Part shown: piece after piece, positions 1-64,000 of the stretch
Position numbering within the stretch: position 1 is the stretch's first letter
Layout of the letters: every line of letters starts with the position of its first letter
Assembly (NCBI RefSeq): GCF_900109955.1
Contig: NZ_FOJB01000001.1
Coordinates: 2,418,001 to 2,482,000, forward strand
Length of the DNA stretch: 64,000 bases
From: Aliiroseovarius sediminilitoris
GTDB lineage: Bacteria > Pseudomonadota > Alphaproteobacteria > Rhodobacterales > Rhodobacteraceae
Direction of reading: 5' to 3'
The notes under the pieces: model-generated
Database searches by the model: none
Seen by the model: only the letters and a program-made list of their open reading frames with translations
What the model was told of the DNA's origin: nothing
Position numbers and translations under genes: made by a program

Positions 1-111
1 TCCGACACCACAGGCGCAGGCCAACCCAGGCCCTTGCTTGTCGTCCTCAATGTGGCGAACCATATGGTTCAAAGTGGATACGGTCATCTCGCCCGCAGAG
101 TGTCTGGGCAT
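1..111 (-). CDS. possible partial ORF at left edge, weakly thiolase-like
   Basis: An open frame reads leftwards off the window edge from ATG at 111 (or ATG at 87), with an in-frame TAA just upstream of 111. The visible 37 residues include LNHMVRHIEDD and end with GLACACGVG. That pattern resembles the C-terminal part of a thiolase (helix followed by a Cys-Gly-x-Gly loop), which would make this a 5'-truncated fragment rather than a true gene start. The ATG at 87 has a weak ribosome binding site (GGCGAG). It could also be the real N-terminus of an unknown protein. Confidence is low because only 111 bases are available. Confidence 0.25.
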   Translation of the reverse strand, partial: MPRHSAGEMTVSTLNHMVRHIEDDKQGPGLACACGVG

Positions 112-467
112 ATCGATACTTTACGGTTAGGTAGCTATGGGATCTTCAAGGCGTCCTGTAGCTTCCGTTTTTTCACTTCTTGGAAAGTCCTGTCCTCTTG
201 GCGCACAGAAGAAGCCTAAAGAACAGATCTGACTTACATCGGTGGTCCGGTACTCGCCACCAATGGTATTTACCATCGGGCAGACCTTTACCGCACACTA
301 CATGAGTGTTTAGACCGTTTGCGGTGTTGTTTTTGCTTGCTGGCCGATGACCCGTCTGCCTGACTGCGAACCGACATGCGCCACCTCGGCGAAGGCCGAC
401 CCATGGAAAACCGGCCATTCAATCCCCATCTTATGCACACCTACAACGCCGAACAGGGGGTAAAGAT
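112..467. other. intergenic region without a convincing gene
   Basis: About 350 bases upstream of msrB. Longer frames here lack Shine-Dalgarno sequences and recognisable protein character. One short frame, ATG at 376 to TGA at 469-471 (31 codons), ends overlapping the TTG start of msrB, so it could couple translation, but nothing else supports it. The stretch is less GC-rich than the flanking genes. Confidence 0.5.
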
Positions 468-914
468 TTGAGCACATATGAAAAATCCGCTGACGCCATC
501 GCCAAACTGTCACCCGAGCAGTTTCGCGTAACCCAGGAAAATGGCACCGAACGCCCTGGAAGTGGCGAATATCTTGGCAACAAGGCGCCGGGCATCTACG
601 TGGATATTGTCTCGGGCGAACCGCTGTTTGCTTCTTCGGATAAATATGAAAGCGGATGCGGGTGGCCCAGTTTTACAAAACCGATCGAGCCTGCCCATAT
701 CACCGAGCTGCGGGATGCAACACTTGGCATGGTGCGGACCGAGGTGCGATCAACCAATGGCGACAGCCATCTGGGTCACGTGTTTCCGGACGGGCCAACA
801 GACCGGGGCGGTTTACGGTATTGCATCAACTCGGCCTCGCTTCGCTTCGTGCATCGTGATGATATGGAGGCGGAAGGCTATGGTGCCTATCTCAACCAAG
901 TGGAGGATATCTGA
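468..914 (+). CDS. msrB: peptide-methionine (R)-S-oxide reductase MsrB
   Basis: Reduces methionine-R-sulfoxide in proteins, a repair step after oxidative damage. The 148-residue protein has the MsrB core: SGCGWPSF with the resolving-type cysteine, [10 protein letters not shown], and [11 protein letters not shown] with the catalytic cysteine. The two CxxC pairs that bind structural zinc in E. coli MsrB are absent ([13 protein letters not shown] and [11 protein letters not shown] stand in their places), so this is the zinc-free form. The start is TTG at 468, preceded by GGGGG at 456-460; the nearby ATG at 478 is out of frame. It overlaps msrA by one base and is surely co-transcribed with it. 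Confidence 0.95.
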
Positions 915-1423
915 TGACACAAGAACGTGCGGTTCTGGCAGGCGGGTGTTTTTGGGGCATGCAGGACTTGATCCGCAAACTGCCCGGTGTGATCTCGACC
1001 CGCGTGGGATACACGGGCGGCGATGTGCCCAACGCGACCTATCGCAACCACGGCACCCACGCCGAAGGGATCGAGATCATATTTGACCCCGACCGGATCA
1101 CCTATCGTCGGTTGTTGGAGTTCTTTTTTCAAATCCATGACCCGACCACCCCCATGCGGCAGGGTAATGACATAGGTGCCTCGTATCGGTCCGCGATCTA
1201 TTACGTGGGCGAGGCGCAGAAGGCGGAGGCCTTGAACACCATCGCGGATGTCGATGCTTCGGGTCTGTGGCCCGGCAAGGTCGTGACCGAGGTCGAACCT
1301 GCGGGCGATTTCTGGGAAGCCGAGCCAGAGCATCAGGATTACCTGCAACGTATCCCCAACGGGTATACCTGCCATTTCGTGCGCCCTGATTGGGTTTTGC
1401 CAAAGCGCGACGCGGCCGAATAA
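914..1423 (+). CDS. msrA: peptide-methionine (S)-S-oxide reductase MsrA
   Basis: Reduces methionine-S-sulfoxide, complementing MsrB so that both stereoisomers are repaired. The 169-residue protein carries the MsrA signature [12 protein letters not shown] near the N-terminus, with the catalytic cysteine in GCFWG, followed by RVGYTGG and the conserved YRSAIYY segment. The ATG overlaps the msrB stop codon (TGATG), showing translational coupling. A strong hairpin follows at 1432-1471. No exported signal is seen, so it should act in the cytoplasm. Confidence 0.95.
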
Positions 1424-1431
1424 CACCATGA

Positions 1432-1471
1432 TCAGGTGCGCCGGTCGGGAATGTCCCGTCTGCGCACCTGA
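1432..1471 (+). terminator. strong hairpin between msrA and modA
   Basis: TCAGGTGCGC at 1432-1441 pairs perfectly with GCGCACCTGA at 1462-1471, and inside it CGGGA (1446-1450) pairs with TCCCG (1454-1458) around a three-base loop. There is no T-run after it, so it may be a weak terminator, an mRNA-stabilising stem, or a leader structure for modA. Confidence 0.45.
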
Positions 1472-1530
1472 ACTGTCGCAGCAAAAGACCTTGCCGCTGT
1501 TGGCTGCATGTCGTTATCTGCTCTGCGATC

Positions 1531-2352
1531 ATGTTTGTCTCTTGCGCCCTCTTTCGTACCGGTTCGTTTGTTTGCACCTCGTTCGCGCAAGCGATCGGTG
1601 TTTGTTCAGTCGGCATCTTGGCCATCTTTATGGGCACCGATACGGCACGGGCGGATGATATCACCGTCTTTGCCGCTGCAAGCCTGAAGAACGCATTGGA
1701 TACGGTCGTTCGGGGTTACGAGGCCGAGACCGGGAACAAGGTCCACCTGTCTTATGCTGGATCATCCGTGCTTGCGCGGCAGATTTCGCTAGGCGCGCCT
1801 GCGGATGTCTTCATTTCGGCCAACACCGAATGGATGGATGTGCTGGAGGAGGCAGGTCAAATCATTCCCGGCACGCGCGTCGATCTTTTCAGCAATGACC
1901 TGGTTTTGATCGCCCCGGCCAAGGGCGCATCTCCAACCTCGGAAGAATTGGCAAATCTTGCCGGATATCTCGCAGGTCGGCGTATGGCCATGGGGCTGGT
2001 TGAAGCCGTTCCCGCCGGTATCTATGGCAAAGCGGCACTTGAGGCGTTGGGCCAATGGCAGGCCGTTGCCCCAATGGTTGCACAAACCGACAATGTCCGC
2101 GCGGCGCTGGCACTGGTCGCGCTCGGGCAGACGCCGCTTGGGATCGTCTATGGCAGTGACGCGAAAGCCGAACCAAGGGTGCAGGTGGTCATGCGCTTTC
2201 CCGCCGACAGCCACCCGGCTATTCGCTATCCGGCGGCAATTGTCGATGGGGACAATGCAGACACGGCAAGCGGTTTTCTGGACTGGCTGCAACAAGACAC
2301 GGCGACCCAAGTCTTTCTGAACAACGGTTTCACCATATTGGAGGGGTCATGA
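1531..2352 (+). CDS. modA: molybdate ABC transporter, substrate-binding protein
   Basis: Periplasmic binding protein that captures molybdate (or tungstate) and delivers it to ModB. After a hydrophobic N-terminal segment and an A-x-A site (ARADD), the mature part begins DITVFAAASLKNALD, the typical ModA opening, followed by YAGSSVLARQI and GAPADVFISAN. The mapped start at 1531 gives a long leader (about 44 residues), so an internal alternative start is possible. It is the first gene of a tight modABC operon with four-base overlaps. I looked for a ModE box or a molybdenum-cofactor riboswitch upstream and recognised neither. Confidence 0.93.
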   Translation: MFVSCALFRTGSFVCTSFAQAIGVCSVGILAIFMGTDTARADDITVFAAASLKNALDTVVRGYEAETGNKVHLSYAGSSVLARQISLGAPADVFISANTEWMDVLEEAGQIIPGTRVDLFSNDLVLIAPAKGASPTSEELANLAGYLAGRRMAMGLVEAVPAGIYGKAALEALGQWQAVAPMVAQTDNVRAALALVALGQTPLGIVYGSDAKAEPRVQVVMRFPADSHPAIRYPAAIVDGDNADTASGFLDWLQQDTATQVFLNNGFTILEGS

Positions 2353-3044
2353 CCGACTGGCTAGGCCCACAGGAATGGCAGGCAGTCACGCTGTCGTTGA
2401 AGGTGGCGTTCTGGGCAACGCTCCTGTCCCTGCCGTTGGCCGTCTTCGTCTCACACGCCTTGGCGCGATGGAAATTTCCGGGCAAGCAGATCGCCAATGG
2501 GCTGGTGCACCTGCCCTTGATCTTGCCCCCGGTCGTCACCGGCTATCTGCTTTTATTGATCTTTGGTGTAAATGGCCCAGGTGGGCGGGTGCTGGATACG
2601 TTGGGCGTGGGCATTGCGTTTCAATGGACCGGGGCGGCCCTTGCGGCAGCGATCATGGGGTTTCCGCTAATGGTCCGGGCGATTCGCCTGTCAATGGAAG
2701 CGGTCGATCAACGGTTGGAACAAGCTGCAGCGACCCTTGGTGCCAGCCAGTTGCGTGTCTTTGCGACCGTCACCCTGCCCCTGGCCCTGCCCGGCATTCT
2801 GACCGGGACCATTCTGGGGTTTGCCAAGGCAATGGGCGAGTTCGGGGCGACGATCACATTCGTATCGAACATTCCGGGGCAGACACAGACCTTGCCATCG
2901 GCAATTTATAGCTTTTTGCAAGTGCCCGGTGGTGAAGCGCAAGCATTGCGACTGGTCATCGTTTCAATCCTTATCGCCATGGCGGCGCTGATCCTCTCTG
3001 AAATCTTTGCGCGCCGCCTTGCCCAACGGATGGAGGGCGCATGA
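2349..3044 (+). CDS. modB: molybdate ABC transporter permease
   Basis: Inner-membrane channel subunit of the molybdate importer. The 231-residue protein has about five hydrophobic segments and the BPD_transp_1 EAA loop, read here as EQAAATLGASQLRVFATVTLPLALPG, which contacts the ATPase. The ATG overlaps the modA stop (ATGA) and the stop overlaps modC, so the three are translated together. Length and motifs are standard for ModB. Confidence 0.95.
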   Translation: MTDWLGPQEWQAVTLSLKVAFWATLLSLPLAVFVSHALARWKFPGKQIANGLVHLPLILPPVVTGYLLLLIFGVNGPGGRVLDTLGVGIAFQWTGAALAAAIMGFPLMVRAIRLSMEAVDQRLEQAAATLGASQLRVFATVTLPLALPGILTGTILGFAKAMGEFGATITFVSNIPGQTQTLPSAIYSFLQVPGGEAQALRLVIVSILIAMAALILSEIFARRLAQRMEGA

Positions 3045-4141
3045 CCCTTCCTGCGCTTTCCGTTCATCTGCGGCAGAGGATGGAGGGGTTCAGCTTGGAC
3101 GTGGATTTCGAGGTTCCGACAGGTTTGACCGTTCTGTTTGGCGCTTCGGGGTCTGGCAAGACCTCGGTCATTGATGCCGTTGCGGGGCTGAGCCACGCTG
3201 CTACGGGGCACATCGCTGTTGGGGATCGGGTCTTGATGGACAGTGCGCGCGATCTGCATCTGCCGCCCCACAAGCGGCAGTTGGGTTATATCTTTCAGGA
3301 CGCGCGGCTGTTTCCCCACATGAGCGTCGCGCGGAATCTGGACTATGCCCGATGGGTCACACGCCGGCCCAGCGACCAACCCGCCTTTGATCGCGTGGTT
3401 GAGATGTTGGGGATTGGCCCCCTTTTGTCCCGTCGTCCCGCCCGGCTGTCTGGTGGTGAAAAGCAGCGCGTTGCCATCGGTCGCGCCCTGCTGGCCCGTC
3501 CCAAACTGATCCTCGCAGATGAACCACTGGCGGCCCTGGACGACGCACGCAAGGGCGAAATTCTTCCTTATTTCGAGCGGCTGCGTGATGAAAGCGATGT
3601 GCCGATCCTTTATGTCACCCACGCAGCGACCGAGGTGGCGCGGCTGGCCACAACCGTCGTGGCGTTGGAGGCTGGCCGGGTGATCCGTCAAGGCACCGCC
3701 GCCGAAGTGTTGGGCGACCCCGGCTTTACGCCCGGCGGGGTGCGCGACATCGGTGCGGTGATCGAAGCGCGAGTGGCAACCCATCATCCAGATGGTTTGA
3801 CCGAGTTGGAGGCCGGTGGCCTGCCCCTGTTTTTGCCGCATGTTGAACGCTCTATCGGCGACAAACTGCGCCTTCGTATCGCGGCGCAGGACGTGATCTT
3901 GTCAAAGGCCCTGCCCGCAGGACTGTCTGCGCTGAACATCCTGCCGGGCACCATCGCTGATATCAGACAAGGTGATGGGCCGGGTGCTGTCATTTCGCTT
4001 GATACCGCCGCGGGCCGGGTGCTGGCGCGGGTCACGAAACGATCCGTTCAGGCCATGGCACTGCATCCGGGAACTGCGATCTTTGCCGTGGTCAAATCGG
4101 TTGCGGTGGCACCGGGCGATGTTGGCGCTGCGTCCCGTTAG
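3041..4141 (+). CDS. modC: molybdate ABC transporter ATP-binding protein
   Basis: ATPase that powers molybdate import. In 366 residues it shows Walker A GASGSGKT, the Q-loop in YIFQDARLFPHMSV, the ABC signature RLSGGEKQRVAIGRALL, Walker B LILADEPLAALD and the switch His in YVTHAATE. The C-terminal third fits a molybdate-binding MOP/TOBE regulatory domain, usual for ModC. It ends convergently with the flavoenzyme gene on the other strand, the two stop codons overlapping at 4138-4141. The molybdate is needed for the Mo enzyme encoded at 47802-50471. Confidence 0.95.
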   Translation: MTLPALSVHLRQRMEGFSLDVDFEVPTGLTVLFGASGSGKTSVIDAVAGLSHAATGHIAVGDRVLMDSARDLHLPPHKRQLGYIFQDARLFPHMSVARNLDYARWVTRRPSDQPAFDRVVEMLGIGPLLSRRPARLSGGEKQRVAIGRALLARPKLILADEPLAALDDARKGEILPYFERLRDESDVPILYVTHAATEVARLATTVVALEAGRVIRQGTAAEVLGDPGFTPGGVRDIGAVIEARVATHHPDGLTELEAGGLPLFLPHVERSIGDKLRLRIAAQDVILSKALPAGLSALNILPGTIADIRQGDGPGAVISLDTAAGRVLARVTKRSVQAMALHPGTAIFAVVKSVAVAPGDVGAASR

Positions 4142-5439
4142 AACTTGTCGCGCAACGAAAACCAGAACATCGCCGCGACCAGCAACGGCCAGCGCATCGC
4201 AACGCCGCCCGGAAAGCGCGGGGTCGGAACCGATGCCATCAGGTCAAACCGCTCGGCCTGACCGGCAATCGCATCGGACGCCATCTTGCCGCCCAGCGTC
4301 GCCATCGACACCCCGTGCCCCGAATATCCCGACGCCGACAACACATTGCCCTGCAAACGGGCGAAATGCGGCATCCGATTCAAGGTGATCCCCAAGGTGC
4401 CACCCCAGGCATAATCGATCTTGGTGCCATTCAGTTGCGGATAGATCTCCAACATCGGCTTGGACACCAGTTTCACGATATCTTTCGGGAAGCGGTATCC
4501 ATAACTTTCGGCCCCGCCAAACAGCATCCGGTTATCCTCGGACAGACGGAAATAGTTGATGACGAACTTGCTGTCGGCCACGGCATGACGGTCGCGGATC
4601 AGGGATTTGGCGAAACGGTCCTCAAGCGGTTCGGTCGCGATGATGTAATTGTTGATCGGCATGACACGCGCGGCGACTTTGCCTTCTGCATCACCAAGAT
4701 ATCCGTTGCAGGCCCATAGAACATGACTGGCAGTGATCTGCGACGCGTCTGTTTTTACGACCACATTCGAGCCGTCCGTCACCCCTGTCACACGGCTGGT
4801 TTCAAAGATCCGCGCGCCAGATATGACCGCGGCGCGTGCCATCCCGAAAGCCAATCGCAGCGGGTGAGTATGCCCGCCCCCCATGTCCAAAGACCCGCCG
4901 TGATAGGCGGGCGATCCGCACAGCGCGCGCATCTCATCCCGATCTACTGCGCGGATCAGGTCGTAGCCATATTCCTCGTTCAGCTTGCGCACATAGGCGT
5001 GATCTTCTGGCACGTAGCGGGGGCGGTGCATGGCGTGCAGAATGCCGTTGGTGAACCCGGCATCGGGCGCGTGCTTGGCCACGATATCGCGCACCAGCTG
5101 GACACTTTCCAGGGACATATCCCAGAGCTTGCGGGCATCATCGCGCCCGACCATCTTTTCCAGCGCATCCTGTTCCAGCCGCTGCCCGGTGCCAACCTGC
5201 CCGCCGTTGCGGCCAGAAGCCCCGAAGCCAACCCGCTGCGCCTCAAGCAGCACCACGTCATAGCCCCTCTCGGCCAGATGAAGGGCTGCCGACAACCCCG
5301 TGAACCCGCCGCCAATGATGCACACATCGCAGGTCAGATCGCCAGACGCCGCCGGATAGGGTCCGGGCGCATCTGCTGTGGCGGCATACCATGATTGCGG
5401 GTATTCCCCGTGCCGGTCGTTGGCAGTTAACAGATCCAT
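4138..5439 (-). CDS. puuB: FAD-dependent oxidoreductase, gamma-glutamylputrescine oxidase-like
   Basis: A DAO-family flavoenzyme of 433 residues. The N-terminal dinucleotide-binding fold is CDVCIIGGGFTGLSAALHLA, followed by LLEAQRVGFGASGRNGGQVG, the pattern of PuuB/OrdL-like amine oxidases. Inferred role: oxidation of gamma-glutamylputrescine (or a related amine) to the aldehyde in putrescine catabolism. It lies just downstream of the transaminase gene on the same strand. A second, diverged copy is at 13182-14504; which of the two is the main PuuB cannot be told from sequence alone. Confidence 0.8.
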   Translation of the reverse strand: MDLLTANDRHGEYPQSWYAATADAPGPYPAASGDLTCDVCIIGGGFTGLSAALHLAERGYDVVLLEAQRVGFGASGRNGGQVGTGQRLEQDALEKMVGRDDARKLWDMSLESVQLVRDIVAKHAPDAGFTNGILHAMHRPRYVPEDHAYVRKLNEEYGYDLIRAVDRDEMRALCGSPAYHGGSLDMGGGHTHPLRLAFGMARAAVISGARIFETSRVTGVTDGSNVVVKTDASQITASHVLWACNGYLGDAEGKVAARVMPINNYIIATEPLEDRFAKSLIRDRHAVADSKFVINYFRLSEDNRMLFGGAESYGYRFPKDIVKLVSKPMLEIYPQLNGTKIDYAWGGTLGITLNRMPHFARLQGNVLSASGYSGHGVSMATLGGKMASDAIAGQAERFDLMASVPTPRFPGGVAMRWPLLVAAMFWFSLRDKF

Positions 5440-5486
5440 CGAAGCCTCATGAAAAATGGGCCGGGATTGCCACGGCCCGCCTTGGA

Positions 5487-6881
5487 TCAGCCTGCGACCA
5501 GCAGACGTTTTTCCTTCGCAATTTCATACGCTTCGTCCAACGACGTGCGGGCGCGTTCGATAAAGATGTCAATCTCGGCCTTGGTGATCACCAGCGGGGG
5601 CGAGATGATCATCCGGTCGCCTGTGTGACGCATGACCAGATTGTTTGCAAAGCAGCGCTCGCGGGTGATGTAGCCAACAGTTCCCGCATCCGCCGCAAAG
5701 GGCGCACGCTTGGACTTGTCAGGCGTCAGAGCCAGCGACCCCATCATGCCAACAATCTTGGTTTCCCCAACCATTGGGTGATCGGCCAGCGAATGCCATT
5801 TCTCGGCCAGGTAAGGGGCTGTTTCATCGCGCACCCGGTCAATGATGCCTTCTTCTTCCAGAATACGCAGGTTTTCCAAGGCCAAGGCACAGGCGACGGG
5901 GTGGCCTGAATAGGTGTAGCCGTGATTGAATTCGGTCGCGGCCAGCACTTTGGCAATTTCGTCGGATACGATTGACGCACCGATCGGGACGTAACCAGAG
6001 CTTAGCCCTTTGGCGACAGTCATGATGTCAGGCTGGATATTCAACGTCTGGCAACCGAACCAATTGCCGGTACGACCAAATCCTGTGATAACCTCGTCCG
6101 CGATCAGCAGGATATCGTATTTCTTGCAAATGCGCTGAATCTCGGCCCAATATCCTTCGGGCGCGACGATCACACCCCCCGCCCCTTGTATCGGTTCCCC
6201 GATGAAGGCCGCGACTTTATCCGGGCCAACCTCTTTGATCTTGGCTTCCAGTTGTTGGGCGCGTTCCAGACCGAATGCTTCGGGATCGGTGTCGCCGCCT
6301 TCGGCATACCAGTTGGGCTGGTCAATGAACTCGATACCGGGAATGGGCAGGCTGCCCTGTTCGTGCATTCCCTTCATGCCGCCCAGTGACGTGCCGCCTA
6401 TGGTCGACCCGTGATAGGCGTTCCAGCGCGAAATGATCACCTGCCGCTCGGGCTGACCCTTCTCGGCCCAATAGGTGCGCACCATGCGGATGTTCGTGTC
6501 ATTCGCGTCCGACCCGCCATTGGCAAAGAACACGTGGTTCAGATCGCCCGGTGCAAGCTCAGCCAGTTTCTGGGCCAAGGCAATGGCCGGCACATGCGTT
6601 GTCTGGAAGAAAGTGTTGTAGAATGGAAGCTCGCGAATTTGGCGGGCAGCCACATCTGCCATTTCGCTGCGACCGTAACCGATGTTCATACACCAAAGAC
6701 CCGCCATCGCATCAAGTATCCGCTCGCCTTCGCTGTCGGTCAGCCACACGCCTTCGGCAGAGGTGATGATCCGGGCGCCTTTTGCCTTCAACTCGTCATC
6801 CGTGGTGAACGGATGCATGTGGTGGGCGGCGTCAATCGCCTGCAACTCGGCGGTGGGCAGGTGGTTTGTGATCTTGTTCAT
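5487..6881 (-). CDS. spuC: class III pyridoxal-phosphate aminotransferase, putrescine/polyamine type
   Basis: The 464-residue protein has the omega-aminotransferase architecture: FANGGSDANDTNIRMVR, the cofactor Asp in LLIADEVITGFGRTG and the Schiff-base lysine in IMTVAKGLSSGYVPIG. The N-terminal HHMHPFTTDDELKAKG segment is typical of SpuC-like putrescine-pyruvate transaminases. Inferred role: conversion of putrescine (or a similar diamine) to the aminoaldehyde with pyruvate as acceptor. It is transcribed with the flavoenzyme downstream, and TATGATCAAA at 6969-6978 in its upstream region resembles a site before potF. Confidence 0.85.
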   Translation of the reverse strand: MNKITNHLPTAELQAIDAAHHMHPFTTDDELKAKGARIITSAEGVWLTDSEGERILDAMAGLWCMNIGYGRSEMADVAARQIRELPFYNTFFQTTHVPAIALAQKLAELAPGDLNHVFFANGGSDANDTNIRMVRTYWAEKGQPERQVIISRWNAYHGSTIGGTSLGGMKGMHEQGSLPIPGIEFIDQPNWYAEGGDTDPEAFGLERAQQLEAKIKEVGPDKVAAFIGEPIQGAGGVIVAPEGYWAEIQRICKKYDILLIADEVITGFGRTGNWFGCQTLNIQPDIMTVAKGLSSGYVPIGASIVSDEIAKVLAATEFNHGYTYSGHPVACALALENLRILEEEGIIDRVRDETAPYLAEKWHSLADHPMVGETKIVGMMGSLALTPDKSKRAPFAADAGTVGYITRERCFANNLVMRHTGDRMIISPPLVITKAEIDIFIERARTSLDEAYEIAKEKRLLVAG

Positions 6882-6968
6882 GTCAGGAACTCCTAGAAAC
6901 AGTCCGGCGCAGAAGACCTTGCACAGAATCAGTGGTGCTGCGGTCCTGCGAAAAGCTGCGGTCAGAAT

Positions 6969-6978
6969 ATGATCAAAA
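6969..6978. promoter_or_regulatory. TATGATCAAA, candidate regulator site before the transaminase gene
   Basis: This site, about 90 bases upstream of the transaminase start, differs from the perfect palindrome TTTGATCAAA at 7781-7790 before potF by one base. The shared core on both sides of the GntR gene suggests a common regulator, which is an inference. A further TGATCAAA overlaps the end of the GntR gene near 7009-7016. Confidence 0.35.
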
Positions 6979-7010
6979 AATCTACTGTCAACGGCAGGAC
7001 TGCAATCTGA

Positions 7011-7670
7011 TCAAATCTTCTCGGTCAGCAAGGTTTCCCGAACCTGAGCGATTCCCTGTTCAATGTCACCCTGGACAGCGGCAGCAACGCGGTCGGCGTC
7101 ACCGGATTTCAACGCCTCTAGCGCCTCGGCATGTTTGTCGGGCAGGTTTGCCGTACCATAGCGCCCCAGCACGACCCGCAGAGATGGGCCGGCACGCAGC
7201 CACAGCATGTTGGCGATAGACGATAACACCTCGGTGCCGGCCTGATCATACAGATAGGCATGGAACCGATAATTGTGCTCCAGATAGCCGCGCACGTCTC
7301 CACGGTCGATCGCAGCGTTGAGCAGATCATCATAGCCAATCAAGCGCTCAAGCTCGACCGGACCAATGTTTTTCGTAGCCATTCGAGCTAACTCTGGCTC
7401 GATGCTCAGACGAGCGAATGCGATTTCATTCCATTGCGCCATATCGGGTTGTGGCACGGACACGCGGCGGTTCCCCTTGAAGATCAGCGCCCCTTCCGAA
7501 GTCAACCTGCGGATCGCCTCGCGCACCGGAGTCATGCCGACATCCAACACCTGAACCAAACCCTGAATGGTGACAGGTTGACCGGGGGCAAGTTCGCCGA
7601 ACAGAATCATCTCGCGCAGTTTACGGTAAACGCGTTGATGATCTGGCAATTTCGCGGGTTTTTCGGACAT
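7011..7670 (-). CDS. GntR-family transcriptional regulator with FCD domain
   Basis: A 219-residue regulator with an N-terminal winged helix (LREMILFGELAPGQPV to MTPVREAIRRLTSEGAL) and an all-helical FCD effector domain (ELARMATKN, RFHAYLYDQAG). The start at 7670 is preferred because AAGGGGG precedes it closely and because the longer frame from 7733 would cover the palindrome at 7712-7726. It is divergent from potF and flanked by putrescine genes on both sides, so it probably senses putrescine or a metabolite of it. The effector is not shown by the sequence. Confidence 0.9.
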   Translation of the reverse strand: MSEKPAKLPDHQRVYRKLREMILFGELAPGQPVTIQGLVQVLDVGMTPVREAIRRLTSEGALIFKGNRRVSVPQPDMAQWNEIAFARLSIEPELARMATKNIGPVELERLIGYDDLLNAAIDRGDVRGYLEHNYRFHAYLYDQAGTEVLSSIANMLWLRAGPSLRVVLGRYGTANLPDKHAEALEALKSGDADRVAAAVQGDIEQGIAQVRETLLTEKI

Positions 7671-7711
7671 GGGCGCCCCCTTCATCACAATTGTTTTGCC
7701 AATTCCGGCTG

Positions 7712-7726
7712 CAAAGATAATCTTTG
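7712..7726. promoter_or_regulatory. 15-base palindrome in the GntR-potF divergent region
   Basis: CAAAGAT (7712-7718) and ATCTTTG (7720-7726) form a perfect inverted repeat around a single A. It sits 42 bases upstream of the GntR start and about 110 upstream of potF, which suits an autoregulatory operator. Confidence 0.5.
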
Positions 7727-7780
7727 AAAGCAATCTACTATGCTATCAGCAATATTACCATATTGCGCGAACGGCATTTT

Positions 7781-7790
7781 TTTGATCAAA
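7781..7790. promoter_or_regulatory. TTTGATCAAA palindrome upstream of potF
   Basis: Perfect 10-base palindrome 45 bases before the potF start codon. A near copy lies at 6969-6978. Candidate operator for the neighbouring GntR regulator. Confidence 0.4.
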
Positions 7791-7835
7791 TGTTGCAAAT
7801 CGAGGCTTTGGCCTCAAACAGGGAGAAAACTGAAG

Positions 7836-8921
7836 ATGAAAAATACTTGGGTGATGTTGGGTATCGCATTGGCAATGGGGGCAAGCGCCGCCACGGCTGA
7901 AGAGGTGCGCGTTTATAACTGGTCCGACTATATTGACGAAGACCTGCTGGCAAAGTTCGAGGAAGAGACTGGGATCGATCTTATCTATGACGTGTTCGAT
8001 TCCAACGAAGTGCTTGAGACAAAGATGCTCGCCGGCGGCTCGGGGTATGACGTTGTCGTTCCGACTGCGGACTTCCTACAACGCCAGATCACCGCAGGCG
8101 CATTCCAAAAGCTGGACAAGTCCAAACTGCCGAACATTTCCAATATGTGGGATGTGATCGAAGCGCGCACGGCGCAGTATGATCCTGGCAACGAATACTC
8201 CATCAACTATATGTGGGGCACCACCGGATTGGGCGTCAACGTTGGCAAAGTGACCGAAATACTTGGCGAAGACGCCCCCATCGACAGTATGGAACTGGTG
8301 CTCAACCCTGAAAACATGGAAAAACTGGCGGAATGCGGCGTGCAATTCCTGGATGCCCCGACCGAAATCATTCCCATGGTGCTGAAATATCTGGGTGAAG
8401 ACCCCGATAGCGCCGACCCGGATGTCATCGCAAAGGTCGAACCCGTCCTGATGGCGGTTCGCCCGTACATTCAGAAATTCCACAGCTCGGAATACATCAA
8501 CGCGCTGGCCAATGGCGATATCTGTGTGGCCGTCGGCTGGTCTGGTGACGTGTTGCAGGCCCGCGATCGTGCCGCTGAGGCAGATAACGGCGTTGAAATC
8601 GCCTATAATGCGTTCGCTGAAGGCTCGCTGATGTGGTTCGACCAGATGGCGATCCCGGTAGACGCGCCAAACCCGGAAGCCGCACACACATTCCTGAACT
8701 TCATCATGGATGCCGAGAATATGGCTGCCGCCTCGAACTACGTCTATTACGCCAACGGCAACAAGGCGAGCCAGGAATACCTGGTCGAAGATGTCATTGG
8801 CGACCCGGCGATCTATCCCGGCGAAGAGACGGTCAAGAACCTTTACACCAAGTCGCCATACGAGGCGAAGGTGCAGCGCGTGTTGACTCGTCTGTGGACG
8901 AAGATCAAATCGGGCACCTAA
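7836..8921 (+). CDS. potF: putrescine/spermidine ABC transporter, substrate-binding protein
   Basis: Periplasmic polyamine-binding protein, 361 residues from ATG 7836, which follows GGGAGA at 7821-7826. A signal peptide (MKNTWVMLGIALAMG to SAATA) precedes EEVRVYNWSDYIDEDLLAKFEEETG, the typical PotD/PotF opening. WSGDVLQARDRA and NFIMDAENMAAASNYVYYAN are also family-typical. It heads an operon with ATPase, two permeases, a PuuA-like ligase and a PuuB-like oxidase, pointing to putrescine rather than spermidine. A stable hairpin separates it from the next gene, probably keeping its transcript more abundant. Confidence 0.92.
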   Translation: MKNTWVMLGIALAMGASAATAEEVRVYNWSDYIDEDLLAKFEEETGIDLIYDVFDSNEVLETKMLAGGSGYDVVVPTADFLQRQITAGAFQKLDKSKLPNISNMWDVIEARTAQYDPGNEYSINYMWGTTGLGVNVGKVTEILGEDAPIDSMELVLNPENMEKLAECGVQFLDAPTEIIPMVLKYLGEDPDSADPDVIAKVEPVLMAVRPYIQKFHSSEYINALANGDICVAVGWSGDVLQARDRAAEADNGVEIAYNAFAEGSLMWFDQMAIPVDAPNPEAAHTFLNFIMDAENMAAASNYVYYANGNKASQEYLVEDVIGDPAIYPGEETVKNLYTKSPYEAKVQRVLTRLWTKIKSGT

Positions 8922-8933
8922 AGTCGCCCCTTC

Positions 8934-8967
8934 GCGCCCTCCGCTGATTGCCACTTGCGGGGGGCGC
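8934..8967 (+). terminator. intra-operon hairpin after potF
   Basis: GCGCCCTCCGC (8934-8944) pairs with GCGGGGGGCGC (8957-8967), eleven pairs with one G-U, around a 12-base loop and no T-run. Such stems after a binding-protein gene usually protect the upstream message or cut read-through. Confidence 0.55.
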
Positions 8968-8992
8968 TACCTTTTACCCACCCGAGGTTATC

Positions 8993-10138
8993 ATGTCTGA
9001 CGCCGCAACTGCTCCGGTCTCTGTTTTCGCACCCTGGGAAGACGCCCAGGCCAAGCCCTTGATCCAGTTTCAGAATGTCACCAAACGTTGGGGTGATTTC
9101 ACTGCGATTGACGATCTTTCAATCGACATCTACGCGCAGGAATTCTTTGCGCTGTTGGGACCGTCTGGCTGCGGCAAGACCACAATGATGCGGATGCTGG
9201 CCGGGTTCGAAACGCCGACCGAAGGCGCCATTCTGATTGACGGCCAGAACATCGCCGCCATTCCCCCCAACAAACGCGCCGTGAACATGATGTTCCAAAG
9301 CTATGCGCTGTTTCCCCACCTGTCGGTGGCCGAAAATATTGCGTTCGGTCTGAAACGCGACAAGCAACCGAAAGACCAGATCGCTGCACGGGTCGAGGAA
9401 ATGCTGACCCTCGTGCAACTGAACAAGTTTGCCAACCGCAAGCCGCACCAGATTTCCGGCGGCCAACGCCAACGTGTCGCGTTGGCGAGGTCGCTTGCGA
9501 AAGCCCCCAAGCTCTTGTTGCTGGACGAACCCCTTGGCGCGCTGGACAAAAAGCTGCGTCAGGATACGCAGTTTGAATTGATGGATATTCAAGAAAAAAC
9601 CGGCACAACTTTCGTGATCGTGACACATGACCAGGAAGAAGCGATGACCGTCGCCAGTCGCATTGCCGTAATGGATCATGGCAAGATTATTCAGGTCGAC
9701 ACGCCTTCGAAGATCTATGAAGAGCCGAAGTCAATCTATGTCGCTGACTTCATTGGTGACGTAAACCTGATCAGGGGCAACGTGTCCAAGACGGGCGGTG
9801 GACACGCGTCCATTGCCTGGGCTGAAGGTCAACCCGAGCTAACCGGCATTTCACAGCAGGATCTGCCCCTTGGAGGTGCCGCCACACTGGCGGTGCGGCC
9901 CGAGAAAATGAGCATCTATACCTCGCGCCCAAAGGATCAGGCCAATGTGATCAAGGGCAAAGTCCTGGACATCGCCTATCTGGGCAACATGTCCACTTAT
10001 GTGATTGAAACCACGACCGGTGAGACAATCAAGGCACAGATCGCCAATACGCGCCGCATTCACCGCCGCCAGATCACTTGGGAAGACAAGGTTTGGCTAG
10101 GCTTCACGGACACCGCCGGCGTGGTGCTGGACAAATGA
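8993..10138 (+). CDS. potG: polyamine ABC transporter ATP-binding protein
   Basis: ATPase of the putrescine importer, 381 residues from ATG 8993. Walker A is GPSGCGKTT, Q-loop NMMFQSYALFPHLSV, signature QISGGQRQRVALARSLA, Walker B LLLLDEPLGALD, switch His VTHDQEEAM. A C-terminal TOBE-type region follows (VRPEKMSIY). An upstream TTG at 8948 is open in frame but lies in the hairpin and lacks a good ribosome site. Its stop overlaps the permease start by four bases. Confidence 0.93.
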   Translation: MSDAATAPVSVFAPWEDAQAKPLIQFQNVTKRWGDFTAIDDLSIDIYAQEFFALLGPSGCGKTTMMRMLAGFETPTEGAILIDGQNIAAIPPNKRAVNMMFQSYALFPHLSVAENIAFGLKRDKQPKDQIAARVEEMLTLVQLNKFANRKPHQISGGQRQRVALARSLAKAPKLLLLDEPLGALDKKLRQDTQFELMDIQEKTGTTFVIVTHDQEEAMTVASRIAVMDHGKIIQVDTPSKIYEEPKSIYVADFIGDVNLIRGNVSKTGGGHASIAWAEGQPELTGISQQDLPLGGAATLAVRPEKMSIYTSRPKDQANVIKGKVLDIAYLGNMSTYVIETTTGETIKAQIANTRRIHRRQITWEDKVWLGFTDTAGVVLDK

Positions 10139-11025
10139 AACGCTTCGCCCTGATTTCCATCCCCTATCTATGGCTACTGGCCTTGTTTCTGGTGCCATTC
10201 CTGATCGTTTTGAAGATCAGCTTGTCGGACACTGCGCTGTCGATCCCGCCCTACACCCCCACGCTTGACCTGTCCGAAGGCTGGGCAGGTGTGAAGGAAT
10301 GGTGGGCCGGGCTGGACATCGAAAACTTCACCTGGTTGACCGAGGATGACCTGTATTGGAAGGCTTATCTGTCCAGCCTGAAGATCGCCATCATCTCGAC
10401 GATACTGACCCTGATGGTTGGGTATCCGATCGCCTATGGGATGAGCCGCGCGCCGGACGAATGGCGCCCGACATTGATGATGCTGATCATCCTGCCCTTC
10501 TGGACCAGTTTCCTGATCCGCGTCTATTCGTGGAAAGCGATCCTTTCGAACGAAGGGCTATTGAACCAGCTATTGATGTATCTGGGAATTATCAGCGAGC
10601 CGTTGGTGATCCTGAACACCAACCTCGCCGTCTATATCGGCATCGTCTACACCTACCTGCCCTTCATGGTCTTGCCGATCTATTCGGCGCTGGAGCGGAT
10701 GGACGAAAGCCTGCTGGAAGCCGCCGAAGATCTTGGCTGCTCGCGCTTCAACGCTTTCTGGCTGGTGACATTTCCGCTTTCCAAGCAGGGCGTCGTGGCC
10801 GGGTCTTTCCTCGTCTTTATCCCCGCCATGGGTGAATTCGTGATCCCGGCCCTGTTGGGCGGGTCGAAAACGCTTATGATCGGCAAAGTGCTTTGGGAAG
10901 AGTTCTTCTCGAACCGCGACTGGCCAGTAGCGTCCGCCGTCGCCGTCATTCTTCTGCTACTGCTGATTATCCCGATTGTCCTGTTCCAGCGGAACGAAGA
11001 AAAGCAAAGGGAGGCTGAGAAATGA
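10135..11025 (+). CDS. potH: polyamine ABC transporter permease (PotH type)
   Basis: First permease, 296 residues from ATG 10135, which overlaps the potG stop codon. About six membrane segments, with a large periplasmic loop after the first, and the EAA loop LLEAAEDLGCSRFNAFWLVTFPLS. It pairs with the next gene to form the transmembrane channel of the putrescine importer. Confidence 0.92.
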   Translation: MKRFALISIPYLWLLALFLVPFLIVLKISLSDTALSIPPYTPTLDLSEGWAGVKEWWAGLDIENFTWLTEDDLYWKAYLSSLKIAIISTILTLMVGYPIAYGMSRAPDEWRPTLMMLIILPFWTSFLIRVYSWKAILSNEGLLNQLLMYLGIISEPLVILNTNLAVYIGIVYTYLPFMVLPIYSALERMDESLLEAAEDLGCSRFNAFWLVTFPLSKQGVVAGSFLVFIPAMGEFVIPALLGGSKTLMIGKVLWEEFFSNRDWPVASAVAVILLLLLIIPIVLFQRNEEKQREAEK

Positions 11026-11834
11026 GGCGTCTGTCCTGGTTCAACGCGGTTTCCCTGACCTTGGGATTTGCGTTTCTCTATATTCCGATGATGATCCTGA
11101 TCACCTATTCTTTCAACGCGGGTAAACTTGTGACCGTATGGTCCGGGTTCTCGACCAAATGGTATGGCGAGCTATTCCGAAACGAGGCGTTTCTGGACGC
11201 GGCGTGGGTCACGTTGAAAGTCGCGGTGATGTCGTCATCCATCGCCACGGTGCTGGGCACGATGGCGGCCTATGTCATCGTGCGCGCGGGCCGTTTCCCC
11301 GGCCGCACGGTATTTTCTGGCATGATCTACGCGCCGCTCGTGATGCCAGAAGTGATCACAGGTTTGTCTTTGCTCCTGCTGTTCATCTCGATCGGACTGG
11401 ACCGTGGGGTTCTGACCATCGTTCTGGCACATACCACCTTCTCGATGTGCTTTGTATCGGTCGTGGTCTCCTCCCGCCTTGTGACCTTCGACCAGTCGCT
11501 GGAAGAGGCCGCACTTGATCTGGGCTGCACCGGATTCGAGGCCTTTCGCCTTGTCACCCTGCCCATCATCATGCCGGCGGTCGTATCTGGCTGGTTGCTG
11601 GCCTTCACCCTGTCGCTGGACGACCTTGTGATCGCGTCGTTCACTTCCGGACCCAGCTCGACCACGCTGCCGATCAAGATCTTCTCGGCGGTGCGGCTGG
11701 GCGTGAGCCCCGAAATCAACGCCCTGTCCACCATCATGATCGGTCTTGTCACCATCGGCGTTATCGGTGCGTCGCTGACATCCAAGCGGTCCATTGCCAA
11801 GCGTCAGAAAGACGAACAAGAGGCCATCCAATGA
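11022..11834 (+). CDS. potI: polyamine ABC transporter permease (PotI type)
   Basis: Second permease, 270 residues, starting four bases before the potH stop. Six hydrophobic segments and the EAA loop LEEAALDLGCTGFEAFRLVTLPIIMPA. TGPSSTTLPIKIFS-type sequence near the C-terminus is typical of PotI. Its stop overlaps the start of the PuuA-like gene, so uptake and first metabolic step are translationally linked. Confidence 0.92.
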   Translation: MRRLSWFNAVSLTLGFAFLYIPMMILITYSFNAGKLVTVWSGFSTKWYGELFRNEAFLDAAWVTLKVAVMSSSIATVLGTMAAYVIVRAGRFPGRTVFSGMIYAPLVMPEVITGLSLLLLFISIGLDRGVLTIVLAHTTFSMCFVSVVVSSRLVTFDQSLEEAALDLGCTGFEAFRLVTLPIIMPAVVSGWLLAFTLSLDDLVIASFTSGPSSTTLPIKIFSAVRLGVSPEINALSTIMIGLVTIGVIGASLTSKRSIAKRQKDEQEAIQ

Positions 11835-13177
11835 CCGACTTCCTGAAAGAATACGCCGATTATTGCAAAGCGCATGGGCGGCCGGATCGGCTTGAGCTGA
11901 TGTTGTGTGACATCAACGCCGTCTTGCGGGGCAAATGGTTGCCGGGGGATGATGAACAGAAGCTGACTGATGGGGCAGTGCGCCTGCCTCATTCCACATA
12001 TGTACCGAACATTCTGGGGGCTGAAGTGTCCGAAACTGGGTTGGGCATTGTCGTGGGTGACCCGGACGGACGTATCGTCCCGATCGCCGGTTCGCTTAAA
12101 CCAGTGCCATGGGCCAAGGGAAACATGGCACAGGTGCAGGTTGAAATGCTCGATCCCGATACGGGCAAGATCAGTGAATTATCGTCGCGCAAACTGCTTT
12201 CCAACATGGTTGACCGGTTCCATGACAAGGGATGGCACCCGGTTCTTGCCAGCGAGTTGGAGTTCTATCTGATCCAGCCACGCCAAAGCGAAGACGAGGC
12301 GCCGACCCCACCCGATCGCAGCCCCGACGCCCAGAATTATGATCTTGAAGTGCTGGAACGCACGCAAGATGTGCTGGACGATATTCTGGAGATATCGGCC
12401 ATTCAGGGCATTGCGACGGACACGTTGATTGCCGAATACGGCCCAGGCCAGTTCGAGGTCAATTTCCACCATACCGACGATGTAATGAAGGCTGCCGATA
12501 CGGCGCTTTTGTTCAAGCGATTGGTCCGGGGAGTTGCCCGCAATCACGGGTTGGAAGCCACCTTCATGGCGAAACCATATTCCAATTTTCCGGGCAACGG
12601 GATGCATTTGCACGCATCGGTCATTGATAAAGATGGCAAAAACATTTTCGACGATGGCAGCGGACAGGCATCAGAAATGCTGCGTGCTGCGGTGGGTGGC
12701 GCGCTTGACACCATGCGCGATTTGCAGGCCATCTTTGCACCCCATCTAAACTCCTATCGTCGCTATCGCCCGATGAGCTTTGCCCCGTCGGCCCCCGACT
12801 GGGGCTATGACAACCGTGCCGCCGGCGTCCGTCTGCCCGAGGTCTCGGGTCCCGGTGCCCGTCTGGAACACCGGATAGCGGGCGCAGATGTGAACCCCTA
12901 TCTGGTGATCACCGCCATCTTGGGCGGCATTCTGCATGGGTTGGAAACGAAACCGGACCTGCCGTTGCCATTGGATGACCCAAATGCCGAAACCGCGCCG
13001 CGTCTGACCGCCGACTGGATCCGCGCTGTCGACCGGTTCTCGCAATCCGACATTGCTGCGGACATCTTTGGCGAACGCTATCGCGACATATACGCCGCTG
13101 TGCGACTGGATGAGATCGACCAGCTCACAAACGAAATCAGCCAGATCGAATACCGCGCCTATCTCGGACGGCTCTGA
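11831..13177 (+). CDS. puuA: glutamine synthetase-family protein, gamma-glutamylputrescine synthetase-like
   Basis: A 448-residue GS-like ligase. Visible GS hallmarks include LASELEFYLI, GPGQFEVNFHHTDD, GMHLHASV and EHRIAGADVNPYLV. Genomic position between a putrescine importer and a PuuB-like oxidase supports ATP-dependent gamma-glutamylation of putrescine over glutamine synthesis. It starts inside the potI stop (ATGA). Exact amine specificity (putrescine, ethanolamine, isopropylamine) is not determined by sequence. Confidence 0.85.
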   Translation: MTDFLKEYADYCKAHGRPDRLELMLCDINAVLRGKWLPGDDEQKLTDGAVRLPHSTYVPNILGAEVSETGLGIVVGDPDGRIVPIAGSLKPVPWAKGNMAQVQVEMLDPDTGKISELSSRKLLSNMVDRFHDKGWHPVLASELEFYLIQPRQSEDEAPTPPDRSPDAQNYDLEVLERTQDVLDDILEISAIQGIATDTLIAEYGPGQFEVNFHHTDDVMKAADTALLFKRLVRGVARNHGLEATFMAKPYSNFPGNGMHLHASVIDKDGKNIFDDGSGQASEMLRAAVGGALDTMRDLQAIFAPHLNSYRRYRPMSFAPSAPDWGYDNRAAGVRLPEVSGPGARLEHRIAGADVNPYLVITAILGGILHGLETKPDLPLPLDDPNAETAPRLTADWIRAVDRFSQSDIAADIFGERYRDIYAAVRLDEIDQLTNEISQIEYRAYLGRL

Positions 13178-13181
13178 GCCA

Positions 13182-14504
13182 ATGCCCCGCCGCATCTATG
13201 AAGGCTATGCCTATTCTGATGCGGCACGGGCAGAATGTATCTGGCCGCTGCCTGACCAGACCTGGCCGGAGTTGACGGACGCAGAAACAACCGAGGTCGC
13301 CATCGTCGGTGGCGGCTTTACCGGCTTGTCGGCAGCTCTGCATCTTGCCCAGTCCGGTGCCGAAGTCACTCTGCTGGAAGCACACGTTCCGGGCTGGGGG
13401 GCTTCTGGTCGCAATGGCGGTTTCTGCTGCATCGGAGGCGACAAGATCGGGCTTGGCGCAATCCGCCAGCGGTTTGGCGTTGCTGCCGCACAGGCCTATT
13501 TCAATGCTCAGCGCGGCGCAATCGACCTCGTCGACGACTTGCTCTCGACCCACGGAATTGATGCCGAGACCCATTCAAGCGGAGAACTGCAACTCGCCCA
13601 CCGGCCCGACATACTGCCCACCCTGCGCGCCGAACGGGACCTCTGGGCAGAATACGGCGTCGACGCCACGCTGATCCCGCAGCAAGACCTTGCAGACCAA
13701 GGCGCATCCGGCACCTTTCACGGTGGGCTTCACGTGCCCCTGGGTTTTGCACTCAATCCCGGAAGATACTTGACCGGCCTTGCCACCGCCGCCGCAAATG
13801 TCGGGGCATTGATCCGTGCAAACAGCCTGGTCCAGTCGATCACCCGATCAGGCAGCACCTATAAGCTGAAAACGCCGCGCGGCCAATTGACGGCACGGAA
13901 GTTGATCCTTGCAACAAACGGATATGGCGCAGACGGCCTTCCCGACTGGCTGACCGGGCGTTACCTTCCCTTGCAATCCAACATCCTAATCACCCGCCCC
14001 CTGACTGAAGATGAAATCTTTGCCCAAGGCTGGACCACTGATCTTATGGCCTATGACAGCCGTCACCTCTTGCACTATTTTCGCCTGCTTCCCGACCGCC
14101 GCTTTCTGTTCGGCGCACGCGGCAATGTCAGGGCAAGCGCGCAGGGGCAGGCCGCGATGCGTGCGCGGATGCGCCGAGACCTCGCGGCGATGTTCCCGGC
14201 TTGGGTCAATGTCGAAACCCCGTTCTTCTGGTCCGGCCTCGTCAGCCTGTCCCGCGACCTGCTGCCCTATGCCGGGCCGATCGGAGATTGGGAAGACGCA
14301 TGGGTGGGCATGAATTATCACGGAAATGGGGTCGCCATGGGCACATGGGTGGGTGCGCGACTGGCGGATTTGGCAATGGGGCGCGATCCCTTGCTACCCA
14401 TCCACGCGCGTCCCCTGCCCCGCTTCCCCTTGCCGTCGATCAGGCGCAGCTATCTTTATCCAGCCATCCTTGCATACCGGTTGAAAGACGGCCCAGTCAC
14501 CTGA
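13182..14504 (+). CDS. puuB: FAD-dependent oxidoreductase, second PuuB-like enzyme
   Basis: A 440-residue DAO-family flavoenzyme with EVAIVGGGFTGLSAALHLAQ as FAD-binding fold and LLEAHVPGWGASGRNGGF. It begins four bases after the puuA-like stop and so is the last gene of the uptake operon. Expected reaction: oxidative deamination of gamma-glutamylputrescine, giving the aldehyde, ammonia and hydrogen peroxide. It is clearly homologous to the enzyme at 4138-5439 but diverged, so the two may take different amines. Confidence 0.85.
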   Translation: MPRRIYEGYAYSDAARAECIWPLPDQTWPELTDAETTEVAIVGGGFTGLSAALHLAQSGAEVTLLEAHVPGWGASGRNGGFCCIGGDKIGLGAIRQRFGVAAAQAYFNAQRGAIDLVDDLLSTHGIDAETHSSGELQLAHRPDILPTLRAERDLWAEYGVDATLIPQQDLADQGASGTFHGGLHVPLGFALNPGRYLTGLATAAANVGALIRANSLVQSITRSGSTYKLKTPRGQLTARKLILATNGYGADGLPDWLTGRYLPLQSNILITRPLTEDEIFAQGWTTDLMAYDSRHLLHYFRLLPDRRFLFGARGNVRASAQGQAAMRARMRRDLAAMFPAWVNVETPFFWSGLVSLSRDLLPYAGPIGDWEDAWVGMNYHGNGVAMGTWVGARLADLAMGRDPLLPIHARPLPRFPLPSIRRSYLYPAILAYRLKDGPVT

Positions 14505-14596
14505 CCATCCCGACTTCTTCTTGTTCAGAAATCCCGGAGGTATCCCGTCTTGACCCATCAAATTGACAAACTGTCGGATTACCTCAAGGTGGCGAC

Positions 14597-15157
14597 ATGA
14601 CCAGCCCGACTGTTTGCATTCCCTTCTTTTCCGGCTTTGGCCACACCAAACGTATTGCGCAGGCTATTGCGCAGGGGGTTGGCAAATCAGCGCAGCTGAT
14701 TGATGTGGCTGCGATAACCGACGCCGATTGGGAGGCACTTGATGCTGCCGATGCCATTGTTTTCGGGGCACCGACCTATATGGGGTCAGCCGCCGCGCGG
14801 TTCAGCCAGTTTCTGGAGGCGGTCGATACCCGCAGGGAACATGGCAAATGGGTCGATAAGATCGCGGCGGGCTTTACGACTGCGATCCATCCGTCGGGTG
14901 ACAAACTGGCAACCCTGCAAAGGTTGTCCATATTCGCTGCCCAGATGGGCATGATCTGGGTTGGCCAGTCCGAGATCGGGGCACCGGTCAAGCCTGACCG
15001 ACACGGTGCCAATCGCGACGGAAGCTGGCTGGGTCTGATGGTCACAGAAAAACTGGGACAGGATGATGATCTGCCCGCGAGTGATCTTGAGACCGCACGC
15101 CGGTTCGGCGCACGTGTCGAACAGGTCACAACCCGTTGGACGCGCGGGCACCGTTGA
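14597..15157 (+). CDS. flavodoxin family / NAD(P)H:quinone reductase-like protein
   Basis: A 186-residue flavodoxin-like protein. The FMN phosphate loop is FFSGFGHTKRIAQAIAQGV, and AIVFGAPTYMGSAAARF is the second FMN-contact strand, as in WrbA-type proteins. Likely cytoplasmic, carrying FMN for reduction of quinones or flavins. It is followed by a clear hairpin terminator. The exact substrate cannot be read from sequence. Confidence 0.8.
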   Translation: MTSPTVCIPFFSGFGHTKRIAQAIAQGVGKSAQLIDVAAITDADWEALDAADAIVFGAPTYMGSAAARFSQFLEAVDTRREHGKWVDKIAAGFTTAIHPSGDKLATLQRLSIFAAQMGMIWVGQSEIGAPVKPDRHGANRDGSWLGLMVTEKLGQDDDLPASDLETARRFGARVEQVTTRWTRGHR

Positions 15158-15266
15158 CGGCTTTCTTGGTGCCGTTCTGGCACTGGCCGTTAGAAACATG
15201 CCCTTCTTTCCTCGGTATCTGCCAGATCGCGAACTCATCAGACGCTTGAGTGGTTCAGGAATACGA

Positions 15267-15297
15267 AAAACCCCCACCGGTCAACGGCAGGGGTTTT
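15267..15297. terminator. bidirectional rho-independent terminator
   Basis: AAAACCCC (15267-15274) pairs with GGGGTTTT (15290-15297), with an inner CCG/CGG pair. A-run on one side and T-run on the other fit termination for both the flavodoxin gene and the convergent nucleotidase gene. Confidence 0.8.
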
Positions 15298-15318
15298 CCG
15301 TTTCGTCGTTGACGGGTT

Positions 15319-16890
15319 TTACTTCTGCGTGATCCGCCCATCCAGCATTGGCGTCGCCGATCCCATCCCAGCCAGATACTCGGCGGTCACGTCGGCAAGG
15401 TCCGGGCCAAAATCATATGCGTTCTGCGCGTCGCGGAACATCTTGTATCCGTCACCGCCGTTGCGAACATAATTGTTGGACACAACACCATAAGTCTTGG
15501 CAGGATCAAGCGGCACATAGCTGTCGCCTTCCATGACCATCACGTCCGATATCCGTTCGCCTGCCGGCTTCGACACGTCGAAGGTGAATTTCAATCCCGC
15601 CACCTGCGGGAAGCGACCAGCGCCGTCTTCATACTGGCTGACGCCGTTTTCAAGCGCCGCAAGGATGACCTCGCCCGAGACCTGGAAGGTCGACAACGTG
15701 TTCTGGAAGGGCAGAACCGTCAATACTTCGCCCATCGTCACTTCACCCGCATCAATCGAGGCGCGAATACCGCCACCGTTCTGAATGGCGATCTGGATGC
15801 CCTGATCCTTTACGCGCGCCAGCATCGCATCGGCGATGATGTTGCCCATCGCGCATTCCCGAGCACGGCACGAAGTGCGCTCTCCGTCGATGACCTCGCT
15901 CGTTTCGGCGATAACCTTATTGCGAATTTCGTCCAGTGGAACCGCTGCCTCGGCAATTCTCGCTGCGGTCGCTTCGTCCTCAGCCACTGAAACGTCCATG
16001 ATGATCGGCTCACCGCTGGCTTCGGTGATGTTGCCATCGTCATCAAAGGTGACATTCAACTCGCCAAGGAATTTGCCATAAGCATAGGCCGACACAATCG
16101 CGGTGGACCCGATCATTGTCGGGTACGGGCCTTCGGCGTTTTCATTGGAGTTGGACAGTAACGTATTCGAGTGACCACCAACAATAACGTCGACGCCAGT
16201 TGTTTCTGCGGCCACCTTCTGATCGACCCCATAGCCCGAATGGCTGAGCACGATGATCTTGTTCACCCCCTCGGCAGTCAGCTTGTCGACCTCGCCCTGC
16301 ACCGCCTGCACCGGATCGGTGAAAATGACATTGGGACCGGGCGAGGCCAGTTCGTCGGTGTCCTGCGGGGTGAGGCCGATCAAGCCCAGCTTTTCTCCGC
16401 CGCGTTCGATGATGGTCGATTTGGCGAGTTCGCCGGCAAGCATCCCTTCGCCTGACACATCAGCGTTGGACATCAGGACCGGGAAATCCACCGCATCCAT
16501 GAAACCGCGCAGAACTTCCGGGCCGTCGTCAAATTCGTGGTTGCCCACGGTCATGGCGTCATAGCCCATCTTGTTCATCATCTCGGCGGCCAGTTTGCCC
16601 TTGTAATAGGTATAGAACAACGTGCCCTGAAACTGGTCGCCCCCATCCACAAGAATCGTGTTGTTCGCGCGCGCGCGCGCCTCGGCGACGGCACTGACCA
16701 GACGGGCCGAACCGCCAAAGCACTCGCCTGCCGTATTGTCCTCGGCCGAGCAACCGGAATCATATTTGCTGATCGGTTCGAACCGGGCGTGAAAGTCATT
16801 GGTGTGAAGAACGGTCAACGTGTAATCCGCCGCCGCCGTACCCGCTGTCACGGCCAACACCGCAGCCGTTGTCATGAAACGCATAATCAT
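15319..16890 (-). CDS. exported bifunctional 5'-nucleotidase / UDP-sugar hydrolase family
   Basis: A 523-residue UshA-like protein. The signal peptide MIMRFMTTAAVLAVTAGTAAA leads to YTLTVLHTNDFHARFEP, the first metal motif; VDGGDQFQG, GNHEFDDGP and VLSHSGYGVD plus GGHSNT give the remaining metallophosphoesterase ligands. The C-terminal nucleotidase domain (about residues 330-523) has QNGGGIRASI for substrate binding. It should dephosphorylate nucleotides in the periplasm. Start at 16890 is preferred over an upstream frame because of AGGGGGTT just before it and the clean signal peptide. A CG dinucleotide run lies inside the gene at 16666-16680. Confidence 0.9.
   Translation of the reverse strand: MIMRFMTTAAVLAVTAGTAAADYTLTVLHTNDFHARFEPISKYDSGCSAEDNTAGECFGGSARLVSAVAEARARANNTILVDGGDQFQGTLFYTYYKGKLAAEMMNKMGYDAMTVGNHEFDDGPEVLRGFMDAVDFPVLMSNADVSGEGMLAGELAKSTIIERGGEKLGLIGLTPQDTDELASPGPNVIFTDPVQAVQGEVDKLTAEGVNKIIVLSHSGYGVDQKVAAETTGVDVIVGGHSNTLLSNSNENAEGPYPTMIGSTAIVSAYAYGKFLGELNVTFDDDGNITEASGEPIIMDVSVAEDEATAARIAEAAVPLDEIRNKVIAETSEVIDGERTSCRARECAMGNIIADAMLARVKDQGIQIAIQNGGGIRASIDAGEVTMGEVLTVLPFQNTLSTFQVSGEVILAALENGVSQYEDGAGRFPQVAGLKFTFDVSKPAGERISDVMVMEGDSYVPLDPAKTYGVVSNNYVRNGGDGYKMFRDAQNAYDFGPDLADVTAEYLAGMGSATPMLDGRITQK
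16666..16680. repeat. CG dinucleotide run within the nucleotidase gene
   Basis: Fifteen bases of uninterrupted CG alternation, encoding an Ala-Arg-Ala-Arg-Ala stretch. Possible slippage site. Confidence 0.7.
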
Positions 16891-17059
16891 TGGGAACCCC
16901 CTGTTATTTGTCTTGCAAACAAGTTGACGCGAGTCGGCCCGACTTGTCAAAGATCGCGATATGAATGGCAAACTGACGTAACGGGAAGATGTCAGGTCTG
17001 CGGCGACCTATTGCCCCGGGAAGCCAACATGGCTTGACGAAGTTCAGCCTGCGAGTCAC

Positions 17060-17407
17060 ATGGAGGGCATGCAGATATACAAAATTTTTCGCACCGCAGA
17101 ATGGCAGGCGTTCAAGGCAGCCGGCAAGACGCTGGGCGCCCCGGTCGACCTGAAGGATGGCTACATTCACTTTTCGACCGCCGAACAGGTGGCAGAAACC
17201 GCCGCGAAACACTTCGCGGACGAAGACGCTTTGGTGCTGGTCGCGTTTGAGTCTGATGCCATGGGAGCTGCCTTGAAGTGGGAACCATCCCGCGGCGGCG
17301 CCTTGTTTCCCCATCTTTATCGTGATCTCATGTTGTCCGAAGCCCTGTGGCATCGCGCATTGCCTCTGGGTCGCGATGGTCACGACTTTCCGAAAGCCCT
17401 TGCATGA
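17060..17407 (+). CDS. DUF952 family protein
   Basis: A 115-residue protein with the DUF952 layout: [13 protein letters not shown] at the start, [20 protein letters not shown] in the middle and [14 protein letters not shown] near the end. The fold is related to ADP-ribosyltransferase-like barrels, but no activity is established to my knowledge. The start may be ATG 17060 or ATG 17069. Its stop overlaps the pyrD start (ATGA). Confidence 0.85.
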
Positions 17408-18468
17408 ACCTGGTCGAGAAAATCGCGCTTGGCGTGCTGCACCGGATTGATCCGGAACACTCGCATTCGCTGGCCCTTATGGCGATGAAGGCTGGTGTTG
17501 TTCCAATGCCGGGTATCGTGACCTCGGACCGCCTGAGGACCTCGTTCTGTGGAATGGCCCTGAGCAATCCGGTCGGGCTTGCGGCAGGCTATGACAAGAA
17601 TGCGACCGTCGTTGATGCCTTGACGCAGGCAGGCTTTGGCTTTGTCGAAGTGGGTGCCGTCACCCCGCATCCGCAACCAGGCAACCCGAAACCGCGCCTG
17701 TTTCGCCTGACCGAAGACCAGGCCGTTATCAACCGTTTCGGCTTCAATAACGAAGGGATGGAGGCAGCTGCGGCCCGTCTGACCCGCCGTTCGCGTCGAC
17801 GCCCTGTGCCCGTTGGGCTGAACCTTGGGGCCAACAAAGACAGTGAAGACCGCGCGGCTGATTACGTCCGCGTGTTTGAAACCTGCGGACCCTATGTCGA
17901 TTTCGCGACCGTGAATGTCAGCTCACCCAACACCGAAAAGCTGCGTGACCTGCAAGGGGCGGATGCGTTGCGGGGGCTGTTGTCAGGGGTTTTGGCCGCG
18001 CGTGAAGGGCAGGACAAATATACGCCGATCTTCCTGAAGATCGCACCGGATCTGACCGACGCCGAACTGGCCAAGGTCGCGGGTGTCGCGCAAGAAGTGG
18101 ATGTCGACGCGATCATCGCCACCAACACCACCCTGTCCCGCGATGGTTTGAAAAGCCGATACAGGGCCGAGGCAGGCGGTCTGTCCGGCCCCCCTCTGTT
18201 TGAAAAATCCACCCGTGTGCTGGCCCGGTTGTCTGAATTGACCGATGGCACCATGCCGCTGATCGGGGTCGGTGGTATCGCCTCGGCGGAAGATGCGTAT
18301 CAGAAGATCCGCGCGGGGGCTTCGATCGTGCAGCTTTATTCCGCGCTGGCCTATAAGGGGTTGAGCCTTGTGGAAGAGATCGCACTGGGGCTCGATGAAT
18401 TGTTGGAACGAGACGGGTTCGCCCATGTCGCGGACGCCGTCGGAACCGGACGAAAGGATTGGCTATGA
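17404..18468 (+). CDS. pyrD: dihydroorotate dehydrogenase (quinone), class 2
   Basis: Membrane-associated flavoenzyme oxidising dihydroorotate to orotate in pyrimidine synthesis, with electrons to quinone. The 354-residue protein has the N-terminal helix extension of class 2 enzymes, [34 protein letters not shown], the [10 protein letters not shown] segment, [14 protein letters not shown], and [10 protein letters not shown] plus [13 protein letters not shown] for FMN binding. The ATG lies inside the DUF952 stop and its own stop overlaps the ArsC-like gene. Confidence 0.96.
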
Positions 18469-18806
18469 CTGAAATCTGGCACAACCCACGCTGCTCGAAA
18501 TCGCGCCAGACCCTGGCCATTCTTGAAGACCGTGGCGAGGATGTAACCGTGCGCCGGTATCTTGAGGATGCACCCGACGCGGCCACATTGCGGTCGGTCC
18601 TGACCGCTCTGGATGCTGCACCTATTGCGATCATGCGGACGGGTGAAACACGGTTCAAAGAGCTTGGATTGACCAAGGACAGCCCCGATGACACCCTGAT
18701 CGCGGCCATGGTGGCGCACCCGATCCTGATCGAACGGCCCATCGTAATCAAAGAGGGCAAGGCTCGGATTGGTCGCCCGCCGGAAAGCGTGATAGAGATA
18801 CTTTAG
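18465..18806 (+). CDS. ArsC/Spx-family thioredoxin-fold protein
   Basis: A 113-residue protein opening with [17 protein letters not shown], the ArsC-family CxxS-type site, then RRYLEDAPD and a C-terminal [11 protein letters not shown] with the conserved Arg-Pro. It belongs to the glutaredoxin-linked arsenate reductase (ArsC/YffB) family. No ars operon is nearby and the gene is coupled to pyrD, so arsenate reduction should not be assumed. Convergent with the MATE gene, ends overlapping by four bases. Confidence 0.85.
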
Positions 18807-20119
18807 ACAACGGTCCTTTCCAATGCGGGATAGCGCAGTCCAAGCGTGACACCGCGCGCGATGAACGAGATCAGCAGCGCCAGCCACAGCCCGTGATTGC
18901 CAATGAGCGGCATCAGTGCCAGAACGGCGATGATATAGATCGTTGCAGACACCACCATCATATTGCGCATGTCTGCCGTGCGGGTCGCGCCGATGAATAT
19001 CCCGTCCAGCATCCAGGAAGGCCACCCCACCAAGGGCGCGAACACCATATAGATCAGGAACACGCGCGCTGCGATGCGCACGTCTTCGGCCGTGGTCATC
19101 AGGTCGATGGCCGCGCCGCCGAATAACAGAAAGCCCAACGCCAGCGCAGCCGAGATGCCTGCCCCCCATTGGCTGGACATGATCGCCGCACGGCGCAGCC
19201 CGGCGCGGTTTCGTGCGCCCAACGCCTGCCCCACGAAGGTTTCCGCGCCAAAGGCAAAACCGTCCATTGCAAAGGCGGCTACGTTCAGGAATTGAAGCAG
19301 GATCTGGTTGGCGGCCAGTTCGACATCTGAAAACCGGGCACCGAAGAACATGAAACTGGTGAAGATCGCTGTGAGCAGTAGTGACCGGATCAGAATGTCG
19401 CTGTTCACGACGGCCATGCGTTTCAGGGTTTCCGGATCCAGCACCCGCACCCGATCATGCCATGCGGCATTGGCGAACACGTCCCGACAGAGCCATAGAG
19501 CGAAGGCTGCGCCACCGACCTCGGCAATCAAGGTGGCAATGGCGACCCCTTGAATCCCCCAGCCCAACCCTAGAACAAACCAGACATCCAGAACGATGTT
19601 GATGCCGTTCATCGCTACTTGCAGCACTAGGATGGAACGCGTGCGCTCCAACGCAATCAGCCAGCCGGTGAAGGCCGTCATCGCAATGGCAAACGGGGCG
19701 CCCCAAATACGGATGGCCAGATAGTCCTGCGCCATGCCCTCGACCTCGACCGACGCAGGGGCAAGTTTGAACGCGGCCCAGAACAGGGGGACTTGTAGCA
19801 CGATCAGCGCAAGCCCGGCTGTCACCGCAATCAACACCGCGCGGGTCAGCATGGCCGACACTTCACCCATTCGTCCTGCCCCATAGGCTTGCGCGGTCAG
19901 ACCCGTGGTGCCCATCCGCAGGAAACCGAACACCCAATAGAAGGTCGAAATGACAACCGCCCCGATCCCCACCGCGCCAATCGGGGCCGCTTCGCCAAGC
20001 TGGCCGATGACGCCGGTATCCACGACACCCAGAATAGGCACCGTTACGTTGGACAGCACGATTGGACCCGCAACCGCAAGGATACGGCGATGGGTGATCT
20101 GCGCTGCGCGCGTGGTCAT
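18803..20119 (-). CDS. MATE-family efflux protein (DinF-like)
   Basis: A 438-residue polytopic membrane protein with about twelve hydrophobic segments in two repeats. The opening RILAVAGPIVLSNVTVPILGVVDTGVIGQLG and FLRMGTTGLTAQAYGAG match the DinF branch of MATE transporters. Likely exports organic cations or drugs in exchange for protons or sodium. It overlaps the start of the thioesterase-side gene upstream (ATGA), suggesting co-transcription of the three minus-strand genes. Confidence 0.88.
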   Translation of the reverse strand: MTTRAAQITHRRILAVAGPIVLSNVTVPILGVVDTGVIGQLGEAAPIGAVGIGAVVISTFYWVFGFLRMGTTGLTAQAYGAGRMGEVSAMLTRAVLIAVTAGLALIVLQVPLFWAAFKLAPASVEVEGMAQDYLAIRIWGAPFAIAMTAFTGWLIALERTRSILVLQVAMNGINIVLDVWFVLGLGWGIQGVAIATLIAEVGGAAFALWLCRDVFANAAWHDRVRVLDPETLKRMAVVNSDILIRSLLLTAIFTSFMFFGARFSDVELAANQILLQFLNVAAFAMDGFAFGAETFVGQALGARNRAGLRRAAIMSSQWGAGISAALALGFLLFGGAAIDLMTTAEDVRIAARVFLIYMVFAPLVGWPSWMLDGIFIGATRTADMRNMMVVSATIYIIAVLALMPLIGNHGLWLALLISFIARGVTLGLRYPALERTVV

Positions 20120-20631
20120 TTGCTGGGCATCAGAAAATGACCGGTGGCTTGAGTATAGAGCTTGTTACGATTGTCCTGCCACGCCTCGACATGCACCGAC
20201 GCGTAGCGCCGCCCCTGCCGCACAATCCGCGCGCGCGCATAGGCGTCGCGCGGCAGGCCAGACCGCAGATAGTCGATCGAGAAATCGATTGTCTTGGGCA
20301 GATAGGGCAGGTTGTCCGGGCCAAGCGTGCCGGGGTCCAGCTTGCCGCTTTCCATGTCTTCCCACAAAGACACCCAGCTGAGTTCGATCACCGCTGCGGT
20401 TTCCAGAAACGCCGCCGTCACCCCGCCATGGATGGCTGGCAGCATTGGATTGCCGATCAGCTTGTCAGAAAACGGCAGAATGGCGGTCAACTCGTCCCCG
20501 TGACGTTCGACGGTGATGCCCAGAAAGGTCAGATAGGGCACGCTGCCGACAAGGGCCGACAAGGTTGCATCGCGACGTTTCTTGATCACCTCGACCGGTT
20601 CGGGACGGGGGCGTTTGACGGATCTGCTCAT
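20116..20631 (-). CDS. PaaI-family hotdog thioesterase
   Basis: A 171-residue hotdog-fold protein with [22 protein letters not shown], the HGG motif of PaaI-type acyl-CoA thioesterases, and [13 protein letters not shown]. It overlaps a second thioesterase gene upstream and the MATE gene downstream. Probably hydrolyses acyl- or aryl-CoA esters; substrate unknown. Confidence 0.85.
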
Positions 20632-21122
20632 GGCGCGTCCCCCCCACTGATCTCGGTCGAGATTTCGGTCGAGCGGCGCTTGGAATCGCCATCGGCAGAA
20701 AACGCGCCGGTTGCGGTGGCCACCGGGCGGCTTTCATCTTCGTCCAGTGCCACGGCTCGCACAAAGGCCACTGACCGGGTGACGTGATAACAGGTGGCGC
20801 GCGCTGTGATCCGCTGCCCGGGCGTCGCCGGGCGCATGTAATCAATGCGCAGGTCAAGCGTCGCGGTGACCGCGGGGGCGTCTGGGTGGCTCATCACCGC
20901 CGAGCCACAGCAGGTGTCCATCAGCGCCGATACCGCGCCACCATGAATGACCCCCGAACGGGGATCGCCTATGAAGCGCGGATCATATGGCATGGACATC
21001 ACTGCCTCGCCTTCCCCCAACGCGTCAAGGGTCATGCCCAAGGCCCCGCAATGCGGGATGGCTTCGGTAAATTTCCGTGCAATTTCAGCTTTCTTTTCGG
21101 GAGTAAGACCTTTGATCATCAC
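20628..21122 (-). CDS. PaaI-family hotdog thioesterase, first of a pair
   Basis: A 164-residue hotdog-fold protein with [20 protein letters not shown] and [15 protein letters not shown], the PaaI layout. It heads a three-gene operon with a second thioesterase and the MATE exporter. The tandem pair may form a heteromer or take different CoA esters. A 21-base palindrome lies about 70 bases upstream. Confidence 0.87.
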
Positions 21123-21596
21123 AGGTTCCCTTTTGTCATGTCCCGCCTTTTATTGGCTGTTGCAAAACACACGTCTAGCCCTGTTTCTCGAATTGGGAAT
21201 AATTCCCAATTGCAAAAACATTCGTGACAGGCGCCATCGCTCGTATTGTCCCGAGTTGGAAAGTGCGCGTGGGGCGCAGGTGCCGCTGGCTGCTCAATTC
21301 GGGTGCTGCTCCGGGCTACCACAAAGGTCTGGCCGTTGCGGCGGCTTATTGCTCGGGCCGTGCCGGGTTTGATGCTGTGGACGAACGCGCACCGCAACAC
21401 TGGGCAACGCCTTGTTCAGGGCAATAGCCCGCTTTGTTCAACAGTCCCGGCCTTGATCGCGGTCCGAGCATTCTGTTCCGTTACAGTTGGCTCGATGAAC
21501 AGGGCATGCCCAGAATCCGCAGGTGGTTCTACGCAATTGCACCCCATGCACTGGTCGATTACGCTGTGTCCCATAAAGATTGAAAATGGGGCACCG
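21123..21596. other. intergenic region between thioesterase and MerR genes
   Basis: 474 bases without a supported gene. It holds the palindrome at 21191-21211 and a GGGCATGCCC palindrome near 21503-21512. Frames reading through it lack ribosome sites and protein character. Confidence 0.6.
21191..21211. promoter_or_regulatory. perfect 21-base palindrome, candidate operator
   Basis: AATTGGGAAT at 21191-21200 is mirrored by ATTCCCAATT at 21202-21211 around a single A. It is about 70 bases upstream of the first thioesterase gene, in a suitable place for a repressor site, and is not followed by a T-run suggesting a terminator. Confidence 0.55.
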
Positions 21597-21965
21597 ATGA
21601 CTGAAGACCGCCTGACCTTCAAGGAAATGTGCGCGAAGTTCGACGTGACGCCGCGCACGCTCAGATACTACGAGTATATCGAACTTCTGAGTCCCGAAAA
21701 GGAAGGCCGCGCCCGCTATTACACCCCGCGCGAGATCGCGCGTATGACACTGATTCTGCGCGGGCGGCGGTTTGGCTTTTCGCTGGAGGAACTGCGACAG
21801 TGGCTTCTGATCTATGATGAGAAAGGCACAGATGCGCAAAACCGCGCGTGGGTTGAGCTTGCCGACCGGCAACTCGTTGATCTGCGCACTCAGCAGGAAG
21901 AACTGGCGGAAAGCATCAAAGACCTTCAGAAACTGCGTGACGACGTGGCCCAGGCGCTGACCTGA
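21597..21965 (+). CDS. MerR-family transcriptional regulator
   Basis: A 122-residue MerR protein. The winged helix LTFKEMCAKFDVTPRTLRYYEYIELLSP is followed by [31 protein letters not shown] and a C-terminal coiled-coil helix. No metal-binding cysteines are present, so it does not sense metals in the manner of MerR or SoxR. It is a close paralogue of the next gene, with the same [11 protein letters not shown] core, and both precede acyl-CoA degradation genes. Confidence 0.88.
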   Translation: MTEDRLTFKEMCAKFDVTPRTLRYYEYIELLSPEKEGRARYYTPREIARMTLILRGRRFGFSLEELRQWLLIYDEKGTDAQNRAWVELADRQLVDLRTQQEELAESIKDLQKLRDDVAQALT

Positions 21966-22095
21966 CCCGCGTCGTTTTCCTTTGTTTCAAGTTGTAATTG
22001 GGTGTTGCCACAATAACCGGCGATATGCGCTGACCCTGCGGCACCCTGTTTTCTGTTGAAAACCATACCCTTGCGTCATGCATGCTGATTTTCGA

Positions 22096-22107
22096 CGTTA
22101 CGTAACG
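22096..22107. promoter_or_regulatory. CGTTACGTAACG palindrome
   Basis: Perfect 12-base palindrome about 40 bases upstream of the MerR-type operator at 22136-22151 and sharing its ACGT core. Possible second binding site of the same regulator. Confidence 0.35.
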
Positions 22108-22129
22108 ACAAGAAAAACTCTGACGCCAC

Positions 22130-22159
22130 GTTACATTTACGTCAACGTAAACTTATATT
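22130..22159 (+). promoter_or_regulatory. MerR-type promoter with palindrome in the spacer
   Basis: TTTACGT (22136-22142) and ACGTAAA (22145-22151) form a perfect inverted repeat. It lies exactly between a plausible -35 (GTTACA, 22130-22135) and -10 (TATATT, 22154-22159), an 18-base spacer, which is the operator layout of MerR regulators. The motif resembles sites I recall for LiuR-type regulators of branched-chain acid and fatty acid degradation. Confidence 0.6.
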
Positions 22160-22214
22160 GTATGACGTGCTGGTCAGAACACACGACCGGCGTCGGGTAA
22201 AGATTGGAGCTAGT

Positions 22215-22604
22215 ATGACCGACGAACTTATGACCATTCGGCAAATGTGCGATGCCTTTAACGTCACCGCGCGCACGCTGCGTTTTTACGAAGCGAAGGA
22301 GCTTATCGCACCCATTCGTGAAGGCCAGAAGCGGTTGTTTACCAAGCGTGATCGTGCGCGTCTCAAACTGATCCTGCGCGGCAAGCGTTTCGGCTTTTCG
22401 CTGGAAGAAATACGGCAATTGCTGGACCTTTACGACCGCGGCGACCAACAAAAAACGCAACTGAAACGCACCTATGACGTGGCGCTTGGTCATTTGGATG
22501 ACCTGAAGCGTCAACGGGCCGAGCTGGATGACGCCATCGACGATCTGACAAACCAGTTGAAATGGGTGAACGACAAGATCGCTTCACTTGACGATGACCA
22601 ATAA
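22215..22604 (+). CDS. MerR-family regulator, LiuR-like
   Basis: A 129-residue MerR regulator: [26 protein letters not shown], then [35 protein letters not shown] and a long C-terminal helix, with no metal-site cysteines. It directly precedes the acyl-CoA dehydrogenase gene by 23 bases, and a perfect palindrome sits in its promoter spacer. By context it likely controls the downstream beta-oxidation genes and itself, as LiuR-type MerR proteins do in other proteobacteria. The ligand is unknown. Confidence 0.88.
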
Positions 22605-22627
22605 GACCTAAGACAAGGACGACCTCT

Positions 22628-24400
22628 ATGCCCAGCTATACCGCGCCGACCAAGGACATGGCCTTCCTTCTGCATGAAGTGCTCAAGGCGGACAAACTGA
22701 ACATTCCCGGCTACGACGAACTGGAACCCGACTTCACGGCGGCAGTTCTGGAAGAGGCCGGAAAAGTGGCCAGTGGGGTTCTGACGCCCCTGAACGTGGT
22801 GGGCGATCAGGAAGGCTGCCGGTTGGAAAACGGTGTCGTCTATACCCCCCCCGGCTTTAAAGAAGCGTTTGAGCAAATGAAAGAAGGCGGCTGGACCGGT
22901 CTGGACATGCCGGAAGAGTTCGGTGGCCAGAACATGCCGGTTCTGCTGGGCACAGCAGTGGGCGAGATGTTTTCGGCCGCGAACCAGGCCTTCACCATGT
23001 ATCAGGGCCTGACGCACGGTGCAGCCTCGGCCATCCTGGCACATGGCACGGACGAGCAAAAAGCGACCTATCTGCCGAAGATGGTCAGCTGCGAATGGAC
23101 CGGCACCATGAACTTGACCGAGCCACATTGCGGCACCGATCTGGGTCTTATGCGCACCAAAGCGGAACCGCAGGACGACGGCTCGTACAAGGTGTCGGGC
23201 CAGAAGATCTTCATCTCGGCTGGCGATCACGACATGTCCGAGAATGTCATCCACCTTGTGCTGGCGAAAATCCCGGGCGGTCCCGAGGGCATCAAAGGTG
23301 TGTCGCTGTTCATCGTGCCGAAGTTCAACCTCAACGAAGACGGTTCCGTCAGTTCGCGCAACGGTGTGAGCGTTGGTAATATCGAGCAAAAGATGGGCAT
23401 CCACGGCAATTCGACCTGCGTCATGAATTATGACGAAGCCACTGGTTACCTGCTGGGGGACATGCACAAAGGCATGCGCGCCATGTTCACCATGATGAAC
23501 GAAGCCCGTTTGGGCGTCGGCATGCAAGGTCTGGCGCAAGCCGAAGCGGCGTATCAGAACGCCGTGATCTATGCCAGGGACCGCCTGCAAGGGCGCGACG
23601 TGACCGGCGTGAAAAACCCCGACGGCCCCGCCGATCCGCTGATCGTGCACCCAGACATCCGCCGCTCACTTATGGATCAGAAAAGTTTCATCGAAGGCGC
23701 GCGTGGGTTCCTGTTCTGGGGTGCCCTGCTGATCGACCAGGCACATCGTTCGGGCGACAAGGAAGCAGATGGCCTCATCAGCCTGATGACCCCGGTTCTG
23801 AAAGGGTTCCTGACCGATCAGGGCTTCGATATGACCGTTCTGGCCCAGCAGGTCTATGGCGGACACGGATACATCGAAGAACATGGCATGAGCCAATTCG
23901 TTCGCGACGCCCGCATCGCGCAAATTTATGAGGGTGCCAATGGCGTGCAGGCGCTCGACCTGGTGGGTCGCAAGCTGGCCGCTGACGGCGGCAAACATGT
24001 CATGGCCTTCTTCGAGTTGATCAAATCCTATTGCAAGGGCCAGGACGGCGATGAGATGAAAGACTTCATCGAGCCGCTGAAAACCGCATCGAAGCACCTG
24101 CAAGCGGCGTCGATGTTCTTCATGCAAAACGGTATGAAGAACCCCAATCACGCGCTGGCAGGCAGCTATGACTTCATGCACCTGTTTGGTCATGTCTGCC
24201 TGGGCTATGCTTGGGCGCAGCAAGCGCGTGCTGCATTGGATGCCCTTGCAAATGGAGCGACTGACGCCACGTTCTATGAGACCAAGCTGGCAACAGCGCG
24301 CTACTATATGGCACGCCGCCTGCCCGCAACGGGTATGCACCTGGCGCGCATCGAAAGCGGCGCGGACATGGTAATGGCCTTGGACGCAGACGCGTTCTGA
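22628..24400 (+). CDS. acyl-CoA dehydrogenase, long type with extra C-terminal domain
   Basis: FAD enzyme introducing the first double bond into acyl-CoA. At 590 residues it is of the longer class: N-terminal ACDH_N preceded by a DUF3974-like [19 protein letters not shown] segment, middle region [31 protein letters not shown], and the helical domain with [43 protein letters not shown], including the region of the catalytic Glu. A helical extension follows. It resembles both FadE-like enzymes and DmdC; the neighbours (thiolase, FadJ-like) favour general beta-oxidation. Confidence 0.9.
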
Positions 24401-24427
24401 GCCACGCCAACACAGTAAGGAGAGATT

Positions 24428-24640
24428 ATGCCGAAACGCTTCAAACTGACCCGCCGCTTCCCCTGTGCCATGACAGAGGATGGCTATCGTCGACTGCGAC
24501 GTTTCGCGAAAGAGGCAGGGCTTGACGAAGGTGAAGCCCTGTCCTTCCTCTTCGAGCATTTCGACAGTGTAACGGACCACGAGAACCTGACCGCGCGTTT
24601 GCGCTTGTTCAATTCGGAATTGGATGCGCGCAAACGCTGA
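24428..24640 (+). CDS. small conserved-looking protein of unknown function
   Basis: A 70-residue basic protein, preceded by AAGGAGAG. Two predicted helices can be read (MTEDGYRRLRRFAKEAGLDEGEALSFLFEHF and ENLTARLRLFNSELDAR), and the start KRFKLTRRFPC is strongly basic. It is located between the acyl-CoA dehydrogenase and GST genes on the same strand, so likely co-transcribed. It might bind nucleic acid or an enzyme partner; no function is recognised. Confidence 0.7.
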   Translation: MPKRFKLTRRFPCAMTEDGYRRLRRFAKEAGLDEGEALSFLFEHFDSVTDHENLTARLRLFNSELDARKR

Positions 24641-24683
24641 CCACGCCGCCCGCGGCCCCGACAGGAGCCTCCGGCGGGGATAC

Positions 24684-24755
24684 TTATGACAAGAAAAAGC
24701 CCGCTCGTATTTTCTTGTCATAAATATCCCGGGGGTCCGGGGGCAGCGCCCCCGG
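24684..24755. repeat. intergenic double-hairpin repeat element
   Basis: First stem: TTATGACAAGAAAA (24684-24697) pairs perfectly with TTTTCTTGTCATAA (24710-24723) around a 12-base loop, and GGGATA/TATCCC extends it with one mismatch. Second stem: CCGGGGGC (24737-24744) pairs with GCCCCCGG (24748-24755) around AGC. Elements of this look (GCCTCCGGCGGGGATA next to a long hairpin) recur between genes in Rhodobacteraceae. It could act as an attenuator inside the operon. Confidence 0.65.
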
Positions 24756-24782
24756 CTACGGAACATCGACAAGGAGGCTCGG

Positions 24783-25418
24783 ATGACGATCAAGCTGTAT
24801 TGCTTTGGGGAAAGCGGCAACGCCTATAAGGCGGCACTGACGCTAGAACTGTCCGGCCTGGATTGGGAGCCTGTTTTTGTCGATTTCTTCCACGGCGAAA
24901 GCAGAAGCCCGGAGTTTCGCGAGTTGAACCCGATGGGCGAGGTGCCGGTGATGATCGACGGGGATGTGACCCTGTCGCAATCGGGTGTCATTCAGGACTA
25001 CGTGTCCTCAAAATCCGGCAAGCTGGGCGGGCGTAGCGCAAACGAACGCCGCGAAATCCTGCGCTGGCAGTTTTGGGACAATCACAAGATGTCGTCAGTG
25101 GCGGGTCCGACCCGTTTCCTGATGAATTTCATTCCAGAGGACAAGCGGCCCGTAGAGGTTATCGCCTTCAACCAAGGCCGTTTGAACGCCGCTTACAAAG
25201 TGCTGGAAGGCGAGTTGAGCAAGCGCGACTGGTTGGTCGGCGACACCATCACGCTCGCCGATATCTCGTGCTGTGGCTATCTGTTCTATCCTGAACCGTT
25301 CGGCTTTGACCGCACCGAATGGCCCGCAATCGACGCCTGGCTGACCCGTATTTCCGACACGCCCGGCTGGAAACACCCCTATGACCTGATGCCCGGTTCC
25401 CCTGCGGACCGTGCGTGA
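24783..25418 (+). CDS. glutathione S-transferase family protein
   Basis: A 211-residue GST: thioredoxin-like N-domain (IKLYCFGESGNAYKAALTLEL, FRELNPMGEVPVMIDGDVTLSQSGVIQDYV) and helical C-domain with LVGDTITLADISCCGYLF, the N-capping Asp motif. Its stop precedes the thiolase gene by 17 bases. Its role in an acyl-CoA degradation operon is unknown; detoxification of reactive enoyl compounds is one possibility. Confidence 0.87.
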   Translation: MTIKLYCFGESGNAYKAALTLELSGLDWEPVFVDFFHGESRSPEFRELNPMGEVPVMIDGDVTLSQSGVIQDYVSSKSGKLGGRSANERREILRWQFWDNHKMSSVAGPTRFLMNFIPEDKRPVEVIAFNQGRLNAAYKVLEGELSKRDWLVGDTITLADISCCGYLFYPEPFGFDRTEWPAIDAWLTRISDTPGWKHPYDLMPGSPADRA

Positions 25419-25435
25419 TCTCGAAAGGACGAAAG

Positions 25436-26641
25436 ATGACCGACGCCTATATCTATGACGCCGTGCGCACCCCGCGTGGTAAAGGTAAGAAAGACGGCAC
25501 CCTGCACGAGGTGACCGCCGTGCGCCTGTCCGCGCTGGCGCTGAACGCTTTGAAAGAGCGCAACAATCTTGATGGCCATGCCGTTGAGGATGTGATCTGG
25601 GGCAACGTGACCCAAGTGGGCGAGCAAGGCGCGTGTTTGGCCCGTTCCTCGGTGCTCTATTCCGATCTGGACGAACGTATTCCGGGCGTGTCCATCAACC
25701 GCTTCTGTGCCTCGGGCCTTGAGGCTGTGAACATGGCCGCCAACCAGGTCAAAGGCGGTGCAGGTGACGCCTATATCGCCGGTGGCGTGGAAAGCATGAG
25801 CCGTGTGCCGATGGGCATGGATGGCGGCGCGATTGCCGCCGATCCTTTTCTGGCCATGAAGGCCTATTTCGTGCCGCAAGGTATCTCGGCTGACATCATT
25901 GCGACCGAATTTGGGTTTAGCCGCGACGATTGTGACGCCTATGCCGTCGAAAGCCAGAAACGCGCCGCTGCTGCCCGGGCGGATGGCCGGTTCAAGTCGA
26001 TCATTCCGGTCGTTGACCAGAACGGACTTGAGATCATGGCGCAGGACGAGATGATCCGCGAGACCACGATGCAAACGCTGGGTGGCTTGAACCCGTCATT
26101 CAAAGCGATGGGTGAGGCAATGCCGGGCTTTGACGCGGTGGCCCTGCTGAAGTATCCGCATCTGGAAAAGATCAACCATGTGCACCACGCGGGCAACTCG
26201 TCCGGCATCGCCGATGGTTCTGCCGCCATTCTGATCGGCAACAAGGAGTTCGGCGAACGTCACGGGTTGAAGCCACGGGCGCGTGTCAAAGCGACGTCAA
26301 AAGTGGGCACCGACCCGACAATCATGCTGACCGGGCCGGTTCCGGCCACGGAACGCGTGCTGCAAGCTGCGGGCATGAGTTTCGGCGACATCGACCTGTT
26401 TGAAGTCAACGAAGCCTTCGCCTCGGTCGTGCTGCGCTTTATCCAAGCATTTGACGCCGACACGAACAAAGTGAACGTGAACGGCGGTGCCATCGCAATG
26501 GGTCATCCGCTGGGCGGCACAGGCGCGATGATCCTGAGTGCCCTGTTGGACGAAATGGAACGCACCGACAAGGAAACCGGTCTGGCCACACTTTGCATCG
26601 GGTCAGGCATGGGTGCCGCAACCATTCTCGAACGCGTGTAA
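25436..26641 (+). CDS. fadA: acetyl-CoA C-acyltransferase (thiolase)
   Basis: Cleaves 3-ketoacyl-CoA with CoA in the last step of beta-oxidation. The 401-residue protein has the active cysteine in SINRFCASGLEAVNMAANQV, the histidine in NGGAIAMGHPLGGTGA and the second cysteine in LATLCIGSGMGAA. Start ATG 25436 follows AAAGGAC. It is followed by the FadJ-like gene after 15 bases, the usual pairing. Confidence 0.92.
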   Translation: MTDAYIYDAVRTPRGKGKKDGTLHEVTAVRLSALALNALKERNNLDGHAVEDVIWGNVTQVGEQGACLARSSVLYSDLDERIPGVSINRFCASGLEAVNMAANQVKGGAGDAYIAGGVESMSRVPMGMDGGAIAADPFLAMKAYFVPQGISADIIATEFGFSRDDCDAYAVESQKRAAAARADGRFKSIIPVVDQNGLEIMAQDEMIRETTMQTLGGLNPSFKAMGEAMPGFDAVALLKYPHLEKINHVHHAGNSSGIADGSAAILIGNKEFGERHGLKPRARVKATSKVGTDPTIMLTGPVPATERVLQAAGMSFGDIDLFEVNEAFASVVLRFIQAFDADTNKVNVNGGAIAMGHPLGGTGAMILSALLDEMERTDKETGLATLCIGSGMGAATILERV

Positions 26642-26656
26642 GAAGGAGACGTTATA

Positions 26657-28861
26657 ATGGCTGATTTTCACTATTCCGTGGACGCCGATGGCGTCGCCAC
26701 CATCACCTGGGATGTCCCCAACAAATCCATGAACGTTCTGTCTTATGACGCGTTGCGCGAGTTGGACGCTCATATCGACATTGTTTTGGCAGACGACACC
26801 GTGAAAGGCGCGATCATCACCTCTGGCAAGAAAGACTTTGCCGGGGGCATGGACCTGAACGTCATCGCACAGATGAAGTCGGACGCGGGCGACGACCCGG
26901 CCAAGGGTCTGTTTGACGGCGTGATGGCAATGCACGGCGTGCTGCGCAAGATCGAACGCGCGGGCATGGACCCGAAGACCAACAAAGGCGGCAAACCGAT
27001 TGTCGCGGCCCTGCCCGGCATCGCGCTTGGCATTGGGCTTGAGATCCCGCTGGCCTGTCATCGCATCATTGCCGCCGACAACCCCAAGGCCAAGATCGGC
27101 CTGCCGGAAATCATGGTCGGCATCTTCCCCGGCGCAGGTGGCACCACCCGCCTTGTGCGCAAGATGGGCGCGATGGCGGCTGCCCCCTTCTTGCTGGAAG
27201 GCAAGACCGTGACACCCGACAAGGCAAAGACGTCCGGCCTGATTGACGACGTTGTGCCGGCGGATGAGTTGCTGGCCCGCGCCAAAGAGTGGGTGTTGAA
27301 CGCCACCGACGCCGATATCGTGAAACCATGGGATGCCAAGGGCTATAAAATGCCCGGCGGCGCGCCCTATCACCCGGCGGGGTTCCAGACATTTGTTGGC
27401 GCCGCTGCGATGATCCACGGCAAGACCAATGGCGTCTATCCAGCAGCCAAGGCGCTTCTGTCCGCTGTTTACGAAGGCGCACTGGTGCCGTTCGATGATG
27501 CCCTGCGCGTCGAATGCCGCTGGTTCGTGAACGTTCTGATGAACCCGTCATCATCTGCCATGATCCGGTCGCTCTTCATCAACAAGCAGGCGTTGGAAAA
27601 AGGCGCTGTGCGTCCTAAAGACGTGGCCGATCAGTCGGTCAAGAAAGTCGGTGTATTGGGCGCGGGCATGATGGGCGCAGGCATCGCGCTGGTTTCGGCC
27701 ATGGCGGGGATGGAGGTTGTGCTGATTGACCAGACCCAGGAGGCGGCAGATCGCGGCAAAGCCTATTCCGAGACCTATCTGGACAAAGGCATCGCCCGCA
27801 AAAAAGCAACGCCTGAAAAGAAAGAGGCCGTTCTTTCCGCCATCAGCGCCACCACCGATCTTGATTCGCTGAAAGGTGCTGATCTGATCATCGAAGCGGT
27901 GTTCGAGGATGTGGGCGTCAAAGCCGAAATGACCAAGAAGGTCGAGGCCGTTGTGGGCGATGATTGCATCTTCGCCACCAACACCTCGACCCTGCCGATC
28001 ACCGAGCTGGCCAAGGCGTCGGAACGCCCCGATCAGTTCATCGGCATCCACTTCTTCTCGCCGGTTGAACGGATGATGCTGGTCGAGATCATCAAGGGCC
28101 GCGCAACCGGGGATCGTGCTGTGGCCAAGGCGCTCGACTATGTGCGCCAGATTCGCAAGACGCCCATCGTGGTCAACGACGCTCGCTTCTTTTACTGCAA
28201 CCGTTGCATCATTCCTTACATCAACGAAGGGATGCGCATGGTTGGCGAGGGCGTGTCGCCCGCACTGGTCGAAGGGGCCGCGAAACTGTTGGGCTTCCCG
28301 GTGGGGCCGTTGCAGTTGGTGGACGAAACCTCGATTGATCTGGGAGTAAAAATCGCCAAGGCCACCAAGGCGGCGATGGGCGATGACTACCCGGACAGCG
28401 CGGTGGACGACATCATCTTCTGGATGGCTGACCAAGGCCGCTTGGGCCGGAAATCAAATGCAGGTTTCTATAATTACGACGACAAAGGCAAGCGCACAGG
28501 TCTGTGGGAAGGTCTTGGCGACAGGTTCCCGCCCGCAGATGAGCAACCCGACCTGACCGAGGTGAAGCATCGCCTGATGATGAGCCAGGTTCTGGAAGCC
28601 GTCCGCGCGCTGGAAGAAGGCGTGTTGGAAGACATCCGCGAAGGTGACGTCGGTGCGATCCTTGCATGGGGCTTTGCGCCATGGTCCGGCGGTCCGTTCA
28701 GCTGGCTGGACATGATCGGCGCGGGCAAGGCGGTTGAGATTTGCGATGGCCTGACCGCAACCCACGGAGCGCGGTTCACCACCCCTGCCCTGTTGCGGGA
28801 TTTGGCGGACAAGGGCGAGACGTTCTATGGCCGGTTCGACACGGCGCAGGACGCCGCCTGA
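26657..28861 (+). CDS. fadJ: multifunctional enoyl-CoA hydratase / 3-hydroxyacyl-CoA dehydrogenase
   Basis: A 734-residue trifunctional-type enzyme. Residues about 1-280 are a crotonase domain (oxyanion region AGGMDLN, and KIGLPEIMVGIFPGAGGTTRLV with its acidic residue); about 320-500 is the NAD-binding domain (VLGAGMMGAGIALVSAM, FIGIHFFSPVERMMLVEII with the catalytic His); two C-terminal dehydrogenase repeats follow, including NAGFYNYDDKGKR. It performs hydration and oxidation between the dehydrogenase and thiolase steps encoded just upstream. AGAAGGAG precedes the ATG. Confidence 0.93.
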   Translation: MADFHYSVDADGVATITWDVPNKSMNVLSYDALRELDAHIDIVLADDTVKGAIITSGKKDFAGGMDLNVIAQMKSDAGDDPAKGLFDGVMAMHGVLRKIERAGMDPKTNKGGKPIVAALPGIALGIGLEIPLACHRIIAADNPKAKIGLPEIMVGIFPGAGGTTRLVRKMGAMAAAPFLLEGKTVTPDKAKTSGLIDDVVPADELLARAKEWVLNATDADIVKPWDAKGYKMPGGAPYHPAGFQTFVGAAAMIHGKTNGVYPAAKALLSAVYEGALVPFDDALRVECRWFVNVLMNPSSSAMIRSLFINKQALEKGAVRPKDVADQSVKKVGVLGAGMMGAGIALVSAMAGMEVVLIDQTQEAADRGKAYSETYLDKGIARKKATPEKKEAVLSAISATTDLDSLKGADLIIEAVFEDVGVKAEMTKKVEAVVGDDCIFATNTSTLPITELAKASERPDQFIGIHFFSPVERMMLVEIIKGRATGDRAVAKALDYVRQIRKTPIVVNDARFFYCNRCIIPYINEGMRMVGEGVSPALVEGAAKLLGFPVGPLQLVDETSIDLGVKIAKATKAAMGDDYPDSAVDDIIFWMADQGRLGRKSNAGFYNYDDKGKRTGLWEGLGDRFPPADEQPDLTEVKHRLMMSQVLEAVRALEEGVLEDIREGDVGAILAWGFAPWSGGPFSWLDMIGAGKAVEICDGLTATHGARFTTPALLRDLADKGETFYGRFDTAQDAA

Positions 28862-28882
28862 CCCACGACCACTTGGCGTTGG

Positions 28883-28913
28883 AACGGTCCGTGCAACCGC
28901 GCGGGCCGTTTTT
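28883..28913 (+). terminator. rho-independent terminator after fadJ
   Basis: AACGGTCCG (28883-28891) pairs with CGGGCCGTT (28902-28910), with one G-U, around a 10-base loop; a T-run reaches 28913. It closes the beta-oxidation operon. Confidence 0.85.
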
Positions 28914-28934
28914 GTTGAATCAGGCCGTCTTGCC

Positions 28935-29582
28935 TCAGAAAGTATATGAGAATCTCAGAATATCCGGCGCGCACATATCGGCAACCAACGCGGCATCATC
29001 ATCGCAGTAATAATCGCGATAATCCGCGCGCCGGTCAGATCTGTTCTCATGTGGCATCGGACCCAATGAAAACCCCAAATGCGCTTCGAGCGGGGCAAGA
29101 TCGGCGGGCAACGCTTCCATCCGTGCGAACAGATCACAGCGTTCCTGCCCGTTCTGATCCGTTACGTAAGATCCCAACGGTGATCCTGCGAAACTGTCAA
29201 TCGTATGCTGATGGTTCAGGAACTCGGAAAATGTCAGCGCATGGGCCAGATCGACCGCGGGATGATCGAAATGCTGTGCCTTGAGCCAGTGGTAATAGCT
29301 GACCAACCGATCCCAGGGGTTTCTCACCAACGTCACGATGAAATAATCCTCGACCTGCTCTTGCGTGACCAGCCCGTAAACATCGCGCAGCTTAGAGTGT
29401 TTCCACAACCGACCCGACGACTGAACATGCTTCATACGCCTGCGCCGTTTGACCGCTTTTGGCGTGTCGCCCAGCATGATGTCGTCCTTCATCGCCCGCG
29501 CCTCAAGCGCCAGCGCAAGTGAGGTCCCCCCGGTTTTTGGCGGATGGATGAAAATGTAACGACGCCCGTGTGAAATGATCAT
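28935..29582 (-). CDS. sulfotransferase family protein
   Basis: A 215-residue protein opening RYIFIHPPKTGGTSLALALEARA, the 5'-phosphosulfate-binding loop of Golgi-type sulfotransferases, with the second PAPS motif in FIVTLVRNPWDRLVSYYHW (3'-phosphate site). It should transfer sulfate from PAPS to a carbohydrate or similar acceptor, unknown here. The start at 29582 fits the family better than the longer frame from 29711. It is downstream of the DMT transporter gene on the same strand. Confidence 0.85.
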   Translation of the reverse strand: MIISHGRRYIFIHPPKTGGTSLALALEARAMKDDIMLGDTPKAVKRRRRMKHVQSSGRLWKHSKLRDVYGLVTQEQVEDYFIVTLVRNPWDRLVSYYHWLKAQHFDHPAVDLAHALTFSEFLNHQHTIDSFAGSPLGSYVTDQNGQERCDLFARMEALPADLAPLEAHLGFSLGPMPHENRSDRRADYRDYYCDDDAALVADMCAPDILRFSYTF

Positions 29583-29602
29583 AGCCAGATAATACCCCGG
29601 TT

Positions 29603-30508
29603 TCAGGTCGCGCGCGAGCGCAACGAAATGATCGCGCCGGAGGCAATGATCAAGACCATCCCAAAAATAGCGCGGGCAGGCACCGGATCGCCAAACAAGA
29701 CCAAACCCCACCCCGCAGCAAAGGGCAGCAAGAGATATTCATAGATTGCCACCTGTGCGGCATCTCCCATTTGATACCCCTTGAAGATCAGGCCAACGGC
29801 GACCAAAGATCCCACCGCCTGCATCACGGTCAAGCCCCAGCCTATCGGCGTGGGCCAAACCACACCACGCAGAATGAACCCTTCGGCGCCTGCGGGCACC
29901 TCGTGCACCCATAACGTCATCACAACCGAGCCGATCAGGCCGAACAAACCCAGCGCCAGAAAGAAATACAGCAGCATCGACAAGGCGCTTTCCCCCTCGC
30001 ACCATTGCCGGGTGGCGATCCCCCCGATGGCATAGAAAAACCCGGCAGTCATGGGAACGAGCGCTACGGGATCAAGGCCGTTTGCAAAGGGGTCAAGCAC
30101 GATCAGCACGCCCGCAAACCCGATGACTGCGGCGCTGATGCGCGTCAGGCCGACAGGTTCCCCCAGAAACAAGGCACCGATCAGCAGAACCCAGAGGGGT
30201 GCGGTAAACAGCCCGGCGGCGACCTGTCCGATCGGCAGGAAAGCCAGAGAGCCGAAATAGATCAGCATGGCCAAGGCTGCGAACCCGCCACGGATCGTTA
30301 CGGCCCAGCGACGGATGGGATTCAGCCGGGCGCGTCCAACCCATGACAGAAGGACGAGTATTCCAACGGCCATGATCGCGCGCATCAGATGGAATTGCCA
30401 CAACCCAAGGTCGCGCGCGATCAACACAACAAAGTTGTCAAAGAACCCCAACAGCAGCATCGCCAGACAAATTGTGCCCGCTGCGGTCAGCGTCCGATTG
30501 CCTGACAT
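29603..30508 (-). CDS. DMT superfamily (EamA) transporter
   Basis: A 301-residue protein with about ten membrane segments in two EamA repeats (LRAIMAVGILVLLSWVGRARLNP and the second half starting near VLIVLDPFANG). Substrate cannot be inferred. The start is ATG 30508; a GTG at 30520 is in frame, and which is used is unclear. It is divergent from the acyl-CoA synthetase gene across a 118-base promoter region. Confidence 0.85.
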   Translation of the reverse strand: MSGNRTLTAAGTICLAMLLLGFFDNFVVLIARDLGLWQFHLMRAIMAVGILVLLSWVGRARLNPIRRWAVTIRGGFAALAMLIYFGSLAFLPIGQVAAGLFTAPLWVLLIGALFLGEPVGLTRISAAVIGFAGVLIVLDPFANGLDPVALVPMTAGFFYAIGGIATRQWCEGESALSMLLYFFLALGLFGLIGSVVMTLWVHEVPAGAEGFILRGVVWPTPIGWGLTVMQAVGSLVAVGLIFKGYQMGDAAQVAIYEYLLLPFAAGWGLVLFGDPVPARAIFGMVLIIASGAIISLRSRAT

Positions 30509-30626
30509 GTCGTTTTCCACCCTTTATTCAAGCGTCATGAGCATTGACCACGTGGGTATCATTCTGGTCTGCTTCAAAAACGACATACACGACCCAAAGG
30601 TCAGAGCAAGACAGGGAGAAACACCG

Positions 30627-32270
30627 ATGGGCTGGATGGCTGACGAAACCGGGTTGAACAAATGCGCGGCAAACTTCGTACCACTGACGCCCTTGTCGCA
30701 TCTTCGGCGTGCCGCGCGGGTGTTTCCCAAGCGCGAGGCGCTGGTCTATGGCACGCGGCGACTGAGTTACGCGGAATATCACGACCGGGTGACGCGGCTG
30801 GCCTCGGCGCTGACTGGCCGTGGGATCAAACCGGGTGACGTGATCGCTACGCTTCTGCCCAACATATTGGCGCATGTAGAAGCCAGCTTTGGCGTCCCGG
30901 CGTGCGGTGCGGTCCTGAACACAATCAACACACGGCTGGACGTGGACACTGTGGCTTACATCTTCGGTCATGGCGAGGCCCGCGCGGTGCTGGTCGACAC
31001 CCAGCTTCTGCCGCTGGCGGAACAGGCCATCGGTCAACTGACCGCCCAAGGCAAGCCCGCGCCGATGATCATCGAGGTTGCCGACCCGGATGCCGGATTT
31101 CCGGCCACCGGCAACCATCTGGAATACGAAGACCTGTTGCGTGAAGGCAGCGCCAGTTTTGATTGGATCATGCCTCAGGACGAATGGGAAAGCCTTGCGT
31201 TGAATTACACCTCTGGCACAACCGGGCGGCCCAAGGGCGTGGTTTGTCACCACCGGGGGGCCTATCTGATGACCATGGGCACCCCGATCAGTTGGGGCAT
31301 GACACTATATCCGCGTTACCTGACCATTGTGCCCTTGTTTCACTGCAACAACTGGAACCATAGCTGGATGATGCCAGCGTTGGGGGGGACGATCATATGT
31401 TGTCGCGATATTACTGCCAAAGCGATCTATGACGCGATCGCCGATGAAGGCGTGACCCATTTTGGCGGCGCACCCATCGTGCTGAACATGATTGTGAATG
31501 CGCCAGACAAGGACCGTCGGACCTTTGACCACACGGTCGAGGTCTTCACCGCCGGTGCCCCGCCCGCTGCTGCCACCTTGGCAGCGATAGAGCCGTTAGG
31601 TTTCAACGTTACACAGGTCTATGGGCTGACCGAGACTTACGGCCATGTAACCGAATGCCTGTGGAATGGCCCGGAATGGGACGACCTGCCGCAAGACCAA
31701 AAAGCATCCATGAAAGCGCGAACCGGCATTGCCATGCCGCAAATGGAAGAGATCACCGTTCTTGACCCCGAAACGATGGAACAAGTTCCGATGGACGGCG
31801 AAACAATCGGCGAGATCATGATCCGCGGCAATTCCGTGATGAAAGGCTATCTGAAGAACCCAGAGGCAACGCACGAAGCCTTCTGCGGTGGATATTTCCA
31901 CTCAGGAGACATCGCACACCAGACACCGGACGGTTACATCCGCATCACGGACCGCGCGAAGGATATCATCATTTCGGGTGGCGAAAACGTCAGTTCGGTC
32001 GAAGTTGAAGGCACTTTGATGCACCACCCCGCCGTGAGCCTGTGCGCTGTGGTGGCCAAACCCGATGACAAATGGGGCGAAGTGCCCTGTGCTTTTGTCG
32101 AACTGAAGGACGGCGCGAAGGTGACGGAAGACGAGTTGATCGCCTTCGTGCGCAGTCGTCTGGCAGGCTTCAAGACCCCAAAGATGATCGAGTTTTGCGA
32201 ACTGCCCAAAACCTCGACCGGCAAGATCCAGAAGTTCGAATTGCGTGACCGTCTGCGGAACGCATCCTGA
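30627..32270 (+). CDS. AMP-dependent acyl-CoA synthetase
   Basis: Activates a carboxylic acid to its CoA thioester through an acyl-adenylate. The 547-residue protein has the P-loop LNYTSGTTGRPKGVV, VYGLTETYGH, YFHSGDIAHQTPDGYI and KDIIISGGENVSSVEVE, ending with the catalytic lysine segment TSTGKIQKFELRDRL. Start ATG 30627 follows GGGAGA; longer upstream frames are shadows of the divergent transporter gene. Family members act on medium or short acids, including methylmercaptopropionate in marine roseobacters, but substrate cannot be assigned here. Confidence 0.9.
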   Translation: MGWMADETGLNKCAANFVPLTPLSHLRRAARVFPKREALVYGTRRLSYAEYHDRVTRLASALTGRGIKPGDVIATLLPNILAHVEASFGVPACGAVLNTINTRLDVDTVAYIFGHGEARAVLVDTQLLPLAEQAIGQLTAQGKPAPMIIEVADPDAGFPATGNHLEYEDLLREGSASFDWIMPQDEWESLALNYTSGTTGRPKGVVCHHRGAYLMTMGTPISWGMTLYPRYLTIVPLFHCNNWNHSWMMPALGGTIICCRDITAKAIYDAIADEGVTHFGGAPIVLNMIVNAPDKDRRTFDHTVEVFTAGAPPAAATLAAIEPLGFNVTQVYGLTETYGHVTECLWNGPEWDDLPQDQKASMKARTGIAMPQMEEITVLDPETMEQVPMDGETIGEIMIRGNSVMKGYLKNPEATHEAFCGGYFHSGDIAHQTPDGYIRITDRAKDIIISGGENVSSVEVEGTLMHHPAVSLCAVVAKPDDKWGEVPCAFVELKDGAKVTEDELIAFVRSRLAGFKTPKMIEFCELPKTSTGKIQKFELRDRLRNAS

Positions 32271-32351
32271 TCCACCACGCGCATTGCCCCAACGACCGCA
32301 ACAGACTATTCTTTCTGCAATGATAACGAGCAGGCGAGACCCGTCCGGCAC

Positions 32352-33368
32352 ATGACGGCCCTCACGAAATATCAACGGCTGGAGGCAGCCGGATTGTGGC
32401 GCGCCGATACCGAGGCTCAGCGCCGGGATGTGATCGTGTCACTTGGTGACGCCACATTGACGATTTCCGACACACATGACACCGCACTGACCCACTGGTC
32501 GCTGCCGGCCATTATCCGGCTGAACCCGGCCGAGCGCCCGGCCTTGTTTTCGCCGGGCAATGACGCCACCGAAGTGCTTGAGATTGACGACGACACAATG
32601 ATCCGGGCGATCGAGAAGGTGCGCAAGGTTGTCGAACGACGACGCCCCCATCCGGGTCGCCTGCGCCATTGGATCACAGCCGGTTTCTTCTGCCTCTTGC
32701 TCGCGCTTGGTGTATTCTGGATGCCCAATGCGCTTCGGAACTACACGGTCTCTGTCCTGCCGGACCCGACACGGGAGGCCGTTGGGCAACGTATTCTGAA
32801 CCGGATCGGTCGCGTGGCGGGCCAGCAATGCGATGGAAAGAATGGCCAAACCGCGCTTGACCGATTGACAAGTCGCGTACTGGACGGGTCAACGACCCGT
32901 GTAATCGTTTTGTCGGGCGGGGTGCAGACCGCGGCGCATCTGCCGGGACGGATCACCCTTCTGAACCGCGCCTTGATCGAAGATTACGAAGAACCCGACG
33001 TGGTCGCTGGTTTCCTGCTCGCCGAGGATCTGCGCCGTCAGAATACCGACCCGATGAAAGCCCTGTTGGAACATGCCGGGTTGAGGGCGACCGCTCAGAT
33101 TTTGACGACGGGCGATCTGCCTGACAGCGTGATCGACAGCTATGCTGAAGATTTACTGACTGCGCCCACAGCTCCGATAAACCATGCCGCATTGCTGGCG
33201 CGATTTGCAAAGGCGGGTGTGCGATCCACCCCATATGCCTATGCGCTGGACCTCACAGGGGAAACGACACTTGAACTGATCGAGGCCGATCCTGTGCCAC
33301 TGGCGGACGCCACACCCTTGCTGACCGATGCCAACTGGGTGCGCCTGCAAGGCATCTGTGGCGAATAG
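32352..33368 (+). CDS. membrane-anchored protein, apparently degenerate M48-like peptidase
   Basis: A 338-residue protein with one membrane segment near residues 110-128 (FFCLLLALGVFWMPNAL), a cytoplasmic N-terminal part and a periplasmic or cytoplasmic C-terminal part. Residues about 195-240 read AAHLPGRITLLNRALIEDYEEPDVVAGFLLAEDLRRQ, matching the layout of M48 metallopeptidases where an HExxH helix follows a proline-glycine strand; here the site reads AEDLRR, so the zinc ligands are missing. Probably a non-catalytic relative; the role is unknown. Confidence 0.7.
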   Translation: MTALTKYQRLEAAGLWRADTEAQRRDVIVSLGDATLTISDTHDTALTHWSLPAIIRLNPAERPALFSPGNDATEVLEIDDDTMIRAIEKVRKVVERRRPHPGRLRHWITAGFFCLLLALGVFWMPNALRNYTVSVLPDPTREAVGQRILNRIGRVAGQQCDGKNGQTALDRLTSRVLDGSTTRVIVLSGGVQTAAHLPGRITLLNRALIEDYEEPDVVAGFLLAEDLRRQNTDPMKALLEHAGLRATAQILTTGDLPDSVIDSYAEDLLTAPTAPINHAALLARFAKAGVRSTPYAYALDLTGETTLELIEADPVPLADATPLLTDANWVRLQGICGE

Positions 33369-33389
33369 CCGCCCAGATGGACGCGCTGC

Positions 33390-34014
<625 letters not shown>

Positions 34015-34022
<8 letters not shown>

Positions 34023-35007
34023 CCTGGGCCTCCACGATATTGCGCACGCGGTCACGCGTGGCATTGTCACAAAATGCCGCCTCGATGGCGGTCAGGTTCA
34101 GGGCTTTGAAATCTGCCGCGTTCCAGCCGAACTGACGCGACAGGTCTTCGTATTCTTTCACCATGTCGCTGCGGAAAAAGGGCGGGTCGTCGGTGGACAC
34201 CGTGACCTTGACGCCCCGGTCGCGCAGCTTCGCAATCGGGTGCCCGGCAAGGTCGGGATAGACGCCAAGAAAGACGTTGGAACCGGGGCAGACCTCAAGC
34301 GTGATCCCGTCCTCGACCAGACGGTTCACCAGCGCCGGGTCTTCAATCGCGCGCACGCCGTGACCGATCCGCTGCACGCGCAAATCGTCCAAAGCCGCCC
34401 GCACCTCGTCCGGGCCGTTCCATTCGCCCGCATGGGTGGTCAGCTTCAATCCGGCCTCGCGCGCCATGTCGAACGCATAGGCGAAATCACCTTGTTTGCC
34501 GGATTTCTCGTCCCCGCCCATACCGAAGCCGGTGATAAAATCACCAGCGGTTTCCTGTGCGCAGCGCGCAGTTTCGCGCGCCGCGTCCGGGCCGAAATGA
34601 CGAACGGCGGTGACAATCCCGCGCAGGGTGATCCCGGCGTCACGCTCGACCTCAGCGGCGGTATCCTGAATGGCGGAAAGATAGTCGCGCCACGCTATCG
34701 CATCCCGCCCGCCGCAAAAATCCGGCGAAATAAACGTCTCAAGATAAACCACGCCCGCCTCGGCGCAGTTTTCCAACACCGCTCGGGTCAACCGCGCATA
34801 GTCATTCGGGCTTTTCAGAACAGAAGTTGCTGCCTCATACACTTCAAGAAAATGCCAGAAATCACGATAGGCATAGCCGCCATCCGCCGCGAAGATACCC
34901 GACAGATCGGCGCTTTTTTCCTTCGCCAAACCCCGGATAAAATCCGGCGGGGCCGCACCTTCGATATGGGTGTGCAGTTCAACCTTCGGCAATGCTCTGT
35001 AGCTCAT
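34015..35007 (-). CDS. add: adenosine deaminase
   Basis: Deaminates adenosine and deoxyadenosine to inosine forms. The 330-residue protein has the zinc site in [29 protein letters not shown] and STDDPPFF, the residues of the TIM-barrel adenosine deaminases. It overlaps deoB and upp at its two ends by four and eight bases, so the operon is translationally coupled. Confidence 0.95.
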
Positions 35008-36218
35008 AAAAACGACTTCCCTGCCCCACGGGCCTCAAGCCCCAGATGTGCAGCGACTGATGCCCCAATGTCGGAAAAACCGCAAATGCCAATTTCCCGC
35101 ATCCCCAGCCCGGCGCCGATCACCGGCACGCGTTCGCGGGTGTGATCGGTCCCAACCCAAGTCGGATCATTGCCGTGATCGGCAGTGAAGATCAGCAAGT
35201 CACCCTCTCGCATCTTATCGAGGACACGGGGTATCTCGGCGTCGAACCATTCCAGGGCGCGGGCATAGCCCGACACATCGCGGCGATGCCCATACTTGGA
35301 GTCAAACTCGACGAAATTGGCAAACACAAGGTCGCCATCCTGTGCGCTGTCGCTCGATGCGACCAAATGCTCCATCAGGTCAGCATCGGCGCCCTTTTTC
35401 AACGTATCAATGCCGCGATGAGCGAAGATATCGCCGATCTTGCCAATCGCATGAACCTTGCGTCCGGCCTCATGCACCCAGTCGCACAAGGTCGGGCTGG
35501 GCGGGGTCATCGCGAAATCGCGGCGGTTGGTGGTGCGCTTGAAGCCCTCGGCCTCGGATCCGATGAAGGGGCGCGCGATGGCGCGCCCAACCTGCATCTT
35601 GTGAACTTCGGGCGCGATTGCCTCGCATAAGTTGACCAAACGTTCGAGGCCAAAGGTTTCTTCATGCGCGGCAATCTGTATGACACTGTCAACTGAGGTA
35701 TAAACAATGGGCCAGCCTGTCCGCACGTGCTCGGCCCCCAATTCATCAAGGATCGCGGTGCCGGACGCATGTTTGTTGCCCAGAATGCCATCAACACCGG
35801 CGATTTCGCAGATTTTACGGGTGAGGTCGTCGGGAAAGGCGGGCTGGGTGTCCGGGAAGTATCCCCATTCCCACGGCACAGGCACGCCTGCGATTTCCCA
35901 ATGACCCGATGGCGTATCCTTGCCCTTCGAAATCTCTTCAGCCGCCCCCCACAGACCGTCGGGTATGGTGTCCAACCCCGGGGCCTCATCGCCTGAGGCA
36001 AGACGAATTGCTGCGCCCAGCCCCAACCCGTCCAGATTGGGCATCTTCAGCGGACCGGATCGCCCGTCTTCTGCCAGCCCTTCCGCGCAGGCCTGCGCGA
36101 TATGTGCCAGGGTGTTGGCACCGGTATCCGGCACGGTCTTGTCGTTGAAAAACGCGTGCGCGTCCGGTGCTCCGCCACATCCTGCGCTGTCCAGAACGAT
36201 CAGGAAGGCACGCGTCAT
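35004..36218 (-). CDS. deoB: phosphopentomutase
   Basis: Interconverts (deoxy)ribose 1-phosphate and 5-phosphate. The 404-residue protein begins AFLIVLDSAGCGGAPDA, the nucleophile-metal region of the alkaline phosphatase-like superfamily, and has FTADHGNDPTWVGTDHTRERVPV near the end, the second metal site. It overlaps cdd and add by four bases each. With cdd, add and upp it feeds pentose from nucleosides into central metabolism. Confidence 0.95.
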   Translation of the reverse strand: MTRAFLIVLDSAGCGGAPDAHAFFNDKTVPDTGANTLAHIAQACAEGLAEDGRSGPLKMPNLDGLGLGAAIRLASGDEAPGLDTIPDGLWGAAEEISKGKDTPSGHWEIAGVPVPWEWGYFPDTQPAFPDDLTRKICEIAGVDGILGNKHASGTAILDELGAEHVRTGWPIVYTSVDSVIQIAAHEETFGLERLVNLCEAIAPEVHKMQVGRAIARPFIGSEAEGFKRTTNRRDFAMTPPSPTLCDWVHEAGRKVHAIGKIGDIFAHRGIDTLKKGADADLMEHLVASSDSAQDGDLVFANFVEFDSKYGHRRDVSGYARALEWFDAEIPRVLDKMREGDLLIFTADHGNDPTWVGTDHTRERVPVIGAGLGMREIGICGFSDIGASVAAHLGLEARGAGKSFL

Positions 36219-36607
36219 GTGTTCTCCATATGCTCGGTTCCGAAGGCGCCTGGCAACAGTTCCGCCATCGTCATGGTCAGGCTTTCACCGCTTAGCGTCA
36301 TCATGGTGATAGTGGCATCAGCATCTGCAAATTCCGCCAGTTTCTGGCGGCATCCACCACACGGCGTTACCGGCAGCGGCGCATCGGCAATCACGACCGC
36401 CTCGATGACCTTGTGGTCGCCCGCCATGACCATGGCCGCGATGGCCCCGGCCTCGGCGCAGGTGCCCTCGGGATAGGCGACATTCTCGACGTTACAGCCA
36501 GAATACACTGCCCCGGATGCACAGCGCAGTGCTGCGCCAACCTTGAAGTTCGAATACGGAGCATAGGCGTTTTCACGTGCGGTCTTGGCAGCATCCAACA
36601 GCGACAT
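36215..36607 (-). CDS. cdd: cytidine deaminase
   Basis: Deaminates cytidine and deoxycytidine. The 130-residue protein shows the zinc-binding motifs CAEAGAIAAMV and PCGGCRQKLAEFA and the start AYAPYSNFKVGAAL. Start ATG 36607 follows an AGGAGGT ribosome site; the longer frame is unsupported. First gene of the cdd-deoB-add-upp operon, divergent from the malic enzyme gene. Confidence 0.95.
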   Translation of the reverse strand: MSLLDAAKTARENAYAPYSNFKVGAALRCASGAVYSGCNVENVAYPEGTCAEAGAIAAMVMAGDHKVIEAVVIADAPLPVTPCGGCRQKLAEFADADATITMMTLSGESLTMTMAELLPGAFGTEHMENT

Positions 36608-36814
36608 CGGACCTCCTGAAAAGTGATGGCAATGGTATTCAACCAAGTTGGCGCGGGGCGACGCCGGATGCAAGGCCAAACCTTGCCGAGTTGACGCGCC
36701 AGCCAATACCTGCGCTATCCTATGATTGCGCAAGCAGTCTTGAATGCGCTCCGCTGCCTGTTGTATGGCAGCCCGGAAGATAGTTTAAAGCTAAACTTCT
36801 CGCTGGAGGATACC

Positions 36815-39088
36815 GTGAGCGACGACAATTACCCCCGCAAACGCGCGTTGGATTATCATGAGTTTCCGAAACCAGGGAAGCTGGAAATCCGCGCCACCAA
36901 ACCCATGGCCAACGGGCGAGATCTAAGCCTGGCCTATTCGCCGGGGGTGGCCGAAGCCTGTCTGGAAATCAAGAAGGATCCTTCCACAGCAAGCCGATAC
37001 ACCGCACGCGGCAACCTTGTCGCCGTCGTGTCAAACGGGTCGGCGGTGTTGGGGCTGGGCAATATTGGTGCGCTGGCATCGAAGCCTGTGATGGAAGGCA
37101 AAGCCGTCCTGTTCAAGAAATTTGCCAACATTGATTGCTTTGATATCGAGTTGAATGAAAACAACCCAGAAAAGCTGGCGGACATCGTTTGCGCCATGGA
37201 ACCCAGCTTCGGTGCGATCAATCTTGAGGACATCAAAGCGCCCGATTGTTTCATCGTTGAACAAATTTGCCGCGAGCGTATGAACATCCCCGTATTTCAC
37301 GACGATCAGCACGGCACTGCCATCGTTGTCGGTGCTGCCGCGACCAATGCACTAAGGGTTACGGGCAAGTCGTTCGATCAGATCAAGGTGGTGTCAACCG
37401 GGGGTGGCGCGGCCGGGATTGCCTGTTTGAACATGCTTTTGAAACTCGGCGTGAAACGCGAAAATGTGTGGCTGTGCGACATTGAAGGGTTGGTCTATGA
37501 GGGTCGCGAAACCGAAATGACGCCGCAGAAGGCTGCCTATGCCCAGGGCACCAAACCGTCCACGTTGGATGACGTCATCGAAGCGGCAGACCTGTTCCTG
37601 GGCTTGTCTGGTCCCGGCGTTCTGAAGCCGGAGATGGTCGCCAAGATGTCCAAGCGACCGATCATTTTCGCCCTGGCCAATCCAACGCCAGAAATCATGC
37701 CGGACGAGGTGCGCGCCGTTGCACCTGACGCTATCATCGCCACCGGACGCTCGGACTTCCCTAATCAGGTCAACAATGTTTTGTGCTTCCCGTTCATCTT
37801 CCGCGGCGCCTTGGATGTAGGCGCGACCGAGATCAACGACGCCATGCAACTGGGGTGCATCGAAGGAATCGCAGCCCTTGCGCGTGCCACCACATCAGCC
37901 GAAGCGGCTGCGGCCTACAAGGGTGAGCAACTGAGCTTTGGCGAGGACTACTTGATCCCGAAACCGTTTGATCCGCGCCTGATGGGTGTCGTGGCAAGCG
38001 CGGTGGCCAAAGCCGCGATGGAAAGCGGCGTCGCCACCCGACCCGTTGACGACATTGCGGCCTATAAGAAAACACTGGACGGCTCGGTGTTCCGGTCGGC
38101 CTTGATCATGCGCCCGGTCTTCGAGGCTGCGGCAACCGCCGAACGTCGGATCGTCTTTGCCGAAGGCGAAGACGAACGGGTGCTGCGGACCGCCAACGCA
38201 ATGCTGGAAGAAACCACCGATGCCCCGATCCTGATCGGGCGACCGGATGTGATTGCCCAGCGCTGCGAACGCGCGGGTCTGTCGATCACCGCCGGGAAAG
38301 ACTTCCAGATCGTCAACCCGGAACGCGATGACCGCTATCGCGAGTATTGGGGCGCTTATCACCAGATCATGGCCCGCAAGGGCACGACGCCCGATCTTGC
38401 CAAGGCGATCCTGCGCACCAACACCACCGCGATTGCCGCGATCATGGTCCATCTGGAACAAGCCGACAGCATGATTGCGGGCACGTTCGGACAGTATTTG
38501 TGGCACCTGAACTATATCAAACAAATCCTGGGCACCGGGCAATTGCATCCGGTTGGCGCGCTTAGCCTGATGATCTTGCAAGACGGCCCGCTGTTCATCG
38601 CAGACACGCATGTTCACAACACACCGACCTCAGAGCAAATTGCCGAGTCTGTTTGCGCCGCAGCCCGTCATGTCCGTCGCTTTGGCGTCGAGCCGAAAAT
38701 CGCGCTGTGCTCCTATTCCCAGTTCGGCAATCATGACGGCGACAGCGGCCGACGCGCACGCGGCGCGTTGGAGATTCTGGACAGCCGTCCACGCGACTTC
38801 GCATATGAGGGCGAGATGCATGTCGATGCGGCGCTGGACATGGATGTGCGCCAGCATATCTTCCCCGATGCCCGATTTGATGGGCCTGCGAACGCGTTGG
38901 TGTTCGCCAACGCGGATGCAGCAAGCGCCGTGCGCAACACCTTGAAGGTGAAAGGCGGCGGGCTGGAGGTCGGCCCGATCCTGATGGGGATGGGCAACCG
39001 CGCCCATATCGTCACACCCTCGATCACGGCGCGTGGATTGCTGAATATGTCGGCGGTTGCTGGCACGCCAGTCGCCAAGTATGGCTAG
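36815..39088 (+). CDS. maeB: NADP-dependent malic enzyme with phosphotransacetylase-like domain
   Basis: Converts malate to pyruvate with NADP reduction. The 757-residue protein has an N-terminal malic enzyme half ([38 protein letters not shown], and the NADP fold near [14 protein letters not shown]) and a C-terminal region from about residue 430 related to phosphate acetyltransferase ([17 protein letters not shown]), regulatory in this family. GTG 36815 is chosen because GGAGGA lies just upstream; the longer frame from 36722 lacks support. Common in alphaproteobacteria for gluconeogenic growth. Confidence 0.94.
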
Positions 39089-39109
39089 GGCGACTCAGGG
39101 CTGCTAATC

Positions 39110-39220
39110 TTTGCAGTGCGGAGTTTGCAATTTTGCAAATTCCACATTTTTCAAATTCAAAACGCTTGTTTCGCAGAGGTTTGCAAAAATTTGCAAGCTA
39201 TTTTCTGTCCGATTGCAAAT
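39110..39220. promoter_or_regulatory. cluster of TTTGCAAA motifs upstream of prpE
   Basis: Motif copies: TTTGCAG at 39110-39116, TTTGCAA at 39124-39130 plus TTTGCAAA at 39132-39139, TTTGCAAA at 39180-39187 plus TTTGCAA at 39190-39196, and ATTGCAAAT at 39212-39220. ScfR-family regulators (PccR in Rhodobacter, RamB in actinobacteria) use TTTGCAAA-type sites to control propionyl-CoA and acetate metabolism, which fits a propionyl-CoA synthetase gene downstream. Confidence 0.65.
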
Positions 39221-39319
39221 TATTCAGGTTAAACCGTCGCACTGCGACACGCCGCGCTTGCCCTAACGATAGCCGGGGGCGTAACACTTCATACCAAGGG
39301 AAACTGGAGGAAGTGCACC

Positions 39320-41209
39320 ATGGCATACAAAGATGTTTACGCTGCTTGGCAGGCAGACCCGGAAGCTTTCTGGATGGATGCCGCCAAGGCGATCAGTTGG
39401 GACAAGCCGCCCTCGAAAGCGCTCTTTGACGAAAACGCACCGCTTTACGAGTGGTTTTCGGACGGATTGGTGAACACATGCTATAACGCGGTTGACCGTC
39501 ATGTCGAAAACGGTCGCGGCGATCAGGTGGCGATCATCTATGACAGCCCGATCACAGGACGGCAGGCCAAAATTACCTTCGCGGACCTGCGAAACCGTGT
39601 TGCAGCGCTGGCGGGTGCGTTGAAGGCAAAAGGTGTCGAAAAAGGCGACCGCGTTATCATCTACATGCCCATGGTGCCCGAAGCCTTGATGGCAATGCTG
39701 GCTGTCACCCGCATCGGAGCGGTGCATTCTGTCGTGTTCGGCGGATTTGCCTCGAACGAATTGGCGGTACGTATCGATGATGCGAAGCCCAAGGCAATCA
39801 TTGCGGCCTCATGCGGGATCGAACCGGGGCGCGTCATTGCTTATAAACCGCTTCTGGATGGGGCGATCGACATCGCGACGCAAAAGCCAAAGTTCACCGT
39901 CATCCTGCAACGCGAGGAAGCGACCGCCGATCTGACCGATGGGCGTGATTATGATTGGACCGAGTTGGAAGCATCGGCGGAACCGGCGGATTGCTTGCCA
40001 GTAGAAGGCAACCACCCAGCCTATATCCTTTACACCTCCGGCACGACCGGTCAGCCAAAGGGCGTGATCCGCCACACCGGCGGTCATCTTGTCGCGCTGA
40101 ACTGGACGATGAAAAACATCTACAATGTCGATCCCGGCGACGTGTTCTGGGCGGCGTCCGATGTAGGTTGGGTCGTAGGGCACAGCTATATCACCTATGG
40201 CCCGCTGATCCACGGCAACACCACCATCGTGTTCGAGGGCAAGCCGGTTGGAACCCCCGACGCGGGCACCTTCTGGCGGGTGATTTCGGAACACAAGGTC
40301 AAAAGCTTCTTCACCGCCCCCACCGCCTTTCGCGCCGTGAAACGGGAGGATCCCAAGGGCGAGTTTGTCAGAAAATACGATCTGTCTTGCCTGAAACAGG
40401 TCTATCTGGCTGGGGAACGTGCTGATCCTGACACCATCGTCTGGGCACAGGAGCAGCTGAAAGTTCCCGTGATCGACCATTGGTGGCAGACCGAAACGGG
40501 TTATGCGATCGCAGCCAACCCGCTTGGAATCGAGGAACTTCCCGTGAAACTCGGCTCGCCATCGGTGCCGATGCCCGGATATGACGTGCAAATTCTGGAT
40601 GAGGGAGGTCATCCGGTGGCCGCGGGCGAACTGGGTGCCATCGCCATCAAACTACCCCTCCCTCCTGGCACGCTGCCCAGCCTCTGGAACGCAGAAGACC
40701 GGTTCAAATCCAGCTATCTGAACACTTTTCCCGGTTACTATGAGACAGGCGACGCTGGTTACAAAGATGAAGACGGATATCTTTACATCATGGCCCGCAC
40801 CGACGACGTGATCAACGTCGCTGGCCACCGTCTGTCTACAGGCGCGATGGAGGAGGTTCTGGCCTCGCACCCGGACGTGGCCGAATGTGCCGTGATCGGC
40901 GTCACCGACCAATTGAAAGGGCAGTTGCCCTTGGGCATGATCTGCCTGAATGCTGGCACGGATCGGCCGGAAGAGGACGTGACCGCCGAATGTGTCAGGC
41001 TGGTGCGTGAAAAGATCGGCCCAGTCGCGGCCTTCAAGCTGTGCATCGTGGTGGATCGTCTGCCGAAAACGCGGTCGGGTAAAATCCTGCGCGCTACCAT
41101 GGTGTCTATCGCGGACGGTAAGGATTACAAGATGCCGGCGACCATCGACGATCCGGCCATTTTGAATGAAATCCAAGAGGCGCTGCAAAGCCTTGGCTAC
41201 GCCGACTGA
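39320..41209 (+). CDS. prpE: propionyl-CoA synthetase
   Basis: Activates propionate to propionyl-CoA through an adenylate. The 629-residue protein has the acs-type opening YAAWQADPEAFWMDAAKAISW, P-loop ILYTSGTTGQPKGVIRHTGG, WWQTETGYAIAANPLG, GYYETGDAGYKDEDGYLYIMARTDDVINVAGHRLSTG and the catalytic lysine in TRSGKILRATM. The Acs/PrpE tail favours PrpE. AAACTGGAGGAAG precedes the ATG. TTTGCAAA motifs upstream suggest control by a ScfR/PccR-type regulator. Confidence 0.93.
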   Translation: MAYKDVYAAWQADPEAFWMDAAKAISWDKPPSKALFDENAPLYEWFSDGLVNTCYNAVDRHVENGRGDQVAIIYDSPITGRQAKITFADLRNRVAALAGALKAKGVEKGDRVIIYMPMVPEALMAMLAVTRIGAVHSVVFGGFASNELAVRIDDAKPKAIIAASCGIEPGRVIAYKPLLDGAIDIATQKPKFTVILQREEATADLTDGRDYDWTELEASAEPADCLPVEGNHPAYILYTSGTTGQPKGVIRHTGGHLVALNWTMKNIYNVDPGDVFWAASDVGWVVGHSYITYGPLIHGNTTIVFEGKPVGTPDAGTFWRVISEHKVKSFFTAPTAFRAVKREDPKGEFVRKYDLSCLKQVYLAGERADPDTIVWAQEQLKVPVIDHWWQTETGYAIAANPLGIEELPVKLGSPSVPMPGYDVQILDEGGHPVAAGELGAIAIKLPLPPGTLPSLWNAEDRFKSSYLNTFPGYYETGDAGYKDEDGYLYIMARTDDVINVAGHRLSTGAMEEVLASHPDVAECAVIGVTDQLKGQLPLGMICLNAGTDRPEEDVTAECVRLVREKIGPVAAFKLCIVVDRLPKTRSGKILRATMVSIADGKDYKMPATIDDPAILNEIQEALQSLGYAD

Positions 41210-41228
41210 CACGGGATTTCAAGCACGC

Positions 41229-41266
41229 AAAACTCATCCGGCCACGCGTCGGATGAGTTTTTTTTT
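41229..41266 (+). terminator. rho-independent terminator after prpE
   Basis: AAAACTCATCCG (41229-41240) pairs perfectly with CGGATGAGTTTT (41250-41261) around a nine-base loop and is followed by a nine-base T-run. Very strong. Confidence 0.92.
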
Positions 41267-41336
41267 GGCTTTTCAGCCGCGGGGTGGCTAGAACCAACCG
41301 GGACAAGAAAACTTGTGCACGTGAACTGGGGGGAAG

Positions 41337-42818
41337 ATGGCGATAGAGGAACGGGGCAATCCCGGCGCCACCGGATTGTTCAATACAGATGCGAACGCGC
41401 GATCCCCGGTCGTAATGGTTTTAGCCCCGCCTGCGCTTAACGACCTGTGTCCCGCCACGGTTTTCAAGTCTCTTGATTGCGAGATCAGGTATGCAAACTC
41501 GATTGCAGAAGCAAAGATCATTGCCGAGGATGATATCGTTGATATCGCCCTCCTACCGCTCGACGTAAACGGACGCAGCGTTTTGCCGCTTATTCGCGAT
41601 TTGATAAAGCGAAACGCCGAACAAGCGATCATCGTTGTGTCAAAAAGCAACCAGATCAATGATGCAGCCGAAGCCATGCGCTTGGGTGCATTGGACTGTA
41701 TCTTTGTGCCATTCACACATAACCGCCTGGAAAAGACTGTCAGCCAAGTGCTTCAAAAAATTGGTGGTATTCGCAAAGCGCAAGACGGAACAATCGCAAT
41801 CTCCAAACCGCGCGCGCGGCTGGCCCCTGCGCACAAGGCTGGCTCTGGCCACGCTGCGCATGCGGATCCGCATTGGATCAGGCACGGCATGGTCCTGTCT
41901 GATCTGTCCATGAATCCTGTCCTACACGCGCTGGACACAATCGCCTCATCGGATGCCCCAATCTATATCCAAGGCGAAACCGGCACAGGAAAAGAGCTTC
42001 TGGCCCGTGCGCTTCACGCGGAAAGCAACCGGTCTGCTGGCCCGTTCGTAGTTGTCGATTGTGCCCGACTGGAACCTGACACCCTGACGCATCAGGTTTT
42101 TGCCGATGGCCGCAACGGTTCGAAAGGCACTGCCAGCACAGCCGATGGTGGAACTTTGTTCCTGGACGAAATCGCGCGAACGGATCTACGGGTGCAAGAA
42201 CAGCTGATGCGATTTCTTGAAAACGGTGACATCGCACCACTTGGTGCGCTTGATGCAGCCAAGGTGGATGCGCGCATCATTTGTGCTAGCTCCGAAGACA
42301 CCCGCGCAGAAATCAAAGCAGGTCGGCTTCGCGAGGATCTTTATTACCGCCTGCATGTTGTGCCGATAACACTGCCAGCCCTGCGTGACCGGGGCGAAGA
42401 CATTCTGGTCATCGCCAATACGAAACTGGTCCAAACGGCGCGGCAAGAAGGGCGCAGGTTTCGGGGCTTCACACCCGGCGCCGCTGGTATTCTGGTATCG
42501 CATCCATGGCCCGGCAACATTCGCCAACTCGTCAATGTCATTTGGAATATCGTGCTGCACCATGATGGGGATCTGGTCACAGCCGACATGCTGCCGGTGG
42601 ATCTTCTGGCTGGGCTGCCCGATCCCGACAACAGCGCAGGGCTGCAAGCAACTTTGGCGGACACGGGTCTGCTGGGGCGACCATTGGCAGAAATCGAGCG
42701 CATCGTCATCGAAGAAACGATCCGAGCGCAGGGCGGCTCTATCCCGCGGGCGGCACAGGTTCTGGACGTGTCACCCTCGACGATCTATCGCAAACGGGAA
42801 CACTGGACGCAAAAATGA
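41337..42818 (+). CDS. AAA+ regulator of the NtrC fold with pseudo-receiver and no GAFTGA loop
   Basis: A 493-residue protein of NtrC-like architecture. Residues about 24-145 form a receiver-like domain in which the phospho-acceptor position is Pro74 (ALLPLDVNG) and the conserved lysine is Val124 (CIFVPFTHN), so phosphorylation is unlikely. The AAA+ domain has Walker A GETGTGKE (213-220) and Walker B GGTLFLDEI (271-279) and arginine-finger region RLREDLYYRLH, but the L1 GAFTGA segment that contacts sigma-54 is missing (about 250-265 reads LTHQVFADGRNGSKGTAST). A Fis-type helix-turn-helix ends the protein (RAAQVLDVSPSTIYRKRE). It may work without sigma-54, as the GAFTGA-less NtrC of Rhodobacter does. 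Confidence 0.85.
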   Translation: MAIEERGNPGATGLFNTDANARSPVVMVLAPPALNDLCPATVFKSLDCEIRYANSIAEAKIIAEDDIVDIALLPLDVNGRSVLPLIRDLIKRNAEQAIIVVSKSNQINDAAEAMRLGALDCIFVPFTHNRLEKTVSQVLQKIGGIRKAQDGTIAISKPRARLAPAHKAGSGHAAHADPHWIRHGMVLSDLSMNPVLHALDTIASSDAPIYIQGETGTGKELLARALHAESNRSAGPFVVVDCARLEPDTLTHQVFADGRNGSKGTASTADGGTLFLDEIARTDLRVQEQLMRFLENGDIAPLGALDAAKVDARIICASSEDTRAEIKAGRLREDLYYRLHVVPITLPALRDRGEDILVIANTKLVQTARQEGRRFRGFTPGAAGILVSHPWPGNIRQLVNVIWNIVLHHDGDLVTADMLPVDLLAGLPDPDNSAGLQATLADTGLLGRPLAEIERIVIEETIRAQGGSIPRAAQVLDVSPSTIYRKREHWTQK

Positions 42819-42827
42819 CGCCAGCGG

Positions 42828-43589
42828 CTAGACGAACTGCTCGCGGATCAGGCGTTCTTCCAAACCATGTCCGGGATCGAACAGAATGCGGTGTGCAATC
42901 TCTTTATCCGATTTGATTTCCACCGAAACCACGTCGCGAACGGACCGCCCGTCCGCATCGGCCATCACCGGTCGTTTTTCATGCTCCATCACATCGAACC
43001 GCACCACGGCGTTCTTTGGCAGCAAGGCACCACGCCATCTGCGCGGGCGAAACGCGGCCATCGCCGTCAGGGCCAGCACATCCGATCCGATGGGCAGGAT
43101 CGGTCCGTGCGCGGAATAGTTATACGCCGTTGATCCTGCGGCCGTACAAAGCAGTGCGCCGTCGCACACCAGTTCCGGCAGTCGCACCCGGCCATCGACA
43201 CTGATCTGCAACTTCGCCGCCTGTGGGCCAGCACGCAGCAGGCTGACTTCGTTGATCGCAAGTGCTTTGTGCACGCTGCCATCCGCCCCTTCCGCCCGCA
43301 TGGCAAGTGGGTTGATCACCTCTTCTTCGGCGGCGATCAGGCGTTCGACAAGATCGTCAGTGGAATACTCGTTCATCAGAAACCCGACCGTGCCGCAGTT
43401 CATGCCATAGACCGGGGCTGTCAGCGCTTGTGTCTCGTGCAGGGTTTGCAACATGAAGCCATCGCCCCCCAAGGCAACGATGACGTCTGCGTCTTTCACG
43501 TCCTTGTTGCCATAGCGGGCCACCAGTTCCTCTTTCGCGGTCTTTGCAATTTGCGCATTGCTTGCGACGAAAGCGATGTTTTGGCTCAT
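42828..43589 (-). CDS. nadK: NAD kinase
   Basis: Phosphorylates NAD to NADP. A 253-residue protein with [16 protein letters not shown] (the GGDG motif), [24 protein letters not shown] and [19 protein letters not shown], all conserved in NAD kinases. Start ATG 43589 matches family N-termini better than ATG 43604 or the long upstream frame. It is divergent from glyA across the TTTCCG-repeat region and convergent with the AAA+ regulator gene. Confidence 0.93.
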
Positions 43590-43617
43590 ATTTGGGTTTC
43601 CCATGCGTGTCCCGTGG

Positions 43618-43723
43618 TTTCCGAAAGAAACACATGTTTCCGCAAAGTGCCAGAAATTGCCGCGTCTTTCCGCAGCCATGTCGCTTTCCGGTCTTTGCGA
43701 TCTGGATTGTTTCCGATAGGAAA
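43618..43723. repeat. five TTTCCG copies between nadK and glyA
   Basis: TTTCCG occurs at 43618, 43637, 43667, 43685 and 43710, spaced 19, 30, 18 and 25 bases. The last copy also forms an inverted repeat TTTCC-GATA-GGAAA (43710-43723), and the first lies in GTTTC-CGAAA-GAAAC (43617-43631). The cluster occupies the divergent promoter region and looks like a multi-site operator for an unknown regulator of one-carbon or serine metabolism. Confidence 0.45.
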
Positions 43724-43759
43724 TCCGGACATCAGGCTTCCAATCCAAGGAATACGCGC

Positions 43760-45052
43760 ATGACTGCCACCCGTGACCAAGGTTTCTTCACCGAATCCCT
43801 CGCCTCTCGCGACCCAGAGCTTTATCGGTCGATCACCGACGAACTTGGCCGCCAACGCGACGAGATCGAGTTGATAGCATCGGAAAACATCGTGTCCGCC
43901 GCCGTGATGGAGGCGCAAGGCTCAGTGCTGACCAACAAATACGCCGAAGGTTATCCGGGGCGGCGCTACTATGGAGGCTGCCAATATGTCGACATGGCCG
44001 AAAATCTGGCCATCGACCGCGCCAAGAAGCTGTTTGACTGCGAGTTTGCCAATGTGCAGCCAAATTCGGGCAGCCAAGCCAACCAAGGCGCCTTCATGGC
44101 GATGATCCAGCCGGGCGACACGATCCTTGGCATGAACCTTGCTTCCGGCGGGCACCTGACGCACGGTGCGGCCCCAAACCAGTCGGGCAAATGGTTCAAC
44201 GCGGTTCAATATGGTGTGCGCAAGCAGGACAACCTGATCGACTATGACGAAGTGCAGGCGCTGGCCACCGAACATAAGCCGAAGCTGATTATCGCCGGTG
44301 GCTCGGCCATCCCGCGGCAGATCGATTTTGCCAGGTTCCGTGAAATCGCCGACAGCGTAGGTGCCTTTTTGCTGGTGGACATGGCCCACTTTGCGGGTCT
44401 TGTCGCGGCTGGCGAGCACCCCTCGCCCTTCCCCTATGCCGATGTGGCGACCACCACGACCCACAAAACATTGCGTGGCCCGCGTGGCGGCATGATCCTG
44501 ACCAACCGCGAGGATCTGGCCAAGAAGATCAACTCTGCCATTTTCCCGGGCATTCAGGGCGGCCCCCTGATGCACGTGATCGCCGCGAAGGCCGTTGCGT
44601 TTGGCGAAGCCCTTCGCCCCGAGTTCAAGGAATACCAAAAGCAAGTGCGTGCCAATGCCGTGGCGCTGGCAGATCAGTTGATGAAGGGCGGCCTGGACAT
44701 CGTGACCGGCGGCACCGACACCCACGTCATGCTGGTGGATCTGCGACCCAAAGGTGTGACGGGAAATATCGTCGATAAGGCGCTTGGCCGCGCGCATATC
44801 ACCTGCAACAAGAACGGCATTCCTTTTGACCCGGAAAAACCCACCGTGACCTCGGGCATTCGTCTTGGCACACCCGCTGGTACCACCCGCGGGTTTGGCG
44901 AGGCCGAGTTCCGCGAGATCGCTGACCTGATCGTCGAAGTGGTCGACGGGCTGGCCGCAAACGGGGCGGACGGAAATGCAGATGTCGAAGCAGCGGTGAA
45001 GGCGAAAGTCGCCGCATTATGTGCTCGTTTCCCGCTGTATCCGAACCTTTAA
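43760..45052 (+). CDS. glyA: serine hydroxymethyltransferase
   Basis: Interconverts serine and glycine with tetrahydrofolate; central to one-carbon metabolism. The 430-residue protein has [58 protein letters not shown] and the PLP lysine in [14 protein letters not shown], and ends with [19 protein letters not shown]. Start ATG 43760 is chosen by homology and an AAGG ribosome site; the upstream extension overlaps the promoter and nadK. Confidence 0.96.
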
Positions 45053-45103
45053 GGGGCAGCTGACAGCCAGCGAGACTTACATATTTTCGACTACAATTGC
45101 ACG

Positions 45104-45139
45104 GAAAGCTCCGGTTTTCAGATCGGGGCTTTCATTTTT
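45104..45139 (+). terminator. rho-independent terminator after glyA
   Basis: GAAAGCTCCG (45104-45113) pairs with CGGGGCTTTC (45124-45133), with one G-U, around a 10-base loop, followed by a T-run at 45135-45139. Confidence 0.8.
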
Positions 45140-45170
45140 GCAATATTGCGCGACATTCCCGTGGCAACGA

Positions 45171-45533
45171 TCAAACCAATCCGCGCCAGATAAGTATCCC
45201 GGCGACCAAAGCGATCACGATCAGAAGATTCATCAGAACGCTGGCCGAGACATTCACGGCGATGCCCCGCCGCCGATCCCAGACGTCAAGGTTCAGCAGG
45301 TAGTGCTCGATCGCATCGGCCGCTTTCTCAAGTCGTTTTGAATCCACTTGTCGCCCCAGACGTGGATGATCTGACAGCTTCAACGCTTCGATCAATATGG
45401 CACCGTCGCGGCGCAAATGACGAGGCAACAACCGCCCGGCGCGGCGCAACTTGGTTTCAAACCCCGAACCGCGAATGTCCAACCGCTGTTCAAGCAGTTG
45501 GGCCAGCCGATCTGTTCTTGCGCGTATATCCAC
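45171..45533 (-). CDS. small membrane-anchored protein, unknown function
   Basis: A 120-residue protein with an amphipathic, arginine-rich N-terminal part (RTDRLAQLLEQRLDIRG) and one C-terminal membrane segment (VLMNLLIVIALVAGILIWRG). The start is GTG 45533, with AAGGCGGAAG upstream and an in-frame stop before it. It looks like an anchored accessory protein of unknown role. It converges with glyA and is divergent from the hydrolase gene. Confidence 0.7.
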   Translation of the reverse strand: MDIRARTDRLAQLLEQRLDIRGSGFETKLRRAGRLLPRHLRRDGAILIEALKLSDHPRLGRQVDSKRLEKAADAIEHYLLNLDVWDRRRGIAVNVSASVLMNLLIVIALVAGILIWRGLV

Positions 45534-45657
45534 GTGGGCTTCCGCCTTGCTCGATCCGTCTTCGCCGCCATCTTATCGGTATCGCCTGTGTTTGCGAAAG
45601 GGTCCAGCCGAATAAAAGGGGGGTTCAAGCGCGACCGCCGCCACGCTATCAAACCTC

Positions 45658-46416
45658 ATGCTTGAGATGCAGACATACGGCACCGATACGGTGCACCCGC
45701 CCGTCCTGATCGCACACGGCCTTTTTGGCTCTGCACGCAACTGGGGCGTTATCGCCAAACGGATGTCGGCCACTCGCCGTGTGGTGTGTGTGGACATGCG
45801 AAATCACGGGCAAAGCCCCTGGACCCAGAGCCACAGTTATCCTGACCTGGCCACTGATCTGGCCGAGGTTGTGAGCGCGCTAGGCGGCACGGTGGATATC
45901 ATCGGACATTCGATGGGTGGCAAGGCCGCGATGGTGTTCGCGTTGTCTCGCCCCGGAATGGTGCGCCGACTTCTGGTCGCGGATATCGCCCCGGTCGGCT
46001 ATTCCCACAGCCAACAATCCATGATCACCGCAATGCGCAGCATCGACCTGTCACAGATCGAAACCCGAGGGGATGCCGACAGACAATTGGCGCGGGCTGT
46101 CGATGAGGCTTCGGTGCGTGCATTCCTGTTGCAGTCGCTGGATGTCAAGGCGCGGGAATGGCGTCTGAATCTTGATGTGCTGGAACGCGACATGGATTTG
46201 ATCGTTGGCTTCCCAGACGTCAGCGGGCAGTTCACTGGTGCCACATTGTTTCTGTCCGGGGGCCTGTCTGACTATGTTCTGCCTGACCACCGCCCCATCA
46301 TCAAAAAGTTATTCCCAACAGCAAGGCACGCCAAGATCCCACAGACCGGGCACTGGCTGCACGCCGAAAAACCGCGAGAATTTGAAGCTTCGGCTCTAAG
46401 CTTTCTCGGGGCGTGA
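45658..46416 (+). CDS. alpha/beta hydrolase (YbfF-like esterase)
   Basis: A 252-residue hydrolase with the oxyanion turn PVLIAHGLFGSARNW, the nucleophile elbow IIGHSMGGKAAMVFAL, the acid in LSGGLSDYV and the histidine in IPQTGHWLHAEKP. It resembles YbfF-type acyl esterases. Physiological substrate unknown. An ATG at 45658 starts it, upstream of a usable VDMRNHGQSP core. Confidence 0.87.
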   Translation: MLEMQTYGTDTVHPPVLIAHGLFGSARNWGVIAKRMSATRRVVCVDMRNHGQSPWTQSHSYPDLATDLAEVVSALGGTVDIIGHSMGGKAAMVFALSRPGMVRRLLVADIAPVGYSHSQQSMITAMRSIDLSQIETRGDADRQLARAVDEASVRAFLLQSLDVKAREWRLNLDVLERDMDLIVGFPDVSGQFTGATLFLSGGLSDYVLPDHRPIIKKLFPTARHAKIPQTGHWLHAEKPREFEASALSFLGA

Positions 46417-47218
46417 CCGCAAGGTTAACTCCCTGATATTGCCAGCGTTTGAAAGTGTGGCAGGGCTGTAAATCGGGCAAGTTATCTCGGTGCAGGCCAT
46501 TTTCACTGTAAATCAAATGACTTATCTTTACCCCTTGCGAAATTGGAGTAAAGATCCCGCGAACCACCGGAGAAGACAACAACATAGCCCGCCGAAGCGG
46601 GTTCACTAAAATGACGATTTCTGGAAGGGTCAGGCGGAATTCTTCATCGCGACCACGAAATTCACCTCGACATGGATAGGCGAAAACCCCGCGTATCTAC
46701 TTCTGTTCGAACGACTGCCTGAAGGACGCGAAGCCATAACCAAAAAGCGCGAGAGCCTATAGCTCGCCAAGCAGCGGGTATCACCGAGGTTTCATTGAAT
46801 GTAGGTGCCCGACGCCTTACCCGTTGCGGGGTCGATCATCCCCCTCAATGCTGTAGGTGTCCGCATCTTGAATTGGTAAGCTGGACCGCTGCTAAGCTGT
46901 TGAATGATGTGCTTCATTCCGGTTTTTCTCCGAATGGGCCTCGAATTGTAGGTAACAGCTACCCTTTTATTCCGTGTTTCCACCAAAATTTTTAGGCATA
47001 GTATCAATATCTTAGATGTAATGGCGGTGGAAGCGGAACTGGTAGCCAACCTTCTCTGACCTGTGCCCGGCGAAGAAAAGTGGAGAAGCCTCACCTATGC
47101 CTCTGACTTGTATATCATTTCTTCCCACACCCGATTCCATTGCGAAAAAGCGAACTTCATGCACCGGTGTCCGTACATCGTGATTCGATGAGCGATTGAA
47201 GTATGAATAGCGATCTGG
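46417..47218. other. 800-base region without a convincing gene, island border candidate
   Basis: No gene is supported. A 51-codon open frame around 46609-46760 (KGQAEFFIATTKFTSTWIGE) and a minus-strand frame at 46792-47094 have neither ribosome sites nor recognisable domains and may be gene remnants. The segment is more AT-rich than its surroundings, especially 46900-47020. It separates ordinary metabolic genes from the Mo-enzyme cluster, so it could mark the edge of an acquired block. No tRNA or integrase was recognised. Confidence 0.5.
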
Positions 47219-47743
47219 TCAGGCGGCAACCGGGCGCGGGCTAGATCCAAGCCAGTCCAGCACGGCCACGGAAGAATCCGCCAACTCCGCGGCCAACCCT
47301 GCCGAAAAGCTCTCGAATGCGGGCCGGTTCATATCATTGACGCCGACTATCACGGGCACATCCCGCTCCAATGCGGACACGATGACCGGGTGGAAGCCGC
47401 GTCCAGTGGCCTCCTGCTTGCCGAAACGATTAAGGATCAGAAGATCCGGCGCAATGCAGCTGTCTGCCAGGTCCCTGCCAACGGCCATCGCCGCGGTCTC
47501 GATAGCGGATCCATCCAAACGGCATCCGGTAGAGCCCCCACCCAGTTTCTGGCTGATGTTAAGGCGCGCTCCGGTCGCGAGATTGATCAGGTCCATGTCG
47601 CAGGCGTGGCGATCAGCGGCGACGCAAGGTTCAGGCAAGACACCGATAAGCCGACGCCCCTGTCCACCAAGAGTAGCGGCAATTGCGCGCAAGGTGTTGT
47701 CGGCGCCACCACGCGATTGAACCCGGATGAAAGCGATGTTCAA
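47219..47743 (-). CDS. DUF2478 family protein, linked to molybdenum enzymes
   Basis: A 174-residue cytoplasmic protein of the DUF2478 type: FIRVQSRGGADNTLRAIAATL, RLIGVLPEP, NLATGARLNISQKLG, LDGSAIETAAMAVGRDL and DLLILNRFGKQEATGRGF. Such proteins are often encoded next to molybdenum-related genes and have a P-loop-like fold without known activity. It follows the catalytic subunit gene after 58 bases on the same strand and probably helps insert or regulate the Mo cofactor. This is inferred from position. Confidence 0.8.
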   Translation of the reverse strand: MNIAFIRVQSRGGADNTLRAIAATLGGQGRRLIGVLPEPCVAADRHACDMDLINLATGARLNISQKLGGGSTGCRLDGSAIETAAMAVGRDLADSCIAPDLLILNRFGKQEATGRGFHPVIVSALERDVPVIVGVNDMNRPAFESFSAGLAAELADSSVAVLDWLGSSPRPVAA

Positions 47744-47801
47744 TTTCGTTTCCCAATTGAGCTCCCTGTCGCCAGCTGTTTGCGGGCGGCAGGGAGATGA
47801 T

Positions 47802-50471
47802 TTAACCGATGATCGGTCGAGGCTTTAGCGACATCTCGAGGAAATTGTCCTTATACGCACTCTCGCCAACCTTGCGCAGAACACCACGGCCAAGCTTGTA
47901 GCGGTAGTTGCCGGTCACCGGGTCAGGCACCGCGTGACACACCGAGTTCGCCATGGAGCCGGGGTAGTTGAAAGCCGCCTTGGCAACGCCGGGGCGCATC
48001 TCGTCCGAGACAATAGCGACGGCGACGAACTGACCCGTAGTGGTCTTGATGTGACCGTTTTCCATAAGCTTGGCGAAGCTCAAATCGTCCGCTTTTACAC
48101 CGACAGGTTCACCCGATTGCACATACACCGTGTCGTTGAACCCCTCGACCAAATCTCCCGACTCGATACCTTGAGGGGCCGCGTCATCCGGGTGGATAAC
48201 GATATGTGGCCAGGGCCAGCGCTTGGCCAGATAGGGCTTGCGAAGATCATCGAAGCCCGACTGCCAGACCTCGTTGACGCGGCCGTTGGTGATCCAGATC
48301 TCACCTTTTTCGGCACGGGGTTTGATGGCCTCATAGAAGTCCGACCAGCTGTCATTCACCCATGGCGTCTTGAGGATGTTGGCCTTGCCGGTGTGGGTCG
48401 AGAAGGCATAGAGCCATTTCTGGTCCTTGGTATCCCCTTCGATTTCACCCCAGTCGTTCTCTGGATCATGCAGGCGGCCAGTTCCGACCATCTCTCCGTT
48501 GACATAACGAACTGGCGTCTGGATTCCCGTAGTCCCGAGTTCACGCAGTTTTTCGTGACCTCGTTTGCCTTCCTTCTTGGCTTCCTTGACCAGCACATTG
48601 TAGCTCAGAACGCCCGTCCGGGAGAAACGCGCCGCTTCCTCAAAGACATCGTTGCTGTCTTTCCAGTCAAAGCCTTCAAACCCCATTTTCTGGGCAAACT
48701 GAGCCATCGCCCACCAGTCTGGTTTGGCCTCGCCCGGTGCGTCGTTGAATTTGGCATAAAGCCGCAAACGCCGTTCGGCGTTGCACCGGGAGAAGTCTTC
48801 CTCTCCCCAGCCGGCAGCCGGCAGGACGATGTCGGCGTATTGCGTATTCAGCGGCTCGACCGGATAGATATTGCTGTCGACCAGCATCATGCCTCCGCTG
48901 TCGATCCGCGCCTTGAACACTTCGACCAGGTGATCGCGATCAACCGAACGCGGTTGATTGGCGTTGCGCAGCGTGAGGTCAGCGACACGGCTGGCAAGCT
49001 CCTGACTGGCGAGCATCGCCGGAAACCATGTGATGCCCATCGTCCACATGAAACGCACCTTGCCGTCCATTACCCAACGGTCCACATTCAGCGGCTTCTT
49101 GCGGCGTCCGGGATGTTTTTCCGGGCTGAGGAAGCCCTTGCCGGGGCCTGCGCCCATGCCACCGCGCTGGTGGCCGCCGCCACGGCTGATCACTTGGCCC
49201 GGGCGATTGCCCGCGCCTGAGATCAGGCCAAGGGTCGAAAGCGACGCGGTGTTCATGTAGTTGTTGGACCAGTAGTTGCCCTTTTCCAGCATGAACGATG
49301 TCTTCGGTCGCGATCCATCCTCGTTCGGCTTTGCGATCATTTCCGCGCAGCGCATGATATCCTCGGCCGGAAGGCCGGTGATGCGTGCGGCTTCTTCGAG
49401 TTGTGCCGCAGGTTCGTTCGCAATGAACTTCTGGAAGTCTTCCCAGTCCGATTGCCAACGGCCCCAAGTCGTGCGCCACTGCCAACCCGTGTTCCGGGTG
49501 CCGCGACCGTAGCCGGATTCAAGCTCCCAACGGTTGTTCACCCAGGTGTCGATGAACTCCTGGTCCTGCCAGCCATTGTCGATGATGATCTTGGCCAGTG
49601 CCAGATGCAGTGCCGTGTCAGTGCCGGGAATGATCGGCAGCCACAAACCACCGTTCTTGATCCCGTATTCGACCCCCATCGTGCGGTGCGGTGTGACAAA
49701 TATCATCTTCTTGTTGGGGTTGTCTCCGTTCATCATCCATTCGGTGAACAGAACTGTTTTCGTCTCATAGGGGTCGACACCGGAGAGGAAAGCAACGTCG
49801 CATTTGCCCCAGTCCTCATAAGTCGCAGCAAACGAGTTGATCCCGGCATCATCCAGCCCCGTGGCATCCGGCCCGCGCATCGGTTTGTCGTGCCAGGCAT
49901 GTACCGGCGTTCCGATGGCGCGATCCACCAGCTTGCGGATCGTGTAAGTGTTTTCAAAGTATTCGTACGAAAACGTCTTCATGCCCCAGGCATGTTCACC
50001 ATATTTTGACAAAACGTATTTCGACACGTCCGCCATGACATCGGTCACGAGGTCCCAACTGACAGGCGTAAGCACGCCGCCGATACGTACCATAGGGTAT
50101 TTCAGGCGATCTTTCGTGGGCGTCTCGGGATTATAGAGCTTTTGTGCCAGCGTCCCTCCGCGGACGCTGTAGTTTCCACCCGGATTGACCACCTCGGCAT
50201 CTGCGTCGGCGATGACGACGAAATTATGAGGTTTGCCTTCATGCATGCCGACATTGTGTTGGCTGCGCGCAATCCACGGGGCACCAAAGGTTGGGAAATC
50301 AACGCCAAAAGCATTCTGATCAGCTTGCGTGCCGCCTTCCTTGCCGACCGGCCAGCGGTAGACCTTGTAGGAACAGGCAACGATGCAATAGCTGCAGGCG
50401 GTGGTCAGGACTTCCGCATCAGGTGGCGGAAGGGGTACGGACTCGCGGTTGCGAAGAGTTGTATCAGCCAT
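47802..50471 (-). CDS. idrA: arsenite-oxidase-family molybdopterin catalytic subunit, iodate reductase IdrA-like
   Basis: An 889-residue Mo-bisMGD enzyme of the DMSO reductase superfamily. The [3Fe-4S] site is C26-x2-C29-x3-C33 (TTACSYCIVACSYK), with a serine where other members have a fourth cysteine, the hallmark of the AioA group. AioA proteins are usually near 825 residues, so this is longer. From memory of AioA, the pocket histidine (WHDKP) and the R/H pair (SRGGGHQRG) are kept, but the pocket Glu aligns with Asp. The neighbours (two di-heme peroxidases, Rieske subunit) are those of iodate reductase. It has no signal of its own and would be exported with IdrB by Tat. Arsenite oxidase is the alternative. 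Confidence 0.85.
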   Translation of the reverse strand: MADTTLRNRESVPLPPPDAEVLTTACSYCIVACSYKVYRWPVGKEGGTQADQNAFGVDFPTFGAPWIARSQHNVGMHEGKPHNFVVIADADAEVVNPGGNYSVRGGTLAQKLYNPETPTKDRLKYPMVRIGGVLTPVSWDLVTDVMADVSKYVLSKYGEHAWGMKTFSYEYFENTYTIRKLVDRAIGTPVHAWHDKPMRGPDATGLDDAGINSFAATYEDWGKCDVAFLSGVDPYETKTVLFTEWMMNGDNPNKKMIFVTPHRTMGVEYGIKNGGLWLPIIPGTDTALHLALAKIIIDNGWQDQEFIDTWVNNRWELESGYGRGTRNTGWQWRTTWGRWQSDWEDFQKFIANEPAAQLEEAARITGLPAEDIMRCAEMIAKPNEDGSRPKTSFMLEKGNYWSNNYMNTASLSTLGLISGAGNRPGQVISRGGGHQRGGMGAGPGKGFLSPEKHPGRRKKPLNVDRWVMDGKVRFMWTMGITWFPAMLASQELASRVADLTLRNANQPRSVDRDHLVEVFKARIDSGGMMLVDSNIYPVEPLNTQYADIVLPAAGWGEEDFSRCNAERRLRLYAKFNDAPGEAKPDWWAMAQFAQKMGFEGFDWKDSNDVFEEAARFSRTGVLSYNVLVKEAKKEGKRGHEKLRELGTTGIQTPVRYVNGEMVGTGRLHDPENDWGEIEGDTKDQKWLYAFSTHTGKANILKTPWVNDSWSDFYEAIKPRAEKGEIWITNGRVNEVWQSGFDDLRKPYLAKRWPWPHIVIHPDDAAPQGIESGDLVEGFNDTVYVQSGEPVGVKADDLSFAKLMENGHIKTTTGQFVAVAIVSDEMRPGVAKAAFNYPGSMANSVCHAVPDPVTGNYRYKLGRGVLRKVGESAYKDNFLEMSLKPRPIIG

Positions 50472-50486
50472 TTTCTTGATCCTTTC

Positions 50487-51035
50487 TCACGCGCCGGACG
50501 GGTTCTGGCTGTAGCCGTAGAACAGACCCATGACCCCGGTTGCGATAATGTCGTCGCCATCAATCTCGAGCACGATCTGTGGCAGGCTTTCGACGGCATG
50601 ACCGGACACGAGCATCCCGTGTTTGGTCAGGTCGAAAGTAGACAGATGGATCGGGCACGGGCCCAGCACCGAATGCGGACGCTTGAAGTCATCGGCTCCC
50701 ATATAGCCGCCCTGATGCGGGCAGATCGTGTTGAAAGCCACGATGTTTCGTGCCTCTCCCACACCGCCGCCTGCTTCTTCGTCGAGCATGACCAGAACGT
50801 TTTCCACGTTGTCATTCGGGTAGTTGAAGGTTGTCGCGATACCTTGCTTAAGCTCGGAGACCTTACCCACCACTGTACGGACATAGGAGGAGGACACCAA
50901 CTCCTGCGCCTGTGCGCCGCCCATCCCGAAAGTGGCCAGAACCGTCACCGAGGTCCCGCCAAGGATCAGAAAGTCGCGGCGGTTAAAACTTGAGCAGGCG
51001 GTTCCACCTGCTTTTGATCTTGTTGTTTGGGTCAT
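50487..51035 (-). CDS. idrB: Rieske iron-sulfur subunit, iodate reductase IdrB-like
   Basis: A 182-residue small subunit with a twin-arginine signal (FNRRDFLILGG, R19-R20) and a Rieske [2Fe-2S] site: C105-x-H107 in TICPHQGG and C127-x2-H130 in GPCPIHLS. It passes electrons to or from the Mo subunit and carries the heterodimer to the periplasm through Tat. The start ATG 51035 overlaps the stop of the peroxidase gene upstream by four bases, so it is translated as part of the operon. The order peroxidase-peroxidase-B-A fits the idr rather than the aio arrangement. Confidence 0.88.
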   Translation of the reverse strand: MTQTTRSKAGGTACSSFNRRDFLILGGTSVTVLATFGMGGAQAQELVSSSYVRTVVGKVSELKQGIATTFNYPNDNVENVLVMLDEEAGGGVGEARNIVAFNTICPHQGGYMGADDFKRPHSVLGPCPIHLSTFDLTKHGMLVSGHAVESLPQIVLEIDGDDIIATGVMGLFYGYSQNPSGA

Positions 51036-52150
51036 TGCTGGAACTCCGACCATGTTGCGGTTTCGGGGAGCTCCGGCTCATCGAGCAGAAGCGGTTCGTC
51101 CATGGAGAGGGCCTCGAGGAAAGCGACCAGATCGGCCTGTTGCGCCTCATTCAGGCCCAGCGGCTGCAATCCTGCTGTTTGGCCTTCACCGCCTCCGCCA
51201 TTATAGAAGGCAACCACATCGGCAAGATCAGACAACGCTCCGTTGTGCATATACGGCTCTGTCCAGCGCAATTCACGCAAGGAAGGTGTGCGGAACTTAC
51301 CCTTGTCCTTTGGCTGCTTGGTAACGTGATAAAGACCGAGGTCATTATCCCCGTTTCGATAAACGTCCTCGGGCACACCTTTTTGGTACAGTTCCCAACG
51401 CAAGGTGATCTGGTACAGCGGATCTTCCGAGAATTCCGCCGCCGGAGGCACACCGATGTTGTAGAATCTCTGATCCGAGACCAACGCACCATTGTGGCAG
51501 GAAATGCAGCCCGCCTCGCCGTTGAAAATTTCCATACCACGCACCGCGGACTCCGTCATTGCACTTTCTTCACCAGCGAGATACCGGTCGAAAGGGACTT
51601 TGGAAGCGTCGGTGACAATGGTGCGCTCATAGGCGGCAATAGCGTCCCAGGCGTGGGCGACCTGAGGCCACTCGGTGCCGAAGACCTTCTTGAAGTCGCG
51701 GACGTAATCAGGGACGAAACGCAACCGCATTTCCATCATCGAGCCGTCGCCATTGCCGGCAACGGCCCCGCCCGCAGCACCCTTGGCCTGCGATTCAAGC
51801 GAGGTTACGCTGCCTTCCCAGAAGCCCTTGTTGTAGTAGGCCGAATTAAGGATCGTCTGACTGTTGCGCCAGTGTTGCGTACCGGGATAGCCAAAGCTGA
51901 TGGGGCTGCCCGTTCCCCAGCCGGCATCAGGCAGGTGACAAGCCGAGCAGGGCATTGATCCATTTCCGGAAAGACGGCCGTCCCAGAAAAGCTGTTCACC
52001 AAGGGCGATCTTTTCCGGCGTCATGCGGTTGTCGTCTGGGATTGGCGGAGGTGACAAGGTTGCCAAAGGCGGCACGTCGTCCTGCGCCAATGCAAAGGTT
52101 GCGAATGCCAGAGCCGAAGCGCCTGTCAGGATTGCAGAAAGTGTTTTCAT
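51032..52150 (-). CDS. idrP1: di-heme cytochrome c peroxidase, IdrP-like
   Basis: A 372-residue periplasmic protein with signal peptide (ILTGASALAFATFALAQ) and two heme motifs, C68SACH and C215ISCH, as in the CcpA/MauG family. Conserved features include PDDNRMTPEKIALGEQLFWD, PFDRYLAGEESAMT and KFRTPSLRELRWTEPYMHNG. It should reduce hydrogen peroxide using electrons from a cytochrome. In iodate reduction two such enzymes are thought to remove peroxide made by IdrAB. Assignment as P1 or P2 is by position only. Confidence 0.85.
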   Translation of the reverse strand: MKTLSAILTGASALAFATFALAQDDVPPLATLSPPPIPDDNRMTPEKIALGEQLFWDGRLSGNGSMPCSACHLPDAGWGTGSPISFGYPGTQHWRNSQTILNSAYYNKGFWEGSVTSLESQAKGAAGGAVAGNGDGSMMEMRLRFVPDYVRDFKKVFGTEWPQVAHAWDAIAAYERTIVTDASKVPFDRYLAGEESAMTESAVRGMEIFNGEAGCISCHNGALVSDQRFYNIGVPPAAEFSEDPLYQITLRWELYQKGVPEDVYRNGDNDLGLYHVTKQPKDKGKFRTPSLRELRWTEPYMHNGALSDLADVVAFYNGGGGEGQTAGLQPLGLNEAQQADLVAFLEALSMDEPLLLDEPELPETATWSEFQQ

Positions 52151-52162
52151 TGGACCGTCTCC

Positions 52163-53287
52163 TCAGTTCTGGCCGAGTTCGCGAAGCGCGTAGTCAGGCA
52201 ATTCAGGCTCGGTCACGTTAGGCGCATCACCAGTCAGGTTGTTCAGGAAAGCGACCAGATCCGCCTCTTCCGATGGCGTCAGGCCAAGCGGTTCGGACTG
52301 AACGCTTCCCGCATTGTAAAACCGCACCACTTCGGCCAGCGTGTCAAAGACACCGGAATGCATGTAGGGGGCTGTCTGACCGATGTCCCAAAGCGAGGGC
52401 GTGACGAACTTGCCAATGTCGGCCTCGTCCTTGGTGACCACATACTGGCCGACGTCTTCACGCAGGTTCATGTAATTAGGGGTTCCCAAGGTCGCATAAA
52501 ACCGTAGCATCGTGATCTGCCGATTGGCCGTGTCTTCCGCTGTTTCGGGATCAAGACCTAGAAGGTCCGGATGGTCAGGCACACCGGTCGCGTGCAAGTC
52601 ACCGTCAGAAAGCATCGCGCCTGAATGGCAGGAAGCGCAGCCTGCTTTTCCTTCAAACAGGGCCAGACCACGTTTGGCGCTGTCAGACAGTGCATCCTCT
52701 TGACCGCGCATATAGGCGTCAAAGGGTGCGTTCTCGGTCCGGATCGTCTTCAGGAATTCGCCGATCGCACCATACATGCGTCCGCCATAAGGCTCGGCCC
52801 CATAGGCGGCCTGGAACATCTCCATGTATTCTGGCACTTGCTTGAGCCGTTCTTGCGCCAGTCGGCTGTCCATATTCATCGTGTGCGATTCGGTCAGCAT
52901 GTCGCGGACAACCGTCCCGAGATCTGAACCGTCGAGCCGCCCGTCCCACATGAAATAATTGCGGTTGGCAACATTAAAGAGGCCGGGCGCGTTGCGGAAG
53001 TAAAGTAAATCACCATAGCCATCCGAAAGCGCCTCGCCGTCCCCCCAGCCATTTTCAGGGCTGTGACAGGACGCACAGGACAATGCGGTATCTCCCGACA
53101 TACGGGTATCGAAGAACAGCATGCGCCCCAGGTCGGCGCGCGTCTGGTTGATTTCTTTCGGCTCTGGCAATGGCCCAAGCGCATCCGCGTTCTGGGCCGA
53201 TACCATGGTCGCGGCAACGCTTAACGCCAGTGCGGGAATGCCTGCAAGAAACGCTGTCGCCCGCCTTGCCTTGGTCGATCGGGTCAT
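52163..53287 (-). CDS. idrP2: di-heme cytochrome c peroxidase, second IdrP-like
   Basis: A 374-residue relative of the preceding enzyme, with signal peptide (FLAGIPALALSVAATMVSAQ), heme motifs C71ASCH and C217ASCH, and GKFVTPSLWDIGQTAPYMHSG. Start ATG 53287 follows a clear GGAGGAT; the frame from 53359 lacks one. Twelve bases separate its stop from the next peroxidase start. The two peroxidases differ throughout, so this is an old pair, not a recent duplication. Confidence 0.85.
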   Translation of the reverse strand: MTRSTKARRATAFLAGIPALALSVAATMVSAQNADALGPLPEPKEINQTRADLGRMLFFDTRMSGDTALSCASCHSPENGWGDGEALSDGYGDLLYFRNAPGLFNVANRNYFMWDGRLDGSDLGTVVRDMLTESHTMNMDSRLAQERLKQVPEYMEMFQAAYGAEPYGGRMYGAIGEFLKTIRTENAPFDAYMRGQEDALSDSAKRGLALFEGKAGCASCHSGAMLSDGDLHATGVPDHPDLLGLDPETAEDTANRQITMLRFYATLGTPNYMNLREDVGQYVVTKDEADIGKFVTPSLWDIGQTAPYMHSGVFDTLAEVVRFYNAGSVQSEPLGLTPSEEADLVAFLNNLTGDAPNVTEPELPDYALRELGQN

Positions 53288-53324
53288 GTGATCCTCCATT
53301 TTTCGAAATTTGGGGCGAAACGGG

Positions 53325-53753
53325 TCATTTCTTTGTCCCATCTGCGTTGTAAGTGGCAAGAAAGGCGATCACGTTGACCACCTCCTCGTCTTTTCATAGG
53401 CTTGCAAAAGACATCTTGTTGCCCGGCACGGTGGCCGTCGGGTCGGTCAGATACGCGGCAAGTGTGACGTCATCCCAGACAATTCCGCTATTGCTCATTG
53501 CATCGGAATATTTGAACCTCTCAACGGCACCTGCCGATTGTCCAACAATCCCGTTGAGGACGGGACCAACGCGGTTCTTTGCTTTTTCGCCAACTTGACG
53601 GCAAGTCTTGCACTTGCCAAAGACCTTTTCGCCAGCATCCGCATCCTGCGCTGACAAAAATGTCGGCGTAAATGCAGTTGCCGCCAACGCAATGACGAGA
53701 TGAAGAATAAGTCGTGATTTCACCGAAGTCCCTTTCGTCAATATTTGCGGCAT
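53325..53753 (-). pseudogene. class I cytochrome c with lost heme ligand and internal stop
   Basis: The frame begins at ATG 53753 after AGGGGG, with a signal peptide (LHLVIALAATAFTPTFLSAQ) and a cytochrome c2/c550-like body: GEKVFGKCKTC, RVGPVLNGIVG, MSNSGIVW and ATVPGNKMSFASL. Two lesions are visible. The heme motif reads CKTCR, so the proximal histidine codon is now arginine. A TGA at 53394-53396 interrupts the frame after MSFASL, where relatives continue with a lysine-rich KDEEVVNVIAFLATY helix that is still present to 53325. Either change alone would kill it. It is the first gene of the idr operon and was probably the electron donor or acceptor. Confidence 0.75.
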
Positions 53754-53821
53754 GCGAGCCCCCTGGATTCAACGTGCTTTCTTGCGTTCTGTCCCAACGA
53801 TAGCACCGACCATCTGCGTTG

Positions 53822-53871
53822 ATGTGACAGACAGCGTTACCAAATGTTGTGAAATGTGACGATATGTGACG
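53822..53871. promoter_or_regulatory. direct repeats upstream of the idr operon
   Basis: ATGTGACA (53822-53829), ATGTTGTG (53844-53851), ATGTGACG (53854-53861) and ATGTGACG (53864-53871). The last three are spaced by exactly 10 bases, one helical turn, and the first by 22. Tandem sites of this spacing are typical of OmpR/PhoB-type response regulators, and such a regulator is encoded at 56157-56888. They lie 70-120 bases before the operon's first gene. Confidence 0.55.
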
Positions 53872-53878
53872 GCGCTAT

Positions 53879-56089
53879 TCAGGTCGCATCGAGGTGCTTG
53901 CGCAAGAGTTTTGCCAGTGATTTCGGGTCGATCGGTTTCGCAATAATCGCTGGCGTCGGCCCTGTGATCGGGTCAAGTCGTGGCGCAAAACCGGTCAGGA
54001 AAACAACCGGCAGAGTTGGACGCGCCAATCTCAGTCGCAAGGCAAGCTCAACGCCGTTCAGGTCAGGCATCACCACATCGGTGATAACCACGTCAAAGCG
54101 GTCCGGGGCAGTTTCGAAGCTACGCAGCGCCGAAGTCGCCGAGGTGAAGGCCTCGATCCGATAGCCATACCGCATCAGACTGCGGCGCAATGTGGCGGCA
54201 ACCTCGGGTTCGTCATCCACGATCAGTAGCCGCTCAGTTCCATAAGGTGGTGTGTCGGTTTCACCGCTGGCTTCTTCATCGGATGCGTTGCTGCCCGGTA
54301 AAAGGACAGTGAAACAGGTGCCCTGCCCCGCAATGCTCTCGACTTCGATGCTTCCGCCCATGTCGGTGACCAACCCATGTACGACGGCAAGCCCAAGTCC
54401 GGTGCCCTTGCCAAGGGGTTTGGTGGTGAAGAAGGCGTCGAAAACCCGCCGACGCACATCTTCCGTCATTCCCGGCCCATTGTCCTCGACCTGCAAGCGG
54501 ACCCAATATGGCACCTCTTTTGTTGCGGTGCGCGAGGCGTCGATATCTTCCTTTACAGTGATTTTCACGGCCCCCGGTTTGCCGCCAATCGCTTCGGCCG
54601 CATTGCCGCACAAGTTCATGATGATCTGATGCAATTGGGTCGGATCGGCGGCAACCCATGCCGGGACGCTTTTGGCATCGAACATGAACTTCGTTGTTGG
54701 TGCCGTCGCCGCACGGATCAACCGGAGCGCCTGTTGCACCGCCTCGGACAGGTTCGTCGGAACAGGATTGCCGGACTTGCGACGCGCAAATCCCAGCAAC
54801 TGTTGCACCAGAACCTGAGCGCGGCGGGCGCCGATCTCGATCTGTTCGATTTCGTGCGCGATATCACTGTCCGGGACGGCATCCAGTGCTGCAAGATGGG
54901 TCGATCCCAGTATGGACGTCAGGACACTGTTGAAATCATGGGCGATCCCGCCAGCCAGCAACCCAACAGCTTCGATCTTCTGCGCACGGGCCATTTGTTC
55001 CCGGGTCTTGAGCCGTTCAGTGATATCCTCGCCAATGCCAAGATAGCTGTGTGCTGATCCATCAGCCCCTCGCAGCGGCAGGATAGTGGTTTCGACCCAA
55101 TAACTGCCTCCATCTTTCTTGCGATTGTGCAGCACGCCCCGCCATGTTTTTCCCTCGGCCAGCAAAGCTTGCATCTGTCTGTATTCGCTGTCTTCCGTAT
55201 CACCCGACTGAAGAAATTTTGGAGTCTGCCCCATGACCTCGTCGCGGGACCAACCAGACAGGTCTTCGAAATGACGGTTCACGTATTCAACATGTCCTTC
55301 CGTATCGGTAATCATGATTGTCGCCGGGCTTTGCTCCACCACCTGTGCAAGCCGCTGTGCGCGTTTCTCAAGCCGGTTTCGGATTTCCAGTTCGCCGGAC
55401 AATTGTGTCATCGAGACCTGCATCTGCGATAAAAGAGTCCAGAAAACAAACGCCAGCGTCAGCGACGCGACCACAAGAAGCGCCATTGACATGAAACCAA
55501 TCCGGATCAGGTCCTGACCACGATCCACAGAAGTGATCAGCCGTTCAGTTTGCCGCTTTCTGTTGGTTTGCCAAATCGTTTCCAGTGTCTCGAAGGCTGC
55601 CAATGCCGAAGTGTCATCGACCCGTACCAGCGCATCGGTCTGCTCTGCGGTCCAGCCGTCGACCGCCGCCTGCTGGGCGACAAGTAGTTTCTGACGATAG
55701 GCATCAATAGTCATGGCGATCGTGATCAGCGACTCGCGCTCTGCATCCGAAATGGGTAACGAAAGATAGTCGCCCATCGCGGCATCAAATTGCGACAACT
55801 GGTCCAGCAATTGCTGAAAATAAGCTTCATCTTTTCGCAACACGTAATTCTTGAAGGAATGGATAATGCCACCATACCCTAGATGCCCGCGAATCGCGCT
55901 GATTAAGGCACCCTTTCGGTCAGCCTCACTGGCGAACTCCGACCAGCCATCGGCGATATCAAGAAACTGCTTTCGTGTTTGTGACCCCAGAAAAAGGCCA
56001 GTGGTGACGATGCCCAGCAGCAATACACCTGCTGCCAAGGCAGTCCAGCGCGCTTTGGTACGGGGCGTCAGTCGGGAGTCTCCTAGCAT
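53879..56089 (-). CDS. hybrid sensor histidine kinase
   Basis: A 736-residue membrane kinase. Two membrane segments (about 15-35 and 198-222) enclose a periplasmic sensing domain. PAS about 245-365 ([19 protein letters not shown]), HisKA with the phospho-His in [11 protein letters not shown], HATPase with [16 protein letters not shown] and [11 protein letters not shown], then a receiver domain about 620-736 with [22 protein letters not shown] and AKPID. It lacks a separate phosphotransfer domain. It is close to the idr operon upstream and divergent from a response regulator, so it likely senses iodate, a redox signal or electron-acceptor availability; the signal is not shown. Confidence 0.88.
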
Positions 56090-56156
56090 GTCTCAATCTT
56101 GTCATGGCAGGTGAACACGGGCAATAATGAAGCGGAGTCATGTAGTTGAGAGAACA

Positions 56157-56888
56157 ATGCCAGAAAGCATTCTAATCGTCGACGACGATCATCAGGTTAC
56201 CGAATTCCTCGAACGTTTCCTGTCAAAATACGCCTATCAGACTGCGTCAGCTGGGTCAGCGACGCAGATGAGTCTGCTGATGGAGCATCGCGAATTTGAT
56301 CTTGTCGTCCTTGATGTCGGCCTTCCTGACATCGACGGATTTCAGGTTGTTCGAGATTTGCGTCGCGTTTCGTCGATCCCGATCATCCTTTTGACGGTGC
56401 GGGATGAAGTCGTTGACAAGATTGTCGGGCTGGAAATCGGGGCCGATGATTATGTCGCCAAACCGTTCGAGCCGCGTGAGCTTCTGGCGCGGATCCGGTC
56501 TGTCCTGCGCCGTGCTTCAACAAAACCGGAACCTCAGGGAGCGCCGCAAGGCCCGGAAACAGTTTTTTCCGGGTTTCGGCTGGACACCGATACACGCAAG
56601 ATCGCGGCGCCATCCGGAACGAACGTACCTTTGACTTCGACCGAGTATTCGATACTGGTCGCGTTGGTTCAAAGATCCGGAGAAGTCGTGGGACGCGATC
56701 AATTGATGGACATGCTTTATGGTGGATCCGTTCACGTGACCGATCGCGCCCTGGATGCGCACATTGCGCGCATCCGACGCAAACTCGTGACAGCGGGTGC
56801 TGAACCAGACCTGATCAAGACCGTTCACGGATCAGGCTATGCCTTGGCTGCCAAAATTGGAACTCCCGGTGTTCAGGACTTCACATAA
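56157..56888 (+). CDS. OmpR-family response regulator
   Basis: A 243-residue regulator: receiver domain with LIVDDDH, phospho-acceptor Asp in LVVLDVGLPDIDG and lysine in VAKPFEPRELLARI, and a winged-helix C-terminus (VPLTSTEYSILVALVQRSGEVVGRDQLMDMLYGG, RALDAHIARIRRKL, TVHGSGYALA). Start ATG 56157 follows GAGAGAA. It is divergent from the hybrid kinase and the likely binder of the direct repeats at 53822-53871. Pairing with that kinase is inferred from adjacency. Confidence 0.88.
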   Translation: MPESILIVDDDHQVTEFLERFLSKYAYQTASAGSATQMSLLMEHREFDLVVLDVGLPDIDGFQVVRDLRRVSSIPIILLTVRDEVVDKIVGLEIGADDYVAKPFEPRELLARIRSVLRRASTKPEPQGAPQGPETVFSGFRLDTDTRKIAAPSGTNVPLTSTEYSILVALVQRSGEVVGRDQLMDMLYGGSVHVTDRALDAHIARIRRKLVTAGAEPDLIKTVHGSGYALAAKIGTPGVQDFT

Positions 56889-57315
56889 CCAATAGGAATT
56901 AGACATTTCCCCGTGCTTCCAAAATTACCAAGCAAAGCGTCTACAAATCTAGGGGCACCTCACGTCACGTGCTTCTGCATCAGTGCGCCGTATCTACAAT
57001 CACCCATTCCCATACATGGTTGATCCCGACGGGCCAAAACACCCAGAACTCGCCGGCTAAACCGAGAGCGCGGAAACTTGGGCGCGACGCCAATTTATGA
57101 CGCCGGACCCTGGCACCCTTAAGTGACCGATTTTTGCAGCGCCGTTTGACAAGGTTTTGCTCGGCCATTGCAGTCCCAGCCTATCTCAGAAGACATGATC
57201 TGAGCCTGTGCGCCGCCTGCCACGGTTCGTTTGAATAAACAGGCAATTGTCGGACTGCCATTTGTAATGTGCTCGCGGATTGCCACTGGGCAGTCTGACA
57301 ACCTATTGTTGATGC
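56889..57315. other. intergenic region before the quinol oxidase operon
   Basis: 427 bases with no supported gene. A 62-codon minus-strand frame at 56980-57168 ends with an aromatic-rich stretch (GEFWVFWPVGINHVWEWVIV), but it has no convincing ribosome site and no known family, so I do not call it. The cyo promoter must lie here. Confidence 0.5.
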
Positions 57316-58278
57316 ATGGGATTCGGAAATATCTCTTTGACGCGCTTCATCCTGCTTGCATTGGCATTGGTGGCAAGCGGCTGCACACGCGATGCTGGGT
57401 CTCTGCTCAACCCGAAAGGATCAATCGCGGCCGATCAACTGGGACTTCTCTATCAGGTGACAGCCGTTACGATGATCGCCGTCCTGCCCGTTCTTATTTT
57501 CGTTCCGCTGATGCTCTGGCGCTATCGCTACAACAACCGAGCCGCGAAATATGAACCCGGTTGGGACGAGTCCCGCAGGCTCGATCTGGTCATGTGGGGC
57601 GTGCCCTTTGCCATCATCGCCTTCCTGGGCGTCCTTTTGTGGCGCAGCACGACGCTTCTCGATCCTTATCGCCCGATCGAACCAGCCGCCGCGGCGACCC
57701 GCGTGCAGGTGGTCGGACTCGATTGGAAATGGCTATTTATTTATCCCGGTGAAGGCATCGCGACCGTGGGTGAACTGGCGTTTCCCGCGAGCCGCCCGCT
57801 GGCGCTGGATTTGACTTCGGACACAGTCATGCAGTCGTTCATGGTCGGGGCGCTTGGCGGACAGATCTACGCGATGCCGGGGATGCGCACGCAACTGCAC
57901 CTCAGCGCAGACAGCCCCGGCAACTACACCGGTGAGAACATGCAATATAGCGGTGAAGGCTTTCATACCCAGAAGTTTCGGGCGACCGCCATGACAGACG
58001 CGGGTTTCGCAAACTGGCTCGATGCGGCCCGTCAGGTCGCTGCGCCACTGGACGCCGCAGCCTATGCCACGCTATCCGAACGCGGCACCAAGGATGAACT
58101 GCGTGCGGCGTTTCCAACGGCGGTCACGCAGGACGGAGCAGTCGTTTTCCGTCTGGGCGACCCCGGATTGTTCGATACGATCATCGCGCGGTATCGCGGG
58201 TCAGTCCCCGTCCTGCCGGAACAGCAGCCCGGATCACTGTCGTTTCAAAACACTTTGCCCACTGGAGCCAAACCATGA
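57316..58278 (+). CDS. cyoA: cytochrome bo3-type quinol oxidase subunit II
   Basis: A 320-residue lipoprotein (lipobox LVASGC at about residue 23) with two membrane segments (LPVLIFVPLMLWRYR, VPFAIIAFLGVLLW) and a periplasmic cupredoxin-like domain. The CuA cysteines of cytochrome c oxidases are missing: the matching segment reads QYSGEGFHTQKF, as in CyoA. It therefore takes electrons from quinol, not from cytochrome c. First gene of a four-gene operon; its stop overlaps cyoB. Confidence 0.9.
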   Translation: MGFGNISLTRFILLALALVASGCTRDAGSLLNPKGSIAADQLGLLYQVTAVTMIAVLPVLIFVPLMLWRYRYNNRAAKYEPGWDESRRLDLVMWGVPFAIIAFLGVLLWRSTTLLDPYRPIEPAAAATRVQVVGLDWKWLFIYPGEGIATVGELAFPASRPLALDLTSDTVMQSFMVGALGGQIYAMPGMRTQLHLSADSPGNYTGENMQYSGEGFHTQKFRATAMTDAGFANWLDAARQVAAPLDAAAYATLSERGTKDELRAAFPTAVTQDGAVVFRLGDPGLFDTIIARYRGSVPVLPEQQPGSLSFQNTLPTGAKP

Positions 58279-60368
58279 TCGACCAGTGGAACTGGTTCAC
58301 AGGCAGGATCGGGATCGACAGTTTTTCAATTGTCGTTGCCTGGCAAAACCCGACCACAAGTGAGTTGATTGGCGCAGGAGCGGCGTCGGTCGTGGTGATC
58401 GGTGGGGCCGTGACGGTTGCCTTGCTGACGTGGTTTCGCCTCTGGGGACCGCTCTGGCGCAACTGGCTGACCAGCGTCGATCACAAGCGCATCGGAATCA
58501 TGTATGTGGTGCTGGCCTTCGTGATGCTGCTGCGTGGCGTGCTGGAAGGCGTGGTGATGCGCACGCAACAGGCGGCGGGTCTGGGCGGCGGTTTCCTGAC
58601 GCCGGAACATTTCGGCGAGCTATTCTCGACCCACGGCACGATCATGGTGTTTTTCGTCGCCATGCCGTTCGTGGCTGGATTGATCAATTATGTCATGCCT
58701 TTGCAGATCGGGGCGCGGGACGTGTCCTTTCCAGTGATGAACCAGATCAGCCTGGGTATGACGGCCGCAGCAGCGGCGCTTGTCATGGTCTCGCTGGTCG
58801 TCGGACAGTTTTCAACCGGTGGCTGGACCGGCTATCCGCCGTATACAGGCATGGATTTCCAGCCCGGCCCGGGCCCTGATTACTGGATCTGGTCAATCGT
58901 GATCGCGGGTGTCGGATCGACCCTTTCAGGTATCAACTTCGCTGTGACAATCTACAAGGAACGCGCGCCGGGGATGCACTTTTTCCGCATGCCGCTTTTC
59001 ACCTGGACCGCGCTTACCGCCGCCATCATCCTGATCTTCGCCATGCCGCCCCTGACGGTGGCAGCACTCATGCTGGCCGCCGACCGGTATCTCGACTTCC
59101 ATTTCTTCACCAATGACTTGGGCGGGAACATGATGAACTACATCAACCTGTTCTGGCTGTTCGGACATCCCGAGGTCTATCTGCTGGTGCTGCCCGCCTA
59201 TGGTGTCTACTCCGAGGTGATCGCGACCTTTTCGGGCAAGCGCCTGTTCGGCTATCCCTCGCTGGTCTGGGCGACGATGGCGATCGCGGTGCTGTCGTTC
59301 ACGGTCTGGCTGCATCATTTCTTCACCATGGGCCAGGGCGCCAACGTCAGTGCCGCCTTTGGCATCGCCACAATGCTGATTGCGGTGCCGACCGGCGTGA
59401 AGGTCTATGACTGGATGGCGACGATGTTCCGGGGGCGCATCCGGATGACGACCCCGATGGTCTATTCGGTGGGGTTCCTGATCCTCTTTGTGATCGGCGG
59501 CCTGACCGGCGTGATCCTTGCCAATCCGAGCATTGACACCCAAGTGCACAACTCGCTGTTTCTGGTGGCCCATTTCCACAACGTGCTGATCCCGGGCGTG
59601 CTGTTCGGGATGCTGGCGGGCTATCACTACTGGTTTCCCAAGGCCTTCGGGTTCCGTCTGGACGAGACGTGGGGGAAAATCGCCGCCTGCCTGTGGATCA
59701 TCGGGTTTTCTCTGACCTTCATGCCACTTTACGTCGTCGGATTGATGGGTATGCCGCGCCGGACCGTTGCCTTTGCCGATCCGGCCTTTCAGCCCTTCAT
59801 GCTGGTCGCCGTCATCGGGGCCGCGGTCGTCCTGTGCGCCGTTGGGGCGCTGGCCGTGCAGCTGTTCGTCAGCATCCGCGACCGGAAGGCAAACAACGTG
59901 TTTGCGGGCGATCCCTGGAACGGGCGCACTCTGGAATGGTTCACCTCCTCCCCGCCGCCCGATTACAACTTCGCCGTGGTGCCCGAGATCACGCAGCGCG
60001 ATGCCTTCGCCGTGGCCAAGGCATATGGCGACGCTTATCAGGAGCCACCGGAGTTCGAGGATGTCGAGATGCCCGCCAATACCGCGTTTGGTTTCATCCT
60101 CTGCGTCGCGGCGGGCGCGTTTGGCTTCGGGTTGGTCTTTTACATCTGGTGGCTGGCTGCCCTGTCCCTGCTGGTGATCGTTGGCGCGATGATCGCGCGG
60201 AGCTTCGTTGCGGAAACCGAGCGCACGATCCCTGCGGCCGAGGTCGCCGCCGATTATCGCCGCTGGCTCGATGCCGTGCGCGCCGCTGAGCCGGTGGACC
60301 GAACGCAAGAGCAAGGCGCCGCAAACCGTGGCCATGCCTTGCGCGAGCTGCCCGAGGGGGTCGTCTGA
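58275..60368 (+). CDS. cyoB: cytochrome bo3-type quinol oxidase subunit I
   Basis: The 697-residue catalytic subunit, with about fifteen membrane segments. The low-spin heme His is in FSTHGTIMVFF, the CuB His-Tyr pair in WLFGHPEVYLLVLPAYGVYS, and further CuB and heme ligands in HHFFTMG and VAHFHNVLIPGVLF. It has the N-terminal extension WFTGRIGIDSF typical of CyoB. It reduces oxygen to water and pumps protons, a high-capacity oxidase for oxic conditions. Confidence 0.94.
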   Translation: MIDQWNWFTGRIGIDSFSIVVAWQNPTTSELIGAGAASVVVIGGAVTVALLTWFRLWGPLWRNWLTSVDHKRIGIMYVVLAFVMLLRGVLEGVVMRTQQAAGLGGGFLTPEHFGELFSTHGTIMVFFVAMPFVAGLINYVMPLQIGARDVSFPVMNQISLGMTAAAAALVMVSLVVGQFSTGGWTGYPPYTGMDFQPGPGPDYWIWSIVIAGVGSTLSGINFAVTIYKERAPGMHFFRMPLFTWTALTAAIILIFAMPPLTVAALMLAADRYLDFHFFTNDLGGNMMNYINLFWLFGHPEVYLLVLPAYGVYSEVIATFSGKRLFGYPSLVWATMAIAVLSFTVWLHHFFTMGQGANVSAAFGIATMLIAVPTGVKVYDWMATMFRGRIRMTTPMVYSVGFLILFVIGGLTGVILANPSIDTQVHNSLFLVAHFHNVLIPGVLFGMLAGYHYWFPKAFGFRLDETWGKIAACLWIIGFSLTFMPLYVVGLMGMPRRTVAFADPAFQPFMLVAVIGAAVVLCAVGALAVQLFVSIRDRKANNVFAGDPWNGRTLEWFTSSPPPDYNFAVVPEITQRDAFAVAKAYGDAYQEPPEFEDVEMPANTAFGFILCVAAGAFGFGLVFYIWWLAALSLLVIVGAMIARSFVAETERTIPAAEVAADYRRWLDAVRAAEPVDRTQEQGAANRGHALRELPEGVV

Positions 60369-60991
60369 TGGCACAGGACACAATCAAGCACCCCGGCATC
60401 AACCTTGGTGCGCATCATGGACACGCCCACGACAAGGCCGAGACACTCGTCTTTGGCTTCTGGGTTTTCCTGATGAGTGACCTGATCATCTTCGGTTTGA
60501 TGTTCGCCAATTACATTACCCAACTGCCGGGCACGGCCGGCGGACCGGGGCCGAAAGATCTGTTCACCCTTGGCAGCGCCTTCACCCAAACCATGGTCTT
60601 GCTGGCCAGTTCGGTGACGTTCGGCATGGCGTCGCTTGCGCTGAAATACGAACGCGGAAAGGGCGCATTGCTGGGCTGGCTGGCGGTCACGCTGCTGCTT
60701 GGTGCGGCTTTCCTCGCGCTGGAGTTGCGGGACTTCTCGGACATGTTCGCCAAGGGGGCGATCCCCAGCCGCAGCGGCTTTCTTTCCGGGTTTTTCGGGC
60801 TGGTGCCGCTGCACGGGCTTCATGTGACTGCTGGGATTCTCTGGGGGCTGGTGCTGATGGTGCAGGTCGTCTCCGTCGGCCTGACGACGCCGGTCAAGAC
60901 GCGCCTGCTGCGGCTGGGGCTGTTCTGGCATTTCCTTGACATCATCTGGATCGGGATCTTCTCGATCATATATCTCGGAGGGCTGGCATGA
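60368..60991 (+). CDS. cyoC: cytochrome bo3-type quinol oxidase subunit III
   Basis: The 207-residue subunit with five membrane segments (WVFLMSDLIIFGLMFANYI, VLLASSVTFGMASLAL, LLGWLAVTLLLGAAFLALE, GLVPLHGLHVTAGILWG and FWHFLDIIWIGIFSIIYL). The WHFLDIIW motif is the subunit III signature. Its ATG overlaps the cyoB stop and its stop overlaps cyoD by four bases. Confidence 0.93.
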   Translation: MAQDTIKHPGINLGAHHGHAHDKAETLVFGFWVFLMSDLIIFGLMFANYITQLPGTAGGPGPKDLFTLGSAFTQTMVLLASSVTFGMASLALKYERGKGALLGWLAVTLLLGAAFLALELRDFSDMFAKGAIPSRSGFLSGFFGLVPLHGLHVTAGILWGLVLMVQVVSVGLTTPVKTRLLRLGLFWHFLDIIWIGIFSIIYLGGLA

Positions 60992-61302
60992 ACGACCGCG
61001 ACACCGAATTCCGCCGTGAGCGGCGGTCCTATCTGATTGGCCTTGGGCTGGCGCTGATCCTGACCGCGATCCCGTTCGGCGTGGTCGCCTGGGCCGGATG
61101 GTCCACCGGCGCCACGCTCTGGCTGATCGCCGGTTTCGGGCTGGTGCAGATCGTGGTTCACTTCCGGTTCTTCCTCCACATCGACTTCAGCCGGCAGAAA
61201 CGCGAAGACCTGCAACTCATCCTGTTCACGGTGCTTCTGCTCGCGATCATGGCGGGCGGCACCATCTGGATCATGGCGAGCCTTCAGACGAGGATGATGT
61301 GA
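60988..61302 (+). CDS. cyoD: cytochrome bo3-type quinol oxidase subunit IV
   Basis: A 104-residue protein with three membrane segments and the CyoD segment VQIVVHFRFFLHIDFSRQ. It stabilises the CuB site of subunit I. Closes the cyoABCD set; a cyoE heme O synthase is absent here and must lie elsewhere, or the oxidase carries another heme. Confidence 0.9.
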   Translation: MNDRDTEFRRERRSYLIGLGLALILTAIPFGVVAWAGWSTGATLWLIAGFGLVQIVVHFRFFLHIDFSRQKREDLQLILFTVLLLAIMAGGTIWIMASLQTRMM

Positions 61303-61322
61303 GCAACACGGAGGCCGACTGA

Positions 61323-62675
61323 TTGCATTGGGTGACCCAACATGCGCTGATTGTCGTCGGCGTCCTCGTGACCGCGCTTGCCGTGATCTTCGTGCTTCAG
61401 CAGCGTCGGACTGCACAATCGACGGCGGCCTGGGTGCTGTTCATCGTTCTTGTGCCCTATATCGCCATCCCGCTGTTCCTGATGCTGGGCTTTCGCAAGC
61501 AGGGATCGCGGTTTCCCCCCGTCGCGCTTATGGCGCCGATCGCAAGCACCGTTGCCGATGGCCCGGCAGCGCGGTCGCTGGCAAAGCTCGGGGCACCGCC
61601 TGCAACCAAGGGCAATACATTCACGCTGCACGACAGTGCCAGCACCGCTCACGAGGCTCTACAGGAAACGCTGGATGCTGCAAAAGAATCGCTGGATATC
61701 CTCTTTTACATCGTTGCGCCCGACGAGGCCGGAACAGCCTTTGTCAACCGGCTGACCGAGAAGGCGCGCGCCGGTGTAAAGGTCCGCCTGAACCTCGATC
61801 GCCTTGGCGCGCTGAAGCGGCCGCGCGCGGCGCTGAAGGAATTGCAATCAGCAGGTGGGGAAGTCCGCTACTTCTCTCCGTTCATACATCCGCCTGACAA
61901 CGGGCACATGAACCTGAGAAATCACCGGAAACTTGTCGTCGCCGACCGACGCCTGGTCTGGTCGGGGGGGCGCAACATCGGCTCTCACTATCTTGGACCG
62001 ACAGAGAATACCTGGACCGACCTGAGCTTTTGTGTCTCCGGACCCGCCGTGCAGCCGTTCATCGATGTCTTCGCATCAGACTGGGATGTGACCGGCAAGA
62101 CAGCCGCAGGGGACATGATCGGCCGGTGCAGATTCACCGGTGATGCGACCTTGCAGGTTGTTCCGTCCGGCCCTGACGAGCCTGGCGATACCCTATATCT
62201 GGCGCTGATGAACTTGATCCACAGAGCGCGCGACCGCGTCTGGATATCGACGCCATATTTCGTCCCGACCGAACCCTTGCAGCTTGCCCTGACCACAGCG
62301 GTTCGCAATGGCCTCGACGTGCGTATCATGGTGCCGGAACGGTCGAACCAACCCACCACGGATTTTGCGCGCGGGCCTTTCCTGCGAGACTTGCAGGAGA
62401 TCGGCGCAACCGTTCTTAGGCATCAGGGCGGGATGCTTCACGCCAAGGCCGGGTTGATCGATGACACCGGCTGGGTGGGCTCGGCCAATTTCGATATGCG
62501 CTCGCTGCTTCTGAATTTCGAGATCGCAATGTTCTGCCATGACACGGGCAGCAACGCCGCCCTCGAAGCGTGGTTTCAAACACAATTCAATGATTGCAAG
62601 CGCGGCGTGGCCAGCGCGCGCCTGCCACGCAGGGTGGTCGAGGGGGTCTTCCGGCTTGGTGCGCCGGTACTGTGA
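61323..62675 (+). CDS. cls: phospholipase D-family cardiolipin synthase
   Basis: A 450-residue membrane protein with two N-terminal membrane segments (LIVVGVLVTALAVIFVLQ and AAWVLFIVLVPYIAIPLFLMLG) and two HKD motifs (NHRKLVVADRRLVWSGGRN and HAKAGLIDDTGWVGSANFD). It likely makes cardiolipin or a related lipid. The start is TTG 61323, after GGAGG at about 61308-61312; it follows cyoD by 20 bases, so may be co-transcribed with the oxidase. Confidence 0.85.
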   Translation: MHWVTQHALIVVGVLVTALAVIFVLQQRRTAQSTAAWVLFIVLVPYIAIPLFLMLGFRKQGSRFPPVALMAPIASTVADGPAARSLAKLGAPPATKGNTFTLHDSASTAHEALQETLDAAKESLDILFYIVAPDEAGTAFVNRLTEKARAGVKVRLNLDRLGALKRPRAALKELQSAGGEVRYFSPFIHPPDNGHMNLRNHRKLVVADRRLVWSGGRNIGSHYLGPTENTWTDLSFCVSGPAVQPFIDVFASDWDVTGKTAAGDMIGRCRFTGDATLQVVPSGPDEPGDTLYLALMNLIHRARDRVWISTPYFVPTEPLQLALTTAVRNGLDVRIMVPERSNQPTTDFARGPFLRDLQEIGATVLRHQGGMLHAKAGLIDDTGWVGSANFDMRSLLLNFEIAMFCHDTGSNAALEAWFQTQFNDCKRGVASARLPRRVVEGVFRLGAPVL

Positions 62676-62949
62676 CGGCGCGGAACATGGACTGGATCGC
62701 ACCGCGTTTTCCAGACTCCTGTAGACGAAGGCAATCGGCGTGCTATCGTCAGGCGAGACGCGCGTTGGTTTCGATCACCTACGAATGTTCGCCGACATGA
62801 CTTTCAAGCAAGCCGGACCTCCATTCTCTCCGGGTAGGTTCAACGCTGCCGATCCGGGTTCTCAAGTTGCTGGCGAAATCATTGATTTTCTGTAATTTGC
62901 CACTTGTGGCGTCCGAGCCTATCGTTGCCGAAAAGAGGTTGGATACGCA
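62676..62949. other. intergenic region before the patatin-like gene
   Basis: 274 bases with no supported gene, terminator or repeat that I recognise. Confidence 0.6.
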
Positions 62950-64000
62950 ATGGATTCGGAAACGTCAGTTATTGTATTGCAGGGCGGCGGAGCGCTTGGT
63001 GCCTATCAGGGTGGTGCGGTCGAGGCGCTGTCTGACGCTGGCCATCCAATCGATTGGGTTGCCGGTATCTCGATCGGTGCCATAAATTCGGCCCTGGTCG
63101 CCGGAAATGCGCCAGGGAACAGAACGACGGCCCTCAGAAACTTCTGGGAAATGGTGTCGTCTTCCGCCGTTCCGGTCGGGTTCTTTGATGGTGTCCTGTC
63201 GCGTGGGTGGCTCAATGACATGAGCGCGGCGGGGACGACAATAACAGGCGTTCCCGGCTTCTTCAAACTGCGATTCCCTCCGGCCGGTATGTTGCCAAGA
63301 GGTTCCGTCGGCGCGCGCAGTTTCTACGATACCAGCCCTCTTCGCGAGACCCTGCTTGAGTTTGTCGATTTCGACCGGCTCAACAACGGGCCCGTGCGCT
63401 TGAGCGTCGGCGCGGTGAATATCGAGACCGGGAACATGACTTGGTTCGACAGCGCAGAGATGGAAATTCGCCCTGAACATATCATGGCCTCAGGTGCCCT
63501 GCCGCCGGGGTTCCCCGCAATCGAGATTGACGGAGCGTACTATTGGGACGGCGGCCTTGTTTCGAACACGCCGCTGCAATACGTGCTGGACGAACAGATG
63601 CCGGCAGACGACCTGTGCGTGTTTCAGGTGGATCTGTTCTCGGCGCGCGGTGCCGTCCCGACCTCGGTCTGGACCTCGGAAGCGCGTGAAAAGGACATCC
63701 GTTTTTCAAGCCGGACGCGGTTCAACACCGACATGATGCGCCGGATGCATCAAACGCGTGATGCGGCGCGACGTCTTTACGACAAGCTGCCACTGGAACT
63801 GAAGGATGATCCTGACGCCAAGGCGCTGGCGTCGGGAAATGCAGATCCGCGCGTCACGATTGCGCACCTGATCTATCGCCAGACGAAATACGAGCACCAA
63901 TCGAAGGACTACGAATTTTCGCGGCGTTCGATGCTGGATCACTGGGCTGCCGGTCGAAAGGATGTCGAGCGCACGCTGTCCCACCCGGACTGGAGGGCAA
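62950..64000 (+). CDS. patatin-like phospholipase with DUF3734, truncated by window edge
   Basis: An open frame from ATG 62950 to the window edge, about 350 residues so far. The oxyanion motif is VIVLQGGGALGAYQGG, the nucleophile elbow GISIGAIN and the catalytic Asp in YYWDGGLVSNTPL. From about residue 290, RQTKYEHQSKDYEFSRRSM and HWAAGRKDVERTL match the DUF3734 tail of this family. It should hydrolyse acyl lipids. It is not closed by a stop within the window. It has AGAGG about 15 bases before the start. Confidence 0.88.
   Translation, partial: MDSETSVIVLQGGGALGAYQGGAVEALSDAGHPIDWVAGISIGAINSALVAGNAPGNRTTALRNFWEMVSSSAVPVGFFDGVLSRGWLNDMSAAGTTITGVPGFFKLRFPPAGMLPRGSVGARSFYDTSPLRETLLEFVDFDRLNNGPVRLSVGAVNIETGNMTWFDSAEMEIRPEHIMASGALPPGFPAIEIDGAYYWDGGLVSNTPLQYVLDEQMPADDLCVFQVDLFSARGAVPTSVWTSEAREKDIRFSSRTRFNTDMMRRMHQTRDAARRLYDKLPLELKDDPDAKALASGNADPRVTIAHLIYRQTKYEHQSKDYEFSRRSMLDHWAAGRKDVERTLSHPDWRA

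Follow-up and report, generated by a model that had tools for sequence, protein, structure and literature searches.

In the described iodate reductase islands idrABP1P2 of Pseudomonas sp. SCT, Denitromonas sp. IR-12 and Azoarcus sp. DN11, IdrAB is encoded together with two di-heme proteins, the P genes stand before B and A, IdrB carries the Tat signal, and most islands have no chlorite dismutase. The idrAB genes are described as "always preceded" by two peroxidase genes in the available text of PMC8801600. An atoC/atoS-type sigma-54 pair accompanies the island of DN11 (PMC10149662, as far as available), and in Azonexus and Thiothrix idr has a sigma-54 regulator with an adjacent "ATP-binding protein". 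Clusters of this kind also occur in marine aerobic Alphaproteobacteria. According to the available part of PMC11445184, iodate reduction was measured in Roseovarius azorensis, Notoacmeibacter marinus and Aliiroseovarius sediminilitoris, the last from the genus studied here, and idr of R. azorensis was induced by iodate (down to 0.1 μM) and by low oxygen. The same source reports that seawater-level iodate switches idr on in a marine bacterium and that bacterial iodate reduction can supply iodide to the sea surface, where iodide reacts with ozone. What detects iodate is not stated in the literature searched, and that part of PMC11445184 makes no mention of regulators, sensors, two-component systems or histidine kinases.

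The locus analysed here lies in a 64-kb stretch of Aliiroseovarius (Rhodobacterales) DNA, hereafter the window. Judged from its genes, 47219–53753 on the minus strand is an iodate reductase locus with the order IdrP2-P1-B-A rather than one for arsenite oxidase, and as such it is of an already known kind (Table 1). The cluster with close or overlapping ends was found where the original prediction had placed it; in transcription order the intergenic distances are 34, 12, −22 (an overlap), 15 and 58 bases, the first being counted to the TTG given as start of the leading di-heme gene, whose start codon is uncertain (an internal ATG is likely). Family matches of five genes, the cytochrome apart, were far beyond chance, the weakest being the Pfam Rieske domain (E 2e-5). 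The predicted DUF2478 member, the Tat-exported Rieske subunit (Tat motif at residue 25) and the 3Fe-4S site of the Mo subunit were all recovered. In contrast, cytochrome-P-P-B-A had been proposed as a lineage-specific order, and P-P-B-A proved to be the usual one among relatives. In the related-locus set, for which 80 of 97 relatives were kept, 62 of 81 loci have P-type genes ahead of IdrB; the remaining 19 comprise nine that start within or shortly before IdrA/IdrB and ten deep relatives in which P matches are lacking.

Table 1. Features of the idr region in window coordinates. Transcription of the cluster runs from the cytochrome-like frame down to the DUF2478 gene.
Feature	Position	Strand	Evidence
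DUF2478 protein, last gene of the cluster	47219–47743	−	Pfam PF10649, E 3.6e-43
IdrA, Mo/3Fe-4S catalytic subunit	47802–50471	−	Tree, identities, C26-x2-C29-x3-C33
IdrB, Rieske subunit, predicted Tat export	50487–51053	−	CxH-x19-CxxH, RRDFL, TIGR02694
Di-heme protein beside idrB, putative IdrP1 (published name order), probable MauG/MbnH type, Tyr320	51032–52150	−	
First di-heme protein, putative IdrP2 (published name order), probable MauG/MbnH type, Tyr351	52163–53359	−	
Broken cytochrome c gene	53325–53753 (open part 53394–53753)	−	CKTCR, TGA at codon 120
Predicted −10 box TATCGT of the idr promoter	53797–53802	−	TA offset conserved in aligned loci
Predicted regulator-binding array	53823–53870	−	GTCACA-like repeats
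Hybrid histidine kinase, candidate iodate sensor	53879–56089	−	Pfam domains, AlphaFold model, IdrA co-occurrence
OmpR/PhoB-type response regulator, divergent	56127–56888	+	Pfam PF00072 and PF00486, synteny

Directly upstream of idr, outside the interval covered by the original prediction, are a kinase/regulator pair (53879–56888), its genes 37 bp apart, and promoter repeats (53797–53870). The Pfam scan of the kinase returned PAS, HisKA, HATPase and receiver domains and no Hpt domain. In an AlphaFold model of residues 1–250, the sensor is predicted to be helical and periplasmic, between two presumed membrane helices. Its residues Arg67, His77, Lys80 and Arg85 are invariant. A fold search with the sensor gave no PDB match at E ≤ 0.001 (the best was 4k0d, 2.1e-3), with NarQ fragments among the weak matches, and a profile search of the PDB gave a single unconvincing match (E 0.053). 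TorS/TorR and NarQ-type systems sense respiratory oxyanions. The arrangement here may be likened to them in having a hybrid kinase, an OmpR-type regulator, repeated decamer boxes before a Mo-reductase operon and a modelled helical periplasmic sensor; it differs in its box sequence and in lacking an Hpt domain in the Pfam scan.

The distribution of the kinase was examined in 295 genomes of the family, with three candidates scored per genome. The kinase (E ≤ 1e-100) was present in 12 genomes, all among the 16 with IdrA (Fisher 2.5e-18, a value that ignores kinship); because the loci are related, such p-values overstate independence. With the sensor part alone these 12 genomes again came first, all at E ≤ 1.1e-28, and the following genome scored 2.6e-18. 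Of the 26 genomes with a sensor match at E ≤ 1e-4, 13 lack IdrA; such weak relatives show that the sensor fold as such is not iodate-specific. The kinase was missing from four of the 16 IdrA genomes; three of these are assemblies of 340–490 contigs, and G211 holds an idrA remnant only. In the related-locus set, it was not seen upstream in 55 of 81 loci, some of them on short contigs and four with a more distant form downstream.

The predicted array consists of GTCACA, GTCACA, ACAACA and GTAACG every 10 bp (53870–53835), followed by a fifth copy, GTCACA (53828–53823); it scores 19 of 24, copies 3 and 4 being degenerate. Among the spacers between kinase and P gene, 21 of 29 scored at least 18 of 24 at period 10 and none did at periods 7–9 or 11–14, and the same score was reached by 0.05% of 5800 first-order Markov resamplings. 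Furthermore, a both-strand scan of the 81 loci reached 18 in 21 of the 26 with the kinase upstream and in none of the 55 others; the best array site of the locus fell between kinase and P in 24 of these 26, and L018 and L030 are the kinase loci without a good array. Since the GTCACA consensus was picked after inspection of the same spacers, the controls are limited to the other periods, the resamplings and the 55 loci without the kinase upstream. The predicted −10 box starts 26 bp downstream of the first base of the fifth repeat, and at this offset TA is found in 22 and the final T in 20 of 23 aligned loci. A sigma-70 scan found no consensus promoter here, and none of the 23 loci has a TTGACA-like −35 (5 of 6 positions), matching the expectation for an activator-dependent promoter. 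Use of the two-copy box GTCACAN4GTCACA as a family-wide marker was rejected, its frequency being near chance (47 matches in 42 of 295 genomes vs. 36 for a reversed control, with 3 of the 47 adjoining idr).

Taken together, the kinase, regulator and promoter are best read as a dedicated iodate-responsive two-component switch, different in type from the sigma-54 systems described in betaproteobacteria. Alternatively, the pair may sense low oxygen, redox state or products such as H2O2 and hypoiodous acid rather than iodate, with idr as one of several targets. Ligands vary among the nearest solved sensor folds, the kinase also contains the PAS domain, and idr is induced by static growth as well as by iodate (PMC11445184, available part). 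However, the kinase is confined to IdrA genomes among the 295 of the family, and the 3.41-Mb genome has a single exact occurrence of the two-copy box, at the idr promoter; both facts favour a dedicated over a global switch, and we regard the alternative as rather unlikely. A literature search reaching a minority of subscription papers found nothing tying iodate and a response regulator to idrA, and a similarly limited one found nothing on iodate with Azonexus hydrophilus.

The iodate reductase locus of Aliiroseovarius is most likely under its own two-component switch, for whose activity, binding and expression we infer the following course. When oxygen is low, iodate itself or one of its reduction products would reach the helical sensor in the periplasm, and the hybrid kinase would phosphorylate the OmpR-type regulator. 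The regulator would then bind the 10-bp repeats and recruit RNA polymerase to the promoter with a −10 and without a recognisable −35, so that idrP2-P1-B-A would be transcribed. IdrAB, exported via the Tat signal of IdrB, would reduce iodate with electrons from the bc1 chain, passed through a cytochrome c presumably encoded elsewhere because the operon's own cytochrome gene is dead. Both di-heme proteins, probably of MauG type, would deal with H2O2 and reactive iodine formed en route. The kinase/regulator/promoter module may be how these bacteria detect iodate, and a defined promoter, regulator and sensor would make iodate detection directly testable.

The two di-heme proteins had been called cytochrome c peroxidases. 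Both carry two CxxCH motifs each, confirming the di-heme part of that call, but the sub-type it names is probably wrong for both. By alignment, a Tyr occupies the axial-ligand position of MauG in 66 of 67 rows of one protein (the other row has a gap) and in 67 of 67 rows of the other. In the MauG precursor of P. denitrificans the aligned residue is number 314, which would be Tyr294 of the mature protein if the signal peptide has 20 residues, whereas four plasmid-borne peroxidase references have a gap at this column and a Met nearby. In addition, the best NCBIfam matches were MbnH and MauG, all below cut-off, with 189.8 and 197.6 bits for TIGR03791 (cut-off 443.85) and 201.2 and 171.2 bits for TIGR04039 (cut-off 362.85). 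The proteins are therefore like MauG/MbnH enzymes in their Tyr and haem motifs and unlike them in scoring under the family cut-offs; no mau genes or MbnP-like gene were found among the neighbours examined. That both are ordinary bacterial peroxidases fed electrons by cytochrome c seems doubtful, given the Tyr in nearly all rows and the top family matches, although the CCP_MauG fold is common to both, the best PDB sequence matches of the first are peroxidases, and published models name the IdrP proteins peroxidases (PMC8692401, available part). No link between IdrP1 and MauG emerged from literature covering a minority of subscription papers, and iodate reductase was absent from papers pairing iodate with MauG, among the matches listed. 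A MauG-type Tyr in both proteins would change which assays suit IdrP1 and IdrP2.

The intact c-type cytochrome of the original prediction did not survive inspection, and in this the locus differs from the idrABP1P2 islands. The haem motif CKTCR (residues 48–52) stands in place of CxxCH, and the frame continues beyond the in-frame TGA to a second stop; a genome-wide PF00034 search independently reported 1 TGA inside this match. Both a CxxCH haem site and a complete C-terminal part, as in a functional class I cytochrome c, are thus lacking. The 119-aa protein had no Pfam match at E ≤ 0.001, and its NCBIfam cytochrome c-550 match was below cut-off (113.7 vs. 240 bits). A working electron-donor cytochrome in the operon was rejected, with the gene broken and its family homologues, among the matches listed, at most 63% identical and none at an idr locus; one other locus, L042, has a 45% match on the opposite strand, 2.3 kb downstream from idrA, and the PF00034 search found 18 further cytochrome c stretches elsewhere in the genome. 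It is very unlikely that the lesions are sequencing or assembly errors in an intact gene: a single genome was seen and one wrong base could explain each, but one gene of ~140 codons has two lesions, and the assembly, in 6 contigs, is rated 100% complete. Moreover, none of the relatives searched has a cytochrome match between kinase and P gene, and therefore nothing suggests that one is needed there.

The assignment of IdrAB as idr rather than aio held. An 83-row tree separated 80 rows, including IdrA, from three AioA rows at SH-aLRT 100; the AioA rows include one from the arsenite oxidizer NT-26 (L111), and no IdrA that has been named and tested genetically is among the rows. Branching within AioA, named in the original prediction as its refutation, was thus not observed. 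IdrA is 92% identical to that of L001, a Roseovarius relative, 65% to the Azonexus IdrA-type protein and 28–30% to the three AioA rows. AioBA with AioXSR shares the cofactor motifs and the B-A gene pair with the window and differs in clade, in having no P genes and in its regulators. The [3Fe-4S] motif CX2CX3C is present, idrP1 and idrP2 adjoin idrAB, and IdrB falls just below the cut-off of TIGR02694 (E 4e-27, 94.6 vs. 95.65 bits). In line with the predicted lack of arsenic genes nearby, the genes examined at 45171–60991 include no AioX-like one, and the regulator belongs to the OmpR type, whereas NT-26 has aioX, a kinase gene, aioR and the genes of the small and the large subunit in succession. 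The reading as an arsenite oxidase (Aio), or as an Aio-like enzyme for some oxyanion of unknown identity, was rejected and can be given hardly any weight, for although the best PDB sequence matches of IdrA are AioA/AroA, its score for TIGR02693, "arsenate reductase (azurin) large subunit" (arsenite_ox_L), exceeds the cut-off (441.8 vs. 359.05 bits) and automatic annotation gave the Azonexus homologue an Aio name, that score does not discriminate Idr from Aio because the homologue bears the same name, and against this reading stand the low identity, the fully supported split, the adjacent P genes, the regulators differing from NT-26 and an Asp, read by eye, in the alignment column that holds the arsenite-site glutamate of AioA (presumably Glu203 of A. 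faecalis). In addition, idrA is needed for iodate respiration in Denitromonas (PMC8692401, available part). In IdrA, 68 residues separate Ser102 from the third Cys, and the IdrB Rieske spacer is 19, vs. 70 and 18 in DN11 (PMC10149662, as far as available). A chlorite dismutase route was rejected, the genome having zero matches to PF06778.

The kinase tree conflicts with the IdrA tree, and therefore the idr locus is, by these sequences, a mosaic. The chances are evenly balanced that alphaproteobacterial idr loci kept a shared iodate-sensing switch, with a hybrid kinase bearing an unnamed helical sensor domain, an OmpR-type regulator and a five-copy GTCACA/GCAACA promoter, while reductase genes were exchanged between lineages, and that IdrP1/IdrP2 would be a MauG-type pair, not plain peroxidases, whose high-valent haem chemistry acts on reactive iodine or peroxide. 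No right island border was found, and the 64-kb window contains no tRNA. Near 46440, at the left border, the DNA ceases to resemble that of the 6 congeners examined. The DUF2478 gene recurs near idr, after IdrA in L001 (69% for the protein), L003 and L006 and farther downstream in several more loci.

The predicted operon is present on the minus strand at 47219-53753, and its open reading frames match the named families. A cytochrome c-like frame is followed, in order of transcription and with tight spacing, by two di-heme proteins, a Rieske protein (IdrB), an AioA-like molybdenum subunit (IdrA) and a DUF2478 protein. Its assignment as an iodate reductase rather than an arsenite oxidase was supported by sequence identity and by a tree of the molybdenum subunit. 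The window IdrA is 92% identical to that of Roseovarius autotrophicus (L001), 81–87% to five further loci (L002–L006), 65% to an Azonexus plasmid protein, 47–52% to a large group made up mainly of Alphaproteobacteria, and 28–30% to three AioA sequences. The 83-row tree, obtained by a quick method with midpoint rooting, long-branch warnings for L112 and L075, and no named, genetically tested IdrA among its rows, separated AioA of NT-26 (L111), Thermus (L112) and Paracoccus (L113) from the rest with an SH-aLRT of 100. The window IdrA lay outside AioA and grouped with L001–L006, with Azonexus and Thiothrix one step further out. The related loci were the best 80 of 97 relatives; reverse-strand matches and those covering at most 80% of the query (L059, L060, L074, L080, L089 and L107) were left out of the tree. 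The NCBIfam Aio model also accepts the window subunit, but this match does not decide, because the Azonexus homologue is annotated with the same Aio name. This kind of enzyme has been described before, and a congener was tested; according to the accessible text of PMC11445184, A. sediminilitoris has idr and reduces iodate.

The order P-P-B-A had been put forward as possibly lineage-specific; instead, it is the ordinary order among related loci. Of the 81 loci, 62 have P-type genes upstream of IdrB, and the two P genes are said always to precede idrAB in the part of PMC8801600 available. For nine of the 19 loci without P genes, the sequence starts within IdrA/IdrB or immediately ahead of it; the other ten are deep relatives, and three of these have less than 1 kb of upstream sequence. 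These ten (L065–L072, L075 and L076; 40–45% identity; Acidimicrobiia, Chloroflexota and others) carry IdrB and no P match, and their IdrA-like genes may represent forms intermediate between Aio and Idr. Transcription apparently proceeds in the opposite order to that in the name idrABP1P2. Since the DN11 accessions are serial in the order A, B, P1, P2 (accessible text of PMC10149662), we infer that the idrB-adjacent di-heme gene is IdrP1 and the first is IdrP2.

Upstream of idr lies a hybrid kinase gene with a divergent OmpR-type regulator gene, an arrangement found in 26 of 81 loci and represented in each of the two alphaproteobacterial IdrA sub-groups. In a survey of 295 family genomes, with three candidates scored per genome, 12 had the kinase at E ≤ 1e-100, and every one of them belongs to the 16 that carry IdrA. 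Three of the 12 hold a 39–40% identical version: in G023 and G089 the kinase/regulator pair (L165 and L166) is about 8–9 kb from idrA and not directly upstream, and in G265 the kinase is on another contig. The sensor part of the window kinase had no Pfam match at E ≤ 1. A model of residues 1–250 was all-helical (mean pLDDT 90.5), and we read it as a putative four-helix bundle between two membrane helices; it weakly resembles kinase, chemoreceptor and NarQ sensors in the PDB, none at E ≤ 0.001. Invariant sensor residues in 28 sequences include W49, R67, H77, K80, N81 and R85, and our guess is that the basic ones may bind an oxyanion. Available portions of PMC10149662 and PMC8801600 describe two-component genes at betaproteobacterial idr and suggest iodate sensing; neither an OmpR-type pair with a decamer promoter at idr nor the restriction of this pair to IdrA genomes was found in the limited open-access literature searched.

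GTCACA repeats at 10-bp spacing start eight bases past the kinase stop codon. Among 29 spacers between kinase and first P gene, 21 scored at least 18 of 24 at period 10, against none at seven other periods and 0.05% in 5800 first-order Markov resamplings; the consensus was picked after inspecting these same spacers. A both-strand scan of 81 loci reached 18 in 21 of the 26 with an upstream kinase and in 0 of 55 others, and the top site of the locus fell within the spacer in 24 of 26 (exceptions L018 and L030). Aligned relatives carry a fifth copy, GCAACA, after the array, and a -10 element 26 bp from its start, with TA in 22 and the final T in 20 of 23 spacers; six of the 29 (L018, L019, L025, L030, L078 and L160) were dropped for low scores. 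None of the 23 aligned spacers had a -35 matching TTGACA at 5 of 6 positions, one (L005) matched at 4 of 6, and a sigma-70 scan of the window stretch found no promoter, which would fit, without proving, an activator-dependent idr promoter. The 3.41-Mb genome has a single GTCACAN4GTCACA, located in this array. As a family-wide marker it was rejected as near chance, with 47 matches in 42 of 295 genomes vs. 36 for the reversed control; three of the 47 adjoin idr (G000, G251 and G281).

Features of the idr region and a related locus of the same genus
Feature	Position in window	Strand	Remark
Hybrid kinase	53879-56089	-	upstream of idr
OmpR-type regulator	56127-56888	+	divergent from kinase, upstream of idr
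Predicted repeat copies	53870, 53860, 53850, 53840, 53828	-	repeat motif
Predicted -10	53802-53797	-	offset from fifth copy
Left border of acquired region	46394-46441		directly past conserved glyA-hydrolase block
Quinol-oxidase-like genes	57316-60991		adjoin regulator
L002, Aliiroseovarius sp. S1339			idr locus of the window's genus

Trees of chosen sequences (13 for IdrA, 11 each for kinase and regulator) gave conflicting histories. For IdrA, the sister of the window is L001 (support 100/100); for the kinase and the regulator it is G193, a family genome (100/100 and 100/99). The swapped groupings were rejected, with p = 8e-37 for the kinase, 9e-4 for the regulator and 4e-6 for IdrA. By this conflict, control and reductase genes were exchanged, and the locus is a mosaic. 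The P_a and P_b trees do not decide (G193 grouping, p = 0.25 and 0.085), and IdrB groups with L003, with L001 not rejected (p = 0.135) and G193 weakly rejected (p = 0.014). A single clade of the kinases belonging to the window's IdrA sub-clade was rejected (p = 0.0002), and Azonexus and Thiothrix, the IdrA sisters of that sub-clade, have a sigma-54 regulator instead. The G193 kinase (G193:C1:293089-295272, L160), nearest to the window's at 67%, has one TGA within the match. The left border of the acquired region is where DNA similarity to six congeners stops; a right border was not found. The quinol-oxidase-like genes encode a CyoA-like subunit II, subunit I and subunit III; neither subunit I nor subunit II was matched in the 81 idr loci searched.

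The best NCBIfam matches of both di-heme proteins, below cut-off, were MbnH and MauG. Tyrosine occupies the MauG axial-tyrosine position in 66 of 67 P_a sequences (the remaining one has a gap), in 67 of 67 P_b sequences and in one annotated MbnH; four peroxidase references are gapped at this position, with a methionine nearby. The column aligns with residue 314 of the P. denitrificans MauG precursor, which we take to be Tyr294 if 20 residues are cleaved. By alignment, IdrP proteins are probably of a tyrosine, MauG/MbnH-like type; neither this type nor IdrP1 together with MauG was found in the limited open-access literature searched.

The c-type cytochrome of the original prediction is not intact. 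Its frame has a CKTCR haem site and a TGA at codon 120, also flagged by a genome-wide Pfam search, and runs 22 codons further to a second stop. Tblastn searches of the interval separating the kinase from the first P gene gave no match to it, either in the 81 loci (E 1e-6) or in nine additional idr loci (E 1e-4). Homologues elsewhere occur in 169 of 295 family genomes (E ≤ 1e-20), at most 63% identical among the matches listed, and we read the frame as a decaying insertion. Because it is broken, electrons for Idr would have to be supplied by a cytochrome c encoded elsewhere in the genome, which has 18 other cytochrome c stretches; the accessible text of PMC8801600 suggests such a source for islands lacking a cytochrome gene.

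In the family relative G211 (G211:C59, L163 10643-11839), only IdrA residues 488-887 (86%) and then DUF2478 are left, and the 18 kb examined gave no match to B, P or the kinase, which looks like loss of the island. Within Aliiroseovarius, 3 of 21 genomes examined had an IdrA-grade match (G000, G013 and G008). In the G008 draft (G008:C56, L168 11754-14429), IdrA is in three pieces, reflecting either assembly frameshifts or a decaying gene.
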